From Occultella gossypii (GTDB lineage Bacteria > Actinomycetota > Actinomycetes > Actinomycetales > Beutenbergiaceae): a stretch of DNA of 64,000 nucleotides. Below are positions 1 through 64,000 of this stretch, piece after piece. Position 1 is the first letter of the stretch; each line of letters opens with the position of its first letter. Position numbers and translations under genes: made by a program. The notes below the pieces were generated by a model. It searched no databases. It was given only the letters and a program-made list of their open reading frames with translations, and was not told the origin of the DNA. The stretch is taken from NCBI RefSeq assembly GCF_019947135.1, contig NZ_JAGSHT010000010.1, forward strand, positions 62,001-126,000, given 5' to 3'.

Positions 1-1512
1 GGGTTCCCCTCGTGGCTGCTGACCGACGACGCGGCCGCCGGTGCGCTGCGCACCTCGGACCCGGCCTACCTCGCCCACGTCGACGAGTGGTTCGACGTCC
101 TGATCCCGATCATCGCCGAGCGCCAGCTCACCCGAGGCGGCCCGGTCATCGCCGTGCAGGCGGAGAACGAGTACGGCAGCTACGGCAACGACGCCGCCTA
201 CCTGCGGGCGATGGCCGACGGGCTTCGGGCGCGCGGGATCGACGTGCTGCTGTTCACCTCGGACGGCCCGGAGCCGCTGATGCTGGCCGGTGGCACGGTG
301 CCGGGCCTGCTCGCGACGGCGAACTTCGGTTCACGGCAGGCCGAGGCCTTCGCGGAACTCGCCCGGGCGCGCCCGGACCAGCCCGGGATGTGCATGGAGT
401 TCTGGAACGGCTGGTTCGACCACTGGGGCGCCCGGCACCACACCCGCGACGCCGCGAGCGCCGCCGAGGAACTGGCCGGGATGCTCGCGGACGGCCGCTC
501 GGTGAACTTCTACATGGCGCACGGCGGCACGAACTTCGGGGTCTGGGCCGGCGCGAACTGCCACGACGCCGAAGACGCCGGTGCGGGACCTGGGTATCAG
601 CCGACCATCACCTCCTACGACTACGACGCCCCCATCGCCGAGGACGGCGCGCTCACCGCGAAGTTCGAGGCGTTCCGGGACGTGATCGCCGCGCACACCG
701 GGCGCACGCCGCCCGCTCCCCCGTCGGCCCCGGTGCGGCTGGCCCCGCGCACGGTCGAGGTGCAGGCCTCCCTCGACCTCGGCGCCGTGCTCGACGGCGT
801 CCCAACGGTTTCCGCACCGACGCCCCGTTCGTTCGAGCGGCTCGGCATCCACCACGGTGTGGTCCGGTACGTCACCACGGTGCCGTCGACGACGCCGCCG
901 ATCCCGGCCGCGGACCTGCACCTGGACGGTCTGGCCGACCTCGCCACCGTGATGGTCAACGGCGCACTCGTCGGCCGCCTCGGCCGCACCCAGGCGGACC
1001 CCGCGTACGGCCCGGCGGGCGACGGCCTGCGGATCGAGCTGGACCAGCCCGTGAACACGATCGAGATCACCGTCACCTCGCTCGGCCGGGTGAACTTCGG
1101 CCGCCACCTGCGCGATCCCAAGGGCTTGGCCGCGGTGCGGTTCTCGCACCAGCACCTGTTCGGCTGGGAGCATGCGGGCCTGGACCTGACCACGCTGCCG
1201 GAACTGGACTGGTCGGCCGCGGAGCCGACCACCGCCGTCGGGCTCGAGCCGGTCACCGGCGCCGGCGTGCACCGGGCGGAACTGGACCTGACCGAGGTCG
1301 GCGACGGCTACCTGGCACTGCCGGGCTGGCGGGAGGGGTACGTGTTCCTGAACGGCTTCAACCTCGGCCGCTACTGGAACGCCGCGGGCCCCCAGCGCAC
1401 GCTCTACGCACCCGCGCCGTGCTGGCGCGTCGGCAGCAACGAGTTGGTGGTGGTCGAGTTCAGCGGTGCCGGGGACAGCATCGAGATCCGGCAGGACGCC
1501 GACCTCGGCTGA
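1..1512 (+). CDS. Beta-galactosidase, GH35 family (5' end missing)
   Basis: The reading frame is open from base 1 and encodes the last 503 residues. GH35 enzymes remove terminal beta-galactosyl residues. The segment QAENEYG (fragment residues 53-59) is the GH35 acid/base motif, with E57 the likely proton donor; MEFWNGWFDHWG carries the likely nucleophile near residue 133. A (beta/alpha)8 catalytic part is followed by beta-sandwich jelly-roll regions typical of the family, ending with NGFNLGRYWN. GH35 proteins are usually near 580-600 residues, so roughly 80-100 residues lie outside the window. No signal peptide can be judged. The next gene ends 23 bp downstream on the opposite strand, so this is the last gene of its transcript. 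Confidence 0.93.
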   Translation, partial: GFPSWLLTDDAAAGALRTSDPAYLAHVDEWFDVLIPIIAERQLTRGGPVIAVQAENEYGSYGNDAAYLRAMADGLRARGIDVLLFTSDGPEPLMLAGGTVPGLLATANFGSRQAEAFAELARARPDQPGMCMEFWNGWFDHWGARHHTRDAASAAEELAGMLADGRSVNFYMAHGGTNFGVWAGANCHDAEDAGAGPGYQPTITSYDYDAPIAEDGALTAKFEAFRDVIAAHTGRTPPAPPSAPVRLAPRTVEVQASLDLGAVLDGVPTVSAPTPRSFERLGIHHGVVRYVTTVPSTTPPIPAADLHLDGLADLATVMVNGALVGRLGRTQADPAYGPAGDGLRIELDQPVNTIEITVTSLGRVNFGRHLRDPKGLAAVRFSHQHLFGWEHAGLDLTTLPELDWSAAEPTTAVGLEPVTGAGVHRAELDLTEVGDGYLALPGWREGYVFLNGFNLGRYWNAAGPQRTLYAPAPCWRVGSNELVVVEFSGAGDSIEIRQDADLG

Positions 1513-1535
1513 GCAAGGGCGCGCGCCCCCGGCCG

Positions 1536-3020
1536 CTAGTCCCCGCCGCCCCCGGAACGGCTGGATCCGACCAGGTCTCCGGCCTTCCAGTCGGCCCAAC
1601 CCGGCTGACCCGCCATGAACGCCTCGATCTCCTCCTTGGACGCGGCGAGCGTGGGGTCGTTCCTGAGGTAGTGCCGCGTCTCCCGCACGATCAAGCCGCT
1701 CAGCACCAGCAGACCGATGAGGTTCGGCAGCGCCATCAACCCGTTCATCACGTCGGAGAAGTTCCACACCACCCCGAGCTGCACGGTGCAGCCGACGAAC
1801 ACCACGAGCGAGAAGATCACCCGGAACGGCATCACTGCGCGCCGCCCGATCAATCGTTCGACGTTGCGCTCGCCGTAGTAGGACCAGCCCAGGATGGTGG
1901 AGAAGGCGAACAGCGCCAGCCCGATGGTGACGACCCAGTGGCCCCACTCCCCCGGCAGGCCGTGGGTGAACGCCTCGCCGGTCATGATCGCGGCCGAGAT
2001 CTGCTCCCCGGCGGCGTCCACCTCGCTCCAGACCCCGGTGGTGATGATCACCAGCCCCGTGCAGCTGACCACGATGATCGTGTCGATGAAGGTCTGGGTC
2101 ATGGACACCAGGCCCTGGCGGACCGGGTGGGTGGTCTTCGCCGCCGCGGCCGCGATCGCCGCCGAGCCCATCCCGGACTCGTTGGAGAAGATGCCGCGCG
2201 CCACCCCGTACTGGACCGCGATGATGATGGCCGAGCCGGCGAAACCGCCCACCGCGGACGTGCCGGTGAACGCGTCGGTGAAGATCTGCGCGAACGCACC
2301 GGGCAGGGCCTGCACGTTCACGGCGAGGATGTACAGCGCGCTGAGCACGTAGAACACGATCATGATCGGCACCAGGGCGGCGGTCACGCGGCCGATGGAC
2401 TTGATCCCACCGACGAGCACCACGAATGCCAGCAGGGTCAGCACCACCCCGGTCACCACCACCGGCACACCGAAACTGTGCTCCAGGTTCGTGGCGATCG
2501 AGTTGCCCTGCGTCATGTTCCCGATCCCGAAGCAGGCGATCGTGGCGAACACCGCGAACGTCAGCGCCAGGACCTTGCCCGCCTTGTTGTTGATCGCGCG
2601 TTCCAGGTAGTACTGCGGCCCACCCGACTTCTCCCCGGCGGCGTCGGTGGTGCGGAACCGGACGGCGAGGAAGGCCTCCGAGTACTTCGAGGCCATGCCG
2701 AGCAGCCCGGTCACCCACATCCAGAACAGTGCGCCCGGCCCACCGATGCCGATGGCCGTGGCGACCCCCACGATGTTGCCGGTGCCGACGGTGGCGGCCA
2801 ACGCCGTCGTGAGTGCCTGGAACTGGGAGATGTCCCCCTCGGCGCCCACGTCCTTACGCCGCAGCAACCCCAGGCGCAAGGCCGCGCCCAGGGTGCGGAA
2901 CTGCAGCCCGCCGAGCCTGATCGTCAGGTACAGCCCGGTGCCGAGCAGCAACGGGATGAGCAGGTACGGGCCCCACACCACCGAGCCGATCTGCCCGAGT
3001 ACCTCTTCCAGTCGTGACAT
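1536..3020 (-). CDS. Sodium:alanine symporter, AGCS family
   Basis: Encodes 494 residues with about ten hydrophobic segments. The AGCS family moves alanine or glycine into the cell with Na+. Family hallmarks include GNIVGVATAI early in the protein, NESGMGSAAIAAAAA in the middle, and a conserved GWSYYGERNVERL segment near the C-terminus. A longer frame opens at 3074, but the ATG at 3020 follows a GGGGGAT ribosome site and gives the normal N-terminus MSRLEEVLGQ, so I chose it. It lies 110 bp downstream of metS on the same strand, forming a group of Na+-coupled amino-acid carriers. Substrate specificity cannot be read from sequence. Confidence 0.93.
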   Translation of the reverse strand: MSRLEEVLGQIGSVVWGPYLLIPLLLGTGLYLTIRLGGLQFRTLGAALRLGLLRRKDVGAEGDISQFQALTTALAATVGTGNIVGVATAIGIGGPGALFWMWVTGLLGMASKYSEAFLAVRFRTTDAAGEKSGGPQYYLERAINNKAGKVLALTFAVFATIACFGIGNMTQGNSIATNLEHSFGVPVVVTGVVLTLLAFVVLVGGIKSIGRVTAALVPIMIVFYVLSALYILAVNVQALPGAFAQIFTDAFTGTSAVGGFAGSAIIIAVQYGVARGIFSNESGMGSAAIAAAAAKTTHPVRQGLVSMTQTFIDTIIVVSCTGLVIITTGVWSEVDAAGEQISAAIMTGEAFTHGLPGEWGHWVVTIGLALFAFSTILGWSYYGERNVERLIGRRAVMPFRVIFSLVVFVGCTVQLGVVWNFSDVMNGLMALPNLIGLLVLSGLIVRETRHYLRNDPTLAASKEEIEAFMAGQPGWADWKAGDLVGSSRSGGGGD

Positions 3021-3130
3021 CGAATCCCCCGATCCTTCGTCGCCGTCGAGAACGTGTCTGCCTCGGCCGGTCATCTCCCGACGAGCGTGCCAGCCCCGTG
3101 TTTCGCCCGGGTGACCCGCAGGTCACGCGC

Positions 3131-3277
3131 TCACGTGGACGGCGGGTACTCCTGGTGCCCGTCCTCGACCACGTCGAACTCCTCCGGATGCTTGCGCAGG
3201 TGCAGCAGCGCCGCCACCAGCCCGCCCCAGACCAGGAGCAGGGCCACCACCAACATCACGATCGCCGCAGCACTCAT
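3131..3277 (-). CDS. metS: MetS-like small subunit of NSS transporter (48 aa)
   Basis: A 48-residue membrane protein read from ATG at 3277. One hydrophobic helix (AAIVMLVVALLLVWGGLVAA) is followed by a charged cytoplasmic tail HLRKHPEEFDVVEDG. Its ATG overlaps the TGA of the upstream NSS transporter (ATGA), indicating translational coupling. Known biology: in Corynebacterium glutamicum the MetPS system needs both the NSS carrier MetP and the approximately 60-residue MetS for methionine/alanine uptake. Size, topology, position and the overlapping arrangement match MetS; substrate assignment is inferred. The gene is short enough to be missed by length-filtered gene calling. Confidence 0.82.
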   Translation of the reverse strand: MSAAAIVMLVVALLLVWGGLVAALLHLRKHPEEFDVVEDGHQEYPPST

Positions 3278-4797
3278 CGCGACTCACCTCCCTCGACGAG
3301 CAACGACTCGTCCTCGACCACCCCGCGTCGCCACGGGATGAGACTGACCAGCACGGCGATCACGATCAGGCCGATCGCCACGCCCCAGCCGAACACCGCC
3401 ACGTAGCCGGCCGGCATCTCGCCGTAACCCTCCCGGATCCGGGTGACCACCTCGCTGATGAACATGTAGCCGAGCACGAGCGGGGTGACGACCCCGAGCA
3501 GGATGAACCAGGTGCGCCCGATCTTGAACGAGGACACCGAGTTGACGTGCCTGGCGAGCTCGGGGAACTTGCGCAGGCCCCAGCCGATGACGATCACGCT
3601 AACCAGCGCGGCACCGACGATCCCGAAGTTGTTCGCGAAGTTGTCCACCACGTCCAGCAGGTTGAGCCCGGTGGTGGTGGGGAACAACGCGACCGAGACG
3701 ACCGCCATCAGCCCACCGGCGATCAGCACGGACTTCGTGCGGCTCCAGCCGAGTTTGTCCTCCACGCCCGCGAGGACCACCTGCACGATCGACACGAGCG
3801 AGGTGATCCCGGCGAGGACCAGCGAGAGGAAGAACAGCACCCCGAACAGGCTGCCGCCGGGCATCGTGGAGATGATCGCCGGGAACGCGATGAACGCGAG
3901 CCCGATCCCGGACTCGGCCACGTCGGCGACCCCGACTCCGCTGGCCTGGGCCATGAACCCGAGGGCCGCGAACACCCCGATGCCGGCGAGGATCTCGAAG
4001 CCGGAATTGGAGAACGCCACCACCAGGCCGGAGCCGGTCAGGTTCGACTTGCGCTTGAGGTAGGAGGCGTACGTGATCATGATCCCGAAGCCCACGGACA
4101 GCGAGAAGAAGATCTGGCCGTAGGCGGCGATCCACACCTGCGAGTTCGTCAGCGCCTCCCAGTTCGGCGTGAACAGGGCGTCCAGGCCGAGCATCGCGCC
4201 GGGCTGGCGCAGCCCCTGGATCACCATGACCACGAAGATGACGATCAGCACCGGGATGAAGATCTGGGCGAGCCGGGCGATGCCACCCTGGACGCCGAGC
4301 CGGTGCACCACGAGGGTGAACAGCCAGATGATGATCAGTGGGATGCCGACCGCCGGCACCCAGGACCCGCCGAGGGTGAACTCCCCGCTCTGCTGCAGGA
4401 AGTCGCCGCCGAAGAAGCCCCCTGGGTCATCGCCCCAGGCCTGGTTGATCGAGAAGCCGGTGTAGCGGACCGCCCACGCGATCACGACCGCGTAGTAGAC
4501 GGCGATCACGAAGCAGATCCCCACCTGCCACCAGCCGATGGACTCCGCGGCCCCGCCGAGTCGGCGGTAGGCCAGCGGGGACGACGCCCGGAACCGGTGC
4601 CCGATCGCGTAGTCCAGGAACAGCAGCGGGATACCCGCGGTGAGCAACGCCACCAGGTACGGGATGATGAAGGCGCCGCCGCCGTTCTCGTAGGCCACGT
4701 ACGGGAACCGCCAGATGTTCCCCAACCCGATGGCCGACCCGACGGCAGCGAAGATGAACGCCCGCCGTCCCTTGAATTCTTCTCGTGCCTGCTCCAC
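3274..4797 (-). CDS. metP: Sodium-dependent amino-acid transporter, NSS/SNF family (MetP-like)
   Basis: Encodes 507 residues with about 12 membrane segments. The N-terminus has the NSS signature GLGNIWRFPYVAYENGGGAF, where the unwound first helix binds Na+ and substrate. Start is GTG at 4797, preceded at good distance by GGGAG; no better ATG is in frame. The stop overlaps the start of the metS-like gene, so the two probably form one MetPS-type complex for Na+-driven uptake of methionine, alanine or related neutral amino acids. The family is certain; the MetP name rests on the small partner gene. Confidence 0.9.
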   Translation of the reverse strand: MEQAREEFKGRRAFIFAAVGSAIGLGNIWRFPYVAYENGGGAFIIPYLVALLTAGIPLLFLDYAIGHRFRASSPLAYRRLGGAAESIGWWQVGICFVIAVYYAVVIAWAVRYTGFSINQAWGDDPGGFFGGDFLQQSGEFTLGGSWVPAVGIPLIIIWLFTLVVHRLGVQGGIARLAQIFIPVLIVIFVVMVIQGLRQPGAMLGLDALFTPNWEALTNSQVWIAAYGQIFFSLSVGFGIMITYASYLKRKSNLTGSGLVVAFSNSGFEILAGIGVFAALGFMAQASGVGVADVAESGIGLAFIAFPAIISTMPGGSLFGVLFFLSLVLAGITSLVSIVQVVLAGVEDKLGWSRTKSVLIAGGLMAVVSVALFPTTTGLNLLDVVDNFANNFGIVGAALVSVIVIGWGLRKFPELARHVNSVSSFKIGRTWFILLGVVTPLVLGYMFISEVVTRIREGYGEMPAGYVAVFGWGVAIGLIVIAVLVSLIPWRRGVVEDESLLVEGGESR

Positions 4798-4848
4798 GTC
4801 ATGCTCCCTTGCACTCGATGGTTCGTTGCCGGGCCCCCGGCCCTGGAA

Positions 4849-5700
4849 TCAGCCGGCCCCGTCGATCCGCCCCGCGTCACCCTCGGGCACATCCTGCACG
4901 TCATGCACAACGGAAACGCTGCCCGTGACGGTACTCACCTTCACGAAGCTTGTCCCGGCGCCGCGCGGCTCGGAGACCGATGTGGACGACGGGCCGGAAC
5001 CGCCGCGGCGGTCCACGCCGTCGACGACGACCGGCGCGCTCACGCCGTGCACACTCAGGTCCAGGCCGACGTCCGCCGCGAGCGTCACCGCGATCGCCGC
5101 CGACACGCCGGTCACCGAAACCACGGACGACGGCGTCGTCGGGGACACGGCGACGTCACCTGAGACCGTGGTCACCGACAGGCGGGGCACTGCCCCGCCG
5201 ACGAACGTGGTGCCGGTCGCGGTGGTGACGTTGGCCGGTCCGGTGTGCTCCTGGATCACGATCGGACCGGACGCGGTGCGTACCGTGACCGAACCGGTGG
5301 TCCGTTCGGTTCGGACCGGCCCGGACGCGCTGTTGACGGTCAGGTCCTCGGCCACGTCCGCGACGGACACGGCCGCACCGACCGTGGCGGCGGTGACCCG
5401 GATCCCGGGGCCGACGGCGATCCGGACCCGGGCGCGGTCGTCGGCGGTGAAGGACGTGAGCCGCTTCAGCCAGCCCTCCCAGCCGATCGAGGGGTAGCCG
5501 ATGGTCAGGCGCCCGCCATCGGTGGCCACCTCCAGGGGTGCCCCGTCCACCTCGTCGACGTCGATGTGCAGGCCGGGCTCGGCTCGGGCGACGACCTCCG
5601 CGCCGCCCTTGATGAGCTGGACACGGACCTCCGTGACGCCGTCGGACCCGCCGATCTCGATCGACTCCGGCCCGGTGATGATCCGACTCGTTGCTGCCAT
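4849..5700 (-). CDS. DUF4097-type beta-helix protein, function unknown
   Basis: Encodes 283 residues with no membrane segment or signal peptide. It is built of repeated short beta strands of the form V-x-V-x-x-A-S-G/T-V-S-G (for example NSASGPVRTERTTGSVTVRTASG), the pattern of DUF4097 putative adhesin-like beta solenoids. In actinobacteria such proteins are cytosolic or membrane-linked and their role is unknown. The ATG at 5700 follows a GAGGAG ribosome site. It is transcribed in the same direction as the MetPS genes, 51 bp upstream of the transporter, so joint transcription is possible. Confidence 0.8.
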   Translation of the reverse strand: MAATSRIITGPESIEIGGSDGVTEVRVQLIKGGAEVVARAEPGLHIDVDEVDGAPLEVATDGGRLTIGYPSIGWEGWLKRLTSFTADDRARVRIAVGPGIRVTAATVGAAVSVADVAEDLTVNSASGPVRTERTTGSVTVRTASGPIVIQEHTGPANVTTATGTTFVGGAVPRLSVTTVSGDVAVSPTTPSSVVSVTGVSAAIAVTLAADVGLDLSVHGVSAPVVVDGVDRRGGSGPSSTSVSEPRGAGTSFVKVSTVTGSVSVVHDVQDVPEGDAGRIDGAG

Positions 5701-5739
5701 GTGCTGAGCTCCTCGTGATCGGTTGCGTGGGCTTACGTG

Positions 5740-6723
5740 CTATCGGGTGAGGACGACCTTGCCGAACGCGGCACCCGAGGCGAGCCGCTCAAAGGCGGTG
5801 CGGACCGCCATCGAGCCCGTGTCGTCGTCGGTGAAGTCGTGGACGGAGTCGATGACCGGACGGATCCCGGCCGCGACCATGGCGTCCCGGACGGCCGTGA
5901 GCTCGGCGAGCGTGCCCATCGTGGTGCCGATCACCCTCAGGCTGCGGAAGAACACCCGGTTCAGGTCCGCGGACGGTGCGGGCCCACTGGTCGCTCCCGC
6001 GACGGCGATCACGCCACCGGGGCGAAGCGATCGCAGGGAGTGGCCCCACGTGGCCTCGCCGACGGTCTCCAGCACGGCGTCGACGGGGGCGATGCGGGTG
6101 CCCGAGGTGACCGCGTCGTGGGCGCCGAGCCGGCGGGCTCGGTCGAGCTTGCCCTGGTCCCGGGAGGTGACGGTGACGTGCGCACCGCCGAGGCGGGCGA
6201 GCAGGATCGCCGCGGTGGCGACGCCGCCGCCGGCGCCCTGGATGAGCACCCGCTGGCCCGGGGTGACCCCGGCGGCGGCGTACAGCATCCGGTAGGCCGT
6301 CAGGTACGCCGTCGGCAGGCAGGCGGCCTCGGCGAAGCTCCACTCGGCGGGCTTGTCGACGACGTTGCGGACCGGGACGTGCACATACTCGGCGCAGGTG
6401 CCGGGGTGCAGTTCGGACAGCAGGGTCCGTTTCGGGTCGAGCGTCTCCTCACCGGTCCAGCCCGGTGCGGTGATCACCGAGTGCACGATGACCTCGCGCC
6501 CGTCGTCGGTGACCCCGGCGGCGTCGGTGCCGAGGATCATCGGCAACCGGTCCGCGGGCAGGCCGACCCCGCGCAGGCTCCACAGGTCGTGGTGGTTCAG
6601 CGCGGCCGCGCGCACCCCGACCCGCAGCCAGCCGGCCGGCGCCTCGGGTTCGGGCAGGTCGGCGACCTCGAGCCCGGCCAGCGGGTCCTCGGGGTGCTGA
6701 CTGGCGGCATAGGCGCAACGCAT
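5740..6723 (-). CDS. Zinc-binding-dehydrogenase family (MDR) quinone oxidoreductase-like protein
   Basis: Encodes 327 residues of the medium-chain dehydrogenase/reductase superfamily. An N-terminal GroES-like domain contains ALNHHDLWSLRG and LPMILGTDAAG; the C-terminal Rossmann domain has the nucleotide loop IQGAGGGVATAAI and LGAHDAVTSGT. The cysteine cluster of structural zinc is absent, which favours a zinc-free NADPH:quinone reductase or enoyl-reductase-like enzyme. Substrate unknown. The start at 6723 has a TAGGGT hexamer 6 nt upstream and no Shine-Dalgarno sequence, so the mRNA is probably leaderless. It is divergent from the ABC operon beginning at 7105. Confidence 0.88.
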   Translation of the reverse strand: MRCAYAASQHPEDPLAGLEVADLPEPEAPAGWLRVGVRAAALNHHDLWSLRGVGLPADRLPMILGTDAAGVTDDGREVIVHSVITAPGWTGEETLDPKRTLLSELHPGTCAEYVHVPVRNVVDKPAEWSFAEAACLPTAYLTAYRMLYAAAGVTPGQRVLIQGAGGGVATAAILLARLGGAHVTVTSRDQGKLDRARRLGAHDAVTSGTRIAPVDAVLETVGEATWGHSLRSLRPGGVIAVAGATSGPAPSADLNRVFFRSLRVIGTTMGTLAELTAVRDAMVAAGIRPVIDSVHDFTDDDTGSMAVRTAFERLASGAAFGKVVLTR

Positions 6724-6729
6724 CGCCTC

Positions 6730-6735
6730 ACCCTA
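6730..6735 (-). promoter_or_regulatory. Leaderless -10 box (TAGGGT) for the MDR gene
   Basis: TAGGGT on the minus strand sits exactly 6 nt before the ATG at 6723, the spacing expected when transcription begins at the start codon itself. The six intervening bases contain no usable ribosome site. Confidence 0.5.
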
Positions 6736-7104
6736 ACCACTTGCCCCCGACCACGCGTCCCGGCCGCGATCGTGACCAGATCGTGCCCACCGGTTTCCTT
6801 GACAGCACTCGCCCGTAGGACCAGCATGAAACGGCTGGCGGTCAGCGATGACCGTGCCCCGGGATGCGCCCCACGACCGACGGAGCATCTAGCGCCCCTG
6901 AGGGCACGTGCGCGTCACCCGCCGTTGAGGAGTGGCCCAGTGGTGCGGAACCCCGTCCCCGGCCGAACGGTCGGCCGAACTCGGATCCCCTGCGGCATGA
7001 CGTCCTCCTGCCTTCTGCGACGAGCCCTCGGGCGGCGCCGCGGCAACGGCTCATCCATGGATCCATCCCGTCGGTGATCCGGCGGGCGGGCACAGGAGTC
7101 AGAT
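6736..7104 (+). promoter_or_regulatory. Long intergenic region with candidate promoter and operator of the ABC operon
   Basis: No convincing gene is present here. It holds a TTGACA -35 box at 6799-6804 with a weak CAGCAT -10 at 6822-6827 (17-bp spacing), a direct repeat GATCGTG at 6768 and 6779 (11-bp period, upstream of the -35), and a perfect inverted repeat CGGTCA-GCGA-TGACCG at 6839-6854 just downstream of the predicted start of transcription. The latter is well placed for a repressor. No regulator gene is adjacent, so the binding protein is unknown. A leader of roughly 270 nt precedes the ATG at 7105, which has AGGAG in front. Confidence 0.45.
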
Positions 7105-8415
7105 ATGAGAGCGACAAGAGGTCAGTTCCGGGTAGTCGTCGTCGGCGGCGCGGCCCTCGCCCTGGTCCTCGCCGCGTGCGGGGGCGGCGAGGAGGACGGC
7201 GACGGCGGTGAGGGCGGCGGTGACGAGGAGCTGAGCGGCACCGTGAGTTTCATCGGCTCCTGGTCGGGCGACGAGCAGGACTCGTTCCTGGCCATGGTGG
7301 CGCCATGGGAGGAGGAGACGGGGGTGACGGTGGAGTACACCGGCACCCGTGACCTGAGCCAGCAGCTGACGACCGGCATCGCGTCCGGGAACCTCCCGGA
7401 CATCGCCGGGCTTCCGGGGCCCGGTCCGATGAACGACTGGTATGGCCAGGGTGCCCTGCAGCCTCTCGACTTCGTCGATTTCGACACCTACTCGGGCGCG
7501 ACGCCGGAGGGTTTCGCCGACCTGGGCATGAGTGAGGACGGCACGCTGATCGGTGTCTTCACGAAGGCCGCGGTCAAGGGGCTGATCTACTACAACACCG
7601 CGGTCTGGACCGCGGAGCCGCCCGCGACGTGGGCGGACCTGGAGACCGCGGCCGGTGGCCTGGCCACCGGCGAGACCGCCCAGTGGTGCGTCGGCCTCGA
7701 GTCCGGTGCGACCTCCGGCTGGCCGGCGACCGACTGGATCGAGGACATCGTCCTTCGGCAGGCCGGCCCGGACGTCTACGACCAGTGGGTCGCGGGCGAA
7801 CTGGCGTGGTCCGCGCCGGAGATCACGGCCGCGTTCGAGACCTTCGGCAGCGTGCTCGAGAACTCCTACGGCGGTTCCGACTACATCGTGAACACCGCGT
7901 TCGGCCGCGGCGCCAACCCGATGTTCGAGGACCCGCCCGGTTGCGTGCTGCACCACCAGGCATCCTTCATCACCGACTTCTTCGTCAACGAGGCCGGTGC
8001 CACGCCCGAGCAGTTCGACTTCTTCCCGTTCCCGGACATCGACCCGCAGTACACCGGCGGCGTCACCGGCGGCGGCGACCTCATCGGCATGTTCAACGAC
8101 ACGCCGGAGGCCCGCTCCCTGATCGAGTACCTGCTCACCCCGGAGGCGCAGCAGATCTGGGTCGAGCGGGGCGGTTTCATCTCCGCCAACTCCGGGGTTC
8201 CGCTCGACGTCTACCCGGACGAGACGTCCATGCGCTCGGCGGAGATCCTGCAGAACGCGCAGACGTTCCGGTTCGACGGCTCCGACAACATGCCGGCGGC
8301 GATGAGCGACGCGTTCAACCGTGCCATGGTCGCGTTCGCCCAGAACCCGGGCGACCTCGACTCCATCCTGGCGGGCCTGGACGAGACCCAGACGGACGCC
8401 TACGCCGCCGACTGA
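7105..8415 (+). CDS. Sugar ABC transporter substrate-binding lipoprotein
   Basis: Encodes 436 residues. The signal peptide ends in the lipobox VLAAC with C25 as the lipidated residue, followed by a Gly/Glu/Asp linker, so the protein is anchored outside the membrane. The rest matches family 1 extracellular binding proteins (SBP_bac_1) for oligosaccharides: GTVSFIGSWSGDEQDSF near the start, a central cleft-forming GLESGATSGWPATDWIED, and VTGGGDLIGMFNDTPEARSL. It is the first gene of a three-gene importer operon with the permeases at 8470 and 9441. The adjacent ThuA- and Gfo/Idh/MocA-type genes suggest a disaccharide or glycoside substrate, an inference from context. Confidence 0.9.
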   Translation: MRATRGQFRVVVVGGAALALVLAACGGGEEDGDGGEGGGDEELSGTVSFIGSWSGDEQDSFLAMVAPWEEETGVTVEYTGTRDLSQQLTTGIASGNLPDIAGLPGPGPMNDWYGQGALQPLDFVDFDTYSGATPEGFADLGMSEDGTLIGVFTKAAVKGLIYYNTAVWTAEPPATWADLETAAGGLATGETAQWCVGLESGATSGWPATDWIEDIVLRQAGPDVYDQWVAGELAWSAPEITAAFETFGSVLENSYGGSDYIVNTAFGRGANPMFEDPPGCVLHHQASFITDFFVNEAGATPEQFDFFPFPDIDPQYTGGVTGGGDLIGMFNDTPEARSLIEYLLTPEAQQIWVERGGFISANSGVPLDVYPDETSMRSAEILQNAQTFRFDGSDNMPAAMSDAFNRAMVAFAQNPGDLDSILAGLDETQTDAYAAD

Positions 8416-8420
8416 GCGAT

Positions 8421-8451
8421 CGGCCGGTGGCGGCTCGGCCGCCACCGGCCG
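8421..8451 (+). terminator. Perfect 13-bp hairpin between binding-protein and permease genes
   Basis: CGGCCGGTGGCGG (8421-8433) and its exact complement (8439-8451) enclose a 5-nt loop. It begins 5 nt after the binding-protein stop and lies just before the ribosome site of the permease. There is no T-run, so it more likely acts as a partial terminator or 3' RNA-protecting stem that raises binding-protein levels over permease levels. Confidence 0.65.
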
Positions 8452-8469
8452 GTGCGGAGGGAGATCCAC

Positions 8470-9444
8470 GTGCTCGTCGACCTGTTCGAGAACCGGCTGG
8501 CGCTCGCCCTGATCGTCGTGCTCGGCGTCCCGGCCGTCCTCGTGCTGTACATCGTCGCCGTCGAGGCGCTCCTGACGAGGGTGTCCCGGCGGGTCTCCGC
8601 AGCCGTCCGACCCTGGCTGTGGCTCGCCCCCGCGCTCGGCTTCCTGGGCGTCTTCCTCGTCTACCCCACTCTCGCCACGATCTACCGCAGCTTCCAGAAC
8701 CGGCGCGGTGACGCGTTCAGCGGACTCGAGAACTACGTATGGTTCTTCACCCGCAGCGACACGCTCATCGCCCTGCGCAACAACGTCCTCTGGGTCCTGC
8801 TGCTCCCGCTGCTGGTGGTCGCTCTCGGGCTGGGCATCGCGGTACTCGTGGACCGGGTCAGGTACGAGGTGGTCGTGAAGTCGGTGGTCTTCCTGCCGAT
8901 GGCGATCAGCTTCGTCGCCGCAGGGGTCATCTGGCGCCTCATGTACGACCTCAACCCGAACACCGGGACGCTCAACGCCGCCCTCGACCTCGTCAACGGA
9001 CCCCGGGTGGCGTGGCTCAGCACCTCGCCGATCAACAACCTCATGCTGATCCTCGTCGGCGTCTGGATGTTCACCGGGCTGGCGATGGTCATCCTCTCGG
9101 CCGGGCTCAAGGGCATCAGCGCAGAACTGCTCGAGGCCGCACGCATCGACGGCGCGAACGAACGGGAGGTATTCCGGTTCGTCATCCTGCCGCTCCTGGC
9201 CCCGACGATCGCCGTCGTGGCCACCACCGTCATCATCTTCGCGCTGAAGACGTTCGACATCGTCTACGTGATGACGAACGGCAACTTCGAGACCGACGTC
9301 ATCGCGAACACGATGTACAAGGAACTCTTCGCGAACGGCCAGCAGGGCCGCGCGGCGGCGGTTGCCGTCGTGCTCCTGCTCGCGACCGTGCCCGTGATGA
9401 TCCTCAACGTGAAGCGCTTCAAGCAGCAGGAGGAGGTGCGATGA
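8470..9444 (+). CDS. Sugar ABC transporter permease (MalF-type)
   Basis: Encodes 324 residues. The frame opens at 8452 but GTG at 8470 follows GGAGGGAG at correct spacing, giving VLVDLFENRLALA. Hydrophobic segments include an extra N-terminal helix (LALALIVVLGVPAVLVLYIV) before the usual MalF-like six. The cytoplasmic EAA loop that contacts the ATPase is EAARIDGANEREVFRFVILP. With the partner at 9441 it forms the membrane channel. The stop codon overlaps the partner's ATG (ATGA). No ATPase gene lies nearby. Confidence 0.9.
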   Translation: MLVDLFENRLALALIVVLGVPAVLVLYIVAVEALLTRVSRRVSAAVRPWLWLAPALGFLGVFLVYPTLATIYRSFQNRRGDAFSGLENYVWFFTRSDTLIALRNNVLWVLLLPLLVVALGLGIAVLVDRVRYEVVVKSVVFLPMAISFVAAGVIWRLMYDLNPNTGTLNAALDLVNGPRVAWLSTSPINNLMLILVGVWMFTGLAMVILSAGLKGISAELLEAARIDGANEREVFRFVILPLLAPTIAVVATTVIIFALKTFDIVYVMTNGNFETDVIANTMYKELFANGQQGRAAAVAVVLLLATVPVMILNVKRFKQQEEVR

Positions 9445-10355
9445 CTCAGGCACCCATCGCCGTGGACCTGCCCACGCAGGAGCCCGCGGGCGGCAGGCGT
9501 GGCAAGAAGCGCCGCCCCGGCTCCGTGCTGCACGTGGTGCTCACAATCATCATGCTCATGTGGGCGGTGCCCACGCTCGGCCTGTTCGTGGCCTCCTTCC
9601 GCACCGCGGAAGCCACCAACGCCTCCGGCTGGTGGACCGCGATCATCCCACCCTGGGAATTCACGTTCGGCAACTACGACTACGTCCTGAACCGGGCCGG
9701 CTTCTGGGACTCCTTCGTCAACAGCCTGTTCATCACGATCCCGGCGACCGTGCTCGTCGTCATGGTCTCGGCGTTCGCCGCATACGCGTTCGCCTGGATG
9801 CACTTCCCGGGCCGCAACGCGATCTTCGTCGTCGTGGTCGGGCTGCTCGTCGTACCCCTCCAGGTGACCCTCATCCCGGTCCTGGCACTGTTCCGCGACG
9901 CATCCCTGGGCGGCTACGAGCTCAACGGCACGATCATGGCGGTCTGGCTCGCACACACCGGCTACGGCCTCCCGTTCGCGGTCTACCTGCTCCGCAACTA
10001 CGTCGGTGGGCTGCCGCGATCACTGTTCGAGGCCGCCGAGATCGACGGCGCCGGACACGCCACCATCTTCTTCCGGCTGGTCCTGCCGATGAGCGTCCCG
10101 GTCATCGCATCCCTGGTCATCTTCCAGTTCCTGTGGGTCTGGAACGACCTCCTGGTCGCGCTCGTCTACCTCGGACCGGTACCCGCCAACCACCCGCTCT
10201 CGGTGACCCTGGCCAACCTCACCACGAACTTCGGCGGGAACTGGCAGTTCGTCACCGCGGCCGCGTTCGTCTCGATGGTCGTCCCGATCCTCGTGTTCTT
10301 CGCCCTGCAGCGCTACTTCGTGCGCGGCATCACCGGCGGCGCCGTCAAGGGCTGA
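9441..10355 (+). CDS. Carbohydrate ABC transporter permease (MalG-type)
   Basis: Encodes 304 residues with about six membrane helices and the EAA loop EAAEIDGAGHATIFFRLVLP, characteristic of MalG-like subunits. A basic N-terminal tail (GGRRGKKRRPG) precedes the first helix. The frame is open much further upstream, but the ATG at 9441 follows AGGAGG and overlaps the stop of the previous gene, fixing the start. It completes the importer membrane channel. The operon ends here; a convergent gene ends 34 bp downstream. Confidence 0.9.
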   Translation: MTQAPIAVDLPTQEPAGGRRGKKRRPGSVLHVVLTIIMLMWAVPTLGLFVASFRTAEATNASGWWTAIIPPWEFTFGNYDYVLNRAGFWDSFVNSLFITIPATVLVVMVSAFAAYAFAWMHFPGRNAIFVVVVGLLVVPLQVTLIPVLALFRDASLGGYELNGTIMAVWLAHTGYGLPFAVYLLRNYVGGLPRSLFEAAEIDGAGHATIFFRLVLPMSVPVIASLVIFQFLWVWNDLLVALVYLGPVPANHPLSVTLANLTTNFGGNWQFVTAAAFVSMVVPILVFFALQRYFVRGITGGAVKG

Positions 10356-10389
10356 GGCGGGCGACACCAGCTCCGGAGCCGCCTGAACC

Positions 10390-11145
10390 CTAGGCCTCGA
10401 ACCAGCCTCGCGGGCGGTTGGCTACCGTCGGAGCGTCGATCGCGGGGCCAGGGGCGGCCCAACCGACGGCGTTGGCCAGCACCCGCCGCACCTGCGGGTG
10501 GTGGTAGACCGGGTACTCCTGGTCCCCGGGACTGAAGTAGAAGATCCGGCCGTTGCCGCGGCGGAACGTGCACCCGCTGCGGAACACCTCACCGCCGGTG
10601 AAGGAGCTGATGAAGACCAGTTCCTCCGGGGCGGGGATGTCGAAGTACTCCGAGTACATCTCCTGCTCGGGGATGTCGATCGGGTTCGGCACGCCGGCCG
10701 TGATCGGGTGCCCCGGGGCGACGGTCCAAACCAGTTCCCGGTCCGCCTCGTTGCGCCAGCCGAGCGAGCACGTCGAGCCCATCAGATCGATGAAGATCTT
10801 CGAGAAGTGGGCAGAGTGCAGCACGAGCAGCCCCATGCCGGCCAGGACCCGGGCCCGTACCCGCGCCACGATCTCGTCGCTGACGTCCCCGTGCGCCGCA
10901 TGCCCCCACCAGGTGAGCACGTCGGTCTCGGCGAGGACCTCCTCGGTGAGGCCGTGCTCGGGCTGGTCCAGGGTGGCGGTGCGGACCACGGCGCCATCGC
11001 CGAGGTGCTCGGCGATGCCCTCGGCGATGGTGGTGTGCATGCCGTCGGGGTAGATCGCCCGCACGGACTCATCGCGGTGCTCGTGCACGTTCTCGCCCCA
11101 TACGGTGACACGGATCGGCTGGATCGGCTGGTTCGGCTGTGGCAT
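10390..11145 (-). CDS. ThuA-like domain protein
   Basis: Encodes 251 residues of the ThuA family, which adopts a glutamine-amidotransferase-like fold. Seen: [15 protein letters not shown] at the start, [30 protein letters not shown] and a C-terminal [24 protein letters not shown]. In rhizobia ThuA works with the Gfo/Idh/MocA enzyme ThuB in catabolism of trehalose and related disaccharides through 3-keto intermediates. Here the ThuB-like gene is 49 bp upstream on the same strand and a sugar importer faces the pair. The open frame extends to 11694, but ATG at 11145 after GGAGAGA gives the normal N-terminus. Confidence 0.87.
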
Positions 11146-11194
11146 GGGTCTCTCCAGGGATGTCTTGGGGTTCGGGCGATGGCGTGGGTCGGGG

Positions 11195-12289
11195 TCAGTC
11201 GGCCTCGACGGCGACCTCACGGCCCTCGAGGGCCGAGCGGTAGCACGCGTCGATGATCCGGGCCCGGGTGAGGGCGTCGCGGCCCACGTGCGCGGACCAG
11301 TCGCCGCCACGCACCGCGTCGACGAACTCCCGGACGACAGCGAGATGCCCCTCCCCCTTCGTGACGGCGGGCCGGACCTCGGCGGGCACGCCCGCGACGT
11401 CGGTGTAGATCCGCAGGGTGTCGGAATGGGTGTAGTTCTCGACGTCGACCACGGCGCCGCCGTCGCTGCCGAACAGTTCGACGCCGAAGTTGTCGCCGGG
11501 CCGGCGGTAGCTGGCCCAGCTGGTCTCCAGCAGCAGGGTGGCGCCGCCCTCCAACCGCAGGAACGCCGTCGCCAGGTCCTCGACGCCGTAGGCGGCCGCG
11601 ACCTGCGTCTTGCCGACGTCCACCCGCCCGCCGAGGCCCCGAGGGCCGAGTTCGGCGAACGTGGACGCGGAGACGCTGAGCACCCGCGGCTCACCGAGCA
11701 GGAACAGGGCCATGTCCAGCATGTGCACGCCGAGGTCGATCAGCGGCCCGCCGCCGGCCATCTCGGCGTCGGTGAACCAGCTGCCCATGCCTGGGATCCC
11801 GTTGCGGCGGCGCCAGTGCGCCTTCGCGTAGTAGATCCGCCCGAGCGCGCCCGCGTCGATCTGGTGCTTGAGCACGTCCACGTCCCCGCGGCGGCGGTGG
11901 TTGAACGCGATGTGCAGGACCCGGCCGGCGGCAACGGCGGCGTCCACCATCCGTTTGCCCTCCTCGGCGGTCCGGGCGAGGGGCTTCTCGCAGAGCACGT
12001 GCGCGCCGGAGGAGAGGGCGGCCACGGTGACCGGCTCGTGCAGGTACGTCGGCGTGCCCACGCTCACGATGTCCAGGTCGTCGCGCGCGACGAGGTCCTC
12101 CCACCGTTCGTAGCGGTGCTCGACGCCGTGGCTGTCGGCGAGCTGGTGAAGCCGCTCGGTCTCGAGCCCGGCGAGCGCGACCACCTCCACGCCGGGGATC
12201 TGCTGGTACGCGGCCAGGTGCGTCGAACCCGCGAATCCGAGCCCGACCACCCCCACCCGCAGCGGTGTCGGTTCCTGAGACAGTGACAT
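11195..12289 (-). CDS. Gfo/Idh/MocA family oxidoreductase (ThuB-like position)
   Basis: Encodes 364 residues. The Rossmann fingerprint [13 protein letters not shown] at residues 12-24 and the diagnostic CEKPLA motif near residue 96 mark an NAD(P)-dependent sugar dehydrogenase; [19 protein letters not shown] carries the family's catalytic Asp/His region. Such enzymes oxidise sugar hydroxyls, often at C3. It precedes the ThuA-like gene in the same transcript, so it probably supplies a keto-sugar substrate to ThuA or acts in the same route for the sugar imported by the 7105-10355 transporter. Substrate unknown. AAGG lies just upstream of the ATG. Confidence 0.88.
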
Positions 12290-12356
12290 ATCGCCTTCGT
12301 ACGATCGGGATGTGGATCACGGGCCGGGCGCCACCCTAGCGGCCACGGCCGCACGA

Positions 12357-12443
12357 GGCGACCACCCGCCGTCGGGCATCGAGAAGTTGACCCGGCAGCG
12401 GCCGGAACCGTCCCGCCCGGGCGACCACCCGCCGTCGGGCATC
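12357..12443 (+). repeat. Two perfect 24-bp direct repeats upstream of bL37
   Basis: GGCGACCACCCGCCGTCGGGCATC-type sequence (24 bp; starts GGCGACCACC, ends GTCGGGCATC) occurs at 12357-12380 and again at 12420-12443, a 63-bp period. The unit contains an imperfect internal dyad. It sits in the intergenic region between the divergent Gfo/Idh gene and the bL37 gene. It could be a genome-wide dispersed repeat or a regulatory element. Confidence 0.7.
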
Positions 12444-12528
12444 ACGGCGTCGGAGCCACCTGCCCAGGTGTGGGACCATGGACGGCGGAGACTGGCATTC
12501 CGCCACAGTCGGTATCGAGGAGACAGTC

Positions 12529-12603
12529 ATGAGCAAGCGCGGTCGCAAGCGCAAGGCCCGTCGGAACAGCGCCGCCAACCACGGCAAGCGTCCGAACGCC
12601 TGA
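12529..12603 (+). CDS. Ribosomal protein bL37 (24 aa)
   Basis: The ATG at 12529 encodes 24 residues: MSKRGRKRKARRN then SAANHGKRPNA. This extremely basic peptide ending in NHGKRPN matches the actinobacterial large-subunit protein bL37 first seen in mycobacterial ribosome structures. It would bind 23S rRNA. A GAGGAG ribosome site lies 8 nt upstream. A strong hairpin follows the stop by 15 bp, giving a compact monocistronic unit. The gene is too short for most automated calling and is easily missed. Confidence 0.9.
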   Translation: MSKRGRKRKARRNSAANHGKRPNA

Positions 12604-12618
12604 GCGTCGGCAAGCCCG

Positions 12619-12657
12619 AGCGCCGAGTGACACCCCGCGGTGTCCTCGGCGCTTTCT
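12619..12657 (+). terminator. Terminator hairpin after bL37
   Basis: Nine-base arms AGCGCCGAG (12619-12627) and CTCGGCGCT (12645-12653) enclose a second stem ACACC/GGTGT; TTCTC follows. It lies between bL37 and the convergent rsrA, so it may serve as terminator for bL37 and possibly in reverse for sigR-rsrA. Confidence 0.7.
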
Positions 12658-12786
12658 CGTTCCCGGGCATCGGCGAGTAGTCGCCCGGGCCTCGGGACCG
12701 ACCCGGGAACCGGCGGTCTCGAGGCGTCCGGGACCACCTCGGCGTGCGAGACCGGCCGCGAGCCACCTGAGCCGGCCGGCCCGGCC

Positions 12787-13059
12787 TCAGTCGGAGGTGG
12801 TCGTGGTCCGCAGCAGCGAGAGCTGCGTCATGACGCGCATCCGCAGTGCGTCCGGCGCCACCTCGGCACACGAGCGCTTCAGCACCACCCGCAGCTCGGT
12901 CTCGGCGCTCACGGCCTGAAGGCACGTCACGCACTCATCGATGTGGGCCCGCAGCCGGACCAGGTCCAGGTCCGGCAGCTCGGAGTCCACGTACTCGTAC
13001 AGGTGCTCCAGTGCCTCTTCGCACCGGCACTCACCCGTGTTCGGGCGGTCCTGGTTCAT
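12787..13059 (-). CDS. rsrA: Mycothiol-system anti-sigma-R factor (zinc, redox sensing)
   Basis: Encodes 90 residues of the ZAS anti-sigma family. RsrA binds SigR and keeps it inactive until disulfide stress oxidises its cysteines and releases zinc. The zinc/redox ligands are visible as C11 (and C13) in GECRCEEAL and H39-x3-C43-x2-C46 in HIDECVTC, matching the C11/H37/C41/C44 pattern of Streptomyces RsrA. Its ATG overlaps the sigR stop codon, so the two proteins are made in coupled amounts. The length is normal for the family. Confidence 0.93.
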
Positions 13060-13661
13060 ACCTTCTCCACCTTCATCCCCAGCGAGCGCGCGTGCTCGGC
13101 GAGCAACTTGCGCAGTTGGGCGCGCCCTCGGTGCAACCGTGACATCACGGTACCGATCGGCGTTTCCATGATCTCGGCGATCTCCTTGTAAGCGAAGCCC
13201 TCCACGTCGGCCAGGTACACGGCCAGGCGGAAGTCCTCCGGAAGCTCTGCGAGCGCGTCCTTGATCTCACCGTCACCGAGCGAGTCCAGCGCCTCGGTCT
13301 CGGCCGAGCGCAGCCCGGTCGAGGTGTGCGACGCGGCCCGGTGGATCTGCCAGTCCTCGACGGTGTCCGCGTCCGACTGGAGGGGTTCGCGCTGCTTCTT
13401 GCGGTAGGTGTTGATGAACGTGTTCGTCAGGATCCGGTACAGCCACGCCTTGAGGTTCGTGCCGGGCTTGTACTGGTGGAACGCGGCGTAGGCCTTCGCG
13501 AACGTCTCCTGGACCAGGTCCTCGGCGTCGGCGGGGTTGCGGGTCATCCGCAGCGCGGCGCCGTACAACTGGTCGAGGTAGGGCATCGCCTCGTCCTCGA
13601 ACCGTCGGTCCCGGGCGACCTCGTTCTCATCCTCGGGTGCCCGGTCGGTGTTCTCTGTCAT
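13056..13661 (-). CDS. sigR: ECF RNA polymerase sigma factor SigR (SigH) of the disulfide-stress response
   Basis: Encodes 201 residues from ATG at 13661. Region 2 contains [17 protein letters not shown] and [11 protein letters not shown] for core binding and -10 recognition; region 4 contains [26 protein letters not shown] and [19 protein letters not shown], the helix-turn-helix for the -35 box. SigR controls thiol-homeostasis genes and its own operon. The frame stays open upstream: an in-frame GTG at 13802 would add 47 residues and lies about 3 nt from the start predicted for an SigR-type promoter, so a longer SigR' isoform as in Streptomyces coelicolor is possible. The ATG at 13661 has no clear ribosome site. 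Confidence 0.93.
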
Positions 13662-13811
13662 CGGGGTCGAGCCTAGTCTGCCTGTGGCACGCCGCAGTCC
13701 GGGCCGGCGGACCCCCGCGGGACCACTCGGCGACGGCCGCGTCGACGCGGCCGTTCGGGGACACGGAGCCGTGGCTCGGTGCTCGGTCAACTCGGCGCTC
13801 ACAACCTCCTC

Positions 13812-13837
13812 AACCACGCCGGGCCGCCGGTCATTCC
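13812..13837 (-). promoter_or_regulatory. SigR-dependent autoregulatory promoter
   Basis: On the minus strand GGAAT (13837-13833) and GTT (13814-13812) are separated by exactly 18 bp, the consensus for SigR/SigH promoters. It faces sigR-rsrA. Transcription would begin near 13805, about 3 nt before an in-frame GTG (13802) and about 144 nt before the conventional sigR ATG. Confidence 0.8.
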
Positions 13838-13887
13838 AGCAGGGCTTTCCACTAGCACTCGCGGGGCATCTGCGGTAGTCATGGATC

Positions 13888-14442
13888 ATGAATCCTCTGC
13901 GCCTGCTCGCCCGTCCGCTCCTCGCCTCGGTGTTCATCGTGGACGGCCTGGACGCCATCCGGAACGCGGACAAGCACGCCGAGAAGCTCGAGCCCTACGA
14001 CAAGCCGATCCAGGCGATCGGGGAGAAGGTTCCGCAGCTGCCCACCGACGCGAAGACGCTGTCCCGGATCACCGGTGCGGTGACGGTCGGCGCCGGGGTC
14101 CTGCTCGCCACCGGGAAGGCCCCGCGGCTGGCTTCGGCGGTGCTCGCGGCCATCACCGTGCCGGTCACGGTGGTGCGCTACCCGTTCTGGACCTCCAAGG
14201 GCGAGCAACGCCGCGCCGACACCACCGCGTTCCTACGCAACCTCGCCCTGGTCGGTGGCCTGCTGATCGCGGCCGAGGACCGGGTCGGCAAGCCCTCGCT
14301 GGGCTGGCAGTGGCGCAACTGGCGCTCGCACCGCAGTGAGCTGGCGGACGTGAAGGCGGACCTGACCAGGGCGAACGTGAAGGCCCTGAAGTCCGACGTC
14401 AAGGCCACCACCGCGGATCTGCGGGCCAAGATCTCGTCCTGA
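13888..14442 (+). CDS. DoxX family membrane protein
   Basis: Encodes 184 residues: [59 protein letters not shown] and [16 protein letters not shown] form the four helices of DoxX-like proteins; the C-terminal 45 residues are charged and probably helical. DoxX proteins have been linked to redox stress in actinobacteria, and it lies divergent from sigR and next to aroA in the conserved block, which is consistent with a thiol or membrane stress role, but the function is unknown. The start codon ATG at 13888 has only weak upstream signals. Confidence 0.88.
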
Positions 14443-14450
14443 CCCCCCGG

Positions 14451-14456
14451 TAGGCT
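14451..14456 (+). promoter_or_regulatory. Leaderless -10 box (TAGGCT) for aroA
   Basis: TAGGCT ends 6 nt before the GTG start at 14463, with GGGCGG between them. This is leaderless spacing and would give aroA its own transcript despite the 20-bp gap to the DoxX gene. Confidence 0.5.
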
Positions 14457-14462
14457 GGGCGG

Positions 14463-15785
14463 GTGCCGACTCTCACCGCCCCCTGGCCCGCTCCCGTCGC
14501 GACCCGACCACTCGACGCCACGGTGGTGGTCCCGGGCTCGAAGTCCCTGACCAACCGGGCCCTCCCGCTGGCCGCGCTCGCGGTCGAGCCGACCCGGATC
14601 ACCGGCGCCCTGGTCTCCCGGGACGCGGACCTGATGATCGGCGCCCTGCGTGCGCTCGGCACCGGCATCGAGGCCTCCGACGGCGGAACCACCCTGGTCG
14701 TGACGCCGGCGGTCCTTCGTGGGCCGGCCGAGGTGGACTGCGGCCTTGCCGGCACGGTGATGCGGTTCATCCCGCCGATCGCCGCGCTCGCCGACGGTCC
14801 CGTGCGGCTCGACGGGGACGCCGGTGCCCGGGTCCGTCCGATGGGCCCGGTGCTGCGCGGCCTGGCGGCGCTCGGCGTCCCGGTCACCGGTGCGGACCCC
14901 GACACCGGCGAGACCCTCGACGACCCGGCGTACCTGCCGCTGACGGTGCACGGGACCGGCTGGGTGCTCGGTGGCGAGGTCGAGATCGACGCCTCCGGCT
15001 CGTCCCAGTTCGTCTCCGCGCTGCTGCTCGCCGCGCCCCGGTTCGAGGCGGGCCTGACCCTGCACCACGTGGGCGAGGTGCTCCCCAGCCAGCCGCACAT
15101 CGACATGACGATCGCGGCCCTGCGCGAGCGGGGCGTGAACGTCGACGACGCCGCGCCGGGCAAGTGGCGGGTGGAGCCGGGGCCGATCTCCGGCGGCGAT
15201 GTCATCATCGAACCGGATCTGTCCAACGCGGGCCCGTTCCTCGCGGCCGCACTCGCCGTGGGCGGTACCGTGCGGGTGCCGAACTGGCCGACGGTGACCA
15301 CCCAGCCCGGTGCGCTGCTCCCGGGCCTGCTCGAGCGCCTCGGGGCCACGACCGCCGTCGTCGACGGAGTGCTCTCGGTGACCGGCACCGGCACGGTGTA
15401 CCCGGTCGACATGGACCTGAGTGCCGCCGGCGAGCTCGCTCCGACGATCGCGGCCCTGGCTGCCCTGGCCGACGGCGAGTCCCGGCTGCGCGGGATCGCG
15501 CACCTTCGGGGGCACGAGACGGACCGGCTCGCGGCTTTGGTCACGGAGATCCGGCGGCTCGGTGGGTCCGCCGAGGAGACCGAGGACGGGCTGATCATCC
15601 GCGGCGGCGGCCTGCACGGCGCCGAGGTGGAGACCTACCACGACCACCGGATGGCGACGTTCGCGGCCGTGGTGGGCCTCACGGTCGAGGGCGTGCGGGT
15701 CGTGAACGTGGCGACGACGGCGAAGACGCTGCCGGACTTCACCACGATGTGGTCCCACCTCCTCGGGCCGTCCGGCAGGGCGTAG
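14463..15785 (+). CDS. aroA: 3-phosphoshikimate 1-carboxyvinyltransferase (EPSP synthase)
   Basis: Encodes 440 residues from GTG. The enzyme joins shikimate-3-phosphate and phosphoenolpyruvate in the sixth step of the shikimate pathway. Seen: SKSLTNRALPLAALA near residue 25 (substrate-binding Lys and Ser), LAGTVMRFIPPIAALAD near residue 98, ASGSSQFVSALLLAAPRF in the middle, and HRMATFAAVVGL near residue 395, all characteristic. The length is normal. It is followed 7 bp later by rsgA in the same direction, the usual actinobacterial order. The start has an apparent leaderless promoter. Confidence 0.96.
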   Translation: MPTLTAPWPAPVATRPLDATVVVPGSKSLTNRALPLAALAVEPTRITGALVSRDADLMIGALRALGTGIEASDGGTTLVVTPAVLRGPAEVDCGLAGTVMRFIPPIAALADGPVRLDGDAGARVRPMGPVLRGLAALGVPVTGADPDTGETLDDPAYLPLTVHGTGWVLGGEVEIDASGSSQFVSALLLAAPRFEAGLTLHHVGEVLPSQPHIDMTIAALRERGVNVDDAAPGKWRVEPGPISGGDVIIEPDLSNAGPFLAAALAVGGTVRVPNWPTVTTQPGALLPGLLERLGATTAVVDGVLSVTGTGTVYPVDMDLSAAGELAPTIAALAALADGESRLRGIAHLRGHETDRLAALVTEIRRLGGSAEETEDGLIIRGGGLHGAEVETYHDHRMATFAAVVGLTVEGVRVVNVATTAKTLPDFTTMWSHLLGPSGRA

Positions 15786-15792
15786 GCCGGTC

Positions 15793-16806
15793 ATGGCGGG
15801 ACGTAGGGACTGGAGCGAGTCCGACGTCCGGGTGCGCCCGAACCCGAAGGGGAACCGGCCGCGCACCAAGCAGCGTCCCGAGCACGGGAACGCGCAGGCG
15901 GCCCTGGTCCTGGCCGTGGACCGCGGCCGCTATCACCTGCTCACCGACGACGGCGTCCGCCTGGTCGCGATGAAGGCCCGGGAGCTGGGTAGGTCCTCGA
16001 TCGTGGTGGGCGACCAGGTGGACGTGGTGGGCGACACCTCCGGCTCGAAGGACACCCTGGCCCGGGTGGTCCGGGTGCATGACCGACGCACGGTACTGCG
16101 CCGGTCCGCGGACGACTCCGACGTCATCGAGCGGGTGATCGTGGCGAACGCCGACCAGTTGGTCATCGTCACCGCGCTGGCGGACCCCGAGCCGCGGCCA
16201 CGCATGGTCGACCGGTGCCTGGTGGCCGCCTTCGACGCCCGCATGGACGCCCTGCTCTGCCTGACGAAGGCGGACCTGGCCGATCCCGAGCCGTTCACGC
16301 AGCTGTACCGGACCCTGGACGTCGCCTCGGTCGCGACCTACCGGGAGGGTGTGACGATCCATGGGCTGGAGGCGTTGCGCGAGCAGCTGGCCGGCAAGGT
16401 CTCCGTGCTGGTGGGCCACTCCGGCGTCGGGAAGTCGACGCTGGTGAACGCCCTGGTGCCGGACGCGGACCGGGCCACCGGCGTGGTGAACACGACCACC
16501 GGCCGGGGCCGGCACACGTCCTCCTCCGCGGTGGCGCTGGAGCTGCCCGGCGGCGGGTGGATCATCGACACCCCGGGGGTGCGCTCGTTCGGACTCGGGC
16601 ACGTGGACCCGGCCACGTTCGTGGACGCGTTCGCCGACCTCGCCGCGGTCGCGCAGGACTGCCCCCGCGGGTGCACGCACACCGCCGACGCGCCGGACTG
16701 CGCACTCGACGAGTGGGTGGCCTCGGGCGCGGCGGGCGCGGCGGGCGAGGCGCGGCTGGAGTCCTTCCGCAGACTGCTGACGAGTCGGTCCGGCGACTCG
16801 GACTGA
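15793..16806 (+). CDS. rsgA: Small-subunit-dependent ribosome GTPase RsgA
   Basis: Encodes 337 residues. RsgA is a circularly permuted GTPase that proofreads 30S subunit maturation. An N-terminal OB fold is followed by G4-like LTKADL (around residue 157), then the G1 P-loop GHSGVGKSTLVNAL (around residue 207) and G3 DTPGVRSFG, the permuted order typical of the family. The C-terminal zinc motif is CPRGCTHTADAPDC. It follows aroA by 7 bp and is probably co-transcribed with it. The gene is complete. Confidence 0.96.
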   Translation: MAGRRDWSESDVRVRPNPKGNRPRTKQRPEHGNAQAALVLAVDRGRYHLLTDDGVRLVAMKARELGRSSIVVGDQVDVVGDTSGSKDTLARVVRVHDRRTVLRRSADDSDVIERVIVANADQLVIVTALADPEPRPRMVDRCLVAAFDARMDALLCLTKADLADPEPFTQLYRTLDVASVATYREGVTIHGLEALREQLAGKVSVLVGHSGVGKSTLVNALVPDADRATGVVNTTTGRGRHTSSSAVALELPGGGWIIDTPGVRSFGLGHVDPATFVDAFADLAAVAQDCPRGCTHTADAPDCALDEWVASGAAGAAGEARLESFRRLLTSRSGDSD

Positions 16807-16941
16807 CGTCGCGGCCGCGGCGGACCTCGGTCCGGTCCGTCGGCCTGCGGGTTCGGCGCGGGAGTGGCATGGTCGGGTAGAGGCGATCCCGCGATCGCTT
16901 CCGTGCCGCGGGCCGCCCACAACCGATGTGGAGGGCCTTCC

Positions 16942-19734
<2,793 letters not shown>

Positions 19735-19747
19735 CTCGTGGTCGCGT

Positions 19748-19780
19748 CGGTGCCCGGGACCCTGTCCGGTCCGGGCACCG
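19748..19780. terminator. Bidirectional terminator between acnA and the GAPDH gene
   Basis: Perfect 10-bp arms CGGTGCCCGG (19748-19757) and CCGGGCACCG (19771-19780) with a 13-nt loop lie between two convergent genes, 13 nt after the acnA stop and 10 nt after the opposing stop. No T-run on either side, as is common in this genome. Confidence 0.75.
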
Positions 19781-19790
19781 ACGGTGGCCC

Positions 19791-20801
19791 TCAGTCGAGA
19801 ACCGGATCCACGCCGAGCAGCTGACGGGCCTGGCGGATCATCTGGTTGGTGAAGCCCCACTCGTTGTCGTACCAGGCCATCACCTTCACGAGCCGGCCGC
19901 CGATCACCCGGGTCAGGTCCGCGTCCACGATCGAGCCGCGCGCGTCCCCGATGATGTCGGAGGAGACCAGTGGCGCCGTCGAGTAGCCGAGCACGCCCTG
20001 GTACCGGTCCGTGGCCGCCTCCTGCTCCAGCGCACCGTTGACCTCCTCCACGGACGTGTCCCGCTCGGCGATGAACACGATGTCGGCGATCGAGCCGACC
20101 GGGACGGGCACCCGGATGGAGACGCCGTCGAAGTGGTCGCGTAGCTCGGGGATCGCCTTCGTGGTGGCGATCGCGGCGCCGGTGGAGGTCGGGATCATGT
20201 TCACGGCGCCGGCCCGGCCCATCCGGAGGTTCTTACTCGGCCCATCCACCATCGCCTGGCTCGCGGTGTAGGCGTGCACGGTGGTCATAAGCGCGTCCTG
20301 GACCCCGATCCGGCGGTGCAGGACCTCGATCACCGGCCCGATCGCGTTCGTGGTGCAACTCGCGCAGGAGAACATCCGCACGTCCCCCTCTGGGGAGTTC
20401 ACGCCGTGGACCACGGTGGGCAGGTCGGGCGACTTCGTCGGTGCGGACAGGATCGCGAACCGCGAACCGGCATCGAGGTGCTTGCGAAGGTCCTCCGCCG
20501 CGGTGAAGACGCCGGTGCACTCCAGCACCAGGTCGACGCCGAGGTCCTTCCAGGGCAGCGCGGCCGGGTCCCGTTCGGCGAAGATCGGCAGGCGCTTGCC
20601 GTCGATGAGCAGGGCGTCGGAGGAGCTGGTGACCTCGTGACCCCACTTCCCGTACGTGCTGTCGTAACCGAGCAGGTAGGCGAGATTGTCGGCGGGTGCG
20701 ATGTCGTTCACCGCGACGACGTCGATCCCGTCCTGCTCGGTGAGGATCCGCAGCGCGGCCCGCCCGATCCGACCCAACCCGTTGATGGCGACATTCGGCA
20801 T
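19791..20801 (-). CDS. Type I glyceraldehyde-3-phosphate dehydrogenase, divergent
   Basis: Encodes 336 residues with the NAD-binding start VAINGLGRIGRAALRIL, catalytic Cys149 in SCASCTTN, His176 in TTVHAYTASQAM and the C-terminal WYDNEWGF. The usual SNASCTTNC is altered: Cys146 replaces Asn and Ala153 replaces the second Cys. It stands alone rather than with pgk and tpiA, so it may be a second GAPDH with gluconeogenic or NADP-linked function, or act on a related phosphosugar such as erythrose 4-phosphate. The fold and chemistry are secure; the precise substrate is not. Confidence 0.9.
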   Translation of the reverse strand: MPNVAINGLGRIGRAALRILTEQDGIDVVAVNDIAPADNLAYLLGYDSTYGKWGHEVTSSSDALLIDGKRLPIFAERDPAALPWKDLGVDLVLECTGVFTAAEDLRKHLDAGSRFAILSAPTKSPDLPTVVHGVNSPEGDVRMFSCASCTTNAIGPVIEVLHRRIGVQDALMTTVHAYTASQAMVDGPSKNLRMGRAGAVNMIPTSTGAAIATTKAIPELRDHFDGVSIRVPVPVGSIADIVFIAERDTSVEEVNGALEQEAATDRYQGVLGYSTAPLVSSDIIGDARGSIVDADLTRVIGGRLVKVMAWYDNEWGFTNQMIRQARQLLGVDPVLD

Positions 20802-20982
20802 GATGAATCGACCTCTCGACTGGCGACCGCGCGAGCGCGGCGGGCCCGGTCCGACGTCATCTGGGCGTCGAGGTGGTTCCCGGCCCGTGCACTCCCGTTG
20901 TACCCCGTCCGGCCGGGAAGGGCCACAGGGCGATCGAAGGCAGCCTGTGCTCGCAGGAGGTTGCGCGGTAGTCGGGTAGGCG

Positions 20983-21014
20983 TCGAGTCAGTCGCGGCGC
21001 GGCGACTGATTCGA
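20983..21014 (-). terminator. Hairpin downstream of the sdh operon
   Basis: Arms TCGAGTCAGTCGC (20983-20995) and GCGACTGATTCGA (21002-21014) pair over 13 positions with one G-T mismatch and a 6-nt loop. It lies 41 bp past the sdhB stop in the 253-bp gap before the GAPDH gene and is probably the terminator of sdhCAB. The remainder of this gap shows no gene. Confidence 0.65.
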
Positions 21015-21054
21015 CCCGACCGCGACTACTTCGGCGGGGCGCAAGGGGTCGGAC

Positions 21055-21801
21055 TCAGCCGCGGTGGGCCAGGGCGCCGAGCACGTCCCGGTTCAGACGG
21101 GAGATCAGGTCGAGCTGGATGCCCTTCGGGCACGCGGCCGTGCACTCACCGATCTGGGTGCAGCCGCCGAAGCCCTCGAGGTCGGCCTGGGCGACCATGT
21201 CCAGCGCGCGCGAGTGCCGCTCCGGCTGGCCCTGCGGGAGCAGCCCGAGATGGGTCACCTTCGCGGCGACGAACAGGGACGCGGATCCGTTCGGGCAGGC
21301 TGCCACGCAGGCGCCGCAGCCGATGCAGGTGGCGGCGTCGAACGCGGCATCCGCATCCAGCTTCGGCACCGGAACGGCGTGCGCGTCCGGCGCGGTCCCG
21401 GTGGGGGCGGTGATGAAGCCCCCGGCCTGGATGATCCGGTCGAACGCACCACGGTCGACGATCAGGTCCTTGATCACCGTGAACGGTTCGGCCCGCCACG
21501 GCTCCACGTCGATCACGTCGCCGTCGGAGAACGAGCGCATGTGCAGCTGGCAGGTGGTGACACGTTCCTTCGGACCGTGCGCCAGGCCGTTGATGACCAG
21601 GCCGCACATCCCGCAGATGCCTTCCCGGCAGTCGCTGTCGAACGCGATCGGGTCCTCGCCCGAGATGGTGAGGTTCTCGTTGAGAACGTCCAGCATCTCC
21701 AGGAAGGACATGTCCGGGGAGACGTCGGTGACCTGGTAGGTCTGCATCTGACCGGTGTCGTCGCTGTTGCGCTGACGCCACACCCGCAACGTGATGTTCA
21801 C
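21055..21801 (-). CDS. sdhB: Succinate dehydrogenase iron-sulfur subunit
   Basis: Encodes 248 residues. SdhB carries electrons from the flavoprotein to the membrane cytochrome. The [2Fe-2S] ligands are in [20 protein letters not shown]; the [4Fe-4S] and [3Fe-4S] ligands are in [14 protein letters not shown] and [15 protein letters not shown]. The ATG overlaps the sdhA stop by four bases, indicating coupling. The length and cysteine pattern resemble the B-type (b558, menaquinone-linked) enzymes common in actinobacteria. It is the last gene of sdhCAB. Confidence 0.95.
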
Positions 21802-23762
21802 TTGTAGCTCCGCTGCTTCATCTCGATGGCTTCATAGATCAGGTCTTCCTTGTGCAGCACCGGCGAGCCCCCGTCGCCGCCGAACTCCCACGCCGCCACG
21901 TAGGCGAAGTTCTCGTCGTCGCGCAACGCCTCGCCGTCGGGCGTCTGGTGCTCGGCCCGGAAGTGGCCGCCGCAGGACTCCTCGCGGTGCAGGGCATCGA
22001 TGCACATCAGCTCGCCGAGCTCGAAGAAGTCGGCCACCCGGCCGGCCCGCTCGAGCGTCTGGTTGAGCTCCTCATTCGTGCCGGTGACCCGGACGTTGGT
22101 CCAGAACTCCTCGCGCAGCGCCCGGATCAGCCCGATCGCCTTGGTCAGGCCCTCGGCGGTGCGCTCCATCCCGCAGTACTCCCACATGATCTGGCCGAGT
22201 TCCTTGTGGAAGGAGTCGACCGTGCGGGTGCCGTTGATGGCCAGCAGCCGCTGAACCCGCTCGCGCACCGCGTCCGTGACCTCGACGGCCGCCGGGTGAC
22301 TGGCGTCGGCGGCCTCGAACGGGGCGTCGGCGAGGTAGTTCGCGATGGTGCTCGGGAGCACGAAGTAGCCGTCGGACAGGCCCTGCATCAGCGCACTGGC
22401 TCCGAGGCGGTTCGCACCGTGGTCGGAGAAGTTCGCCTCGCCGATCACGAACAGCCCGGGGATCGTGGACTCCAGGTCGTAGTCGACCCAGAGCCCGCCC
22501 ATCGTGTAGTGCACGGCCGGGTAGATCCGCATCGGCGTGACGTACGGGTCCTCGCCGGTGATCTGCGCGTACATCTCGAACAGGTTGCCGTACTTGGCCT
22601 CGACGGCCTTGCGGCCGAGCCGGGTGATCGCCTCGGCGAAGTCGAGATAGACCCCGCGCCCGCCGGGGCCGACGCCGCGGCCCTCGTCGCAGACCTGCTT
22701 GGCGGCCCGGGACGCCACGTCCCGGGGCACCAGGTTGCCGAACGCCGGGTAGCGGCGCTCGAGGTAGTAGTCGCGCTCGTCCTCGGGGATCTGCCGGGCG
22801 TCGCGGTTGTCGCCGGCCTCCTTCGGCACCCAGATCCGGCCGTCGTTACGCAGCGACTCGCTCATCAGGGTGAGCTTGGACTGGTACTCTCCCGACACCG
22901 GGATGCAGGTGGGGTGGATCTGCGTGTAGCAGGGGTTGCCGAAGTAGGCACCCTTGCGGTGCGCCCGCCAGGTCGCGGTGACGTTGCAGCCCATCGCGTT
23001 CGTGGACAGGAAGAACACGTTGCCGTAGCCGCCGGTCCCGAGCACCACGACATCGGCCATATGGGTCTCGATCTCCCCGGAGACCATGTCCCGGACCACG
23101 ATCCCGCGGGCCCGGCCCTCGACGATGATCAGGTCGAGCATCTCGTGGCGGGTGTACATCTCGACGCTGCCGGCACCGATCTGGCGCTCGAGGGCCTGGT
23201 AGGCGCCGAGCAGGAGCTGCTGGCCGGTCTGCCCGCGGGCGTAGAACGTCCGGGACACCTGCACGCCACCGAAGGACCGGTTGTCGAGGAGCCCGCCGTA
23301 CTCGCGGGCGAACGGGACACCCTGCGCGACGCACTGGTCGATGATCTCGACGCTGACCTGGGAGAGCCGGTACACGTTGGACTCGCGGGAGCGGTAGTCG
23401 CCGCCCTTGACCGTGTCGTAGAAGAGCCGGTGGACGCTGTCGCCGTCGTTGCGGTAGTTCTTCGCGGCGTTGATGCCACCCTGCGCGGCGATGCTGTGCG
23501 CGCGGCGCGGGGAGTCCTGGTAGCAGAAGTTCTTGACGTGGTAGCCGGCCTCACCGAGCGTGGCTGCGGCCGCGCCTCCGGCGAGCCCGGTCCCGACGAT
23601 GATGACCGAGCGCTTGCGGCGGTTGGTGGGGTTGACCAGCTTCGCCTGGAACCGGCGCTCGTCCCACATCAGGTTGACCGGGACGGCGGGCGCCTTGGTG
23701 TCGACGAGCGGCTCACCGACGGTGAAGAACTGGGTGTCGCTGACGCTGCTCAAATCAACCAA
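21798..23762 (-). CDS. sdhA: Succinate dehydrogenase flavoprotein subunit
   Basis: Encodes 654 residues. It oxidises succinate to fumarate using covalently bound FAD. The nucleotide loop is [22 protein letters not shown], the FAD-linking region is [17 protein letters not shown], and the active-site segment is [18 protein letters not shown]. The relatively long N-terminus (about 50 residues before the FAD loop) is typical of this fumarate reductase/succinate dehydrogenase subtype. Its start lies just inside the end of the cytochrome gene (8-bp overlap) and its stop overlaps sdhB. Confidence 0.95.
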
Positions 23763-24480
23763 CCAATCCGAGGAGAACGGCGAAGGGCGGGACCAGGAAG
23801 CCCACCACGATCACGGCCGCGACGACGACCGCGATGATGTTCAGGTTCTTGCGGCGCGTCGGGCTCGTGTTCGCCCCGAGGGTCGCCATCGCGGCCCAGA
23901 TCCCGTGCCGCAGGTGGAACGCGAGCGCGATCAGCGCGATCGTGTAGCTGAGCACCACCCACCAGATGCTGAACCCGTTCACGACCCGCTCGAACGGGCT
24001 GTCCGAGGCACCGCCCGGAGCGATCGTGTTCGTGGTCAGGTGCAGCAGGTGGTAGATCACGAACAGCAGGATCGTCACGCCACCCCAGCGGAGCGTGAAC
24101 GAGGCGTAGCTGCGCTGCGCACCGCGCGGTGCCTTCGAGCTGGCGTACCGGGCCCCGCCCTTGCCGCCGGTGGCCCTGCGGGCCCGGCGCCACAACGTGA
24201 TCGCGGAGACCGCGTGCACCACGATGGCGGCGAGCAGGACGACCCGGATGATCCAGAGCGCACCGCTGTAGGGCAGGATCGGCTCGCCGAGCTCGCGCAG
24301 GTGGTGGGAATAGCCGTCGAAGGCGTCCTGGCCCTCGAACACCTTGAGGTTCCCGTACATGTGCGCCAGCAGGAACAACACCAGGATGACGCCGCTGATC
24401 GCCATGGCGACCTTCAACAGCGGTGTGGATCTCCACACGGATCCTGTTTTTCGGGATGAGGTCACCGTACGCGTTGCCAC
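23755..24480 (-). CDS. sdhC: Succinate dehydrogenase cytochrome b subunit (b558 type)
   Basis: Encodes 241 residues with five hydrophobic helices and conserved His residues in [32 protein letters not shown] and [11 protein letters not shown], which ligate two haems and anchor the complex, passing electrons to quinone. The frame opens at GTG 24519, but GTG at 24480 is preferred: a TAAGTT hexamer lies exactly 7 nt upstream, leaderless spacing, and the resulting N-terminus ([11 protein letters not shown]) is the usual length. A single large cytochrome subunit replaces separate sdhC and sdhD, as expected for this type. Confidence 0.9.
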
Positions 24481-24487
24481 GGCGTCT

Positions 24488-24493
24488 AACTTA
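24488..24493 (-). promoter_or_regulatory. Leaderless -10 box (TAAGTT) for sdhCAB
   Basis: TAAGTT lies 7 nt before the GTG at 24480. This supports the downstream start codon and predicts a leaderless sdhCAB transcript. Confidence 0.5.
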
Positions 24494-24553
24494 GCCCTTC
24501 CGAACGGTGCGCGTGACACGAGCCCGTCCGGAGGTGACGGTCTGTCGTGAATC

Positions 24554-25402
24554 TCACGTCAGCGTCGTCGACGGCGCGCCGGCGCCGACCGCGCCGTCGA
24601 TCACGCTGACGTGCCAGCGACCCAGGTTGCTCGAGAAGAGTCGCCTCCCTCGGAAGGCGAGGTTCGTGGGGTGGCACAGCAGGTGGGCGGTCGGGTCTGC
24701 CACGACGGTCGTCACGGTGCCGTCGGCCGGGTCCACCCGGAGCACCTGGGACGGTTCGTAGCACCCGACGTACAGGCCACCGTCGGGTCCCACCGTGACG
24801 CCGTCGGGCAGTGCGCCCGGCAGGTGCGCCAGGAGCTCGGGGCGCCCTGGGGCGCCGTCCGGCCCGATCGGGATCCGGGTGATCGCGGACGCGAACGTCT
24901 CCACTACGTACAGTTCCCGGCCCGACGGCGTCAGCGCGAGTCCGTTCGCGAAGTCCAGTTCGCCGTCGTACCACAGGCCTCCGGTGCCGTCCGGAGCGAA
25001 CCGGTACACGCCTGGGGCCGGCACCCCCTGCGCGCCGGAGTCCGAGACGTAGATGGTGCCGTCGGCGGCGACGGCGATCGCGTTCGGGGTCACGAACGGC
25101 CGGTCGCCGCCTCGGGAGAACACCTCGACGGTGCGGCTGGCCACGTCCAGGCGGTGCACGGCGCGCGCCTTCAGGTCGCACGCGTAGAGCGCGTCGCCGT
25201 CCGGGGTGAAGGTGACGCCGAGGATGAATCCGCCGGTGCTCGCGACCACCTCGAGCGCGTCGCCGTCCGGATCGATCCGGTACAGCTGGCCGGCCTCGCC
25301 ACCGCACCAGATGCTCCCGTCGGGATGCACCGCAATGCCCTCCGGGTGGTCCAGCTGCGGGTCCGTCACGGTTCCGTCATGGAACACACGCACCGTTGCC
25401 AT
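24554..25402 (-). CDS. SMP-30/gluconolactonase-like beta-propeller protein
   Basis: Encodes 282 residues of the SMP-30/gluconolactonase/LRE family: HPEGIAVHPDGSIWCGGEAG near the start (metal-binding Glu), VTPNAIAVAADGTIYVSDSG in the middle (metal-binding Asn) and LDFANGLALTPSGRELYVVET (Asn/Asp) later. Such enzymes hydrolyse sugar lactones to aldonic acids with a divalent metal. It is the last gene of the 35.7-24.5 kb sugar operon, 22 bp after the mutarotase-like gene, where a lactonase fits between the SDR (sugar to lactone) and the enolase-superfamily dehydratase (acid to 2-keto-3-deoxy acid). That pathway role is inferred. Confidence 0.85.
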   Translation of the reverse strand: MATVRVFHDGTVTDPQLDHPEGIAVHPDGSIWCGGEAGQLYRIDPDGDALEVVASTGGFILGVTFTPDGDALYACDLKARAVHRLDVASRTVEVFSRGGDRPFVTPNAIAVAADGTIYVSDSGAQGVPAPGVYRFAPDGTGGLWYDGELDFANGLALTPSGRELYVVETFASAITRIPIGPDGAPGRPELLAHLPGALPDGVTVGPDGGLYVGCYEPSQVLRVDPADGTVTTVVADPTAHLLCHPTNLAFRGRRLFSSNLGRWHVSVIDGAVGAGAPSTTLT

Positions 25403-25424
25403 GGCCTCCTACCTCCTCATCGCC

Positions 25425-26447
25425 TCACTGTTGCGGTCGGCTGGGATCGAACAGACTCGCCTCGATCGTCGCGGTCCGGCTCTCGCCACCGGCCAGGTGC
25501 AGCAGGTCCTCCTCGCGCGCCCCGGCGACGCCGTGCCCCGGGATGGTGCTGGCCGGCTCGATGGCGCACACGTACGCCTCGCGCCACCACGGGTGCCCGG
25601 GGCTCCCGTGCAGCTCCTGCCAGAACCACGCGTGCGGCCAGAGCGTCGCGTCCCAGGACAGCCGCACGCCCAGACCCAGGCCGACGTTCGTGATCTCGGC
25701 CCAGGCGCCGTCGGTTCCGAGGTCGGTCAGGTACCCGAAGGTGGCGACCCGCTCGTGGCGCCCGGGCACGACGGACAGGTCCCGCAGCGACCCGTCGGCC
25801 GCGACGGCCAGCGGCCACGCACCCCGCTCCCCCGCCGCCAGGTGGGTGCCCGGGGACGTCCCGTCGGCGAGGAACGTCCGAGCGCCCGTGGTGATCCGTG
25901 CCCCGGCGTCGAGCAGGGGCGCCCCGAACGCCGGATGGTGCGACCACATCACCCCGATCGGGTCCGGCCCGGTGTTCTCGCAGGTCTCCGTGATCGAGAC
26001 GCCTGCGCCGGCGAGCCGGATGGTCCGCCGCAGCCGCAGCGGAGCCGCGGTGAGCCGGGTCTGCGCCGTCAGCCATGCGGCCCCGCCGTCGGTCCCGGAG
26101 CCGGTCACCCGCCATGGGATCCGGGAGGCCTCCCCGTGGAACCCCCAGGTGCCGCCGCCCGGCGCGGGCGACGCGGCGCCACCGTTCGGGCACAGCACCT
26201 GCCACCCGCCGGGGTAGCGCTCGAGCCACTGTGGTTCGTCGACGGCGTTCCACGCCCCGGTCGCCCGCGGCGGGATGCCCCACGGCGCCCGGAACAGCAC
26301 GTCCACCTCGGTTCGCCGGTCCACGAGCGAGACGAGGTCGCACCCCTTCTCCGGCAGCACGGTCAGGCTCGCCTCGTGGCTGTGCAGCTCCAGCGCCGGC
26401 CACCCGCCGTTGAGGGTGGTCGTCGCGACCCCGGGCGCCGCCGTCAT
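25425..26447 (-). CDS. Aldose 1-epimerase (mutarotase)-like protein
   Basis: Encodes 340 residues in a beta-sandwich pattern of the galactose mutarotase superfamily. Recognisable parts are LTVLPEKGCDLVSLVDRRT near residue 28, the WSHHPAFGAPLL segment holding a candidate catalytic His near residue 180, and VCAIEPAS close to the C-terminus with a candidate catalytic Glu. It would interconvert alpha and beta anomers of the sugar released in this operon. The frame continues to 27323 but ATG at 26447 lies 5 bp after the preceding stop and fits family length. Substrate is unknown. Confidence 0.78.
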   Translation of the reverse strand: MTAAPGVATTTLNGGWPALELHSHEASLTVLPEKGCDLVSLVDRRTEVDVLFRAPWGIPPRATGAWNAVDEPQWLERYPGGWQVLCPNGGAASPAPGGGTWGFHGEASRIPWRVTGSGTDGGAAWLTAQTRLTAAPLRLRRTIRLAGAGVSITETCENTGPDPIGVMWSHHPAFGAPLLDAGARITTGARTFLADGTSPGTHLAAGERGAWPLAVAADGSLRDLSVVPGRHERVATFGYLTDLGTDGAWAEITNVGLGLGVRLSWDATLWPHAWFWQELHGSPGHPWWREAYVCAIEPASTIPGHGVAGAREEDLLHLAGGESRTATIEASLFDPSRPQQ

Positions 26448-26452
26448 CGCCG

Positions 26453-28531
26453 TCAGCTCCTGCGCACCTGGCCGTCGACCACGTCGTAACTGACGCCGCC
26501 GACGCGCAGCCCCCGCAGCGCCGCACCGGGGTCGAGCCCGTCCACGCAGCCGTTCGCCGTCACCGTGCCGTCCCAGTCCACGTGGACGCCGAAGATCCCG
26601 GAGATCACCAGTTCGACCCAGGACCCGGCCGAGGAGCAGGACCAGTCGATCAGGTACGGGAACTGGGGCGGGGTCTTGCGCGCTCCCCCGTTGACCGGTT
26701 CGGCCGCCTCCTCGACGAAGTGCGCCTGCCCGGGCGGACCCTGGTTCGCCGACCGGGCCAGGCCGGGCAGCCACTCCAGCACCACCTCGGGGTGGCCGAG
26801 GGCGATCGCGGACCGCGCGGCGTCCGGCGGCCAGGCCGGGTAGGCACCGTTCCACTGATGGTCGGCGCGCAGGGAGTAGCCGGCGTCGGCGTCGTACGGC
26901 GAGAGCGCCCGCATCCAGGACGGCGTCCGCAACTCCTCCGTGAAGAACCGGACCATCTCGTTCCGCGTCCGGGCCGGCAGGTCCGCCGCGATGGTGGTGC
27001 CCACGGTCGCGAAGTCGTAGCAGTGCCGGGTCGGGACCAGCGACCCGTCGGGCTGGCGGGCGTGGAAGAACCCGGCGCCGGGGATGTACAGGTCCTTGAC
27101 CAGGGCGACGAGGTCGTCGGCCTCGGTCCGCAGCGTCGCCGCCTCGCCCGGGTCGCCCTCGAGTTCGGCGAGACCGGCCGCGGTGCGCAGGCACCACACG
27201 TTCGCGGCGTTCAGGCTGGCGACCTCGTGGACGTAGGAACTCACGCACTCGAGCAGGTTGTCGATCTCGCCGTAGTCGGCCAGGCCACTGGCCGAGCGGA
27301 TCCGGTGCCAGGCCCGCGACCACGCCCGGACGTCGTCGGCGAGACGCTGCGTGACGCCGTCGGCCGTGGTCAGCGACTCATCGAGGAAGGCACGGTCCCC
27401 GGTGAACGCGACGTAGTCGCGCACGAGCCGGGTCATCGCGTAATGGTTGACGGAGTACCAGTAGCCGACCGGCCCGCCGGTGAGCCACTCGGTGCCGAAG
27501 TGCTTGTCGATGTCCAGTCCGACCCAGTGCGCGATCTGGCGGCGCATCACCCCCGGGTCGAGCAGGGCGTGCACCTGGGAGGACAGCGAGTAGTCCCAGA
27601 TGAACGTCGTGGTCTGCCAGTACCGGGGCATGAGCGTGTCATAGGTCCGGCCGAGCACGGACGCCGGGTTGTCCCGTTTGAACCACAACACCCCGACGGC
27701 GCCCCACCAGTACAGCCGTCGCAGCGCCTCGTCGTCGGTCTCCAGCACCGGCAAGCAGCCGCTGAACTCGTCGTCGTCGGGGTCGAACATGGCGGCGATC
27801 TGCCGGTCCCACTCGGTCTCACTCGCTTGCGCCGCATCCGGCAGGCCCGCCACGAGACGGCCCGCGACCTGCGCCGCCTGCGCCGGCTCCGCGGCGACGG
27901 CGTGCACGTAGCCGAAGGCGACGGTGGCGCCCGCGGGCACCTCGAGCACCGCCTCGACGACGTGCGCCGGCCCGTCCAGCAGGCGTGCGCCGTCGGGCCG
28001 GACGAACTCCTGGACCGCGGTGGCGCTGCCGTCGGTGCCGACCACCCGGGCGCCGGTCCGGGTGAGGGTGTTCGTGGCCTGCGGCGGTTCGGCCGAGAGC
28101 CACGGCCCCGCCTGCTTCGTCACGGTCGAGGCCAGCCACAGGCCGAGCCGCAGGTCCCGGTCGGCGCCGGTGGTCTCCGTGACCTCGATCGTCACGGCCA
28201 CGCCGGGCTCACCGGGCGGGCACACCGTGATCGTGGTGATCTCCCAGCCGTCGATGGTGGTGCTGCGCTCGACCCGGTCCGGGCGCCAGCGCACGTTCAC
28301 GGGTCGGCCGAACGACCGGGCGAGGCGGCCGCCGAGGTAGAGTTGGCCGGAGATCGAGTCGCCCTGCGAGACCGGCGGGACGTTCAGGCTCCGGACCGCG
28401 ACGACGTCGTGGTCCACCTGGGCGACGGCCCAGTGGTTGGTCAGGCCGGGCGGGTTGACCATGTCGTCGAAGGCATCGACGACGACGTCACTGGCGAGGT
28501 CCGCGCAGGTCGGGACGAGGTGGTGGGTCAC
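26453..28531 (-). CDS. Six-hairpin (alpha/alpha)6 glycosidase-like protein, family not assigned
   Basis: Encodes 692 residues, no signal peptide. The N-terminal third is beta-rich (VRWRPDRVERSTTIDGWEI); the C-terminal part shows repeated helical hairpins with TTTFIWDYSLSSQVHALLDP, FGTEWLTGGPVGYWYSVNHY, ADYGEIDNLLECVSSYVHEVASLNAANVW-type segments and a late DHQWNGAYPAWPP, resembling GH37/GH63/GH65-like six-hairpin enzymes with acidic residues in WDY and YGEID positions. It probably hydrolyses a glycosidic bond of an imported oligosaccharide in the cytoplasm. GTG at 28531 overlaps the preceding stop and follows AAGGA; the longer frame to 28918 is not coding. I cannot place it in a named CAZy family by eye. 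Confidence 0.75.
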   Translation of the reverse strand: MTHHLVPTCADLASDVVVDAFDDMVNPPGLTNHWAVAQVDHDVVAVRSLNVPPVSQGDSISGQLYLGGRLARSFGRPVNVRWRPDRVERSTTIDGWEITTITVCPPGEPGVAVTIEVTETTGADRDLRLGLWLASTVTKQAGPWLSAEPPQATNTLTRTGARVVGTDGSATAVQEFVRPDGARLLDGPAHVVEAVLEVPAGATVAFGYVHAVAAEPAQAAQVAGRLVAGLPDAAQASETEWDRQIAAMFDPDDDEFSGCLPVLETDDEALRRLYWWGAVGVLWFKRDNPASVLGRTYDTLMPRYWQTTTFIWDYSLSSQVHALLDPGVMRRQIAHWVGLDIDKHFGTEWLTGGPVGYWYSVNHYAMTRLVRDYVAFTGDRAFLDESLTTADGVTQRLADDVRAWSRAWHRIRSASGLADYGEIDNLLECVSSYVHEVASLNAANVWCLRTAAGLAELEGDPGEAATLRTEADDLVALVKDLYIPGAGFFHARQPDGSLVPTRHCYDFATVGTTIAADLPARTRNEMVRFFTEELRTPSWMRALSPYDADAGYSLRADHQWNGAYPAWPPDAARSAIALGHPEVVLEWLPGLARSANQGPPGQAHFVEEAAEPVNGGARKTPPQFPYLIDWSCSSAGSWVELVISGIFGVHVDWDGTVTANGCVDGLDPGAALRGLRVGGVSYDVVDGQVRRS

Positions 28532-29595
28532 GGCTGTCCTTGGTTCGGGTGCTTGTCGGGTGGCAGGTGGTGGCCGGTGGTGGCCGGTCGAAGGTGTTCG
28601 GCGAGCCAGGCGGCCAGGTGCGCGTCGTCGTGCGCGCCGCCCGCCTCGTGGCCGCCGTAGGGCCAGGTGCGGACCTCGGGGGTGATCGCCTCGATGGCGT
28701 TGATCGCGCCGAAGATGCCCGACGGCGGACAGATCGGGTCCCCGAGCCCCACGGAGATCCAGGTGGGGCAGCGCAGCCGCGGGGTGAGGAAGGAGACGTC
28801 GACATGATCGAGCACCGCGAGGACGTCCTGCGCGCGGGTGCGGTGCACGGACAGGTAGCGGGCCAGGTCCCCGTAGGGCTCGGCGTCGGTGACGTCGAGG
28901 GCGCGGGCGATCCCGCACAGGAACGGCGCCCGGGCACCGACGGCGGCGACGGCGGGGTTCAGCGCCGCGGCGGCCAGCGCGAGCGCGCCGCCCTGGCTGT
29001 GCCCGACGGTGGCGATCCGGCCCGGGTCCGCGCCCGGCAGGTGGGCGACGGCGTCGACGGCGAGCACGGCGTCGGTGAGCAGGCGGCGGTAGTAGAGGTG
29101 GTCGGGATGGTCGACGCCCTTGGTGAGCATGCCGACGGATCCCGCGGCGGAGCCGTGCGGGTCCGGGGTGTCGCCGGTGTTCCAGATGCTGCCCTGGCCG
29201 CGGCTGTCCACGACGAGCTGGGCGAACCCGTGGCCGGCCCAGATCAGGCGCTCGTGGGGCAGGCCCCGACCGCCGCCGTACCCGAGGAACTCGACGACGA
29301 CCGGAAGGGTGCGGCCGGTACCGACGGGACCGTTCGTGCTCGCGTCAGCGACGCCGTCGGGCAGTACCGGTACCAGCCACCAGGCCCGGACGTCCTCGCC
29401 GGCGAAGCCGGGGAAACTCACGTCGTAGCAGGTGACCGTCCTCAGGCCGACGTCGACCCGGTCGTAGCGGACCGGCCCAGCCGCCGCGCGGGACTGTGCC
29501 AGGGTCCGGTCCCAGTACTCGGCCAGCCCGGACGGCGCCGGCCGGGGCTGGCGGTAGGTCCGCAACTGCTCCAGCGGCAGGTCGATCTGCACCAT
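28528..29595 (-). CDS. Acetylxylan esterase/cephalosporin-C deacetylase family (AXE1) protein
   Basis: Encodes 355 residues of the alpha/beta hydrolase AXE1 family. The nucleophile elbow is GHSQGGALAL near residue 190, the catalytic Asp is in VGLGDPICPP, and the catalytic His is in YGGHEAGGAH. SRGQGSIWNTGDTPDPHG is a characteristic loop. It removes acetyl groups from imported acetylated oligosaccharides in the cytoplasm. ATG at 29595 follows GGGAGG; the frame open to 29796 is not needed. The stop overlaps the GTG of the glycosidase-like gene (GTGA), so deacetylation and hydrolysis are translationally coupled. Confidence 0.9.
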   Translation of the reverse strand: MVQIDLPLEQLRTYRQPRPAPSGLAEYWDRTLAQSRAAAGPVRYDRVDVGLRTVTCYDVSFPGFAGEDVRAWWLVPVLPDGVADASTNGPVGTGRTLPVVVEFLGYGGGRGLPHERLIWAGHGFAQLVVDSRGQGSIWNTGDTPDPHGSAAGSVGMLTKGVDHPDHLYYRRLLTDAVLAVDAVAHLPGADPGRIATVGHSQGGALALAAAALNPAVAAVGARAPFLCGIARALDVTDAEPYGDLARYLSVHRTRAQDVLAVLDHVDVSFLTPRLRCPTWISVGLGDPICPPSGIFGAINAIEAITPEVRTWPYGGHEAGGAHDDAHLAAWLAEHLRPATTGHHLPPDKHPNQGQP

Positions 29596-29693
29596 CAGAA
29601 CATCCTCCCGCCGCCGAACGCGAGGTTGTTGGCCCCGGACGCGCCCCAGGAGCCAACGATGTCGCGTTCGGCGACGACGATCAGGAGGGCCAT
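29595..29693 (-). CDS. Possible 32-residue ORF bridging two operon genes
   Basis: The frame encodes [14 protein letters not shown] then [18 protein letters not shown]. Its ATG lies inside the last codons of the dehydratase gene (13-bp overlap) and its TGA overlaps the esterase ATG as TGATG, so it fills the only sizeable gap of an otherwise tightly packed operon. That geometry suggests either a real small protein, a coupling leader, or a remnant of a lost gene. I recognise no family, and chance is a real possibility in G+C-rich DNA. Confidence 0.28.
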
Positions 29694-30955
29694 CGGGCGT
29701 ACTCCGCGGCGAGGGCGTCCGGGATGCCCTCGATGGTGTGGTCGGCGAAGGATGTGTTCGGCAGCAGCGGGTACCAGTCCGGGCGGCCCGGGTCACGGTC
29801 GTAGGGGTAGCCGCCGAGCTCGCGGTAGAGCTCGGCGTACTCGGCGACCTTGTCCCGGTCGAGGGTGACGCCGAGGCCGGGCGCCGTGGGCACCGCCATC
29901 TTGCCGTCTACGTAGGGGCGCAGACCGCCGGTGACGATGTCGTCGGTGAGGTGGTGGTAGTGCGCGTCCGCGGCGAACACCAGGTTCGGCACCACCGCGC
30001 CCAGGTGCAGCATGGTGGCGAGCTGGATGCCCAGTTCCCCGGAGGAGTGCACGGCCACGCCGAGGGAGAACGCCTCGCAGATCCCGGCGGCGCGGATGCA
30101 CGGCCGGATTCCGCCCCAGAACGTGGTGTCCAGGAGGATCACGTCCACGGCGGGGTTGAGGATGTTCGCCGCGAGCTGTTCGAAGTTCACGACCACCGTG
30201 TTCGTGGCGAGCGGCACGTGCGTGTTCTCCCGGACCCGGCGCATCCCGGTGAGTGAGTAGACCGGGTCCTCGAGGTAGTCGTTCGGCAGGTCCTCGATCG
30301 CCTTCGCGAACCGGATCGACTCCTCCACGCTGAGCGCGCCGTTCGGGTCGTACCGGAACCGGTCCGCCGGCAGCGCCTCGGCGAGCGCCCGGTAGCCGGC
30401 CAGTTCGAAGTCGGTGTCGAACACCCCGGCCTTGAGCTTGTGCACGCGGAACCCGTGCTTGGCCTTGAGGGCCTTCGCCTCGTCGACGAGCTGGTCGATG
30501 GTGCGGACCTCGCCGCTGCCGTCGCGCCCCGGGTACCGGTAGAACAGGTAGGACGCGAACTCGACCTCGTCGCGGACCTTCCCGCCGAGCAGGTCGTGCA
30601 CCGGCAGGCCGACGTGCTGGCCGAGGAGATCCAGGCATGCGAACTCGACGGCGGCCAGGAGCTGGGTGCGGTTGTTGTACAGGCTCGCGGTCGGGTTCGC
30701 GATCATGAACCGGAGCGCCTCGACGTTTGCCGGGTCGTGGCCGACCAGGTAGGGCTTCAGCGCGGCGATGGCGGCCTCCGAGCTCTGCCCGCCGCCGCCC
30801 ATCTCGCCCAGGCCGATCAGGCCGTTACTCGCCTCGATCTCCACGATCGTGCGCACGAACCGGCCCCAGTGGGCACCGTTCGAGTGTCGCAGCGGCGCCT
30901 CGAGCGGCACCGTCACGGTGGTCGCCCGGATGTCGACGATCCTCAGGTCACTCAC
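29681..30955 (-). CDS. Enolase-superfamily acid-sugar dehydratase, glucarate-dehydratase-like
   Basis: Encodes 424 residues. Catalytic pattern of the glucarate dehydratase/mandelate racemase group: K173-L-K175 in VHKLKAG, metal ligands D203 and E229 (RYDPNGA and YLEDP), N252 in LATNT, D276, and H303 in [12 protein letters not shown]. Such enzymes dehydrate aldonic or aldaric acids to 2-keto-3-deoxy acids. The N-terminal capping domain is present and length is normal. Within this operon it would act after the SDR and lactonase. Its start overlaps the SDR stop (ATGA). The actual acid substrate cannot be deduced. Confidence 0.87.
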
Positions 30956-31773
30956 TGGTCCTCCTCGGGCAGGGCGACGGCGTTGCCCGCGGTGAGGCCG
31001 CCGTCGACCTTGATATCGGCACCGGTCACGAACGATGACCGGTCACTGAGCAGGTAGGCCACCACGTCCGCGACCTCCCCGGCGCGGGCGACCCGGCCGA
31101 GGGGGTGCGATCGGCCCCACTCGGCGACGATCGCGTCCACCTGTTCCGGGCTGTCCGCGTGCAGACCAGCGGCCCAGCGCAGCATCGGGGTGTCCACCGA
31201 TCCGGGGCACACCGCGTTGACCCGGATGCCCTCGGGCGCGTGGTCGACGGCCATGGCCCGGGTCAGGGACAACAGCGCCCCCTTGGTGGCCGCGTAGGCC
31301 GCCACCCCGTGCTGGGCGACGTACGCCTGGACCGAGGAGATCAGCACGATGCCACCACCGCCGCCCGAGCGGATCTGCGGCACGGCGAGGTGCGCGGCGA
31401 GGAATGCGCCCCGGACGTTCACGGCCATCACCCGGTCGTAGGTCGCCATCGGGGTGGCGTCCACGGTGCCGTAGGTCTGGATGCCGGCGGCGCAGACGAG
31501 GCCGCCCAGGCCGCCGTCGGCCGCGATGGTCTCGAACGCGGTGGTCATCGCGGCCTCGTCGGTGACGTCCACCCGGATCCCGACGATCCTCCCCGGCCCG
31601 TGCGGCTGCTCCAGACGCGCCAGGGCATCGGCGTCGGTGTCGAGCGCGTACACCCGCGCGCCGTCACCGGCCAGGCGCGCCACGACGGCGCCCCCGATCC
31701 CCGCTGCTCCTCCGGTGACCGCGACCACGGTGGGTGACCCTCCGCCGTCGCCGGCCTCGAACGGTGTTGTCAT
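30952..31773 (-). CDS. Short-chain dehydrogenase/reductase (SDR)
   Basis: Encodes 273 residues of the classical SDR family. The cofactor motif is [16 protein letters not shown] near residue 19; Asp in ALDTDADAL suggests NAD preference; the catalytic Ser/Tyr/Lys are in [24 protein letters not shown]. It probably oxidises the free sugar to a lactone in the first catabolic step. It lies 18 bp after the permease gene and overlaps the dehydratase gene by four bases, so it belongs to the same operon. Substrate is inferred from neighbours only. Confidence 0.9.
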
Positions 31774-31791
31774 CTCAGGCTTCCGCCTTTC

Positions 31792-32601
31792 TCAGAACTG
31801 GCCGAGGGACAGGCCCCGGGTGAAGGCCCGCTGCGTGGCCAGGAACAGGATCACCGTGGGTAGGGAGACGAGCAGCCCGCCGGCCAGCACCGTGGACATC
31901 GCCGATCCCCCGTAGGTGCTCTGCAGTGCGGACAGTGCCGTGATCACCGGGCGGATCTCCGAGGACTGGGTCAGGGTCAGGCCCAGCAGCAGGTCGTTCC
32001 AGATGAACGTGGCCTGCAGGATGAAGATCGCGATCAGGGCGCTGGTGGACATCGGCAGGTAGATCCGCCAGAAGATCCGCCAGGTGGACGCGCCGTCCAT
32101 GACCGCGGCCTCGAACACCTGGTGCGCGATGCCGGTGAAGAAGTTGCGCATCACGAACGCGGAGAACGGGGTGGCGATCACGGTGTACACGAGGATCATG
32201 CCGACCCTGGTGTTGAACAGACCGGTCTGGGCGTACCCGACGAACAGCGGCATCAGGATCATCTGCAGCGGGAAGATCGTGCTGGCGAAGATGACCACGA
32301 ACCAGAAGAACCCGTTCCGCAACCGGAGGGCCACGATGGCGAACCCGGCGGCGGCCCCGATGATCACGGCGATGATCGGGGACACGATGGCGTAGACGGC
32401 CGTTGAGACGATGCCCTGGGACAGCCGGCCGCGGTCCCAGGCGTCGGCCATGTTCGTGAAGAGGGCGCCGAGGTTGCCGGGCTCCCACAGCCCGTACGTG
32501 CCGAACTCGGCAGGCAGTTTCGAGGCGTTCGCGAGGAGCAGGTACACCGGCACCAACCAGAGCAGGCCGAGGACTGCGAGGACGATCTTGCGTGCGAGCA
32601 T
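31792..32601 (-). CDS. Carbohydrate ABC transporter permease (MalG-type)
   Basis: Encodes 269 residues with six membrane helices beginning MLARKIVLAVLGLLWLVPVY and the EAA loop EAAVMDGASTWRIFWRIYLP. It pairs with the permease at 32612 to form the importer channel. The spacing of 10 bp to the upstream permease and 18 bp to the SDR supports one transcript. No ATPase gene is present in the operon. Confidence 0.9.
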   Translation of the reverse strand: MLARKIVLAVLGLLWLVPVYLLLANASKLPAEFGTYGLWEPGNLGALFTNMADAWDRGRLSQGIVSTAVYAIVSPIIAVIIGAAAGFAIVALRLRNGFFWFVVIFASTIFPLQMILMPLFVGYAQTGLFNTRVGMILVYTVIATPFSAFVMRNFFTGIAHQVFEAAVMDGASTWRIFWRIYLPMSTSALIAIFILQATFIWNDLLLGLTLTQSSEIRPVITALSALQSTYGGSAMSTVLAGGLLVSLPTVILFLATQRAFTRGLSLGQF

Positions 32602-32611
32602 GACGGCCTCC

Positions 32612-33529
32612 TCAGATCGACCTGGAGTCGGCGAGCTGCCGGCGCAGGTAGAGGATGGAGGCGAGCACCGTGACCACGGTCAGGAACAGCGCCACCGCCG
32701 CGCCCAGACCGTAGGCGTTGTTGATGAACGTCTCCTTGTACATGGTCAGGGCGAGCGTCTCCGAGACACGGCCCGGGCCGCCCTTGGTCATGCCCCAGAT
32801 GATGTCGAAGGTCTTCAGGCTGCCCACGATGGAGAGCCCGACCACCACGGTGGTGAGCGGGGCGAGCATCGGCCAGGTCATCGTGCGGAACAGCGTGAAG
32901 CCGCTGGCACCGTCGACCCTGGCCGCCTCGAGCGGCTCCTTCGGGATGGACTGCAGGCCGATGCCGAACAGCAGCGCGTTCACGCCGGCGCCCTGCCAGG
33001 TGGAGGCGCCGATCATGACGAAGGTGTTCAGCGGTGCGTCGAGCAGCCAGCGCAGTTCCGAGCCGGGCAGGTGCAGGAACACCAGGGCCTGGCTGAGCGC
33101 ACCGTTGGTCTGCAGCACGAAGGACCAGATCACGCCGACGGCGACCCCGGAGAGGGCGTACGGGATCAGGAACGGCAGCCGGAACAGCGTGGCGTTCGGC
33201 AGCCCGTGGCTGAGCACGGCGATCAGCAGTCCGAGTCCGACCGGCAGCGCGATCGTGCCGATCACCCAGTAGAGGGTGTTGAGGACGGAGTTGAGGAACG
33301 CCGGGTCGGCGAACATGTCCCGGAAGTTCTCGATGCCGATGAACTCCGGGTCTCCGAGGCCGTTGTACTCGGTGAAACTGATGTACGTGGTCCACAGGAA
33401 CGGCAGGTAGAGCACGACGGCGACGAGCAGCACGCCGGGTGCCACGAAGCCGATGCTGGAGAGCCAGAACTGGTTCTTGGGTTTGCGCTGTGGGACGAGT
33501 TCCGCTTGCCTCGCGGCGGGCAGCGACAT
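32612..33529 (-). CDS. Sugar ABC transporter permease (MalF-type)
   Basis: Encodes 305 residues with about six helices; early FVAPGVLLVAVVLYLPFLWTTYISFTEY-type segment and EAA loop EAARVDGASGFTLFRTMTWP. A longer frame to 33676 exists, but ATG at 33529 follows GAAGGAGG and gives a normal N-terminus (MSLPAARQAEL). It is separated from the binding-protein gene by a perfect 15-bp hairpin. Confidence 0.9.
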   Translation of the reverse strand: MSLPAARQAELVPQRKPKNQFWLSSIGFVAPGVLLVAVVLYLPFLWTTYISFTEYNGLGDPEFIGIENFRDMFADPAFLNSVLNTLYWVIGTIALPVGLGLLIAVLSHGLPNATLFRLPFLIPYALSGVAVGVIWSFVLQTNGALSQALVFLHLPGSELRWLLDAPLNTFVMIGASTWQGAGVNALLFGIGLQSIPKEPLEAARVDGASGFTLFRTMTWPMLAPLTTVVVGLSIVGSLKTFDIIWGMTKGGPGRVSETLALTMYKETFINNAYGLGAAVALFLTVVTVLASILYLRRQLADSRSI

Positions 33530-33563
33530 GCGTACGCACCTCCTTCTTCGGGCGGGCCGGATC

Positions 33564-33608
33564 GTCGGTGGGGTCCGCGGCCGGGCTGGGGCGGCGGACC
33601 CCACCGAC
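33564..33608 (-). terminator. Perfect 15-bp hairpin between binding-protein and permease genes
   Basis: GTCGGTGGGGTCCGC (33564-33578) and its exact complement (33594-33608) flank a 15-nt loop. It lies 3 nt past the binding-protein stop and about 35 bp before the permease start. Without a T-run it probably acts as a partial terminator or mRNA 3'-end protector, leaving binding protein in excess. Confidence 0.7.
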
Positions 33609-33611
33609 AGG

Positions 33612-34892
33612 TCAGTTGTCGGCCCAGTACGCGTCCGCCTCGGCCTGGATCGCCTCCAGGACCGCCATCGGGTCACCGTTGTTCGTCACGAACGCCCCGA
33701 ACTGCTCGGAGGCCACGGTGTAGATCGGGGTCGGGGTCGCCTCCAGGTAGCGGCGCAGCTGGAGGAAGCCGTCGCCGTTGACCTCCTCGGTGATCGCCGC
33801 CAGGGCAGCGTCGGTCACCGTGGCGCCGGGGTTGAAGGAGACGTCACCGCGGGACTCGCTCCATGCGGACTGGGCGTCGACGCCCATCCACCAGGCGCTG
33901 TAGTCGAGGGCGGCCGCCTCGTTGGCGCTGCCGGCACCCACGCAGAGCGGGCCGGTCTCGACGACCACGGAGGTGTCGCCCAGGTCGGCGCTGACGTTCG
34001 GCAGGGTGAAGATCCCGTAGTCGGTGTCGGAGACCATGCCGAGATCGGTGAGCTGGCCGGTGAAGAACGTCCCGAAGTACGCCATCGCGACCTCACCGGT
34101 CTGGAGCAGCGTCTGCGGGTCCGTGGTCACGCCCGGGTCGATGAAGAAGCCGTCGGTCTGCATGTCGTGCCAGATGTTCATGGCCTCCACCACCACCGGG
34201 TCGGTGTAGCTGACGCTGCCGTCGGAGAGGCCGTTGTACGCGTCGGGGTCGAGGCCCGCGAGGATCGCCTGGAACCAGACGAACTCGAAGATGATGTTCA
34301 TCTGGTGCAGTGGCACCACGCCGTTGTCCACGAGGGTCTGCCCGACGTCCATGAACTCGTCCCAGGTGGTCGGGACCTCGACGCCGTTCTCCTCGAATAC
34401 GGCCTTGTTGTAGTACATGACCCAGTAGACGACGTTCAGCGGAACGCAGTACTGCTCGCCGTCGTAGGTGTAGTTCTCCGCGAGTTCCTCGGTGACGTCA
34501 CCGTTCGCGATCGCGGCGTCCCAGATCTCGGTGGTCGGCGCGATCAGGCCCTCGTCGACGAGCTGGGCGAGCGAGTCGCCGGTGTGCCAGGTGAACAGGT
34601 CCGGCTTGTCGTCGGTCCGGAACGACTGCTTGATGAACGCGTCGTAGGCCGTGGGGTCGGAGTACCCGGTGAACTCGAGTGTGGCCGTGGTGCCCTCGGA
34701 GGCGGCGTTCATGTCGTCGAAGGACGGCTCCCACGCGGCTTTGTCGGTGTAGAAGCTCAGGACGGCTTCGGTGGGATCGCCACCGTCACCGCCATCGCCG
34801 CCGTCTCCGCCGTCGCCGCCTCCGGAACACGCGGCCAGGGTCAGCGCGGCCGCGGTGAGCACGGCGGCCGCCAGGGTCGTCTTCTTCCTCAT
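33612..34892 (-). CDS. Sugar ABC transporter substrate-binding lipoprotein
   Basis: Encodes 426 residues. A signal peptide ends in LTLAAC with C22 as lipid attachment, followed by an unusual spacer of four GGD repeats (encoded by GGCGGAGAC-like units). The rest matches SBP_bac_1 binding proteins: VLSFYTDKAAWEPSF, KPDLFTWHTGDSLAQLVDEG and YCVPLNVVYWVMYYNK. AAAGAGGTG lies before the ATG. It delivers an oligosaccharide, probably acetylated given the esterase downstream, to the permeases. It lies 87 bp downstream of the GntR gene. Confidence 0.9.
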   Translation of the reverse strand: MRKKTTLAAAVLTAAALTLAACSGGGDGGDGGDGGDGGDPTEAVLSFYTDKAAWEPSFDDMNAASEGTTATLEFTGYSDPTAYDAFIKQSFRTDDKPDLFTWHTGDSLAQLVDEGLIAPTTEIWDAAIANGDVTEELAENYTYDGEQYCVPLNVVYWVMYYNKAVFEENGVEVPTTWDEFMDVGQTLVDNGVVPLHQMNIIFEFVWFQAILAGLDPDAYNGLSDGSVSYTDPVVVEAMNIWHDMQTDGFFIDPGVTTDPQTLLQTGEVAMAYFGTFFTGQLTDLGMVSDTDYGIFTLPNVSADLGDTSVVVETGPLCVGAGSANEAAALDYSAWWMGVDAQSAWSESRGDVSFNPGATVTDAALAAITEEVNGDGFLQLRRYLEATPTPIYTVASEQFGAFVTNNGDPMAVLEAIQAEADAYWADN

Positions 34893-34979
34893 GGATACAC
34901 CTCTTTGTGGGGTTGGGGTGCTGCTGTCGGTGCTGCTGGGTACTTCGGCTGGGTCCGTGTGGGACCTTCGCAGCCCGGA

Positions 34980-35681
34980 TCAGCCGATCCGGGCCCGGAT
35001 CACCTCGACGACGTGGTCGAGGTGGGTGTAGGCGGCATCGCGAGCGAGTTCGGGATCACCGTCGCGGACGGCGGCACCGATCCGGGCGTGCTCGGCGTAG
35101 TCATCGACTGCGTCGCCATGCAGTCGCAGGATCTCCTTCTGTTCCTCGCCGTGGACGAGCACGATCGAGTCGAGGACCTCGGCGAGCACGCCGTTGCCCC
35201 CGGCCGCGGCGACCGCTCGGTGGAAGTCGAGGTTCGAGAGCCAGAGCGCCTCGTCCCGTTCGGCGACGAGTCGGCGCGACCGCTCGAGCGCCTCCTCCAT
35301 CCAGGTCATGGCGACCGGCTCGCGCACCTGGGCGGCCAGCATCGCCAGCTGCGGTTCGATCTGCCGGCGGGCCTCGAGGAGCTCCACGAGCTGGTCGGAG
35401 TCCGGCCGGGGCGAGAGCGGGTTCGCGAGCACCCGCCGGCCCGAGTTCGCGCCGACGTAGACGCCGGAGCCGTGCCGGAACTCCAGGACGCCGAGCCCTT
35501 CGAGCCGCCGCATGGCCTCCCGCATGGTGGGCACGGCGACCTCGAAGCGGGCCGCGAGCACCTTCATGGAGTCCAGCGGGTCACCGGGCTGGAGCCCGCG
35601 GTCGTTCACCAGCCGCACGATGGCACGCGCCAGATCACTGGAGAGGTTCGCCCTCTTCGCGACGTCCGGCTGCTGTGTCAT
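34980..35681 (-). CDS. GntR-family transcriptional regulator (FCD subgroup)
   Basis: Encodes 233 residues from ATG 35681. The N-terminal winged helix includes LAARFEVAVPTMREAMRRLEGLGVLEFRHGSGVYVG; the C-terminal FCD ligand domain includes LLEARRQIEPQLAMLAAQ, DFHRAVAAAGGN and EHARIGAAVRDGD, with the metal-binding Asp/His positions typical of FCD. Such proteins usually repress sugar-acid operons and are released by a pathway intermediate. It heads the operon and has a palindrome over its own upstream start codon (35690), which argues for the 35681 start and for autoregulation. Confidence 0.9.
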   Translation of the reverse strand: MTQQPDVAKRANLSSDLARAIVRLVNDRGLQPGDPLDSMKVLAARFEVAVPTMREAMRRLEGLGVLEFRHGSGVYVGANSGRRVLANPLSPRPDSDQLVELLEARRQIEPQLAMLAAQVREPVAMTWMEEALERSRRLVAERDEALWLSNLDFHRAVAAAGGNGVLAEVLDSIVLVHGEEQKEILRLHGDAVDDYAEHARIGAAVRDGDPELARDAAYTHLDHVVEVIRARIG

Positions 35682-35685
35682 GCAA

Positions 35686-35706
35686 GTCATCTAATCACTA
35701 GACGAC
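35686..35706. promoter_or_regulatory. Candidate operator of the GntR regulator
   Basis: GTCATCTA (35686-35693) and TAGACGAC (35699-35706) pair at 7 of 8 positions around a 5-bp AT-rich centre, ATCAC. This lies immediately upstream of the regulator start, in one of the few AT-rich spots of the window, and fits the 15-21-bp operators bound by FCD-GntR dimers. Confidence 0.45.
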
Positions 35707-35801
35707 GACGCGGGACCAGCACATCGTCCGCACCGATATGAATCTGTGACCTGTCGGTCGCGGCGGCAGTCGGACCCGCAGCGGCGCTCGGTGGCGCCGG
35801 G

Positions 35802-37028
35802 TCAGCCGCAGCGCCCGAGTTCCCGCCCGCAGTCCGGGTGCAGCCCCAAGTCGATTTCGACGAACCGCGGCCGGTAGATCGTGACGTCCTCGTACAGGTC
35901 GCCGGAGTCGAAGCTGTTCACGTTGTACGTGACGAGGATCCGGTCCCCCCGGGTGCGCAGCTCCGGGTGCTCATGGGCGTTGTAGGCGAAGATGTTCGGG
36001 TTGCCGTAGGAGCCTGCGGCGCCCACCTCGGGCATCTCGTAGACGGTGCCCAGCGGCAGGAACGGGCCGGTCGGCGAGCAGGAGACGTACGCCTCGATGT
36101 TCCGGCTGAAGATCTCATGCGTGTCCTGGGTGATCAGCAGGTATCCGTCCCGCAGCGGGGTGACGCTGTATTCGTTGGCGACGCCGTCCATGACGCGAAC
36201 CGTGTCCGTCTCCTCGGCTGACCACCCGGCCCCGTCCCAGTACTCCCACGGCGCGCCGTCGAGGTCGCGGCCGGCCACCCGGGCGACGTGCATGTACTTG
36301 GACGCACCCAGGTCCTCCACGCCGTAGATGTAGGTGTAGCGCCCGTCCCGCTGGAGCCAGCTCGCCCACTGCACCCCGGCCGCCGAGGGCAGGTCGACGA
36401 AGTCGAGCCGCTCGAACGTGTCGGAGTCGAACGTGGCCAGGTGGTTGGACTCCCAACCGAAGTCGAAGGCGCCACCGCCGCCGTACCAGAACTTGAGGGC
36501 GACCAGCTGCAGGTTGCCGTCGCTGTCGGTGGCGCCGTCGCCGACCCAGTACCAACCGCCACCCTCCTCGGGCGGCGGGATCAGCGACTCCGGCGCCTCG
36601 GCGGTGCCACCGGTCGCCGTGCTCAGACTCCCGCGCTCATCGATCACGAAGGAGTTGTTCAGGAACGGCGTGGTCTCGGGGCGGGACCCGTCCGGGTTCA
36701 CCGGACCGAGGAACGTGTCCGAGAAGATCCAGGCGGTCCGCCCGCCGTCCAGCGGCACCGAGTAGGTGGAGTCACCACCGGTCCACCCCTCACCAGAGTC
36801 GCCGTAACCGGTGAAGGCCTCCGTCAGAGGGGCGTGCACCTGAGCGGACGGATCGATCGCCACCCGGTCCAGCGAGCAGGAGCCTTCGCCGGATCCGCCT
36901 GGCCCGCCGGCCTGAGCCGGCAGCGCGCCCAGCAGCAGGGCACCGATCCCGAGCCCGACGGCGGTGGCGGCAGCGAGGCCACGGCGACGCGGCCTCTCGT
37001 TCATCTGGGCCGTGGTGGAGGGACGCAT
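35802..37028 (-). CDS. Secreted DUF4185-domain protein
   Basis: Encodes 408 residues. The N-terminus NERPRRRGLAAATAV then a hydrophobic stretch ending ALPAQAGG is a signal peptide, possibly Tat-type because of the Arg cluster. The mature part is a beta-propeller-like DUF4185 domain with TEAFTGYGDSGEGWTGGDS, WIFSDTFLGPVNPDG and FGWESNHLATF. Some DUF4185 proteins have been shown to be endo-D-arabinanases (family GH183) acting on actinobacterial arabinan, so a glycosidase acting on cell-wall or environmental polysaccharide is plausible. ATG at 37028 follows AAAGGAG; the earlier frame start at 37073 lacks a ribosome site. Confidence 0.8.
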   Translation of the reverse strand: MRPSTTAQMNERPRRRGLAAATAVGLGIGALLLGALPAQAGGPGGSGEGSCSLDRVAIDPSAQVHAPLTEAFTGYGDSGEGWTGGDSTYSVPLDGGRTAWIFSDTFLGPVNPDGSRPETTPFLNNSFVIDERGSLSTATGGTAEAPESLIPPPEEGGGWYWVGDGATDSDGNLQLVALKFWYGGGGAFDFGWESNHLATFDSDTFERLDFVDLPSAAGVQWASWLQRDGRYTYIYGVEDLGASKYMHVARVAGRDLDGAPWEYWDGAGWSAEETDTVRVMDGVANEYSVTPLRDGYLLITQDTHEIFSRNIEAYVSCSPTGPFLPLGTVYEMPEVGAAGSYGNPNIFAYNAHEHPELRTRGDRILVTYNVNSFDSGDLYEDVTIYRPRFVEIDLGLHPDCGRELGRCG

Positions 37029-37085
37029 GATCGTGGCTCCTTTGCCTGGACCGGACCAGTCGGCGTTCCGCATAGGTGAACGCTG

Positions 37086-37095
37086 GTTCCGGAAC
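37086..37095. promoter_or_regulatory. Candidate IclR-type operator upstream of the DUF4185 gene
   Basis: The perfect palindrome GTTCCGGAAC lies 58 bp upstream of the DUF4185 start and 46 bp downstream of the IclR-family gene; a further GTTCC half-site lies near 37065. IclR-family proteins commonly bind such TTCCGGAA-like palindromes. Confidence 0.4.
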
Positions 37096-37140
37096 TGATG
37101 CGAAGAGCATTCCAGTGCCGCCGGGCACCGGTCAAGGCTT

Positions 37141-37902
37141 CTACAGCGTCGGCGGCAGCGTGAGCGAGCCGGGCAGCTCGGCCTCGACGACCCGGCGGAG
37201 CCGACGGCCGAGTTCGGGGATCTGGTGCTCGAGCCGGTCGAGCGGCATCGTCACGCTCACCGCGGCCACCGGTCGGCGGGCCCGCAGGATCGCCACCGCC
37301 ACGCACCCGATGCCGGGCTCGGACTCGCCGCGCTCCACCGCGTAGCCGTCGAGTCGGGCGTTCACCACCGCCTCCCAGGACCGTTGCACCTCCTCCGGTG
37401 TGAACCGGGCCGGCGGCGCGAGCCGCCCGAGCACACGACGGTCCACCTCGCCCGCGGCGAGCAGGGCACGGCCCAGAGCGGTGGTCAGTGCCGCGATCCG
37501 GCGTCCGACGGCACTCCACACCCGGATCGCGTGCGCCGGCTCCGCCTTGTCCACGTACACGACGTCGGGCCCGTCGAGCACCCCGAGCTGGCACAGTTCG
37601 TCGAAGGAGTCGCGGATGCTCTCGAGCATCGGGTGCAGCAGCGCCGGCAGGTTGTCGCCCTCGATGAACGTGGCGCCGAGGTCGATCGCTGCGGCCCCGA
37701 GGCGGTACCACCCGGTCACGGGGTCCTGCGCCACGAAGTGCCGGAACCGGAGCGCCGCGAGGGTGCGGTGCAGGGTGGACTTCGATACCGACACTGCCTC
37801 GGCCAGGTCGGCGAGGCTGCGCCCGCGCGGACCTGCGGCGGAGAGATCGGTAAGGACCAGCAGCGCCTTGTCGACGCTGCCCATCGGGGACTGCTCCGTC
37901 AT
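37141..37902 (-). CDS. IclR-family transcriptional regulator
   Basis: Encodes 253 residues. The winged helix is in LADLAEAVSVSKSTLHRTLAALRFRHFV (residues 30-57) and the C-terminal ligand-binding GAF-like domain includes VYVDKAEPAHAIRVWSAVGRR and GYAVERGESEPGIGCVAVAIL. IclR proteins sense small metabolites, often sugars or aromatics. It lies upstream of the DUF4185 gene on the same strand with a candidate operator between them, so the DUF4185 gene is the likely target. It is only 16 bp downstream of the emfourin-like gene and may share its transcript. Confidence 0.9.
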   Translation of the reverse strand: MTEQSPMGSVDKALLVLTDLSAAGPRGRSLADLAEAVSVSKSTLHRTLAALRFRHFVAQDPVTGWYRLGAAAIDLGATFIEGDNLPALLHPMLESIRDSFDELCQLGVLDGPDVVYVDKAEPAHAIRVWSAVGRRIAALTTALGRALLAAGEVDRRVLGRLAPPARFTPEEVQRSWEAVVNARLDGYAVERGESEPGIGCVAVAILRARRPVAAVSVTMPLDRLEHQIPELGRRLRRVVEAELPGSLTLPPTL

Positions 37903-37918
37903 CGTTCGTCCGGCTGCG

Positions 37919-38308
37919 TCACTGTGTGGACGCGCCGCCGTCTTCCGTGCCGTCGGGGCCGCCGATCAGGTGGTCGGCCAGGTCGCGGACCGTGCGCTCG
38001 AACTCCTCGAAGCCGGGAATGCTCGCCGCGTCCTGTGACCACACCCTGACCTCCCGGGAGTCCACGGTCACGACGATCGGAACCTCGTCGTCCCCGATCG
38101 TGCGGCTTGAGCCCGTGAGGTCGCGCAACCCGGCCGCCTCGGCCACGTCATGCAGGCGCTCGCGCTGGGCGTCCGTGAGCATCCCTGAGCCGGTGCGCCG
38201 ATTGAGATCCCCTCGGCCAGAGGACGACGCCTGCGCCGATCCGTCCTCCTCGACGGTCAGGGTCAGGTAGCCCGACATCTCGTGCCCGCGCTGGTAGTGC
38301 ATCGTCAT
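37919..38308 (-). CDS. Small emfourin-like protein (possible protease inhibitor)
   Basis: Encodes 129 residues without a signal peptide. The pattern YQRGHEMSGYLTLTVEEDG, then a helix LTDAQRERLHDVAEAAGLRDL, then beta strands PIVVTVDSREVRVW and a C-terminal helix FEEFERTVRDLADHL resembles emfourin, the inhibitor encoded beside protealysin-type proteases. It lies 16 bp downstream of a zinc-protease-like gene on the same strand with GGGGAGAG before its ATG, the arrangement expected for protease and inhibitor. The similarity is judged by eye and is modest; it might instead be an unrelated small alpha/beta protein. Confidence 0.5.
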   Translation of the reverse strand: MTMHYQRGHEMSGYLTLTVEEDGSAQASSSGRGDLNRRTGSGMLTDAQRERLHDVAEAAGLRDLTGSSRTIGDDEVPIVVTVDSREVRVWSQDAASIPGFEEFERTVRDLADHLIGGPDGTEDGGASTQ

Positions 38309-38324
38309 CTCGGCTCTCCCCTCA

Positions 38325-39188
38325 TCACATCGATCTCAGCGAACATGTATACCCCGCGAACGCCTTCGCCACCTCCGTCACGATGTGCTGGAAGTGTCGG
38401 GCCTTGAACTGCGCCTGCGGGATCCCCTGGGAATAGTAGTTCGCCATGATGCTGTGGTCGTTCGTGAGGACCCTGTTCGGCATCGCCGGGTTGACGTACT
38501 CATCGCTGGCGCCGAGCGCGGCATGGCCGAACTCGTGGGCGTAGGTGATGTCGACCTCGGGCGTGCCGTCGCCCAGGAACTCGTAGATCGTGCCGCCGGT
38601 GGTGGCCATGGCACTGCCGCCGCCGGGGGTCCCACCGTGCACATCGATCGCGTACCCGCTCGGGTCGTCGTAGAGGATGAACGTGATCGGCAGGTTGACC
38701 GGAGCAGGGCCGGCCGCGGGCGAGTCGGGCGTGCAGACGACCTTGAACTTGTTGTCGAGATAGCTGTAGGCCGCGGTCTTGACCCGCCTGATGAACGCCG
38801 CGTACGCGGCGTCGGATGCCCAGGTGCCCTTCCGGACCCAGTTGATGCCGAGGCTGATCTCCACCGTGTTGTGGGTCCGGTCGAGGAGGAGGTCCTGTGT
38901 GTAGGTGTTCCCCGTATCGGTGGTCTCACTGATCGCGGTGCGAGTCGTCTCCCGGCTCACCACGGGACCCGGCACGGCGGCCCGCGCGCCCGCGAGCGCA
39001 CGCTGTACCGCGCGGTTGCCGGCCGCTCGCTGCAGGAACTCGAGCGTTTCCGGAGCGGTCGCGGCGCCTGGTGGGCGGATCAGGTCCGGCTCGCGCACGG
39101 GTGACCCGGTCAGGTGCTCCGGGGCTTGTGCGGACCCTCGGACGACCTGGCTCTCGGGCGATCTTCCCCACGTCCGCGGACGGTCCAC
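38325..39188 (-). CDS. Metzincin-like zinc protease with AGNRAVQRAL N-terminal motif
   Basis: About 287 residues from GTG 39188 (start uncertain; the frame runs to 39329 and another GTG is at 39098). Residues 52-65 read LQRAAGNRAVQRAL, the AGNxAVxRL-type motif common near the N-terminus of actinobacterial DUF4157-type proteins, several linked to extracellular contractile injection systems. The zinc site is HEFGHAALGASDEY (H218, E219, H222, D229), one residue longer than the metzincin HExxHxxGxxD spacing, followed by HSIMANYY, which resembles a Met-turn. No signal peptide is seen. Probably a protease, possibly exported by a non-Sec route; the adjacent emfourin-like gene could restrain it. Confidence 0.7.
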   Translation of the reverse strand: MDRPRTWGRSPESQVVRGSAQAPEHLTGSPVREPDLIRPPGAATAPETLEFLQRAAGNRAVQRALAGARAAVPGPVVSRETTRTAISETTDTGNTYTQDLLLDRTHNTVEISLGINWVRKGTWASDAAYAAFIRRVKTAAYSYLDNKFKVVCTPDSPAAGPAPVNLPITFILYDDPSGYAIDVHGGTPGGGSAMATTGGTIYEFLGDGTPEVDITYAHEFGHAALGASDEYVNPAMPNRVLTNDHSIMANYYSQGIPQAQFKARHFQHIVTEVAKAFAGYTCSLRSM

Positions 39189-39314
39189 ACGATCATGATC
39201 GCGCCGCCCGCGCCGGTGGTGTGGTCCGATCGGGCATCCGGTCGGGCAGTCCTGCGATGGCCGATCACCCGACCGGGACCGGGGCGCCTGCCCGGACCGT
39301 CGTCCGCCAACCGA

Positions 39315-39320
39315 TAGGTT
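39315..39320 (+). promoter_or_regulatory. Leaderless -10 box (TAGGTT) for hisN
   Basis: TAGGTT lies 7 nt before the ATG at 39328 with no ribosome site between. It supports ATG 39328 over the TTG at 39319. Confidence 0.5.
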
Positions 39321-39327
39321 GCCTGAC

Positions 39328-40146
39328 ATGAGCAGCGATAGTGCAGCCCAGGCCCCTCGACGGCCTCGCTACGACGACGACCTCCGCCTCGCACACGTGA
39401 TCGCGGACCAGGTCGACGCGCAGACGACGGCCCGGTTCAAGGCGCAGGACCTGCACGTGGAGTCGAAGCCGGACACCACGCCGGTCACCGACGCGGACCG
39501 CACCGCCGAGGAGATCGTCCGGGCCCAGCTGTCCCGGACCCGCCCCCGCGACTCGGTGCTCGGCGAGGAGTTCGGGGTGACCGGCCATGGCGCCCGCCAG
39601 TGGGTGATCGACCCGATCGACGGCACCAAGAACTTCGTCCGTGGTGTGCCGGTCTGGGCCACCCTCATCGCGCTGGTGGACGAGGGCCAGCCGGTGCTCG
39701 GCGTGGTCAGCGCACCGGCGCTGAACCGGCGCTGGTGGGCGGCCAACGGATCCGGGGCGTGGACCGGCCGGTCGCTTTCCGCGGCCACGCGGATCTCGGT
39801 GTCCTCGGTGACCCGCCTCGAGGACGCATCGATGTCCTACTCGAGCCTGGCGGGCTGGGAGGAGGCCGACCTGCTGGACGAGTTCCTGTCCCTGGAGGCC
39901 AGCCTCTGGCGCAGCCGTGCCTACGGCGACTTCTGGTCCTACATGCTGGTGGCCGAGGGCGCGGTGGACATCGCGTGCGAGCCGGACCTTGAGATCTACG
40001 ACATGGCGGCGCTGGTCCCGATCGTGACCGAGGCCGGCGGCCGGTTCACGTCGCTCGAGGGAGTGGACGGCCCGTTCGGAGGCAACGCCGTCGCCACCAA
40101 CGGGCACCTCCACGACGGCGTGCTGGCGGGCCTGCGGCGTCACTGA
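39328..40146 (+). CDS. hisN: Inositol-monophosphatase-family histidinol-phosphatase
   Basis: Encodes 272 residues. The metal-binding motifs are VLGEEFGV (Glu), the signature [19 protein letters not shown] (Asp/Asp), and [18 protein letters not shown] (Asp) near the C-terminus. Actinobacterial HisN proteins of this family remove phosphate from histidinol phosphate; the related inositol phosphatases cannot be wholly excluded. In other actinobacteria hisN commonly lies next to rsgA, but here it is 22 kb away. The start is supported by a leaderless promoter. Confidence 0.85.
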
Positions 40147-40171
40147 CCCGCACCTGCAGGGCGGTAGACCG

Positions 40172-43100
40172 TCAGCCCTCGACGACGGTCACGACCACCT
40201 CCTGGCTGACGCCGTTCACGGTCAGCACGACGGTCGCCGTCCCGGGCGCAACCGCGGTGACCTCACCCGTCGCCGGGTTGAGCCGGAGCACCTGCGCCGC
40301 GGGTTCCAGGTCCGTCCCGGTCCCGTCGGAGATGCTCACGCCCTCGCCGGACCAGTCCGCGCTCATCGGCCACGCCACGGGCACCTCGCGGCCCTCGTCC
40401 TGGGTGACGGTCCCGGCGACCGGGCCCACCTCCCCCACGGTCATCTGGGTCGGCATCTCGAGCGCGAGCGTGTCGACGCGGGGTCGCACCTCCGCGCGCA
40501 GCCAGGCCAGCCGGTCGGCGACCGGGTCCGGGTTCGCCCCGACCACGCCATCAGCCGGGTCGATCCCGAGCAGCGTCCACCCGGTGAACCCGCCGTCCGC
40601 CGGTGTCGAGGCCGGGGACTTGCCGGAGTTGCCGTTGATCACGTTGGACACGCCGTCGAAGCTACGGGCGTGGAACGCGCCGACGTGGGCGTTGATGACG
40701 GCGATCGACCGTCCGCTGGTCGCCCGGAACTGCGCCAGGAGCGCGTCCACGGCCGCGGCTTCGTAGCGGTCGGAGATCTGTGAGGCGTCCCCGGGCAGCG
40801 GGTCCTCGGTGGGGTGGTGGAAGAACACCACCACGCCGGTCACCGCCGGGTCTGCCGCTGCTGCGTCCAGCGCATCCTCCAGCATCCGGATCTGGTCGAG
40901 TCCACCGGCCCGCAGCGATCCGGCGGACGTGTCCAGAGTGATGATCCGGGTGCCGTCGAGGTCTGTGACCTGCTGGGCCGGACCGAACGCGGCCTCGAAC
41001 TCGCCGATGGAGCCGCCCATGATCTCGTGGTTGCCGGGCACGTACAGCCAGGGGACGGCGTCGCCCACCTCCTCGGTGAGCACCCGCCGGGCGAGGTCGA
41101 AGTCGATCGGTGCCCCCTCGTCGACCAGGTCGCCGTTGATGACGAGCAGGTCCGGGTCCGCGGCCACGATCTCGGCGAGGGTGCGCCGCGCGGCGGCCAC
41201 GATGTCCGATTCCGGGGCCCGGCCCACGAACTGCGCGTCGGACATCACGGCGATCTGCTGGGAGTACCCGGTCACCGTGCCGTCGGTGACGATCACCGGG
41301 TCGTGCACCGGGGCGGCCTCGGGCTGCGCCACGTCCGGGGCGACGACGGCGTTGATGTCCGAGAACGAGATGTCCCCGTGGTAGCTCACCGCGGACCGGG
41401 TCTCCATCAGCCGCACCCGCTCCAGCGTGAGTGGGAACGGCGCGCCGGCGGGCACTGTGAAGGTGACCTCCCGCCAGCCCTCCCACGTGACCAGCGGCCC
41501 GTCGAGCTGCCGGACCACGCCGTCGCCGTCGCGTACCTGCAGCCGCGGCCAGACGCCGGTGCCGTCCCCGTCGATGGCCATGGTGATGGCCTGCGGCTGG
41601 CCCTCGATCGCGATCGGGACCGGGGCCACCGCGTAGGAGCCGCGGGTCGCCGTGGAGGTGGTGAAGTCGTGCTGCAGGCGCAGCGCGTTCTGGCCGTCCG
41701 GCCCCGTGGTCGTCGTCAGCGTCCCGGAGGCGCGGGCCTGCTCGAACCGCCAGGACGCGCCGTCGGCGAGGTCGGTGACCGGCGCCGTCGTGAGGCCGAC
41801 CGTGACGGGCACCTGCACGATCTTCCCGGCAACCTCGAACGTGACCAGCGCCGAGCCGGAGCCCGTGACGGCGGTGACCGTGTAGGTGTCCGGACCGCTG
41901 GCCGCCACCGTGAAGCCCTCGGTGATGCTCGCCTCGACGTCCGCGGTCTCGACCGGTGCGGAGAACCCGTCACCGTCGAGGGCATCCAGCGAGACGGTCG
42001 CGGTGTCCCCGGCGGCGTCCAGTGCGATCTGCTGGCGTGAGGCGGTGACGTGGTCGAGCGGCCCGAGCACGGTGAACTCCGCGGTGCCGGTGATCCGGGT
42101 GGCCCGGTGGGTCACGGTCACCGGCCCGGGCGTCACGCCGGTCAGCACGGCCCCGGTCCGCTGCCGCTGCGTGATGACGGCGTTCGCGTCGCGTCCGCTC
42201 GGCGCTCCCCCCGGCGAACTGACGGTGGTCACGCCGGGAGCAGGCACACCCGCGAGCTGTTCGGACAGGCCGACGCCCTCGACCGTCCGGGTCAGGCCCG
42301 GAATGATGTTGTGGGCGTCGGGATCGGCCAGCGCCGGACGCACGGCCACGTCGGTGAGCCGCTCGGAGTCGGCCGAGGAGAAGAACGCGAGGGAGTTCGC
42401 GACCACGCGCGCCGAACCGTCCGAGGGCGTGTTCACGAGCTCGACCTCGGTGCCGCCGGCGGGCCGCGCGACCATGGTGGTGGAGCCGCCGCCGTCGATG
42501 TTCACGGCGTTGTACGCGCCGAGGTCGATCATCAGCTCCGCCATCTCGATCCTGGTGAGCCCGCGCGCGGTGGCGCCCCGGCCGTCGACGGTCGCGACGA
42601 TGAGCTCGCTGCCGTCCTCGGTGAGGCCGAGCACGGTGCGGGCCGCGACGGCCTCGTCCGGGAACTCGGCGAGCTCGCCGTCGAGCACGAGCGGCACGTT
42701 GCCGCCGATGCCGAGGTCGACGTCGGAACTCGGGCTGATGCTGATCTCGACGGCCTGACCGACCTCGAGGGCCCGCAGCGTCGCCGCGCCGGCGCCCCGG
42801 CCGAGCAGCACCTGGGCACCGTCGGGCACGCCGGCGCCGGTCCCGTCCGCGACCGCGGTGACCACACCGCCCTGCACGACGGCGGTGGCGACGTCGGTCT
42901 CGCCGGGCACCCCGGCCGGCCGGTCCAGTGCGGCGTCGCCCCACCGCTCGTTGTAGGCGCCGATGCCGCTCGCCGGGATCGTCGCGCGGTTCAAGCCGGC
43001 GAGATCGTGCGTCGCGTCGCCCACCGTGAGCGCGCCGGCGGCGGACAGGTACTCGATGGTGGCGACGCCGTCGGTCATCGTGAACGCCGGGTACGGCTGG

Positions 43101-43558
43101 GCGTAGCCGTTGATCACCTCGCCGCCGGTGATCGTGGTGAAGATCGGGACGTTCGTGTAGTTCATGTCGAAGTGGTTGCCGTTCACGGCGGCGACGGCGC
43201 CCGTACCGGCCACCTGGTCCAGCACGGTCGCGGGTGCGGTCGTGGTGCCCGAGTCGAGGACCTGCATGCTCAGGGTCGGCTCGGTGAGGTCCGCGACGAG
43301 GATGTTGCCGGTCGTCCAGCCCTGGTCCTCCAACCGCTGGAAGCTGGTCAGGTCCAGTCCGGGCGCGATCGGCCGGGTCGAGACCTCGTGCAGCACGGAC
43401 CCGTCCGCATCGAGGCCGAGGCCGTTGTCGTCGCCCGGACGCACGAGTCCGTTCCCGGCCGCCGGAGCGGGGTCCGCGGTGGCGGGCGCCACGAGTCCGG
43501 TGAGGAGCAGGCCGGCGCCCGCGAGCGCGGCGATGAGTCGTCGAGTGGGTAGGGGCAC
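40172..43558 (-). CDS. Secreted phosphodiester-glycosidase (NAGPA)/metallophosphoesterase fusion
   Basis: Encodes 1128 residues from GTG 43558 after GGAGGAGAA. Signal peptide VPLPTRRLIAALAGAGLLLTG to VAPATA is followed by an NAGPA-like domain (about residues 90-400; AAVNGNHFDM, VNIDGGGSTTMVARP), beta-sandwich and Ig-like segments (about 420-740), a calcineurin-like phosphoesterase domain (about 755-980; INGDLVDEG, YVPGNHEIMGG, FFHHPTEDPLP, VINAHVGAFH), and a C-terminal bacterial-Ig-like domain ending VVVTVVEG. It is probably extracellular or wall-linked and acts on sugar-phosphodiester linkages such as teichoic acids or phosphoglycans. No membrane anchor is evident. Substrates are unknown. 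Confidence 0.88.
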   Translation of the reverse strand: MPLPTRRLIAALAGAGLLLTGLVAPATADPAPAAGNGLVRPGDDNGLGLDADGSVLHEVSTRPIAPGLDLTSFQRLEDQGWTTGNILVADLTEPTLSMQVLDSGTTTAPATVLDQVAGTGAVAAVNGNHFDMNYTNVPIFTTITGGEVINGYAQPYPAFTMTDGVATIEYLSAAGALTVGDATHDLAGLNRATIPASGIGAYNERWGDAALDRPAGVPGETDVATAVVQGGVVTAVADGTGAGVPDGAQVLLGRGAGAATLRALEVGQAVEISISPSSDVDLGIGGNVPLVLDGELAEFPDEAVAARTVLGLTEDGSELIVATVDGRGATARGLTRIEMAELMIDLGAYNAVNIDGGGSTTMVARPAGGTEVELVNTPSDGSARVVANSLAFFSSADSERLTDVAVRPALADPDAHNIIPGLTRTVEGVGLSEQLAGVPAPGVTTVSSPGGAPSGRDANAVITQRQRTGAVLTGVTPGPVTVTHRATRITGTAEFTVLGPLDHVTASRQQIALDAAGDTATVSLDALDGDGFSAPVETADVEASITEGFTVAASGPDTYTVTAVTGSGSALVTFEVAGKIVQVPVTVGLTTAPVTDLADGASWRFEQARASGTLTTTTGPDGQNALRLQHDFTTSTATRGSYAVAPVPIAIEGQPQAITMAIDGDGTGVWPRLQVRDGDGVVRQLDGPLVTWEGWREVTFTVPAGAPFPLTLERVRLMETRSAVSYHGDISFSDINAVVAPDVAQPEAAPVHDPVIVTDGTVTGYSQQIAVMSDAQFVGRAPESDIVAAARRTLAEIVAADPDLLVINGDLVDEGAPIDFDLARRVLTEEVGDAVPWLYVPGNHEIMGGSIGEFEAAFGPAQQVTDLDGTRIITLDTSAGSLRAGGLDQIRMLEDALDAAAADPAVTGVVVFFHHPTEDPLPGDASQISDRYEAAAVDALLAQFRATSGRSIAVINAHVGAFHARSFDGVSNVINGNSGKSPASTPADGGFTGWTLLGIDPADGVVGANPDPVADRLAWLRAEVRPRVDTLALEMPTQMTVGEVGPVAGTVTQDEGREVPVAWPMSADWSGEGVSISDGTGTDLEPAAQVLRLNPATGEVTAVAPGTATVVLTVNGVSQEVVVTVVEG

Positions 43559-43753
43559 GGTTCTCCTCCGGTGGCGTGATCCGTGGCGGTGGGCCGACGT
43601 CCGACCCACGTGGCACTGCCAGCACCCTACGGCGGCGAGGCGGCCCGCCGGTGAACGGCGGGTGTGCGGCGCGCTGCTCGAGGGTGACGGGTCAGGCTGC
43701 GCCCGGCCCTCCGATGACCGCGTTCAGGCCTTCCTCCGCTGCGTGGACAGTCG

Positions 43754-43759
43754 TATCGT
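43754..43759 (+). promoter_or_regulatory. Leaderless -10 box (TATCGT) for the VOC gene
   Basis: TATCGT ends 6 nt before the ATG at 43766; GAACTG lies between. No ribosome site is present. Confidence 0.5.
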
Positions 43760-43765
43760 GAACTG

Positions 43766-44143
43766 ATGATCACGGGAATCCACACCCTTGTCTACAGCGA
43801 TGATCCCGACGCCACCCGCGCGTTCTTCCGTGACGTCGTCGGGTGGGGCTTCCTCGAGACGTCCCCCGGCTGGCTCATCTTCGCCAGCGGCCCGAGTGAG
43901 GGTGGCGTCCATCCGCGTACCTGGCCCGGGCAGACGGAACCTTCCATCCAGCGCCATGAACTCTCGCTCATGTGCGATGACCTGGAGGTGACGATGGCCG
44001 ACCTCTCGGCCCGCGGTGCGACCTTCACGGGCGACGTCGCCGAACGTTCCTACGGTCGCTGCGCGATGCTCGACGTCCCGGGCCTGGAGCCGGTGCTGCT
44101 CTACGAGCCGACGTACGTGCCCGCCTGGACGCCGCGGTCCTGA
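43766..44143 (+). CDS. VOC-family (glyoxalase-like) protein
   Basis: Encodes 125 residues in the paired beta-alpha-beta-beta-beta pattern of the vicinal oxygen chelate fold: ITGIHTLVYSDDPDATRAFFRDVVG at the start, HELSLMCDDLEVTMADLSARGATF in the middle, and DVPGLEPVLLYEP at the end. Candidate metal ligands are His6, His68 and Glu113 by position, but the set is not fully certain. Such proteins include glyoxalases, dioxygenases and antibiotic-binding proteins, so no specific function is claimed. Confidence 0.82.
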   Translation: MITGIHTLVYSDDPDATRAFFRDVVGWGFLETSPGWLIFASGPSEGGVHPRTWPGQTEPSIQRHELSLMCDDLEVTMADLSARGATFTGDVAERSYGRCAMLDVPGLEPVLLYEPTYVPAWTPRS

Positions 44144-44156
44144 CCCGCGCGGTCCG

Positions 44157-44621
44157 TCACGCCCGCAGCAGTTCCCGCAACTGGCCGCGTTCGGTGACGT
44201 CGTACCAGAGCAGGTCGACGTCACCGGTCCCGGCCAGAGCCGCCTCGTCGCCCGTGGCCGCCCGGGCGACCTGGTCTCGGACCTCGCTGTCGCCGGGGTC
44301 GTCCACATGGATGCTCACCACCGCGGACCACGGCACGTCGTCGACAAGCACGGCCGACGGCGGCGCCTCCTGCCCCGGTGCGCGCACCTGGGCGTCGGGA
44401 ACGTCGGCGGCAATAACCACCCGCAACGGAGCGGCGCCGGTGGCGCCGATCCGCGTCACGCTCTCGTCGGCGGCGATCAGCAGGGTCGCGAACTCGCCGG
44501 TCTCGGGGTCCTCGTCGCCGATCGCGGCACGCCACGCCGCGGTGAGGGCATGCGCCCGACGCGCGCCCACGCCGTCGGGGTTGTCGAGGTCGGCCGACGT
44601 GGCAGGCAGGAAGATGCGCAT
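44157..44621 (-). CDS. DUF6912-like conserved actinobacterial protein
   Basis: Encodes 154 residues without signal or membrane segments. The opening MRIFLPATSADLDN and the closing DVDLLWYDVTERGQLRELL match a small conserved actinobacterial family often next to cell-envelope or pilus-like genes. It has alternating helices and strands and is acidic. Function is unknown. It is convergent with the VOC gene and lies 107 bp downstream of nothing it clearly belongs with. Confidence 0.65.
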   Translation of the reverse strand: MRIFLPATSADLDNPDGVGARRAHALTAAWRAAIGDEDPETGEFATLLIAADESVTRIGATGAAPLRVVIAADVPDAQVRAPGQEAPPSAVLVDDVPWSAVVSIHVDDPGDSEVRDQVARAATGDEAALAGTGDVDLLWYDVTERGQLRELLRA

Positions 44622-44728
44622 GGCGTCAGTGTGTCAAAGCGGCGGCCGGGACGCGTGGACCCTGGGGACGCGCCACGCCCAGGCGTCCGACGCAGGCGCC
44701 GCGCACCCTTCGACCGTGGATCCGCCGG

Positions 44729-46120
44729 CTACTGTCCACGCAGCGTCCGGGCCACGCCGACCCGGTCGGCACGCAGCCCTCGGCCGCGCCCGCTCCACCA
44801 GCGACGCCCGGGCGCATGCGCCCGCTGGCCGGCCCGGTCCCGCAGTTCGCGCGACACGTCCCGGACGGTCTCCCGGGCCGCGGACCTGGGCGCCGCCTCG
44901 GCCCAGGCGGTCCCGGCGAGCAGGGCCCGGTCGCACATGGGGCGATCGTCAGGTACGAGCACCGGGTCGCTCACTCCGGCGAACCGGGCCAACGCCTCCC
45001 CGACGGAAGCGGCTGCCCGCGGGCCGGCGGCAGAGGCCCGGACGCGGTTCACCAGCACGGTACGGTGCAGCCCGGCGGGGGCGACGTCGTCGAGGTCGAG
45101 CAGGGCCTGCACGAGGCGCTCCACCCCGATCGGCTCGGCGGCGCCGACCACGACGAGCTCGTCGGCGGCCGCGAATGCGGATGCCGCCACGGCATTGCGG
45201 GCGGGGCCGAGGCCGAGCCCGGACTCGTCGTCGGGCACCAGGACCGGGGCGTCGATCACCACCCAGCGGCTCAGCCGGCGGGCCTGATCCCACAGCACGT
45301 CCAGGCTGGCACCGCTCACCTCCCGCCACCGCCCGGGCCGGGTCAGCCCGGGCAGCACGCGCAGGTCCTGGGACACCCAGGGGGTCAGCCTGGCCAGCGA
45401 TGCGGCGTCGAGGGTGCCGTGATCGGCGGCCCGGACTGCGGCGGCGAGGCCTGCGAACTCGTCCAGCACGCCGAGCACCTGAGCCACGGACGCGCCCCAG
45501 ATGTCGGCGTCGACGAGCAGCGTCGGCTCCCCCGCCGCGGCCAGCTCCGCTGCGAGATTGACGGCGATGGTCGTGCGCCCCGGCGAACCCGCCGGCCCCC
45601 AGACCACCACCACGCGCCCGGGATCGTGATCGCCTAGGGCTGCCCCAGCCCCGGTGAGGGCACCAGACTCGGCGAACTCCGCCGTCGGACCCTGCTCCGG
45701 TGCGTCCGTGGACGCCCCGCCAGGGTCGTCCCAGCCGGCGCCGATGACCACGTCGAAGCGCTCCGCCGTGCGGTCGGTGTCGTTGTCGATGCCGTCGGCG
45801 AGGGCGGTGACCGCGCCGAGGAGGTCTCCGTCCGGGGCAACGGCGACCGCCCCGAGCCGGGCGTGCCGGTCCACCGCGTCCGGCTCGCAGAGCACGAGGG
45901 TGCGGGTGCCCGCGGCGCGCAGCCGGCTGATGAGGGGGCGGTCCACCTCGAAGTCGGCGTCCACCACGGCCACCGAGCCCAGACCGGCCAGGGCCGCGGC
46001 CAACAGTTCGGCGGTGTCGGCACACCGGCGCACCACGGACAGTCCCGGGGCGGCCGCGATCGAGGCCACGAGCGACTGCTCGACCTCGCCGCGCAGGCAG
46101 AGCAGCACCCCGGTGCTCAC
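44729..46120 (-). CDS. CpaE/Ssd-like MinD-family ATPase homologue with altered Walker A
   Basis: Encodes 463 residues. Residues 1-115 resemble a receiver-like domain; the C-terminal part is a ParA/MinD-like domain with VVVWGPAGSPGRTTIAVNLAAEL (G175 to T184), LLVDADIWGASVAQVLG and VVIDAPVLVPDDE. In the deviant Walker A both conserved lysines are missing (Arg182 replaces the catalytic-loop Lys). Related proteins (CpaE, mycobacterial Ssd) localise Tad pilus assembly or affect septum placement. No other tad genes are in this window. Its GTG overlaps the upstream gene's stop, and the two form an operon. Confidence 0.78.
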   Translation of the reverse strand: MSTGVLLCLRGEVEQSLVASIAAAPGLSVVRRCADTAELLAAALAGLGSVAVVDADFEVDRPLISRLRAAGTRTLVLCEPDAVDRHARLGAVAVAPDGDLLGAVTALADGIDNDTDRTAERFDVVIGAGWDDPGGASTDAPEQGPTAEFAESGALTGAGAALGDHDPGRVVVVWGPAGSPGRTTIAVNLAAELAAAGEPTLLVDADIWGASVAQVLGVLDEFAGLAAAVRAADHGTLDAASLARLTPWVSQDLRVLPGLTRPGRWREVSGASLDVLWDQARRLSRWVVIDAPVLVPDDESGLGLGPARNAVAASAFAAADELVVVGAAEPIGVERLVQALLDLDDVAPAGLHRTVLVNRVRASAAGPRAAASVGEALARFAGVSDPVLVPDDRPMCDRALLAGTAWAEAAPRSAARETVRDVSRELRDRAGQRAHAPGRRWWSGRGRGLRADRVGVARTLRGQ

Positions 46121-46770
46121 GAGTCGGCCTGCCCGGGCAGCGGCACCACCGTGATCTCCGCCCCGCTGCTGAGCGCGTCCAGCACGTCCGGCAGGTCGGC
46201 CACGTCGATGAGGACCTGGACCTGGACCTGGTCGGTGCCCGCGAACAGCGACGTGTCCTCGTGGATGTCCCAGACCTCCACGCCCTCGACCAACAGCTGC
46301 GCGGGGCCGACGGGATTGGCGCCCACGCCGTCCGGGTCCGGCAGCGCCACCCACAGGTCCACCCGCGACCCCTTCTCCAGGTACGCCTCCAGGGCGGCGC
46401 TCATCGGCAGGGAGATCGGCCGGACCTCCACCTGCGACTCGGTGCCGAGAGCCGAACCCGGCACGAGTTCACCGGGCCCGACGGCGCGGATCGCCACCGC
46501 GTCGTCGGGGACCGGTTCGTCCGGGGTCAGATACAGATCGATGTCGGGGACATGCACACGCACGACCTCCAGGTCCACCGGGTCGATCCGGTCGCCCGGG
46601 CTGAGTGCGTCGGTGGTGCGGTACACCTCGACCGTGTCGGCGGCATTGGTGACGGCCCACGAACCGAGTGCCACGGACAGCGCCACCAGGAGGATCCCGA
46701 TCCCCAACCGAGGGTCGCGCCAACTCGGCCGACGCAGCCGCGGCGCCGCAGGTGTACTCGGATCGGGCAT
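46117..46770 (-). CDS. SAF-domain membrane protein (CpaB/RcpC-like)
   Basis: Encodes 217 residues: a short cytoplasmic N-terminus, one membrane helix (LGIGILLVALSVALGSWAV), and a SAF domain (EVYRTTDALSPGDRIDPVDLEVVRVHV, AVGPGELVPGSALG) plus an RcpC/CpaB-like domain LPMSAALEAYLEKGSRVDLWVAL. In Tad systems CpaB is a periplasmic or exterior assembly component. ATG at 46770 follows GGGGGGAG; the frame open to 46821 is not needed. It is coupled to the CpaE-like gene downstream. Confidence 0.8.
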   Translation of the reverse strand: MPDPSTPAAPRLRRPSWRDPRLGIGILLVALSVALGSWAVTNAADTVEVYRTTDALSPGDRIDPVDLEVVRVHVPDIDLYLTPDEPVPDDAVAIRAVGPGELVPGSALGTESQVEVRPISLPMSAALEAYLEKGSRVDLWVALPDPDGVGANPVGPAQLLVEGVEVWDIHEDTSLFAGTDQVQVQVLIDVADLPDVLDALSSGAEITVVPLPGQADS

Positions 46771-46900
46771 CGTTGCTCCCCCCAACCCCTCGCCCTTCGA
46801 GGAGTGCACCCATGGTGCCAAGAGAACACCCGTTGCGGGAAGTTATGCACAGATTGCTCATGTTCACTCCAAGCGGGTCGTTCGCTGTCAAACTATGAGG

Positions 46901-47152
46901 ATGGAAGCGCGATTCCTCTCTCTCGCGGACGTGACGGAGGTCCTGCAGATCACGATGTCGCAGGCGCGCGCCCTCGTGCGCAGCGGGGAGCTGAAGGCGA
47001 TCCAGATCGGCGGCAAGGGCACCTGGCGCGTCGAGAACACCGAGCTCGAGGCGTACATCGCCCGGATGTACAAGCGCACCCAGGAGCGGATCGCCCATGG
47101 CGGGGACCCGATGGCGGACCTCGACGACACCGCACCGCTGACCGAGGGCTGA
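46901..47152 (+). CDS. BldC-like helix-turn-helix DNA-binding protein
   Basis: Encodes 83 residues (85 if the ATG at 46895 is used). FLSLADVTEVLQITMSQARALVRSGELKAIQIGGKGTWRVENTELEAYI is the MerR-like winged helix of excisionase/BldC-type regulators; the C-terminal tail is acidic. In streptomycetes BldC controls development by binding as head-to-tail oligomers. The length is close to BldC. The gene is divergent from the CpaB-like gene, so it may control that pair. Confidence 0.8.
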   Translation: MEARFLSLADVTEVLQITMSQARALVRSGELKAIQIGGKGTWRVENTELEAYIARMYKRTQERIAHGGDPMADLDDTAPLTEG

Positions 47153-47216
47153 CGCCCACGGCCCCAGGACCGCGCGCACGGGCGGGCCAGGGGTCATCGG
47201 CAGCGCCGTGCCGGAG

Positions 47217-47222
47217 TAGGTT
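47217..47222 (+). promoter_or_regulatory. Leaderless -10 box (TAGGTT) for the pucR-like gene
   Basis: TAGGTT ends 6 nt before the ATG at 47229, with CGGGCG between them. Confidence 0.5.
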
Positions 47223-47228
47223 CGGGCG

Positions 47229-48791
47229 ATGAGGCTGCGCGACCTCCTCGACGCCGAGGACCTGGACCTGCGACTGCTGGTCGGGGACGACAGCGCACTC
47301 GAGGCGCCGGTCAACGTCGTCTACACGACGGACCTGATCGACCCCGGCCGATACCTGAGCGGCGGGGAGCTGGTGATATCCGGCCTGATGTGGCGGCAGG
47401 GGCCGGCCGACTCGGAGACCTTCGTCGCGACCATCCGGGCCGCTGGGGCGGTGGCGCTGGCCGCCGGCACGGCCTACTTCGGTCCGGTGCCGCAGGACGT
47501 GGTCGCCGCCTGCGCCCGCCATGGGCTGGTCCTGTTCGAGGTGCCGCCGCCGGTCTCCTTCGCCACCCTCACCGAGTACATCGTGGGCCGCGTCGGTACC
47601 GAGCGGGGCGACCAGCTCGCCGCCCGCCTGGACCGCCAGCGCCGGCTGCTGCTCGCTCTGGCGCAGGGCTACAACGTGGCCGAACTGCTCGGACAGGTGC
47701 GGGCCGAGACCGGCCTGGCCTGCCGGGTGCTGACGCCGAGCGGACGCCGGCTCGCCGGGGAGGGCGACCCGCTCTCCGACGCGACGCTCGACCACATCAC
47801 CGAGGCCTACCTGCGGGCCCCGCGGCTGCCGACCGTGGTGACCGTGCCGACGGAGCCGGGCGACGCCGTCGGGCCGTGGTCGGTGTTCGCCGGCGCCGGT
47901 GCCCTCGCGGACCGGGTGACCACCACGATGGTGCTCGTCGAGGGCAACTGGGCGGACTGGCCGGAGGACCACCTGGACACGATCACCCAGCTCTGCGCCG
48001 TCGTGGCCCTGGACGAGGCACGCAGGGCGCCGGTGCGGCAGGTCGCGCACACCCTGGCCGACGGCGTCCTCGCGCTCGTGGCGCAGGGGCACGGCTCCGG
48101 CGCCGAGGCGCACGCGTTGCTGGACCAGTGCGGTGTAGACCCCCACGAGCCGTTCGTCGCGGTGGTTGCCGGGCCCGGCCCGGGCGCGCCGGCCGGTGCC
48201 ACAGGCGCGATCCTGGACGACGTCGCCGCGCACCTCGGGCGCGGTGCGGTGGGTTCGGTCGGGCCCGACGGCGTGACGCTGGCGCTGGTGCCGGCGGCGC
48301 GTGTGGACGCCGCCGAGCGGGTCCGGGCCGCGGCCCTGCGGCTGACGCCGGCCATGGGGGCACGCCGCTTCTGCGTCGGCATCAGCGCGCGCACCACCGA
48401 CGCGGCGATCGCCGGTGCCCTGGACGAGGCCCGGCACGCGTTCGCCCTCGCGCGGCTGCGCCCGGCACCGGTGGAGGTGGTCACCGCGGCCGAGGTGACC
48501 AGCCATGTCGGTCTGCTCGCGGCGGTGCCGGACGAGGTCCGGCGGGCGTTCTCGGCCCGGGTGCTCGGCGCCCTGGCCACCCGTCGGGCCGAGCACCAGG
48601 ACGCGTCGCTGGAGGAGACCCTCGTGACGTTCCTCGAGAACGACGGATCCTGGACCCGGACCGCCCAGGCGCTCCACCTGCACGTGAACACCGTGCGGTA
48701 CCGGATCGGCCGGGTCGAGGAGCTCACCGGCAGGGACCTGTCCCGGTTCGCCGACCGGGTGGACGTCTTCCTCGCGCTGGGGCTGCGGTGA
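47229..48791 (+). CDS. PucR-family transcriptional regulator of purine catabolism
   Basis: Encodes 520 residues. An N-terminal PucR-like domain begins MRLRDLLDAEDLDLRLLVG and continues through the conserved DLIDPGRYLSGGELVISGL; a middle GGDEF-like GAF region follows; the C-terminal helix-turn-helix is LEETLVTFLENDGSWTRTAQALHLHVNTVRYRIGRVEEL. PucR proteins activate purine degradation genes. The adjacent guanine deaminase and NCS2 permease genes (opposite strand, convergent) are the obvious targets. Start is ATG at a leaderless promoter. Confidence 0.9.
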   Translation: MRLRDLLDAEDLDLRLLVGDDSALEAPVNVVYTTDLIDPGRYLSGGELVISGLMWRQGPADSETFVATIRAAGAVALAAGTAYFGPVPQDVVAACARHGLVLFEVPPPVSFATLTEYIVGRVGTERGDQLAARLDRQRRLLLALAQGYNVAELLGQVRAETGLACRVLTPSGRRLAGEGDPLSDATLDHITEAYLRAPRLPTVVTVPTEPGDAVGPWSVFAGAGALADRVTTTMVLVEGNWADWPEDHLDTITQLCAVVALDEARRAPVRQVAHTLADGVLALVAQGHGSGAEAHALLDQCGVDPHEPFVAVVAGPGPGAPAGATGAILDDVAAHLGRGAVGSVGPDGVTLALVPAARVDAAERVRAAALRLTPAMGARRFCVGISARTTDAAIAGALDEARHAFALARLRPAPVEVVTAAEVTSHVGLLAAVPDEVRRAFSARVLGALATRRAEHQDASLEETLVTFLENDGSWTRTAQALHLHVNTVRYRIGRVEELTGRDLSRFADRVDVFLALGLR

Positions 48792-48795
48792 GGCG

Positions 48796-49308
48796 TCAGT
48801 ACGCCACGCGGTCGGGGCGGGCGAGCCAGTCGTCGAACGGACCAGCCGCCCCCGGGACCTTGAGCGAGACGACCTCGGTGTCCCACTCGGAGCGGTCCTT
48901 GGCGAACAGCTCGTAGAACGCGAGGTCGTCGAAGCCGCCGCGGGCCGCGTCGTAACGGTCCGCGGCATACACGACCCGGTCGACGCGCGCCCACAGGGCG
49001 GCCGACAGGCACAGCGGGCACGGTTCGCAGGAGGTGTACAGCACCGTCCCGGTCAGGCGGTAGTCCCCGAGCGCGGACGCCGCCGCACGGATCGCGCAGA
49101 CCTCGGCGTGCGCCGTCGGGTCGTTGTCACGCGTGACCCGGTTGACCCCCCGCCCGAGGATCTGACCGTCGCGCACGATGAGCGCCCCGAACGGGCCGCC
49201 CCCGTCGGCGACGTTGCTGCGAGCGAGGGCGACGGCCTCGGCGAGCCAGTGCTCCTGCCTGGGGTCCGCGGTCATCATCCGCCCCTCCGCGAGTTCGATG
49301 TGGCTCAT
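48796..49308 (-). CDS. Nucleoside/guanine deaminase (CDA superfamily)
   Basis: Encodes 170 residues. The zinc-binding motifs are THAEVCAIRAA (His and catalytic Glu; reads TAHAEV) and SCEPCPLCLSAALWA (two Cys). LGRGVNRVTRDNDP and RVVYAADRYDAARGGFDD near the substrate site resemble Bacillus-type guanine deaminase rather than tRNA adenosine deaminase. It would convert guanine to xanthine. ATG at 49308 follows AGGGAG and is 2 bp past the stop of the permease fusion gene, forming a purine operon. Confidence 0.88.
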   Translation of the reverse strand: MSHIELAEGRMMTADPRQEHWLAEAVALARSNVADGGGPFGALIVRDGQILGRGVNRVTRDNDPTAHAEVCAIRAAASALGDYRLTGTVLYTSCEPCPLCLSAALWARVDRVVYAADRYDAARGGFDDLAFYELFAKDRSEWDTEVVSLKVPGAAGPFDDWLARPDRVAY

Positions 49309-49310
49309 GG

Positions 49311-51233
49311 TCAGCTCCCTGCTCGGTCCAGGCTACGCGTGCGCGCGGCGCTGATGGGGTTGGCGTCCGCGACGAGTGACTCGAAACGGTGGTTGGCGAT
49401 CTTGGCGATCTCGATGATGGCGGTGGCGTGTTCCTGGGCGTCGGAGTTCGACAGCCGCTCCCACCCCGAGGCGAGCACGCGTTCGCGGGCACCGATGTCA
49501 CGCACGCAGGAGATCAGCGGGACCCCGAACCGTTCGCGATAGGTGCCCGTGAGGCGGGTGAACTCGTCCTGGGACTCCTCGTCGAGCCGGGTCAGGCCCA
49601 CTTCGGACTGCTCCGCGGCCGAGTCCGCGCCGGCCTCCTCGCCGAGCCCGCCGAGGTCCGGGTAGGCCTGCATCAGCGTCCGCTGCTCGTCGACTCCGCC
49701 GGCGAACAGGGCCTCCTGCAGGGCCATCCGCAGCGTCTGGGTGTCGCCGAACGGGCGCCGGTCATAGGCACGCTCGGCCACCCAGCCCTCCCCCTGGACC
49801 AGCGCGGCGAAGGTGGCGACGAACTCCTCGCGGCTCATCGCATTGACCTGGCTGAGAGAGATCGAGTCGGCACCGGGCCGGCCCGCGACGGCCGGTCCCC
49901 GGCCCCGCCCGACGTGGTGGAACACCAGGTTCAGTCCGATCGCGGTGATGCTGCCGAGCGTGATGCCGCTGCCGAAGATGATCTCCGCCCAGGACGGCAC
50001 CGCCTGGGCGACCGCCGGCTGCGCGGTCACGAGCAGGGCCAGCCCGATGCTCGTGCCGACGATGACGATGTTGCGGTGGTCGTTGAAGTCCACCCGGGAG
50101 AGGGTCTGGATGCCCACCACGGCGACGGTGGCGAACATCGCCAGTGCGGCGCCGCCGAGGACCGGGTGCGGGATGCCCGCCACCACGGCGCCGGCCTTGG
50201 GCAGCAGGCCGAGCCCGATCATGATCAGACCCGCGGCGGCAACCACGTACCGGCTCTTCACCCGGGTCAGCCGCACCAGGCCGACGTTCTCCGCGAAGCA
50301 GGTGTAGGGGAAGGAGTTGAGCACCCCACCCAGCGTGGTGGCCAGCCCGTCCGCGCGCAGCGCCCGGGCGATGTCGACCTTGCTGATGCGCTTGTCCACG
50401 ATCTCCCCGGTGGCGAACACGTCACCGGTGGTCTCCACCGCGGTGATGAGCATGACGACGATCATCGAGATGATCGCCGCGGCGCTGAACTGCGGCCAGC
50501 CGAAGTAGAACGGCGTGGTCACACCGACCCACGCGGACTCGGCAACCCCGCCGAAGTGGGCGTCCCCGAACGCCCACGCGGCCAGCGTGCCGACCACCAG
50601 TCCGATGAGCACGGCCACCGTGGCCATGAAGCCCTTGAAGATCCGCTGGATCGCCACGATCAGGGCGAGGGTGCCCAGTGCGTAGGCGAGGTTCCGCGGG
50701 TTCGTGGGGTCGCCGCCGGCGCCACCGACCGCGTCCTGGGCCGCCACCGGCAGCAGCGCGATGCCGATGATCAGGATCACGGTGCCGGTCACCACCGGTG
50801 GGAAGAACCGGATAAGGCGGGCGAAGAAGGGTGCGATCAGGAACGTGAACAGCCCGGCCACGATGACCGCGCCGTAGATCACCAGCAGCCCGTCTGTGCC
50901 GCCGCCGGCGGCGAGGCCGATCGCGATCATCGGGCTCACGGCGGTGAACGTGACCCCCTGCAGCAGCGGGAGCCGGACCCCGACCTTCCAGAACCCGATC
51001 GACTGGATGATCGAAGCGATCCCACAGGTGAACAGGTCCGCGTTGATCAGGTGGATCAGTTCGCGCTCGTCGAGTCCGATGGCCCCGGCCAGCAGGATCG
51101 GGACGATGACGGCGCCGGCGTAGAACGCGAGCACGTGCTGCAGCCCGTACACGGCGAGTTTGCCCGTGGGCAGTCGCTCGTCGACCGGATGGACGGACCG
51201 GGTGCGGGTGGGGCTGGGTGTCGCAACAGACAT
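49311..51233 (-). CDS. NCS2 purine permease fused to OHCU-decarboxylase-like domain
   Basis: Encodes 640 residues from ATG 51233. Residues 1-455 are a 12-14 helix NCS2 nucleobase permease: LQHVLAFYAGAVIVPILLA, ETTGDVFATGEIV (substrate Glu), GGVLNSFPYTCFAENVGLV. Residues about 475-625 match 2-oxo-4-hydroxy-4-carboxy-5-ureidoimidazoline decarboxylase, the last step of urate to allantoin: VNAMSREEFVATFAAL, SAAEQSEVGL, GVPLISCVRD and EIAKIANHRFESLV. The catalytic His of the A-H-P-D-L motif is Tyr524 here (AYPDLGG, codon 49662-49664), so decarboxylase activity is doubtful. The fusion implies urate or xanthine import coupled to ureide metabolism. Confidence 0.88.
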   Translation of the reverse strand: MSVATPSPTRTRSVHPVDERLPTGKLAVYGLQHVLAFYAGAVIVPILLAGAIGLDERELIHLINADLFTCGIASIIQSIGFWKVGVRLPLLQGVTFTAVSPMIAIGLAAGGGTDGLLVIYGAVIVAGLFTFLIAPFFARLIRFFPPVVTGTVILIIGIALLPVAAQDAVGGAGGDPTNPRNLAYALGTLALIVAIQRIFKGFMATVAVLIGLVVGTLAAWAFGDAHFGGVAESAWVGVTTPFYFGWPQFSAAAIISMIVVMLITAVETTGDVFATGEIVDKRISKVDIARALRADGLATTLGGVLNSFPYTCFAENVGLVRLTRVKSRYVVAAAGLIMIGLGLLPKAGAVVAGIPHPVLGGAALAMFATVAVVGIQTLSRVDFNDHRNIVIVGTSIGLALLVTAQPAVAQAVPSWAEIIFGSGITLGSITAIGLNLVFHHVGRGRGPAVAGRPGADSISLSQVNAMSREEFVATFAALVQGEGWVAERAYDRRPFGDTQTLRMALQEALFAGGVDEQRTLMQAYPDLGGLGEEAGADSAAEQSEVGLTRLDEESQDEFTRLTGTYRERFGVPLISCVRDIGARERVLASGWERLSNSDAQEHATAIIEIAKIANHRFESLVADANPISAARTRSLDRAGS

Positions 51234-51255
51234 GGGAACCTCGGGGAGTCGGGTC

Positions 51256-51296
51256 GATTCGTCGTCGAATCCGCGAACCAACAATCTTTCGAATCC
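51256..51296. promoter_or_regulatory. Repeated TCGAATCC motif upstream of the purine operon
   Basis: TCGAATCC occurs at 51265-51272 and 51289-51296 (24-bp period); the first copy is also part of a perfect palindrome GATTCG-TCGT-CGAATC (51256-51271). The group lies 23-63 bp upstream of the permease start, the place expected for a PucR-type or other regulator site. Confidence 0.35.
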
Positions 51297-51446
51297 TGGA
51301 ATGTGACTTCCGCGTTGTGCGCAGGTAACCACGGTCGTTCATCACGGGTGCGCCGTGCCAGTCACCAATCCGCCAACGTTCGGCCGCCAGCCCCGAACTG
51401 CCTTGGAGGATCCTCCAAAGCGGACTCCCCGGCGCCGGCGGCGCGC

Positions 51447-51953
51447 CTACGGGGAGTCGACGCTCAACAGCGCCGACCACGGCACGACGAGCACCGCCGC
51501 AGCCGTGGCCAGGTCGAGGTGATCGGCGCCGACGCGCACGATCCGGCCCCGGTGCATCCCGCCGAGGGTGTGCGTGAGCACCTCGGCTCCGTCCGCTGCA
51601 AGGGCCCGCAACACGTGCCCGAGCCGTAACCCCTGCTCGACCCGCCCGGGCGCCGGTGCGACGCCGGCCAACGGCCACGCCGCGACGACGGCGTCCATCC
51701 GGATCAGTGAGCGCCGCTCGCCCTCGCCGAGCACGAACCACGTCGGTGCGGCGTCGGTCACGAGGCCGCGGCGGTCGGTGCCGTCCACGAGGCGCGCGGT
51801 CACGGAGCGGCCCTTCGCCGCGCGCACCCGGTCCCCGAACGTGGTGGTGGCCACCTCGGCCTCCACCAGGTCCGCGACCAGCTCGCCCTGCTCGGCCCGC
51901 TGTTGCGCCACGAACTGGGCCTGGAGGTCGGCGAAGAGGTCGTCCCAGTTCAT
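51447..51953 (-). CDS. Conserved actinobacterial hypothetical protein
   Basis: Encodes 168 residues with no signal or membrane segment. An N-terminal helix MNWDDLFADLQAQFVAQQRAEQ is followed by an SH3/PRC-barrel-like strand pattern (RGLVTDAAPTWFVLGEGERRSLIRMDAVVAAWPL) and a C-terminal LATAAAVLVVPWSALLSVDS. I recognise it as the type of small protein found beside LysM/Rv3235-like genes in many actinobacteria but no function is known. It is divergent from the LysM gene. A TACTGT box lies 7 nt before the ATG. Confidence 0.6.
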   Translation of the reverse strand: MNWDDLFADLQAQFVAQQRAEQGELVADLVEAEVATTTFGDRVRAAKGRSVTARLVDGTDRRGLVTDAAPTWFVLGEGERRSLIRMDAVVAAWPLAGVAPAPGRVEQGLRLGHVLRALAADGAEVLTHTLGGMHRGRIVRVGADHLDLATAAAVLVVPWSALLSVDSP

Positions 51954-51960
51954 GGACCCA

Positions 51961-51966
51961 ACAGTA
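51961..51966 (-). promoter_or_regulatory. Leaderless -10 box (TACTGT) for the 51953 gene
   Basis: TACTGT on the minus strand ends 7 nt before the ATG at 51953. It supports that start over an in-frame ATG 30 codons upstream. Confidence 0.5.
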
Positions 51967-52071
51967 GGGAGGCCGCCCGCGTTGTCCACATGCCCGGCAC
52001 TGCTCTGGACAACGACCGCCGAAAGGACTACACCTAACTCCATCGAAAGTCACGTACCGACACGAACTGAC

Positions 52072-53112
52072 ATGAAACGCGGTGGTCTCATGCGACGGGC
52101 TCTCCTCACCCTGGGTGTCGCCGGGATCACCGGTGGGGTCGCGGCCTGGCTCGCGACGGTGGCCCTCCCCGCGGCCGCGACCCCACGCTCGGTGGACGAG
52201 GCGATCGCGCTCGGACTGCTCTGGTGCGCGCTGGGGGTCCTGGCCTGGTACTGCGTCAGCGCGGTACTGGCGCTGGGTTGTCTGGCCGCGCGGGCCGCCG
52301 GACGCGGCTGGTCCGCGGGCGAGCGTGCGCTGCGAGCAGGCGGCGCGCCGTTCATGGCGCGGATGGCCTCCGTGGGCGTCGGCGTCGCCCTGGCCGCCGG
52401 GGCGCTGGTCGCGCCCGCGCAGGCGGAACCGATGCCCGACGGCGGAGCGTCCGTCGGCGCGGACGTCACCTGGGGAGCCGGTTCCGATCGGGCGCCCGCT
52501 CCGAGTTCCGAGGCTGATCCCGAGATCGACGCCACTCCGGAGGCCGGCACCGACCCCGAGAACGGGACCGGCGCGACCGAGGTGGTCATCGGTCCCGACC
52601 TCACCTGGGGTGCGTTCGCCGCCGACGATGCGGCGACCGGCCCGGCCGACCCGACGCCTGAGCGCACGGACTCCGAGACCACCGCGAGCCCGAGCGAGGC
52701 CGCCACCGACGACGCCTCCCCCCGGCCCGAGACCGCCCCCACGAGTGGCCCGACCACGCAGCCCGAGGCCGCCACCCCGAGTGGCCCGAGCGCCACGAAC
52801 GACGCGACCACCCAACTCGACGCCACGCCCACGACCGCCACCACCAGCCAAACCGAGGCCGTCGCCCCGAGCGGGACGCCCACCCCGCGTGACGCGGCTG
52901 GCACCGCCACCGGGGCACCTCACCTGGTCGAGTCCGGCGAAACGCTCTGGTCCATCGCGGCCGCCGAACTCGCCCGTGACGCCTCGACCGTCACCGACGC
53001 CGACATCGCCGCCGCGTGGCCGCACTGGTACGCGGTGAACGCCGCAACCATCGGCCCGAACCCCGACCTCATCCAGCCCGGGCAGGAACTCGTCCCGCCC
53101 ACCAACCCCTGA
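52072..53112 (+). CDS. Membrane protein with C-terminal LysM domain
   Basis: Encodes 346 residues from ATG 52072 (an alternative ATG is at 52090). Three hydrophobic segments lie near residues 10-30, 42-65 and 98-115; a Pro/Thr/Ser/Glu-rich linker with repeated TPSGP- and ATPT-like units spans about 125-275, and a LysM domain (HLVESGETLWSIAA to LIQPGQELVPP, residues 283-343) binds peptidoglycan. It probably anchors in the membrane and touches the wall. It is followed 11 bp later by the Rv3235-like gene. Function unknown. Confidence 0.8.
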   Translation: MKRGGLMRRALLTLGVAGITGGVAAWLATVALPAAATPRSVDEAIALGLLWCALGVLAWYCVSAVLALGCLAARAAGRGWSAGERALRAGGAPFMARMASVGVGVALAAGALVAPAQAEPMPDGGASVGADVTWGAGSDRAPAPSSEADPEIDATPEAGTDPENGTGATEVVIGPDLTWGAFAADDAATGPADPTPERTDSETTASPSEAATDDASPRPETAPTSGPTTQPEAATPSGPSATNDATTQLDATPTTATTSQTEAVAPSGTPTPRDAAGTATGAPHLVESGETLWSIAAAELARDASTVTDADIAAAWPHWYAVNAATIGPNPDLIQPGQELVPPTNP

Positions 53113-53122
53113 GGAGTCCACC

Positions 53123-53662
53123 ATGAGCGTTCAGCCGATCGCCCGGCCGCGCACGGCACCGGAGCCGCCGGACACGGTGCCGCGGCTCCTGGTCGATCCG
53201 AACGCCCCGGACCGGCGGACCTGGGACCGGGTGCGCTTCTCCGGCCCGCCGGCGCCCGCCGAGGCACCGGCCGAGGACGTGGCCGACGACACCGGTCCAC
53301 GCCTGGTCTGGTCCCGCGGGGCCGTCCCCGAGCTCCCGGACGCCGGCACCTGGAGCGCCACCCTCGTCCGGGCGTGTGTCGAGGCCCTGCTCGGATCACG
53401 CCCGGCGGCCCAGCTCTCCCGCTGGCTGGACGCGGACCTGTGGACCGCGCTGAACCGGCGCGCCAGCCTCGGCATGGAGATCGCCGGCCGACCGAGTCAC
53501 CCGCCGATGGTCACGATCCGCCGGGTGCACCCGTGCGAGATCGCCGCGGGCACCTGGGAGTCGTCCGTGGTGGTGCACGACGGGAACCGGGTCAGGGCCG
53601 CCGCGATCCGGCTCGAGACCCGTCGTGGCCGGTGGCGCGCCACCGCGCTCGAGATCGGCTGA
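53123..53662 (+). CDS. Rv3235-family protein
   Basis: Encodes 179 residues. The conserved C-terminal region with ALLGSRPAAQLSRWLDADLWTALNRRA and RRVHPCEIAAGTWESSVVVHDGNRVRAAAIRLETRRGRWRATALE-type pattern marks the actinobacterial Rv3235 family, encoded near secA in many genomes. The N-terminus is Pro/Ala/Asp-rich and disordered. Function is unknown. ATG at 53123 follows GAGGAG and belongs with the LysM gene. Confidence 0.82.
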   Translation: MSVQPIARPRTAPEPPDTVPRLLVDPNAPDRRTWDRVRFSGPPAPAEAPAEDVADDTGPRLVWSRGAVPELPDAGTWSATLVRACVEALLGSRPAAQLSRWLDADLWTALNRRASLGMEIAGRPSHPPMVTIRRVHPCEIAAGTWESSVVVHDGNRVRAAAIRLETRRGRWRATALEIG

Positions 53663-53679
53663 CCCCGACGCAGTGCACG

Positions 53680-54189
53680 CTACGCCCCGGCGGGATGCCG
53701 GATGCCGACGCCGAGCGCCTCGGCGAGGCGTTCGAGTGCTGTCACGGCGCCGTGCTGCTTGATGAGGCCCTCGATCGCGTGGGCGGTTGCGACCAAGTGG
53801 TCGTCATACCACTGCACCTGCAAGATCGCGGGCAGCAACGATGCCGCCCCGACCATCCGCACGCCGACGAGGGTTCGCCCAGCCGTCCCACCCCGGTGGT
53901 CCCCGAGACCCAGCCACCGACCGACGAATGTGAAGGCTGCGTCGCTGTAGGCCACGTCGAGGCGGACGGTTTGGCCGAGGGTACGTGTGAAGAGCTTGGC
54001 CCCGAGCCGCCCGCCGACCCGCCCTCCCGAAGCGCCACCGATCGCTCCGGGAGCCCCGCCTCCGGCCATACCGCCCACCGCGCCACCGATCGCTCCGAGG
54101 TCGCCGTTCATATCGTGCAGGCGTCTCTCCAGCACCGCGAATTCGAGCAGCGGCGAGTGATGGTCCCGCTCACCGTGCAGCCGACGCAT
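53680..54189 (-). CDS. Hypothetical Gly-rich protein downstream of secA
   Basis: Encodes 169 residues from ATG 54189, four bases after the secA stop. The frame is open to 54276 but that part lies inside secA; an alternative ATG is at 54111. A Gly/Ala-rich GGAVGGMAGGGAPGAIGGASGG segment (residues 38-60) is followed by helical VRMVGAASLLPAILQVQWYDDHLVATAHAIEGLIKQH. I do not recognise a family. Its opposite orientation to the Rv3235-like gene and proximity to secA suggest it is transcribed with secA. Confidence 0.5.
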   Translation of the reverse strand: MRRLHGERDHHSPLLEFAVLERRLHDMNGDLGAIGGAVGGMAGGGAPGAIGGASGGRVGGRLGAKLFTRTLGQTVRLDVAYSDAAFTFVGRWLGLGDHRGGTAGRTLVGVRMVGAASLLPAILQVQWYDDHLVATAHAIEGLIKQHGAVTALERLAEALGVGIRHPAGA

Positions 54190-54193
54190 CTCG

Positions 54194-57178
<2,985 letters not shown>

Positions 57179-57197
57179 TCCCGGTGGATCGGATCAT

Positions 57198-57233
57198 CCG
57201 GTGTCGTTCGACACCGGTGCACCGTCCATCGTA
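57198..57233 (-). promoter_or_regulatory. Predicted secA promoter -10 and 5'-end hairpin
   Basis: A TACGAT box lies at 57233-57228 on the minus strand, predicting transcription from about 57221. The transcript would start with a perfect 8-bp stem CCGGTGTC-GTTC-GACACCGG (57198-57217) about 20 nt before the start codon. It could stabilise the mRNA or affect initiation. No good -35 is seen. Confidence 0.4.
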
Positions 57234-57291
57234 TGCGAGAGCTCCGACGGCGGTACCGGTCCGGACCGCCGATCACGGCACAGGTTCGCTC

Positions 57292-58530
57292 TCAGCGCAC
57301 CCCGGGCAGGGCGCGCGCCACGTCGCCGATGAGGTCTCCGGCGGCGTCGGCGTCGACCGTGACGTCCGGCAGGTCGAGCCAGTCCGCCATGACGCGCAGT
57401 TCCTGCGCAAGCTCATGCCCGACGGCGGTGGGAGCCTCGGGCTGGGCGAACGCGCTGCGTAGCCGCAGCACTCCGGCGGCCCGGTCGGCCTTGAGGTCGA
57501 CGCGCGCCACGAGCTCGTCGCCGAGCAGGAACGGGAGCACGTAGTAGCCGAACTGGCGCTGGGCCGCCGGCGTGTAGATCTCGATCCGGTAGTGCATCCC
57601 GAACAGCTCCAGGGTGCGCTCCCGTTCGAACACGAGCGGGTCGAACGGGGCGAGCAGGGCACGGGCGTTCGTGGCGCGCGGCCGGCGGGCCTCCGGGTGC
57701 AGGTAGGCCGGGCGGCGCCACCCGGCCACCGCCACCTCCTCCAGGTCCCCCGCGCCAACGAGCTGGGCGACGGCGGCCGACGTCTGCGCGATGGAAAGCC
57801 GGAAGTAGTCCGCGAGACCCCGGACGGTTGCCACCCCGTGGGCGCGGGCGGAGATGTCCACGAGCGCGCGGACGGCCTCGTCCTGCGGCAGGACGTCCTC
57901 GGCGAGGACCTCCGCCGGCAGCACCCGCTCGGGGAGGTCGTAGGCCCGCTCGAAGGAGGCGTTCCGGTACGCGGAGGCCACCCGCCCGACGGCGAGCATC
58001 GCCTCCAGGGAGTGCTTGGCGGCGGTCCAGTTCCAACCCCAGTTCACCTTCTCCGGGCGCTCGTGCCCGAGCAGGTCGTGCACCTGCGCCGCCGTGACAG
58101 GTCCGTGCTCGGCGACGATGTCCAGCACGGCTGCCACGGTTTCCGGGTCCTTCGCGGCCACGCCGTCGTACCAGCGGAGCGCCCGCGGTCCCTCCATCCG
58201 CCACCGCAGCAGCTGGAACGTGCGCGGGGGTACGAACGCGGCCTCGTGGGCGCGGTACTCGACGAGCCGCCGTGGCCGGGCCGGGGTCCCCGTGGTGGCC
58301 CGCTCCAGCAGGGCGACGTCGTAGGGGCCGAGCCGCGCGACCACGGGCAGCAGATGTGCCCGGGCGAGCACGTTCACCGAGTCGATCTGCAACAGTCCGA
58401 CCCGGTCGATCATCCGCTGCAGGTGCGCCATCGTGACGACGGGCGGGCGGGTCTGTGCGGGTTCCCCTGCGAGTCCCTGCGCGGCGACGGCGATCCGGCG
58501 GGCCTGGGCGAGCGTGAGCGTGCGAGGCAT
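57292..58530 (-). CDS. Winged-helix DNA glycosylase-like protein (YcaQ/AlkX family)
   Basis: Encodes 412 residues of the HTH_42 family. The motif LLQIDSVNVLARAH (residues 47-60) contains the Q-x-D catalytic pattern of YcaQ/AlkX-like crosslink-repair glycosylases; YRAHEAAFVPPR and a C-terminal LLAPFDPLVFERERTLELFG are also characteristic. Known members unhook interstrand crosslinks or repair alkylated bases. Substrate is not known here. A TAGGGT box 7 nt before the ATG suggests a leaderless transcript. Confidence 0.88.
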   Translation of the reverse strand: MPRTLTLAQARRIAVAAQGLAGEPAQTRPPVVTMAHLQRMIDRVGLLQIDSVNVLARAHLLPVVARLGPYDVALLERATTGTPARPRRLVEYRAHEAAFVPPRTFQLLRWRMEGPRALRWYDGVAAKDPETVAAVLDIVAEHGPVTAAQVHDLLGHERPEKVNWGWNWTAAKHSLEAMLAVGRVASAYRNASFERAYDLPERVLPAEVLAEDVLPQDEAVRALVDISARAHGVATVRGLADYFRLSIAQTSAAVAQLVGAGDLEEVAVAGWRRPAYLHPEARRPRATNARALLAPFDPLVFERERTLELFGMHYRIEIYTPAAQRQFGYYVLPFLLGDELVARVDLKADRAAGVLRLRSAFAQPEAPTAVGHELAQELRVMADWLDLPDVTVDADAAGDLIGDVARALPGVR

Positions 58531-58537
58531 GCGTCAG

Positions 58538-58543
58538 ACCCTA
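58538..58543 (-). promoter_or_regulatory. Leaderless -10 box (TAGGGT) for the YcaQ-like gene
   Basis: TAGGGT on the minus strand is 7 nt before the ATG at 58530 without a ribosome site. Confidence 0.5.
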
Positions 58544-58686
58544 GGGCCCGACACCGACACTCCCCCGGCCCACCCACACTCCCCGACCTACCTCGAACGC
58601 CCATCCGGGCGGGCCCGAGGGTGTCCTCGGACCCGCCACGGTCGGGCGTCGGTGCCGCCGCTGATGTCCGGCGGTCGTCGTTGTCG

Positions 58687-59337
58687 TCAGGCGGTCGCGT
58701 GCATCAGGGCCTCGGCCTCGTAGTTCAGGCGGATCACGCCATAGGTCCAGCCGCGCCGGTTGTACACGACGCAGGGCTGCTTGGTCTCGGCGTCCACGAA
58801 GAGGTAGAACGGGTGCCCGACGAGTTCCATCTCGGCGAGGGCCTGGTCCACCGTCATCGGATCGGTGTCGTGCACCTTCTGCCGGATCACAACCGGGGAG
58901 TCCCCGAGCTGTGCCTCCACGGCCACACCGGTCTCGGTGGGCGGCGTCGGGGTCATCGAGATCTCGTCGTCCTCGACCGGTTCGGGAGCGAGCTCGACCG
59001 GCTCCGGCACCGGCGGCGCCTCGGCGCGGCCGTGGTGGGACTTGCGCCGGTCCCTGGCCCGGCGGAGTCGCTCGAAGAGCTTGCCGGCCGCGAGATCAAG
59101 CGCGGCGTACCGGTCCGGCGCGCTCGCCTCGGCGCGGACCACGGGGCCCTTCGCGCGGACGGTCAGTTCGACCCGCTCGGACCGGTCGGCCAGACGGGGG
59201 TTGTTCTCGTGCGTCACCTCGACGTCGACCCTCTGCGCGTAGGGCGAGAACTGCCCCACCTTCGAGAGCTTGTCCTCCACGTGCTGCCTGAATCGTTCGG
59301 GCACCTCGGTGTGGCGGCTGACTACAACGATCTCCAT
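58687..59337 (-). CDS. hpf: Long-form ribosome hibernation-promoting factor
   Basis: Encodes 216 residues. The N-terminal beta-alpha-beta-beta-beta-alpha domain (IVVVSRHTEVPERFRQHVEDKLSKV, YAALDLAAGKLFERLRRARDR) binds the 30S decoding centre; an acidic linker (residues 115-155) leads to the C-terminal dimerisation domain DPMTVDQALAEMELVGHPFYLFVDAETKQ ending GWTYGVIRLNYE. Long HPF forms 100S ribosome dimers and protects idle ribosomes. It belongs to the conserved secA-hpf-comF-lpqB block. The start follows GGAGG. Confidence 0.95.
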   Translation of the reverse strand: MEIVVVSRHTEVPERFRQHVEDKLSKVGQFSPYAQRVDVEVTHENNPRLADRSERVELTVRAKGPVVRAEASAPDRYAALDLAAGKLFERLRRARDRRKSHHGRAEAPPVPEPVELAPEPVEDDEISMTPTPPTETGVAVEAQLGDSPVVIRQKVHDTDPMTVDQALAEMELVGHPFYLFVDAETKQPCVVYNRRGWTYGVIRLNYEAEALMHATA

Positions 59338-59480
59338 GACGTCCTCCGGTTCGAGAGAGTGCGGCCGAGACCTCTTTCCTGGGGGTCCCCGGCCAGGGCT
59401 TGAGCGCTCACCCGGCCTTTCTCAGCGGTCGGGGCGCAGTCTGCAGGCGGGCCTCACCTCCCCCTCACGCCGGTCCGCGA

Positions 59481-59522
59481 ACACAGAAGGCGAGGGTTGC
59501 GCTGTGCGCCCCTCGCCTGTGT
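59481..59522 (-). terminator. Terminator hairpin downstream of comF
   Basis: AGGCGAGG (59488-59495) pairs with CCTCGCCT (59511-59518), extended by ACAC/GTGT outside a small bulge. On the minus strand the distal arm is followed by TTCTGTGTT. It lies 55 bp past the comF stop and before the hpf promoter region; the rest of 59338-59576 shows no gene. Confidence 0.65.
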
Positions 59523-59576
59523 TGTGCTCCATGACCTGACGCTAGTCCACTCCTCGCGGATCCGATAGGCGAAAGG

Positions 59577-60359
59577 TCATGGGTCGGCGCGCCACGTCGT
59601 GCTACCCGGCCGCGGGGTCGCCAGCAGGGCGAACGCGCACAGCACCTGCCCACCGGCCGCGGTCAGTGCATCCCGTGCCGCGGCCAGAGTGGCGCCGGTG
59701 GTGACCACGTCGTCGACGAGCACGCAGGACGCCTCGGGCGGCAGGTCCGCGACCAGACGCACCGCCGCTCGGCCGGACCGTCCGCGGGCCGCCGCGCCGA
59801 GCCGGTGGGAGCTGCCGCCACGCCGGCGCAGCACATCCACCACCCACACCGGGCGGCCCCGGCCCTGCCGCGCGAGGCCCGAGCTCAGCCCGGCGGCGAC
59901 GGCGTCCGCCAGGTCCCCCACCACGAACCGGCGGGCCAGGCGCCGCCGCCAGCCCGACGGGGCGGGGACGAGCAGGATCGGCCCCGTCCCGGGCGCCTCG
60001 ATCAGGTGCTCGGCGAGCCCGCGGCCGGCCGCGGTCCCGACGCCGGCGATTTCGGCGGCCAGATCGGGGCGCACACCGGTCTTCCAGGCGAGCACGACGC
60101 GTCGGGACCCGGACGCGTACGGCGCGACGGCCCAGGTCGGCAGCCCCAGTTCCGCCGGCACGATCCCGCCCGCGTCCCGGGCCGCGAGGAACACGGTGTC
60201 ATCCTCGCAGCGCCGCGGCGGCGCGGTCAGCACGTCGCGGCAGTCCGCACACAGGTGCGCCCCGTGCGCGCCGCAGCCCGGACACTCGACCGGCAGCACG
60301 AGGTCGAGCACGTCGGCCAGCACCGTGCGCACCACCCGCGCCCACGCCCGCGAGAACAC
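59577..60359 (-). CDS. ComF-family phosphoribosyltransferase-like protein
   Basis: Encodes 260 residues from GTG 60359. An N-terminal zinc ribbon CPGCGAHGAHLCADC (residues 26-40) is followed by a phosphoribosyltransferase domain with the PRPP loop CVLVDDVVTTGATL near residue 213 and PAPSGWRRRLARRF. ComF proteins aid DNA uptake in competent bacteria, but in actinobacteria lacking clear competence systems their role is unclear. Part of the conserved block between hpf and lpqB. Confidence 0.88.
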   Translation of the reverse strand: MFSRAWARVVRTVLADVLDLVLPVECPGCGAHGAHLCADCRDVLTAPPRRCEDDTVFLAARDAGGIVPAELGLPTWAVAPYASGSRRVVLAWKTGVRPDLAAEIAGVGTAAGRGLAEHLIEAPGTGPILLVPAPSGWRRRLARRFVVGDLADAVAAGLSSGLARQGRGRPVWVVDVLRRRGGSSHRLGAAARGRSGRAAVRLVADLPPEASCVLVDDVVTTGATLAAARDALTAAGGQVLCAFALLATPRPGSTTWRADP

Positions 60360-60466
60360 CTACCCAGCAGAACGCACGCACCCGGGGCGACCTCCGCCGT
60401 CGGGCGCTGCCTGTGGACAAGGGGGCATCGGCGCGTGGACGGCGCAGGGACACAGCCGCGACGGCC

Positions 60467-62167
60467 TCAGCCGGGGAAGGTCGGGTCCCGCACCGGATCC
60501 AGGCCGGACACCGGCCGCCACCCGTTCCCCGAGCGGGCGTATAGATGCCCGTCGGAGGTGACCAGGTAGAGCTCACGCTCGCCCCGGGCGGCCGCGATCG
60601 AGGCGGAGTCGACCACGGTGGGCAGGGACCTCGTCGGCTGACCGCCGACGGTCACCAGGTGCACGCTGATGGACCCACCGCTCGCGCCGAGCACCGCGAG
60701 GGTGGACTCATCGACCCAGACCACCTGGGTGGCCGACGTCATCGACGGTGCGAGGCTCAGCGGCGGACCGAGCCGGATCGGCACCCCGTCGGCGTCCCGG
60801 GTGATGGCGACCACCTCCACGCGCATCGCGCCACCGCCGGTGTACACGACGGCCATCCGGGTGCCGTCCCGGCTGACCCGGATCGAGGCGACCTGGGCCC
60901 CGGCGAGCGCCGGTGCCTCCAGCGTGGCCGTGGACCCGTCCGTCCGGGCCAGGAGCAACCGCCCGGCGTTGGTGCGTTCCCCGGTCCAGACCCACCCGAA
61001 CCGGTCGAAGGAGGGATCGAGCAGCGCGGCGCCCTCGAGCAGCGTCACCGAGGCGGTCTCCGGGGTCGGCACCGTGATCAGGAACCGGTCGTCCGCGAGC
61101 GCGACGGCGAAGTCGTCGCCGTGGGGCAGCGCCGGGTCGGACGCGTCGATGCCGGTCAACGGGGCCGTGTTCGGCGCGGGCGAGAGCATGGTCCCGTTGA
61201 ACCGCACCAGGGCGTCGCCGGAGAGCATGGTCGGCGACGTGCCGACCCCGGGGTTCAGGGTGAGATCGAGGTCGACGTCCGAGATGTTGAACGGCCTCGA
61301 GTCGACGAGGATCTCCACGTCCTGGACCTGGGGCAGCGCGGTGAGGGTGGCCTGGATCTGCGCCTGGAGGCGGGCGCGGTCGGTCGCCCCGGCGGCGGAG
61401 ATCTCCTCGGTCACGTCCACTGTCGCGGTCCCCGCGGAGACGGGCACGGTGTCCAGGGTGAGCGAGGTGCCGCTCGGGATCGCGCTGATCACCCCGGTGC
61501 TCAGCCACTCGACGGGCCCGCCGAGGAGGCCGTTCATGGCGTAGGTGGCGGTGTTGCGGGCCGGGTAGAACCGCATGTCCGGTACCAGCATGGTGGCGTC
61601 CGGGGACAGGAAGTACAGCGGGGTACCGCGGTACTGCGAGCCGAAGTTGACGTCGGAGATGAGGACGCCGTCGGGCAGGCTCTCGATGCGCCACTGCGCG
61701 TCGGCGTCCTGCGTCAGCCGGAACTCCTGGGTGGTCTCGGTGCCCGGCCGGGCCTCGGTGCGCACCCCGTTCGGGTCGACCGTGCCCGCGACCGTGACCC
61801 GCACCTCCACGACGCCGTCGTCGCCCTCGACGACCTCGAGGGCGGCGCTGCCGGAGTAGATGACGACGCCGCCGGCCGGGTCCCACTGGTCGCTGCCCTC
61901 GGTCGTGAGGAACTTGCGGGCGACCGCGAAGTTGTCGTTCAGCCCGCCGGCGCTCCCGGCCAGGAACCCCCGCACGATCTCGCTCGGGGACGCGTCCGGT
62001 CTCGGGTCCTCGGCGGAGAGCACAATGCCGCTGGTGTCCGGTGCCGCCTCCACCCCGCGTTGCACCGCGCCGTCCGTCGGCAGGCTCGCGCAGCCCGCGA
62101 TCGCGGCGAGCGCGAGGATGACGACGGCGGCCCGCGCCTTCCGGGTCATGGTTGCGTTCGCGGTCAT
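60467..62167 (-). CDS. lpqB: LpqB lipoprotein, MtrAB-associated
   Basis: Encodes 566 residues. The lipobox IAGC places the lipid on C26. A GerMN domain (residues about 195-320; NGLLGGPVEWLSTGVISAIPSG) is followed by an LpqB-type beta-propeller (about 335-560; WTGERTNAGRLLLAR, VSRDGTRMAVVY). LpqB binds the MtrB sensor and modulates MtrA signalling and cell division. ATG 62167 overlaps the mtrB stop, although ATG 62149 is possible. A normal-length protein. Confidence 0.94.
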   Translation of the reverse strand: MTANATMTRKARAAVVILALAAIAGCASLPTDGAVQRGVEAAPDTSGIVLSAEDPRPDASPSEIVRGFLAGSAGGLNDNFAVARKFLTTEGSDQWDPAGGVVIYSGSAALEVVEGDDGVVEVRVTVAGTVDPNGVRTEARPGTETTQEFRLTQDADAQWRIESLPDGVLISDVNFGSQYRGTPLYFLSPDATMLVPDMRFYPARNTATYAMNGLLGGPVEWLSTGVISAIPSGTSLTLDTVPVSAGTATVDVTEEISAAGATDRARLQAQIQATLTALPQVQDVEILVDSRPFNISDVDLDLTLNPGVGTSPTMLSGDALVRFNGTMLSPAPNTAPLTGIDASDPALPHGDDFAVALADDRFLITVPTPETASVTLLEGAALLDPSFDRFGWVWTGERTNAGRLLLARTDGSTATLEAPALAGAQVASIRVSRDGTRMAVVYTGGGAMRVEVVAITRDADGVPIRLGPPLSLAPSMTSATQVVWVDESTLAVLGASGGSISVHLVTVGGQPTRSLPTVVDSASIAAARGERELYLVTSDGHLYARSGNGWRPVSGLDPVRDPTFPG

Positions 62168-63903
62168 CCGTTGACCTCCTCGTGGCTGGTGGGCGATTCC
62201 GGGTGCAGGTCGGGCAGCGCGGCCGGGTTCGCGGCGGAGGTGTCGTCGGGCGGCTCCAGGTTCGGGTCGGACCGCACCGGACGCAGCGCGAGCGGGTGCG
62301 TGGTGATCGACTGGCCGGCCCGGCGGGGCAGGGAGAGCCGGAACGCGGCCCCCTCGCCCGGGCTCCCCCAGGCCTCCAGGTCGCCGCCGTGCAGCCGGGC
62401 GTCCTCGAGGGAGATCGCCAGGCCGAGGCCGGTGCCGCCGAGAGTGCGTGCCCGGGCCGGGTCGGCGCGCCAGAACCGGTCGAACACGTGCTCGGCCTCC
62501 ATCGCGGTCATCCCGATGCCGTGGTCGCGGACCACCACGTCCACGACGCGGGCGTCCACGCCGACGAGGACGTCGATCGGCCCTCCCTCGCCGTGCTCGA
62601 TGGCGTTGACGATCAGGTTGCGGAGCACCCGCTCGACGCGCCGCTGATCGATGTCCGCGGTGCAGGAGCTCGAGGCCAGGTGCATGACGAGCTCGGAGCC
62701 GCGGTTCGCCGCGAGTGGCGCGGTCAGGTCCACGACCCGGCGGACCACCTCGCGCACGTCCGCCTCCTCGGCCTCGAGGGTCGCGGCGCCGGCGTCGAAC
62801 CGCGAGATCTCCAGGAGGTCGGCGAGGAGTGCCTCGAACCGGTCCAGCTGGGTCTGCAACAGTTCGGCCGATCGGGCCTGCACCGGGGTGAACTCGTCGC
62901 GGGCGTGGTAGAGGACCTCGGAGGCCATCCGCACGGTGGTCAGCGGCGTGCGCAGTTCGTGCGAGACGTCGGAGACGAAGCGCTGCTGCATCAGGGACAG
63001 GTTCGCGAGCCGCTCGATCTGGTGCTGCAGGCTCTCGGCCATCTCGTTGAAGGAGCGCCCGAGCAGCGCGAGCTCGTCGTCGCCGCGCACCTGCATGCGT
63101 TCGGTGAGGTGACCGTGGGCGAGTCGCTCCGCCGTCCGGGCCGCCTGCTGGACCGGGTCGAGGACCTGCCGGGTCAGGTACCAGGCCATCGCGAGCAACA
63201 GCACCAGCAGACTCACCGCACCGACGGTGAGGACCCCCTGCAGCAGGTCCAGGTTCTGCTGCTCCGCGCCGAGGCTGTAGATGAGGTACAGCTCGTACTC
63301 ACCGGCCAGCGGAAGGGTGACCGCCGAGCCGACCGCGATCCCGGGGGTGACGCCGCCGTCGGAGCGCGGGATCGCGACCGACTGCCAGGCCTGGAAGTGG
63401 TCGGCCTGGACGCGCTCGCGCAGTTCCGGGGAGATCAGGGGCCGCAGCGAGTCGTTCGTGGACGGGTCAAGGATGAGCGCCGGAGTGTTCGGGGAGCGCA
63501 TCAGGAACACACCGGAGCTGCCCGCCGAGGTCTCCTGCAGTCCCGCCACCATGTCGGTCGCGAGCTGCTGGACCTCCTGGGTGGAGGAGACCGTCGAGGC
63601 GTCGAACTGCTGCTGGGCCAGGTCCGCCCGGGTCGCGGCGTCGGCGAGGACCTGGTCGCGGCGGTCGTCGAAGAGCCCGTCGCGGATCTGCGCGGACAGC
63701 AGCAGACCGAGCAGCGCCAGTGCGATCACGCCGACGGCGACCGTGGTGCTGGCCACGCGCAGGCGCAGCGAGCGCCGCCAGGCCAGGAGCGCGAGCCGGG
63801 CCCGGACCCGGAGCAGCCGGCGCCAACGCTCGGCGCGCCGCCGCACTCCCGCGAAGGCGTCGGCGCGCGGGGGCGGGTCCGCCCCACCCGCCGCGTCGGT
63901 CAT
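62164..63903 (-). CDS. mtrB: Sensor histidine kinase MtrB
   Basis: Encodes 579 residues. A basic N-terminal arm precedes helix 1 (VASTTVAVGVIALALLGLLL, about 50-70), an extracytoplasmic sensor region (70-235), helix 2 (VGAVSLLVLLLAMAWYL), a HAMP domain, then the kinase: H-box FVSDVSHELRTPLTTVRMA, N-box RNLIVNAIEHGEGG, G-box VRDHGIGM and GGTGLGLAIS. MtrB phosphorylates MtrA to control cell-wall and division genes. ATG overlaps the mtrA stop and its stop overlaps lpqB, making one operon. No truncation is seen. Confidence 0.96.
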   Translation of the reverse strand: MTDAAGGADPPPRADAFAGVRRRAERWRRLLRVRARLALLAWRRSLRLRVASTTVAVGVIALALLGLLLSAQIRDGLFDDRRDQVLADAATRADLAQQQFDASTVSSTQEVQQLATDMVAGLQETSAGSSGVFLMRSPNTPALILDPSTNDSLRPLISPELRERVQADHFQAWQSVAIPRSDGGVTPGIAVGSAVTLPLAGEYELYLIYSLGAEQQNLDLLQGVLTVGAVSLLVLLLAMAWYLTRQVLDPVQQAARTAERLAHGHLTERMQVRGDDELALLGRSFNEMAESLQHQIERLANLSLMQQRFVSDVSHELRTPLTTVRMASEVLYHARDEFTPVQARSAELLQTQLDRFEALLADLLEISRFDAGAATLEAEEADVREVVRRVVDLTAPLAANRGSELVMHLASSSCTADIDQRRVERVLRNLIVNAIEHGEGGPIDVLVGVDARVVDVVVRDHGIGMTAMEAEHVFDRFWRADPARARTLGGTGLGLAISLEDARLHGGDLEAWGSPGEGAAFRLSLPRRAGQSITTHPLALRPVRSDPNLEPPDDTSAANPAALPDLHPESPTSHEEVNG

Positions 63904-64000
63904 CGCACGGGGGTGCCGGCCCGGTATCCGACGCCACGCACGGTCACCACGACCTCCGGGTTCTCCGGGTCCTTCTCCACCTTCGCGCGCAGCCGCTGGA
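63900..64000 (-). CDS. mtrA: Response regulator MtrA (C-terminal end only)
   Basis: The last 33 codons of a minus-strand gene run off the window end. They read QRLRAKVEKDPENPEVV then VTVRGVGYRAGTPVR, the final part of an OmpR-type winged-helix domain. The stop overlaps the mtrB ATG (TCAT on the plus strand). Its position upstream of mtrB-lpqB identifies it as MtrA, the DNA-binding partner. The N-terminal receiver and most of the protein lie beyond 64000. Confidence 0.92.
   Translation of the reverse strand, partial: QRLRAKVEKDPENPEVVVTVRGVGYRAGTPVR

What the first reader, a model, noticed from the sequence alone, without database searches (positions are those of the whole stretch)
37919..39188. 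Metzincin-like protease with an injection-system-type N-terminal motif next to an emfourin-like gene
Seen: a HEFGHAALGASDEY zinc site, a Met-turn-like SIM and the AGNRAVQRAL motif in one protein, with a 129-residue protein 16 bp downstream whose strand-helix pattern resembles emfourin. Known: emfourin inhibits protealysin-type M4 proteases and is encoded beside them; AGNxAVxRL motifs occur in DUF4157 proteins, several tied to contractile injection systems. Inference: this is a protease/inhibitor pair of a type not described for this protease class, in which the inhibitor protects the producer. The extra residue in the zinc motif and lack of a signal peptide make the protease unusual.
Basis: partly seen in the sequence, partly recalled or inferred. 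Interest (0 to 1): 0.7.

Follow-up and report, generated by a model that had tools for sequence, protein, structure and literature searches.

The report
Injection-particle protease with its paired inhibitor
A bacterium carries a two-gene unit that looks like a protein-cutting toxin, marked for loading into a phage-tail-like injection particle, together with a small protein that probably blocks the toxin in the cell that makes it; neither protein matched a named family here.

Summary
A zinc protease (38325-39188, minus) with an LQRAAGNRAVQRAL motif lies 16 nt upstream of a 129-residue protein (37919-38308); neither matches Pfam. The close pair is kept at 4 of 4 loci (two Occultella, Agromyces, a Myxococcales MAG). 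In 5 of 6 further Myxococcota genomes a distant protease adjoins a homologous small lipoprotein-like gene; the sixth match is a zinc-motif hit only. In congener G001, about 94% identical around it, the cassette is missing (27 bp in place of 1,363). The close carriers have extracellular contractile injection systems (eCIS). Two relatives fuse the protease to the eCIS core domain, and a distant metzincin with the same motif sits inside an eCIS cluster. Best reading: an eCIS-delivered protease with its immunity protein, cytoplasmic here, envelope-anchored elsewhere. Emfourin kinship is suggestive, not established. AlphaFold gives the small protein a Mago-nashi-like fold (Z about 11), which sequence neither proves nor excludes. 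Pairing is clear in only 1 of 11 more distant actinobacterial loci examined. Loading, toxicity and inhibition are inferred.

The parts
37916..39278 (.). cassette holding both genes; missing as a unit in congener G001, where 27 bp lie between the same flanks
   Evidence: blastn of window against G001:C1:4002001-4060000: 21045-37915 and 39279-40158 align to 11364-28203 and 28231-29110 at 94%
38325..39188 (-). metzincin-like zinc protease, 287 aa from GTG 39188 (GTG 39098 is the other start found inside the cassette)
   Evidence: dN/dS 0.30
38994..39035 (-). LQRAAGNRAVQRAL motif, residues 52-65, proposed eCIS loading/docking tag
   Evidence: LQxxxGN upstream of the eCIS core domain in 9 of 18 readable actinobacterial eCIS_core proteins, and in a distant metzincin inside an eCIS cluster (L084/L096)
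38325..38933 (-). protease domain (residues 86-287)
   Evidence: aligned over 9 loci, 15 invariant columns including the zinc site
38496..38537 (-). zinc site HEFGHAALGASDEY, residues 218-231
   Evidence: H, E, G, H, L, G, D, E, Y invariant in 9 of 9
38445..38453 (-). Met-turn-like SIM, residues 246-248
   Evidence: S and M invariant in 9 of 9
38316..38323 (-). Shine-Dalgarno-like GAGGGGAG between the two genes
37919..38308 (-). small protein, proposed inhibitor/immunity protein, 129 aa, no signal peptide seen; predicted Mago-nashi-like fold

Best explanation
The two genes are a toxin-immunity cassette of an extracellular contractile injection system (eCIS). The protease has no eCIS_core domain but keeps the short LQ-x3-GN motif that precedes that domain in many eCIS proteins. 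It is loaded into the particle made by a cluster elsewhere in the genome and fired into neighbouring cells, where its metzincin-like domain cleaves proteins. The small protein binds the protease, probably over the zinc cleft, and keeps the producer and its kin safe: in the cytoplasm here, in the envelope (as a lipoprotein) in Myxococcota and in one other actinobacterium. Shown: both families, the linkage, presence/absence as a unit, eCIS in the close carriers, fusion of relatives to eCIS_core. Inferred: loading, antibacterial target, proteolysis, inhibition and its site.
For: Linkage 4 of 4 in the close clade and 5 of 6 further Myxococcota matches. The small families are homologous: the four-member HMM ranks 4 of 5 adjacent lipoproteins as the top 4 of 236 ORFs (the fourth only at E 0.09), the reverse HMM ranks the four as the top 4 of 460 ORFs (window E 4e-7); hhalign Prob 97, score 72 against a maximum of 19 in 100 shuffles. 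eCIS_core fused to the protease in L014 (E 2.4e-12) and L067 (E 2.4e-36). Own eCIS cluster. Sheath in 5 of 5 genomes asked; further eCIS-like genes read by eye beside it in Agromyces, the MAG and O. glacieicola. Sheath in 6 of 6 Myxococcota carriers (G552 left out) against 153 of 329 overall, hypergeometric P 0.0096 without correction for relatedness. LQRTAGNRAVSAL metzincin between eCIS_core and sheath in G321. Cassette absent in G001. Lipobox-like leaders in 6 of 6 Myxococcota partners, none in 3 of 3 close actinobacterial ones, by my own expression.
Against: The window gene is not near the eCIS cluster (contig C32; the sheath lies over 110 kb inside C34), whereas 88% of that study's known eCIS toxins lie within ten genes (PMC11297309, passages). 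The window protein has no eCIS_core domain. Two congeners have the sheath gene without the protease. Of 11 distant actinobacterial loci examined, 8 show no convincing small-family neighbour, though several are cut short; the in-cluster metzincin of G321 has none. In L068 and L069 the small gene is upstream. One of five lipoproteins (L067) is not found by the four-member HMM. Nothing shows loading, activity or inhibition; the protease model is poor (pLDDT 52).
Confidence: 0.58

Rival explanations
1. An endogenous protease-inhibitor pair, like protealysin and emfourin, that works on the cell's own proteins or is released on lysis, without the injection particle.
For: Protealysin and emfourin are an operon of this kind (PMC9505478, passages); weak emfourin-like profile signal; the genes are unlinked to the eCIS cluster.
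Against: Relatives are fused to eCIS_core; the motif occurs in eCIS_core proteins; partners elsewhere look like lipoproteins, which an internal regulator would not need.
Confidence: 0.2
2. An eCIS cargo aimed at eukaryotes (amoebae, fungi, nematodes), the small protein only keeping the enzyme silent in the producer until loading.
For: Four eCIS were shown to mediate interactions with invertebrate hosts (PMC8213781, abstract); a cytoplasmic small protein in Occultella fits silencing before loading.
Against: A lipoprotein-like partner in 6 of 6 Myxococcota loci and in L098 would protect the envelope, which points to attack by kin or to bacterial targets.
Confidence: 0.14
3. The small protein is a loading chaperone or adaptor for the protease rather than an immunity protein.
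For: Adjacent small genes with conserved pairing can be adaptors (general knowledge); close coupling of the genes.
Against: Lipoprotein leaders in other members would remove it from the cytoplasm, where loading happens.
Confidence: 0.06

Closest known systems
eCIS-associated toxins with eCIS_core/DUF4157 (PMC8213781; PMC11297309; passages read)
   Same: eCIS in the genome; relatives fused to eCIS_core; shared N-terminal motif; toxin-immunity pairs beside eCIS have been shown for some toxins
   Different: cargo gene on another contig, no eCIS_core in the window protein, protease domain without a Pfam match; a conserved partner gene, which PMC8213781 says it could not find next to most of its verified toxins
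Protealysin-emfourin (M4in) of Serratia proteamaculans (PMC9505478, passages read)
   Same: zinc protease and small partner protein encoded together; weak profile similarity of the small proteins
   Different: protease has no M4 match; small protein below the Pfam cut-off and longer (129 aa against 91 profile positions), lipoprotein-like in other lineages
VgrG2b-PA0261 / Tpe1-Tpi1 T6SS metallopeptidase effector-immunity pairs (PMC6899460, passages read)
   Same: zinc metallopeptidase delivered by a contractile machine, small envelope immunity protein, some predicted lipoproteins
   Different: thermolysin-like DUF4157-type domain with T6SS parts; here a separate metzincin-like domain and an eCIS
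IgA protease (PDB 9ekk; M64 by recall)
   Same: HEFGHxxLGxxDEY spacing with the same extra residue
   Different: match E 0.02 only; no Pfam match for the window protein
Mago nashi (exon junction complex; PDB 1hl6, 2hyi, 3ex7)
   Same: predicted fold over 104-121 residues, Z about 11
   Different: eukaryotic RNA-processing protein; sequence similarity at chance or just above it
RS14790/RS14785, Sle1-type effector-immunity pair associated with an actinobacterial contractile system (PMC13277306, passages read)
   Same: effector plus downstream gene that relieves its growth inhibition, tied to an actinobacterial contractile system
   Different: tape-measure-related Sle1-type effector, not a protease with a zinc site

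Membership tests
eCIS-associated toxin | eCIS cluster in the genome | tested here: met
   sheath and eCIS_core by Pfam, AAA ATPase by Pfam, tube, LysM, gp25 and baseplate-like genes by eye; similar in G003, Agromyces and the MAG
eCIS-associated toxin | eCIS_core (DUF4157) domain in the protein | tested here: not met
   absent from the window protein; present in relatives L014 and L067
eCIS-associated toxin | encoded within about ten genes of the eCIS cluster | tested here: not met
   C32 against C34 in this genome and C17 against C11 in G003, the sheath far inside long contigs; the MAG's short contigs (C25, C94) decide nothing
eCIS-associated toxin | loaded into particles; toxic | not testable with these tools
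   needs particles and assays
Emfourin PF20242 | score over the curated Pfam cut-off (27 bits) | tested here: not met
   no match for the window protein; best of the four members 14.1 bits; none in the genome
Emfourin PF20242 | encoded beside an M4 (thermolysin-type) protease | tested here: not met
   partner has no Pfam match and carries a metzincin-like motif
Emfourin PF20242 | remote profile similarity | tested here: inconclusive
   hhalign Prob 78/4.9/12.9/78 by alignment; above 100 shuffles with nine emfourins, not clearly so with seven
Emfourin PF20242 | same fold as emfourin (PDB 6zyg) | tested here: inconclusive
   6zyg (named 'Protealysin-associated protein') not among the 50 rows shown
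Metzincin | HExxHxxGxxH/D zinc motif | tested here: inconclusive
   one extra residue in the close clade, usual spacing in the five distant relatives
Metzincin | methionine after the zinc motif (Met-turn) | tested here: met
   S-x-M in 9 of 9; that it forms the turn is not shown
Metzincin | metzincin fold | tested here: inconclusive
   model pLDDT 51.9, best Z 4.1
Peptidase M64 | Pfam match | tested here: not met
   no Pfam family at E 10 for the window protein
Mago nashi | Mago fold | tested here: met
   predicted model only: Foldseek E 7e-4, prob 1.00; Z 10.5-11.2 for eight Mago entries, 7.8 for a trypanosomatid protein, then 4.2
Mago nashi | sequence homology to Mago | tested here: inconclusive
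   four-member profile 14.8, inside shuffles (max 17.3 of 150); nine-member 17.8 against a maximum of 16.5 of 100; no Mago family among Pfam matches

The most novel reading that the evidence does not exclude
A bacterial family of protease-immunity proteins without a Pfam match has the Mago nashi fold and is distantly related to emfourin. It neutralises metzincin toxins fired by contractile injection systems, changes compartment with the target (cytoplasm or envelope), and may represent the prokaryotic source of the exon-junction protein Mago.
Probability: 0.22. Interest if true: 0.85.

Novelty: new variant of a known kind. Interest (0 to 1): 0.6.

Why it matters
PMC8213781 (passages) calls it an intriguing mystery that most of its antibacterial eCIS toxins have no recognisable immunity gene. 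This pair is a defined, testable candidate, reached through a motif and a cassette far from the eCIS cluster, where surveys that weight distance to the cluster would be likely to miss it. The LQ-x3-GN motif offers a simple handle for finding other orphan cargo. If the fold holds, the small protein would also be a bacterial lead on the origin of Mago nashi.

Tried and rejected
Second AGN-motif hit in the genome (C35:269417): its reading frame looks like noise; rejected by eye as a second cargo. The first profile search of the phylum (two-row A1) found only the window gene in 396 genomes; the nine-row search replaced it. Viral contigs and phages: no relative; plasmids: one weak Streptomyces match over the zinc region and, at E 5, one Halalkalicoccus record. 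The protease model is unusable, so its PDB comparison carries no weight. Sequence searches of the PDB with the small protein or its profiles gave nothing convincing. DUF7407 (PF24156), Acylphosphatase and DUF6438 matches of single members are below their cut-offs and were not followed.

Rows dropped or limited before counts. G552/L064 matched over 43 columns at the zinc motif, looks secreted, has no small-family neighbour and no sheath match; it is left out of the '6 of 6' sheath count and is the miss in '5 of 6'. One search used 25 of the 30 loci returned (the five weakest left out); 7 of the 25 gave no eCIS_core signature by my expression; strict pattern 6 of 18 (0 expected from shuffles), looser pattern 9 of 18 (no shuffle control); the window motif fails the strict pattern, and both patterns were drawn after seeing it. 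Of 20 places other than the window, 11 were examined, six genomes with wider DNA: 1 clear small-family neighbour (L081/L098, E 4e-7), 1 possible C-terminal fused domain (L076/L099, E 0.004), 1 marginal (L077/L100, E 0.02), 8 none; one of these 8 (L079) had an E 0.0065 match to a 66-residue arginine-rich frame that I judged noise. Nine places were not examined. The seven-emfourin alignment A5 leaves out L026 and L029 of the nine. The hisN row was misframed and is ignored. Agromyces L013 lacks the protease's N-terminus because the contig ends there.

Full report
What is there. On the minus strand, between an IclR regulator (37141-37902) and a histidinol-phosphatase gene (39319-40146, plus), lie a 287-residue protein (38325-39188) and, 16 nt after its stop, a 129-residue protein (37919-38308). 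Neither protein has a Pfam match at E 10; NCBIfam gives the protease a weak M6 signal (E 6e-4, 19.8 bits against a cut-off of 110.8), and PDB sequences a weak match to IgA protease with the same HEFGHxxLGxxDEY spacing (E 0.02).

Where it occurs. Of 59 genomes searched, this one included, 2 have the protease: this one and congener G003, each with the small gene beside it. The one scan of genome contigs returned three loci: Occultella glacieicola (L012, by its sequence the same as G003), Agromyces humi (L013) and a Myxococcales MAG (L014). So the window genus is inferred to be Occultella. At each of these four loci the small gene is directly downstream. The Agromyces contig is only 5.5 kb, so contamination of that assembly is not excluded.

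Distant relatives. A four-row profile found 7 of 329 genomes of the MAG's phylum (Myxococcota by the MAG's title). One is the MAG; in five of the other six the protease adjoins a small gene with a lipoprotein-like leader, overlapping the protease stop in three (L066, L067, L071) and upstream in two (L068, L069). These small proteins are homologous to the window protein: a profile of the five ranks the four close-clade proteins as the top four of 460 ORFs (window E 4e-7); the reverse profile ranks four of the five as the top four of 236, the fourth only at E 0.09, and L067 scores no better than background; the profile-profile score of 72 compares with a maximum of 19 in 100 shuffles. A nine-row profile found 16 of 396 Actinomycetota genomes. 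There the pairing is clear in one further case (L098: motif, two peptidoglycan-binding-like repeats by eye, metzincin, then a lipoprotein of the family overlapping the stop), possible in two, and not seen in eight of the 11 loci examined.

Gain and loss as a unit. In congener G001 the flanks next to the cassette are about 94% identical and collinear, but the 1,363 bp from 37916 to 39278 are replaced by 27 bp. O. glacieicola has the cassette at the same place. The boundary also favours a protease start at GTG 39188 or 39098 over the longer frame. Between the two Occultella species the small protein (64% identity) and the protease N-terminus (53%) change faster than the protease core (84%) or IclR (93%).

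Link to contractile injection. The genome has a sheath gene and an eCIS_core gene about 1 kb apart, in a cluster with an AAA ATPase (Pfam) and tube, LysM, gp25 and baseplate-like genes (by eye). The sheath is present in 5 of 5 genomes asked: G003, Agromyces, the MAG, and the two congeners without the protease; eCIS-like neighbours were read by eye in the first three. eCIS_core occurs in 37 of 296 Actinomycetota genomes. The sheath occurs in 153 of 329 Myxococcota, including 6 of 6 carriers of the protease once G552 is left out (hypergeometric P 0.0096, genomes treated as independent). In the MAG and in G535 the protease is fused behind eCIS_core. LQxxxGN precedes eCIS_core in 9 of 18 readable proteins, including this genome's own (LQRAIGN). 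In G321, of the same order, a distant metzincin (E 2.5e-7 over 63 columns) with LQRTAGNRAVSAL lies between eCIS_core and the sheath. The window protein thus looks like cargo whose gene lies away from the cluster.

The small protein. AlphaFold2 with four sequences gives mean pLDDT 83.7 and pTM 0.77. The best solved matches are all Mago nashi (Z 10.5 to 11.2, 104 to 121 residues, rmsd about 3), then a trypanosomatid protein (7.8), then nothing above 4.2. Sequence comparison with human MAGOH is at chance for four sequences and slightly above 100 shuffles for nine; in both the alignment starts at the N-termini, as in the structural match. Against nine emfourins the score is 34.6 to 35.9, above all shuffles, but with seven it falls to 21 to 24, Prob 5 to 13. 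I therefore call it possibly related to emfourin, not an emfourin.

How it most likely works. The protease is loaded by its N-terminal motif, injected into neighbours and cuts proteins there; the small protein binds and blocks it in producers. Six of six Myxococcota partners have a leader with a lipobox-like cysteine by my own expression, one of them (PSAC) not canonical, and the three close actinobacterial ones have none. That suggests the place of protection differs between lineages; envelope immunity proteins, some predicted lipoproteins, are known for T6SS metallopeptidase pairs (PMC6899460, passages). Loading, toxicity, target and inhibition are inference.

Literature. Passages were read in PMC8213781, PMC11297309, PMC13277306, PMC9505478 and PMC6899460. 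PMC13277306 already reports an effector-immunity pair with an actinobacterial contractile system, and PMC8213781 toxin-immunity pairs beside eCIS, so the general idea is not new. Searches for the motif letters and for contractile injection with metzincin gave no paper; one for eCIS protease toxins with immunity lipoproteins gave none holding three of its five terms; of the two papers holding 'emfourin', I read passages of one. No report of this pair was seen in these searches of a library that lacks most subscription journals.

Noticed in passing
L092/L095 (G299:C17) and L080/L091/L094 (G183:C1): Distant copies of the protease domain lie in enormous open frames (19,630 and 6,338 codons), two and three matches per frame, which might be giant polymorphic toxins.
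   Followed up: no
L099:4152-6179 (same as L076): A repeat-plus-metzincin protein whose C-terminus weakly matches the small inhibitor family, as if protease and inhibitor were fused.
   Followed up: partly
L096:9780-12086: Metzincin with the LQRTAGNRAVSAL motif encoded between eCIS_core and the sheath of an eCIS cluster; no small-family neighbour detected.
   Followed up: partly
L011:69-5684 (NZ_CP109476.1): 1,871-residue Streptomyces plasmid protein whose C-terminal part carries a distant zinc domain resembling this family (HEFGHQFQAKDEH).
   Followed up: partly
L008:2115-3002: The genome's own eCIS_core protein ends in several near-identical QREAEEEELQGAFV repeats.
   Followed up: no
L008:14932-16638: A zinc-ribbon protein near the end of the eCIS cluster with an NADase_transloc domain (Pfam E 1e-8), perhaps another cargo or translocation part.
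   Followed up: no
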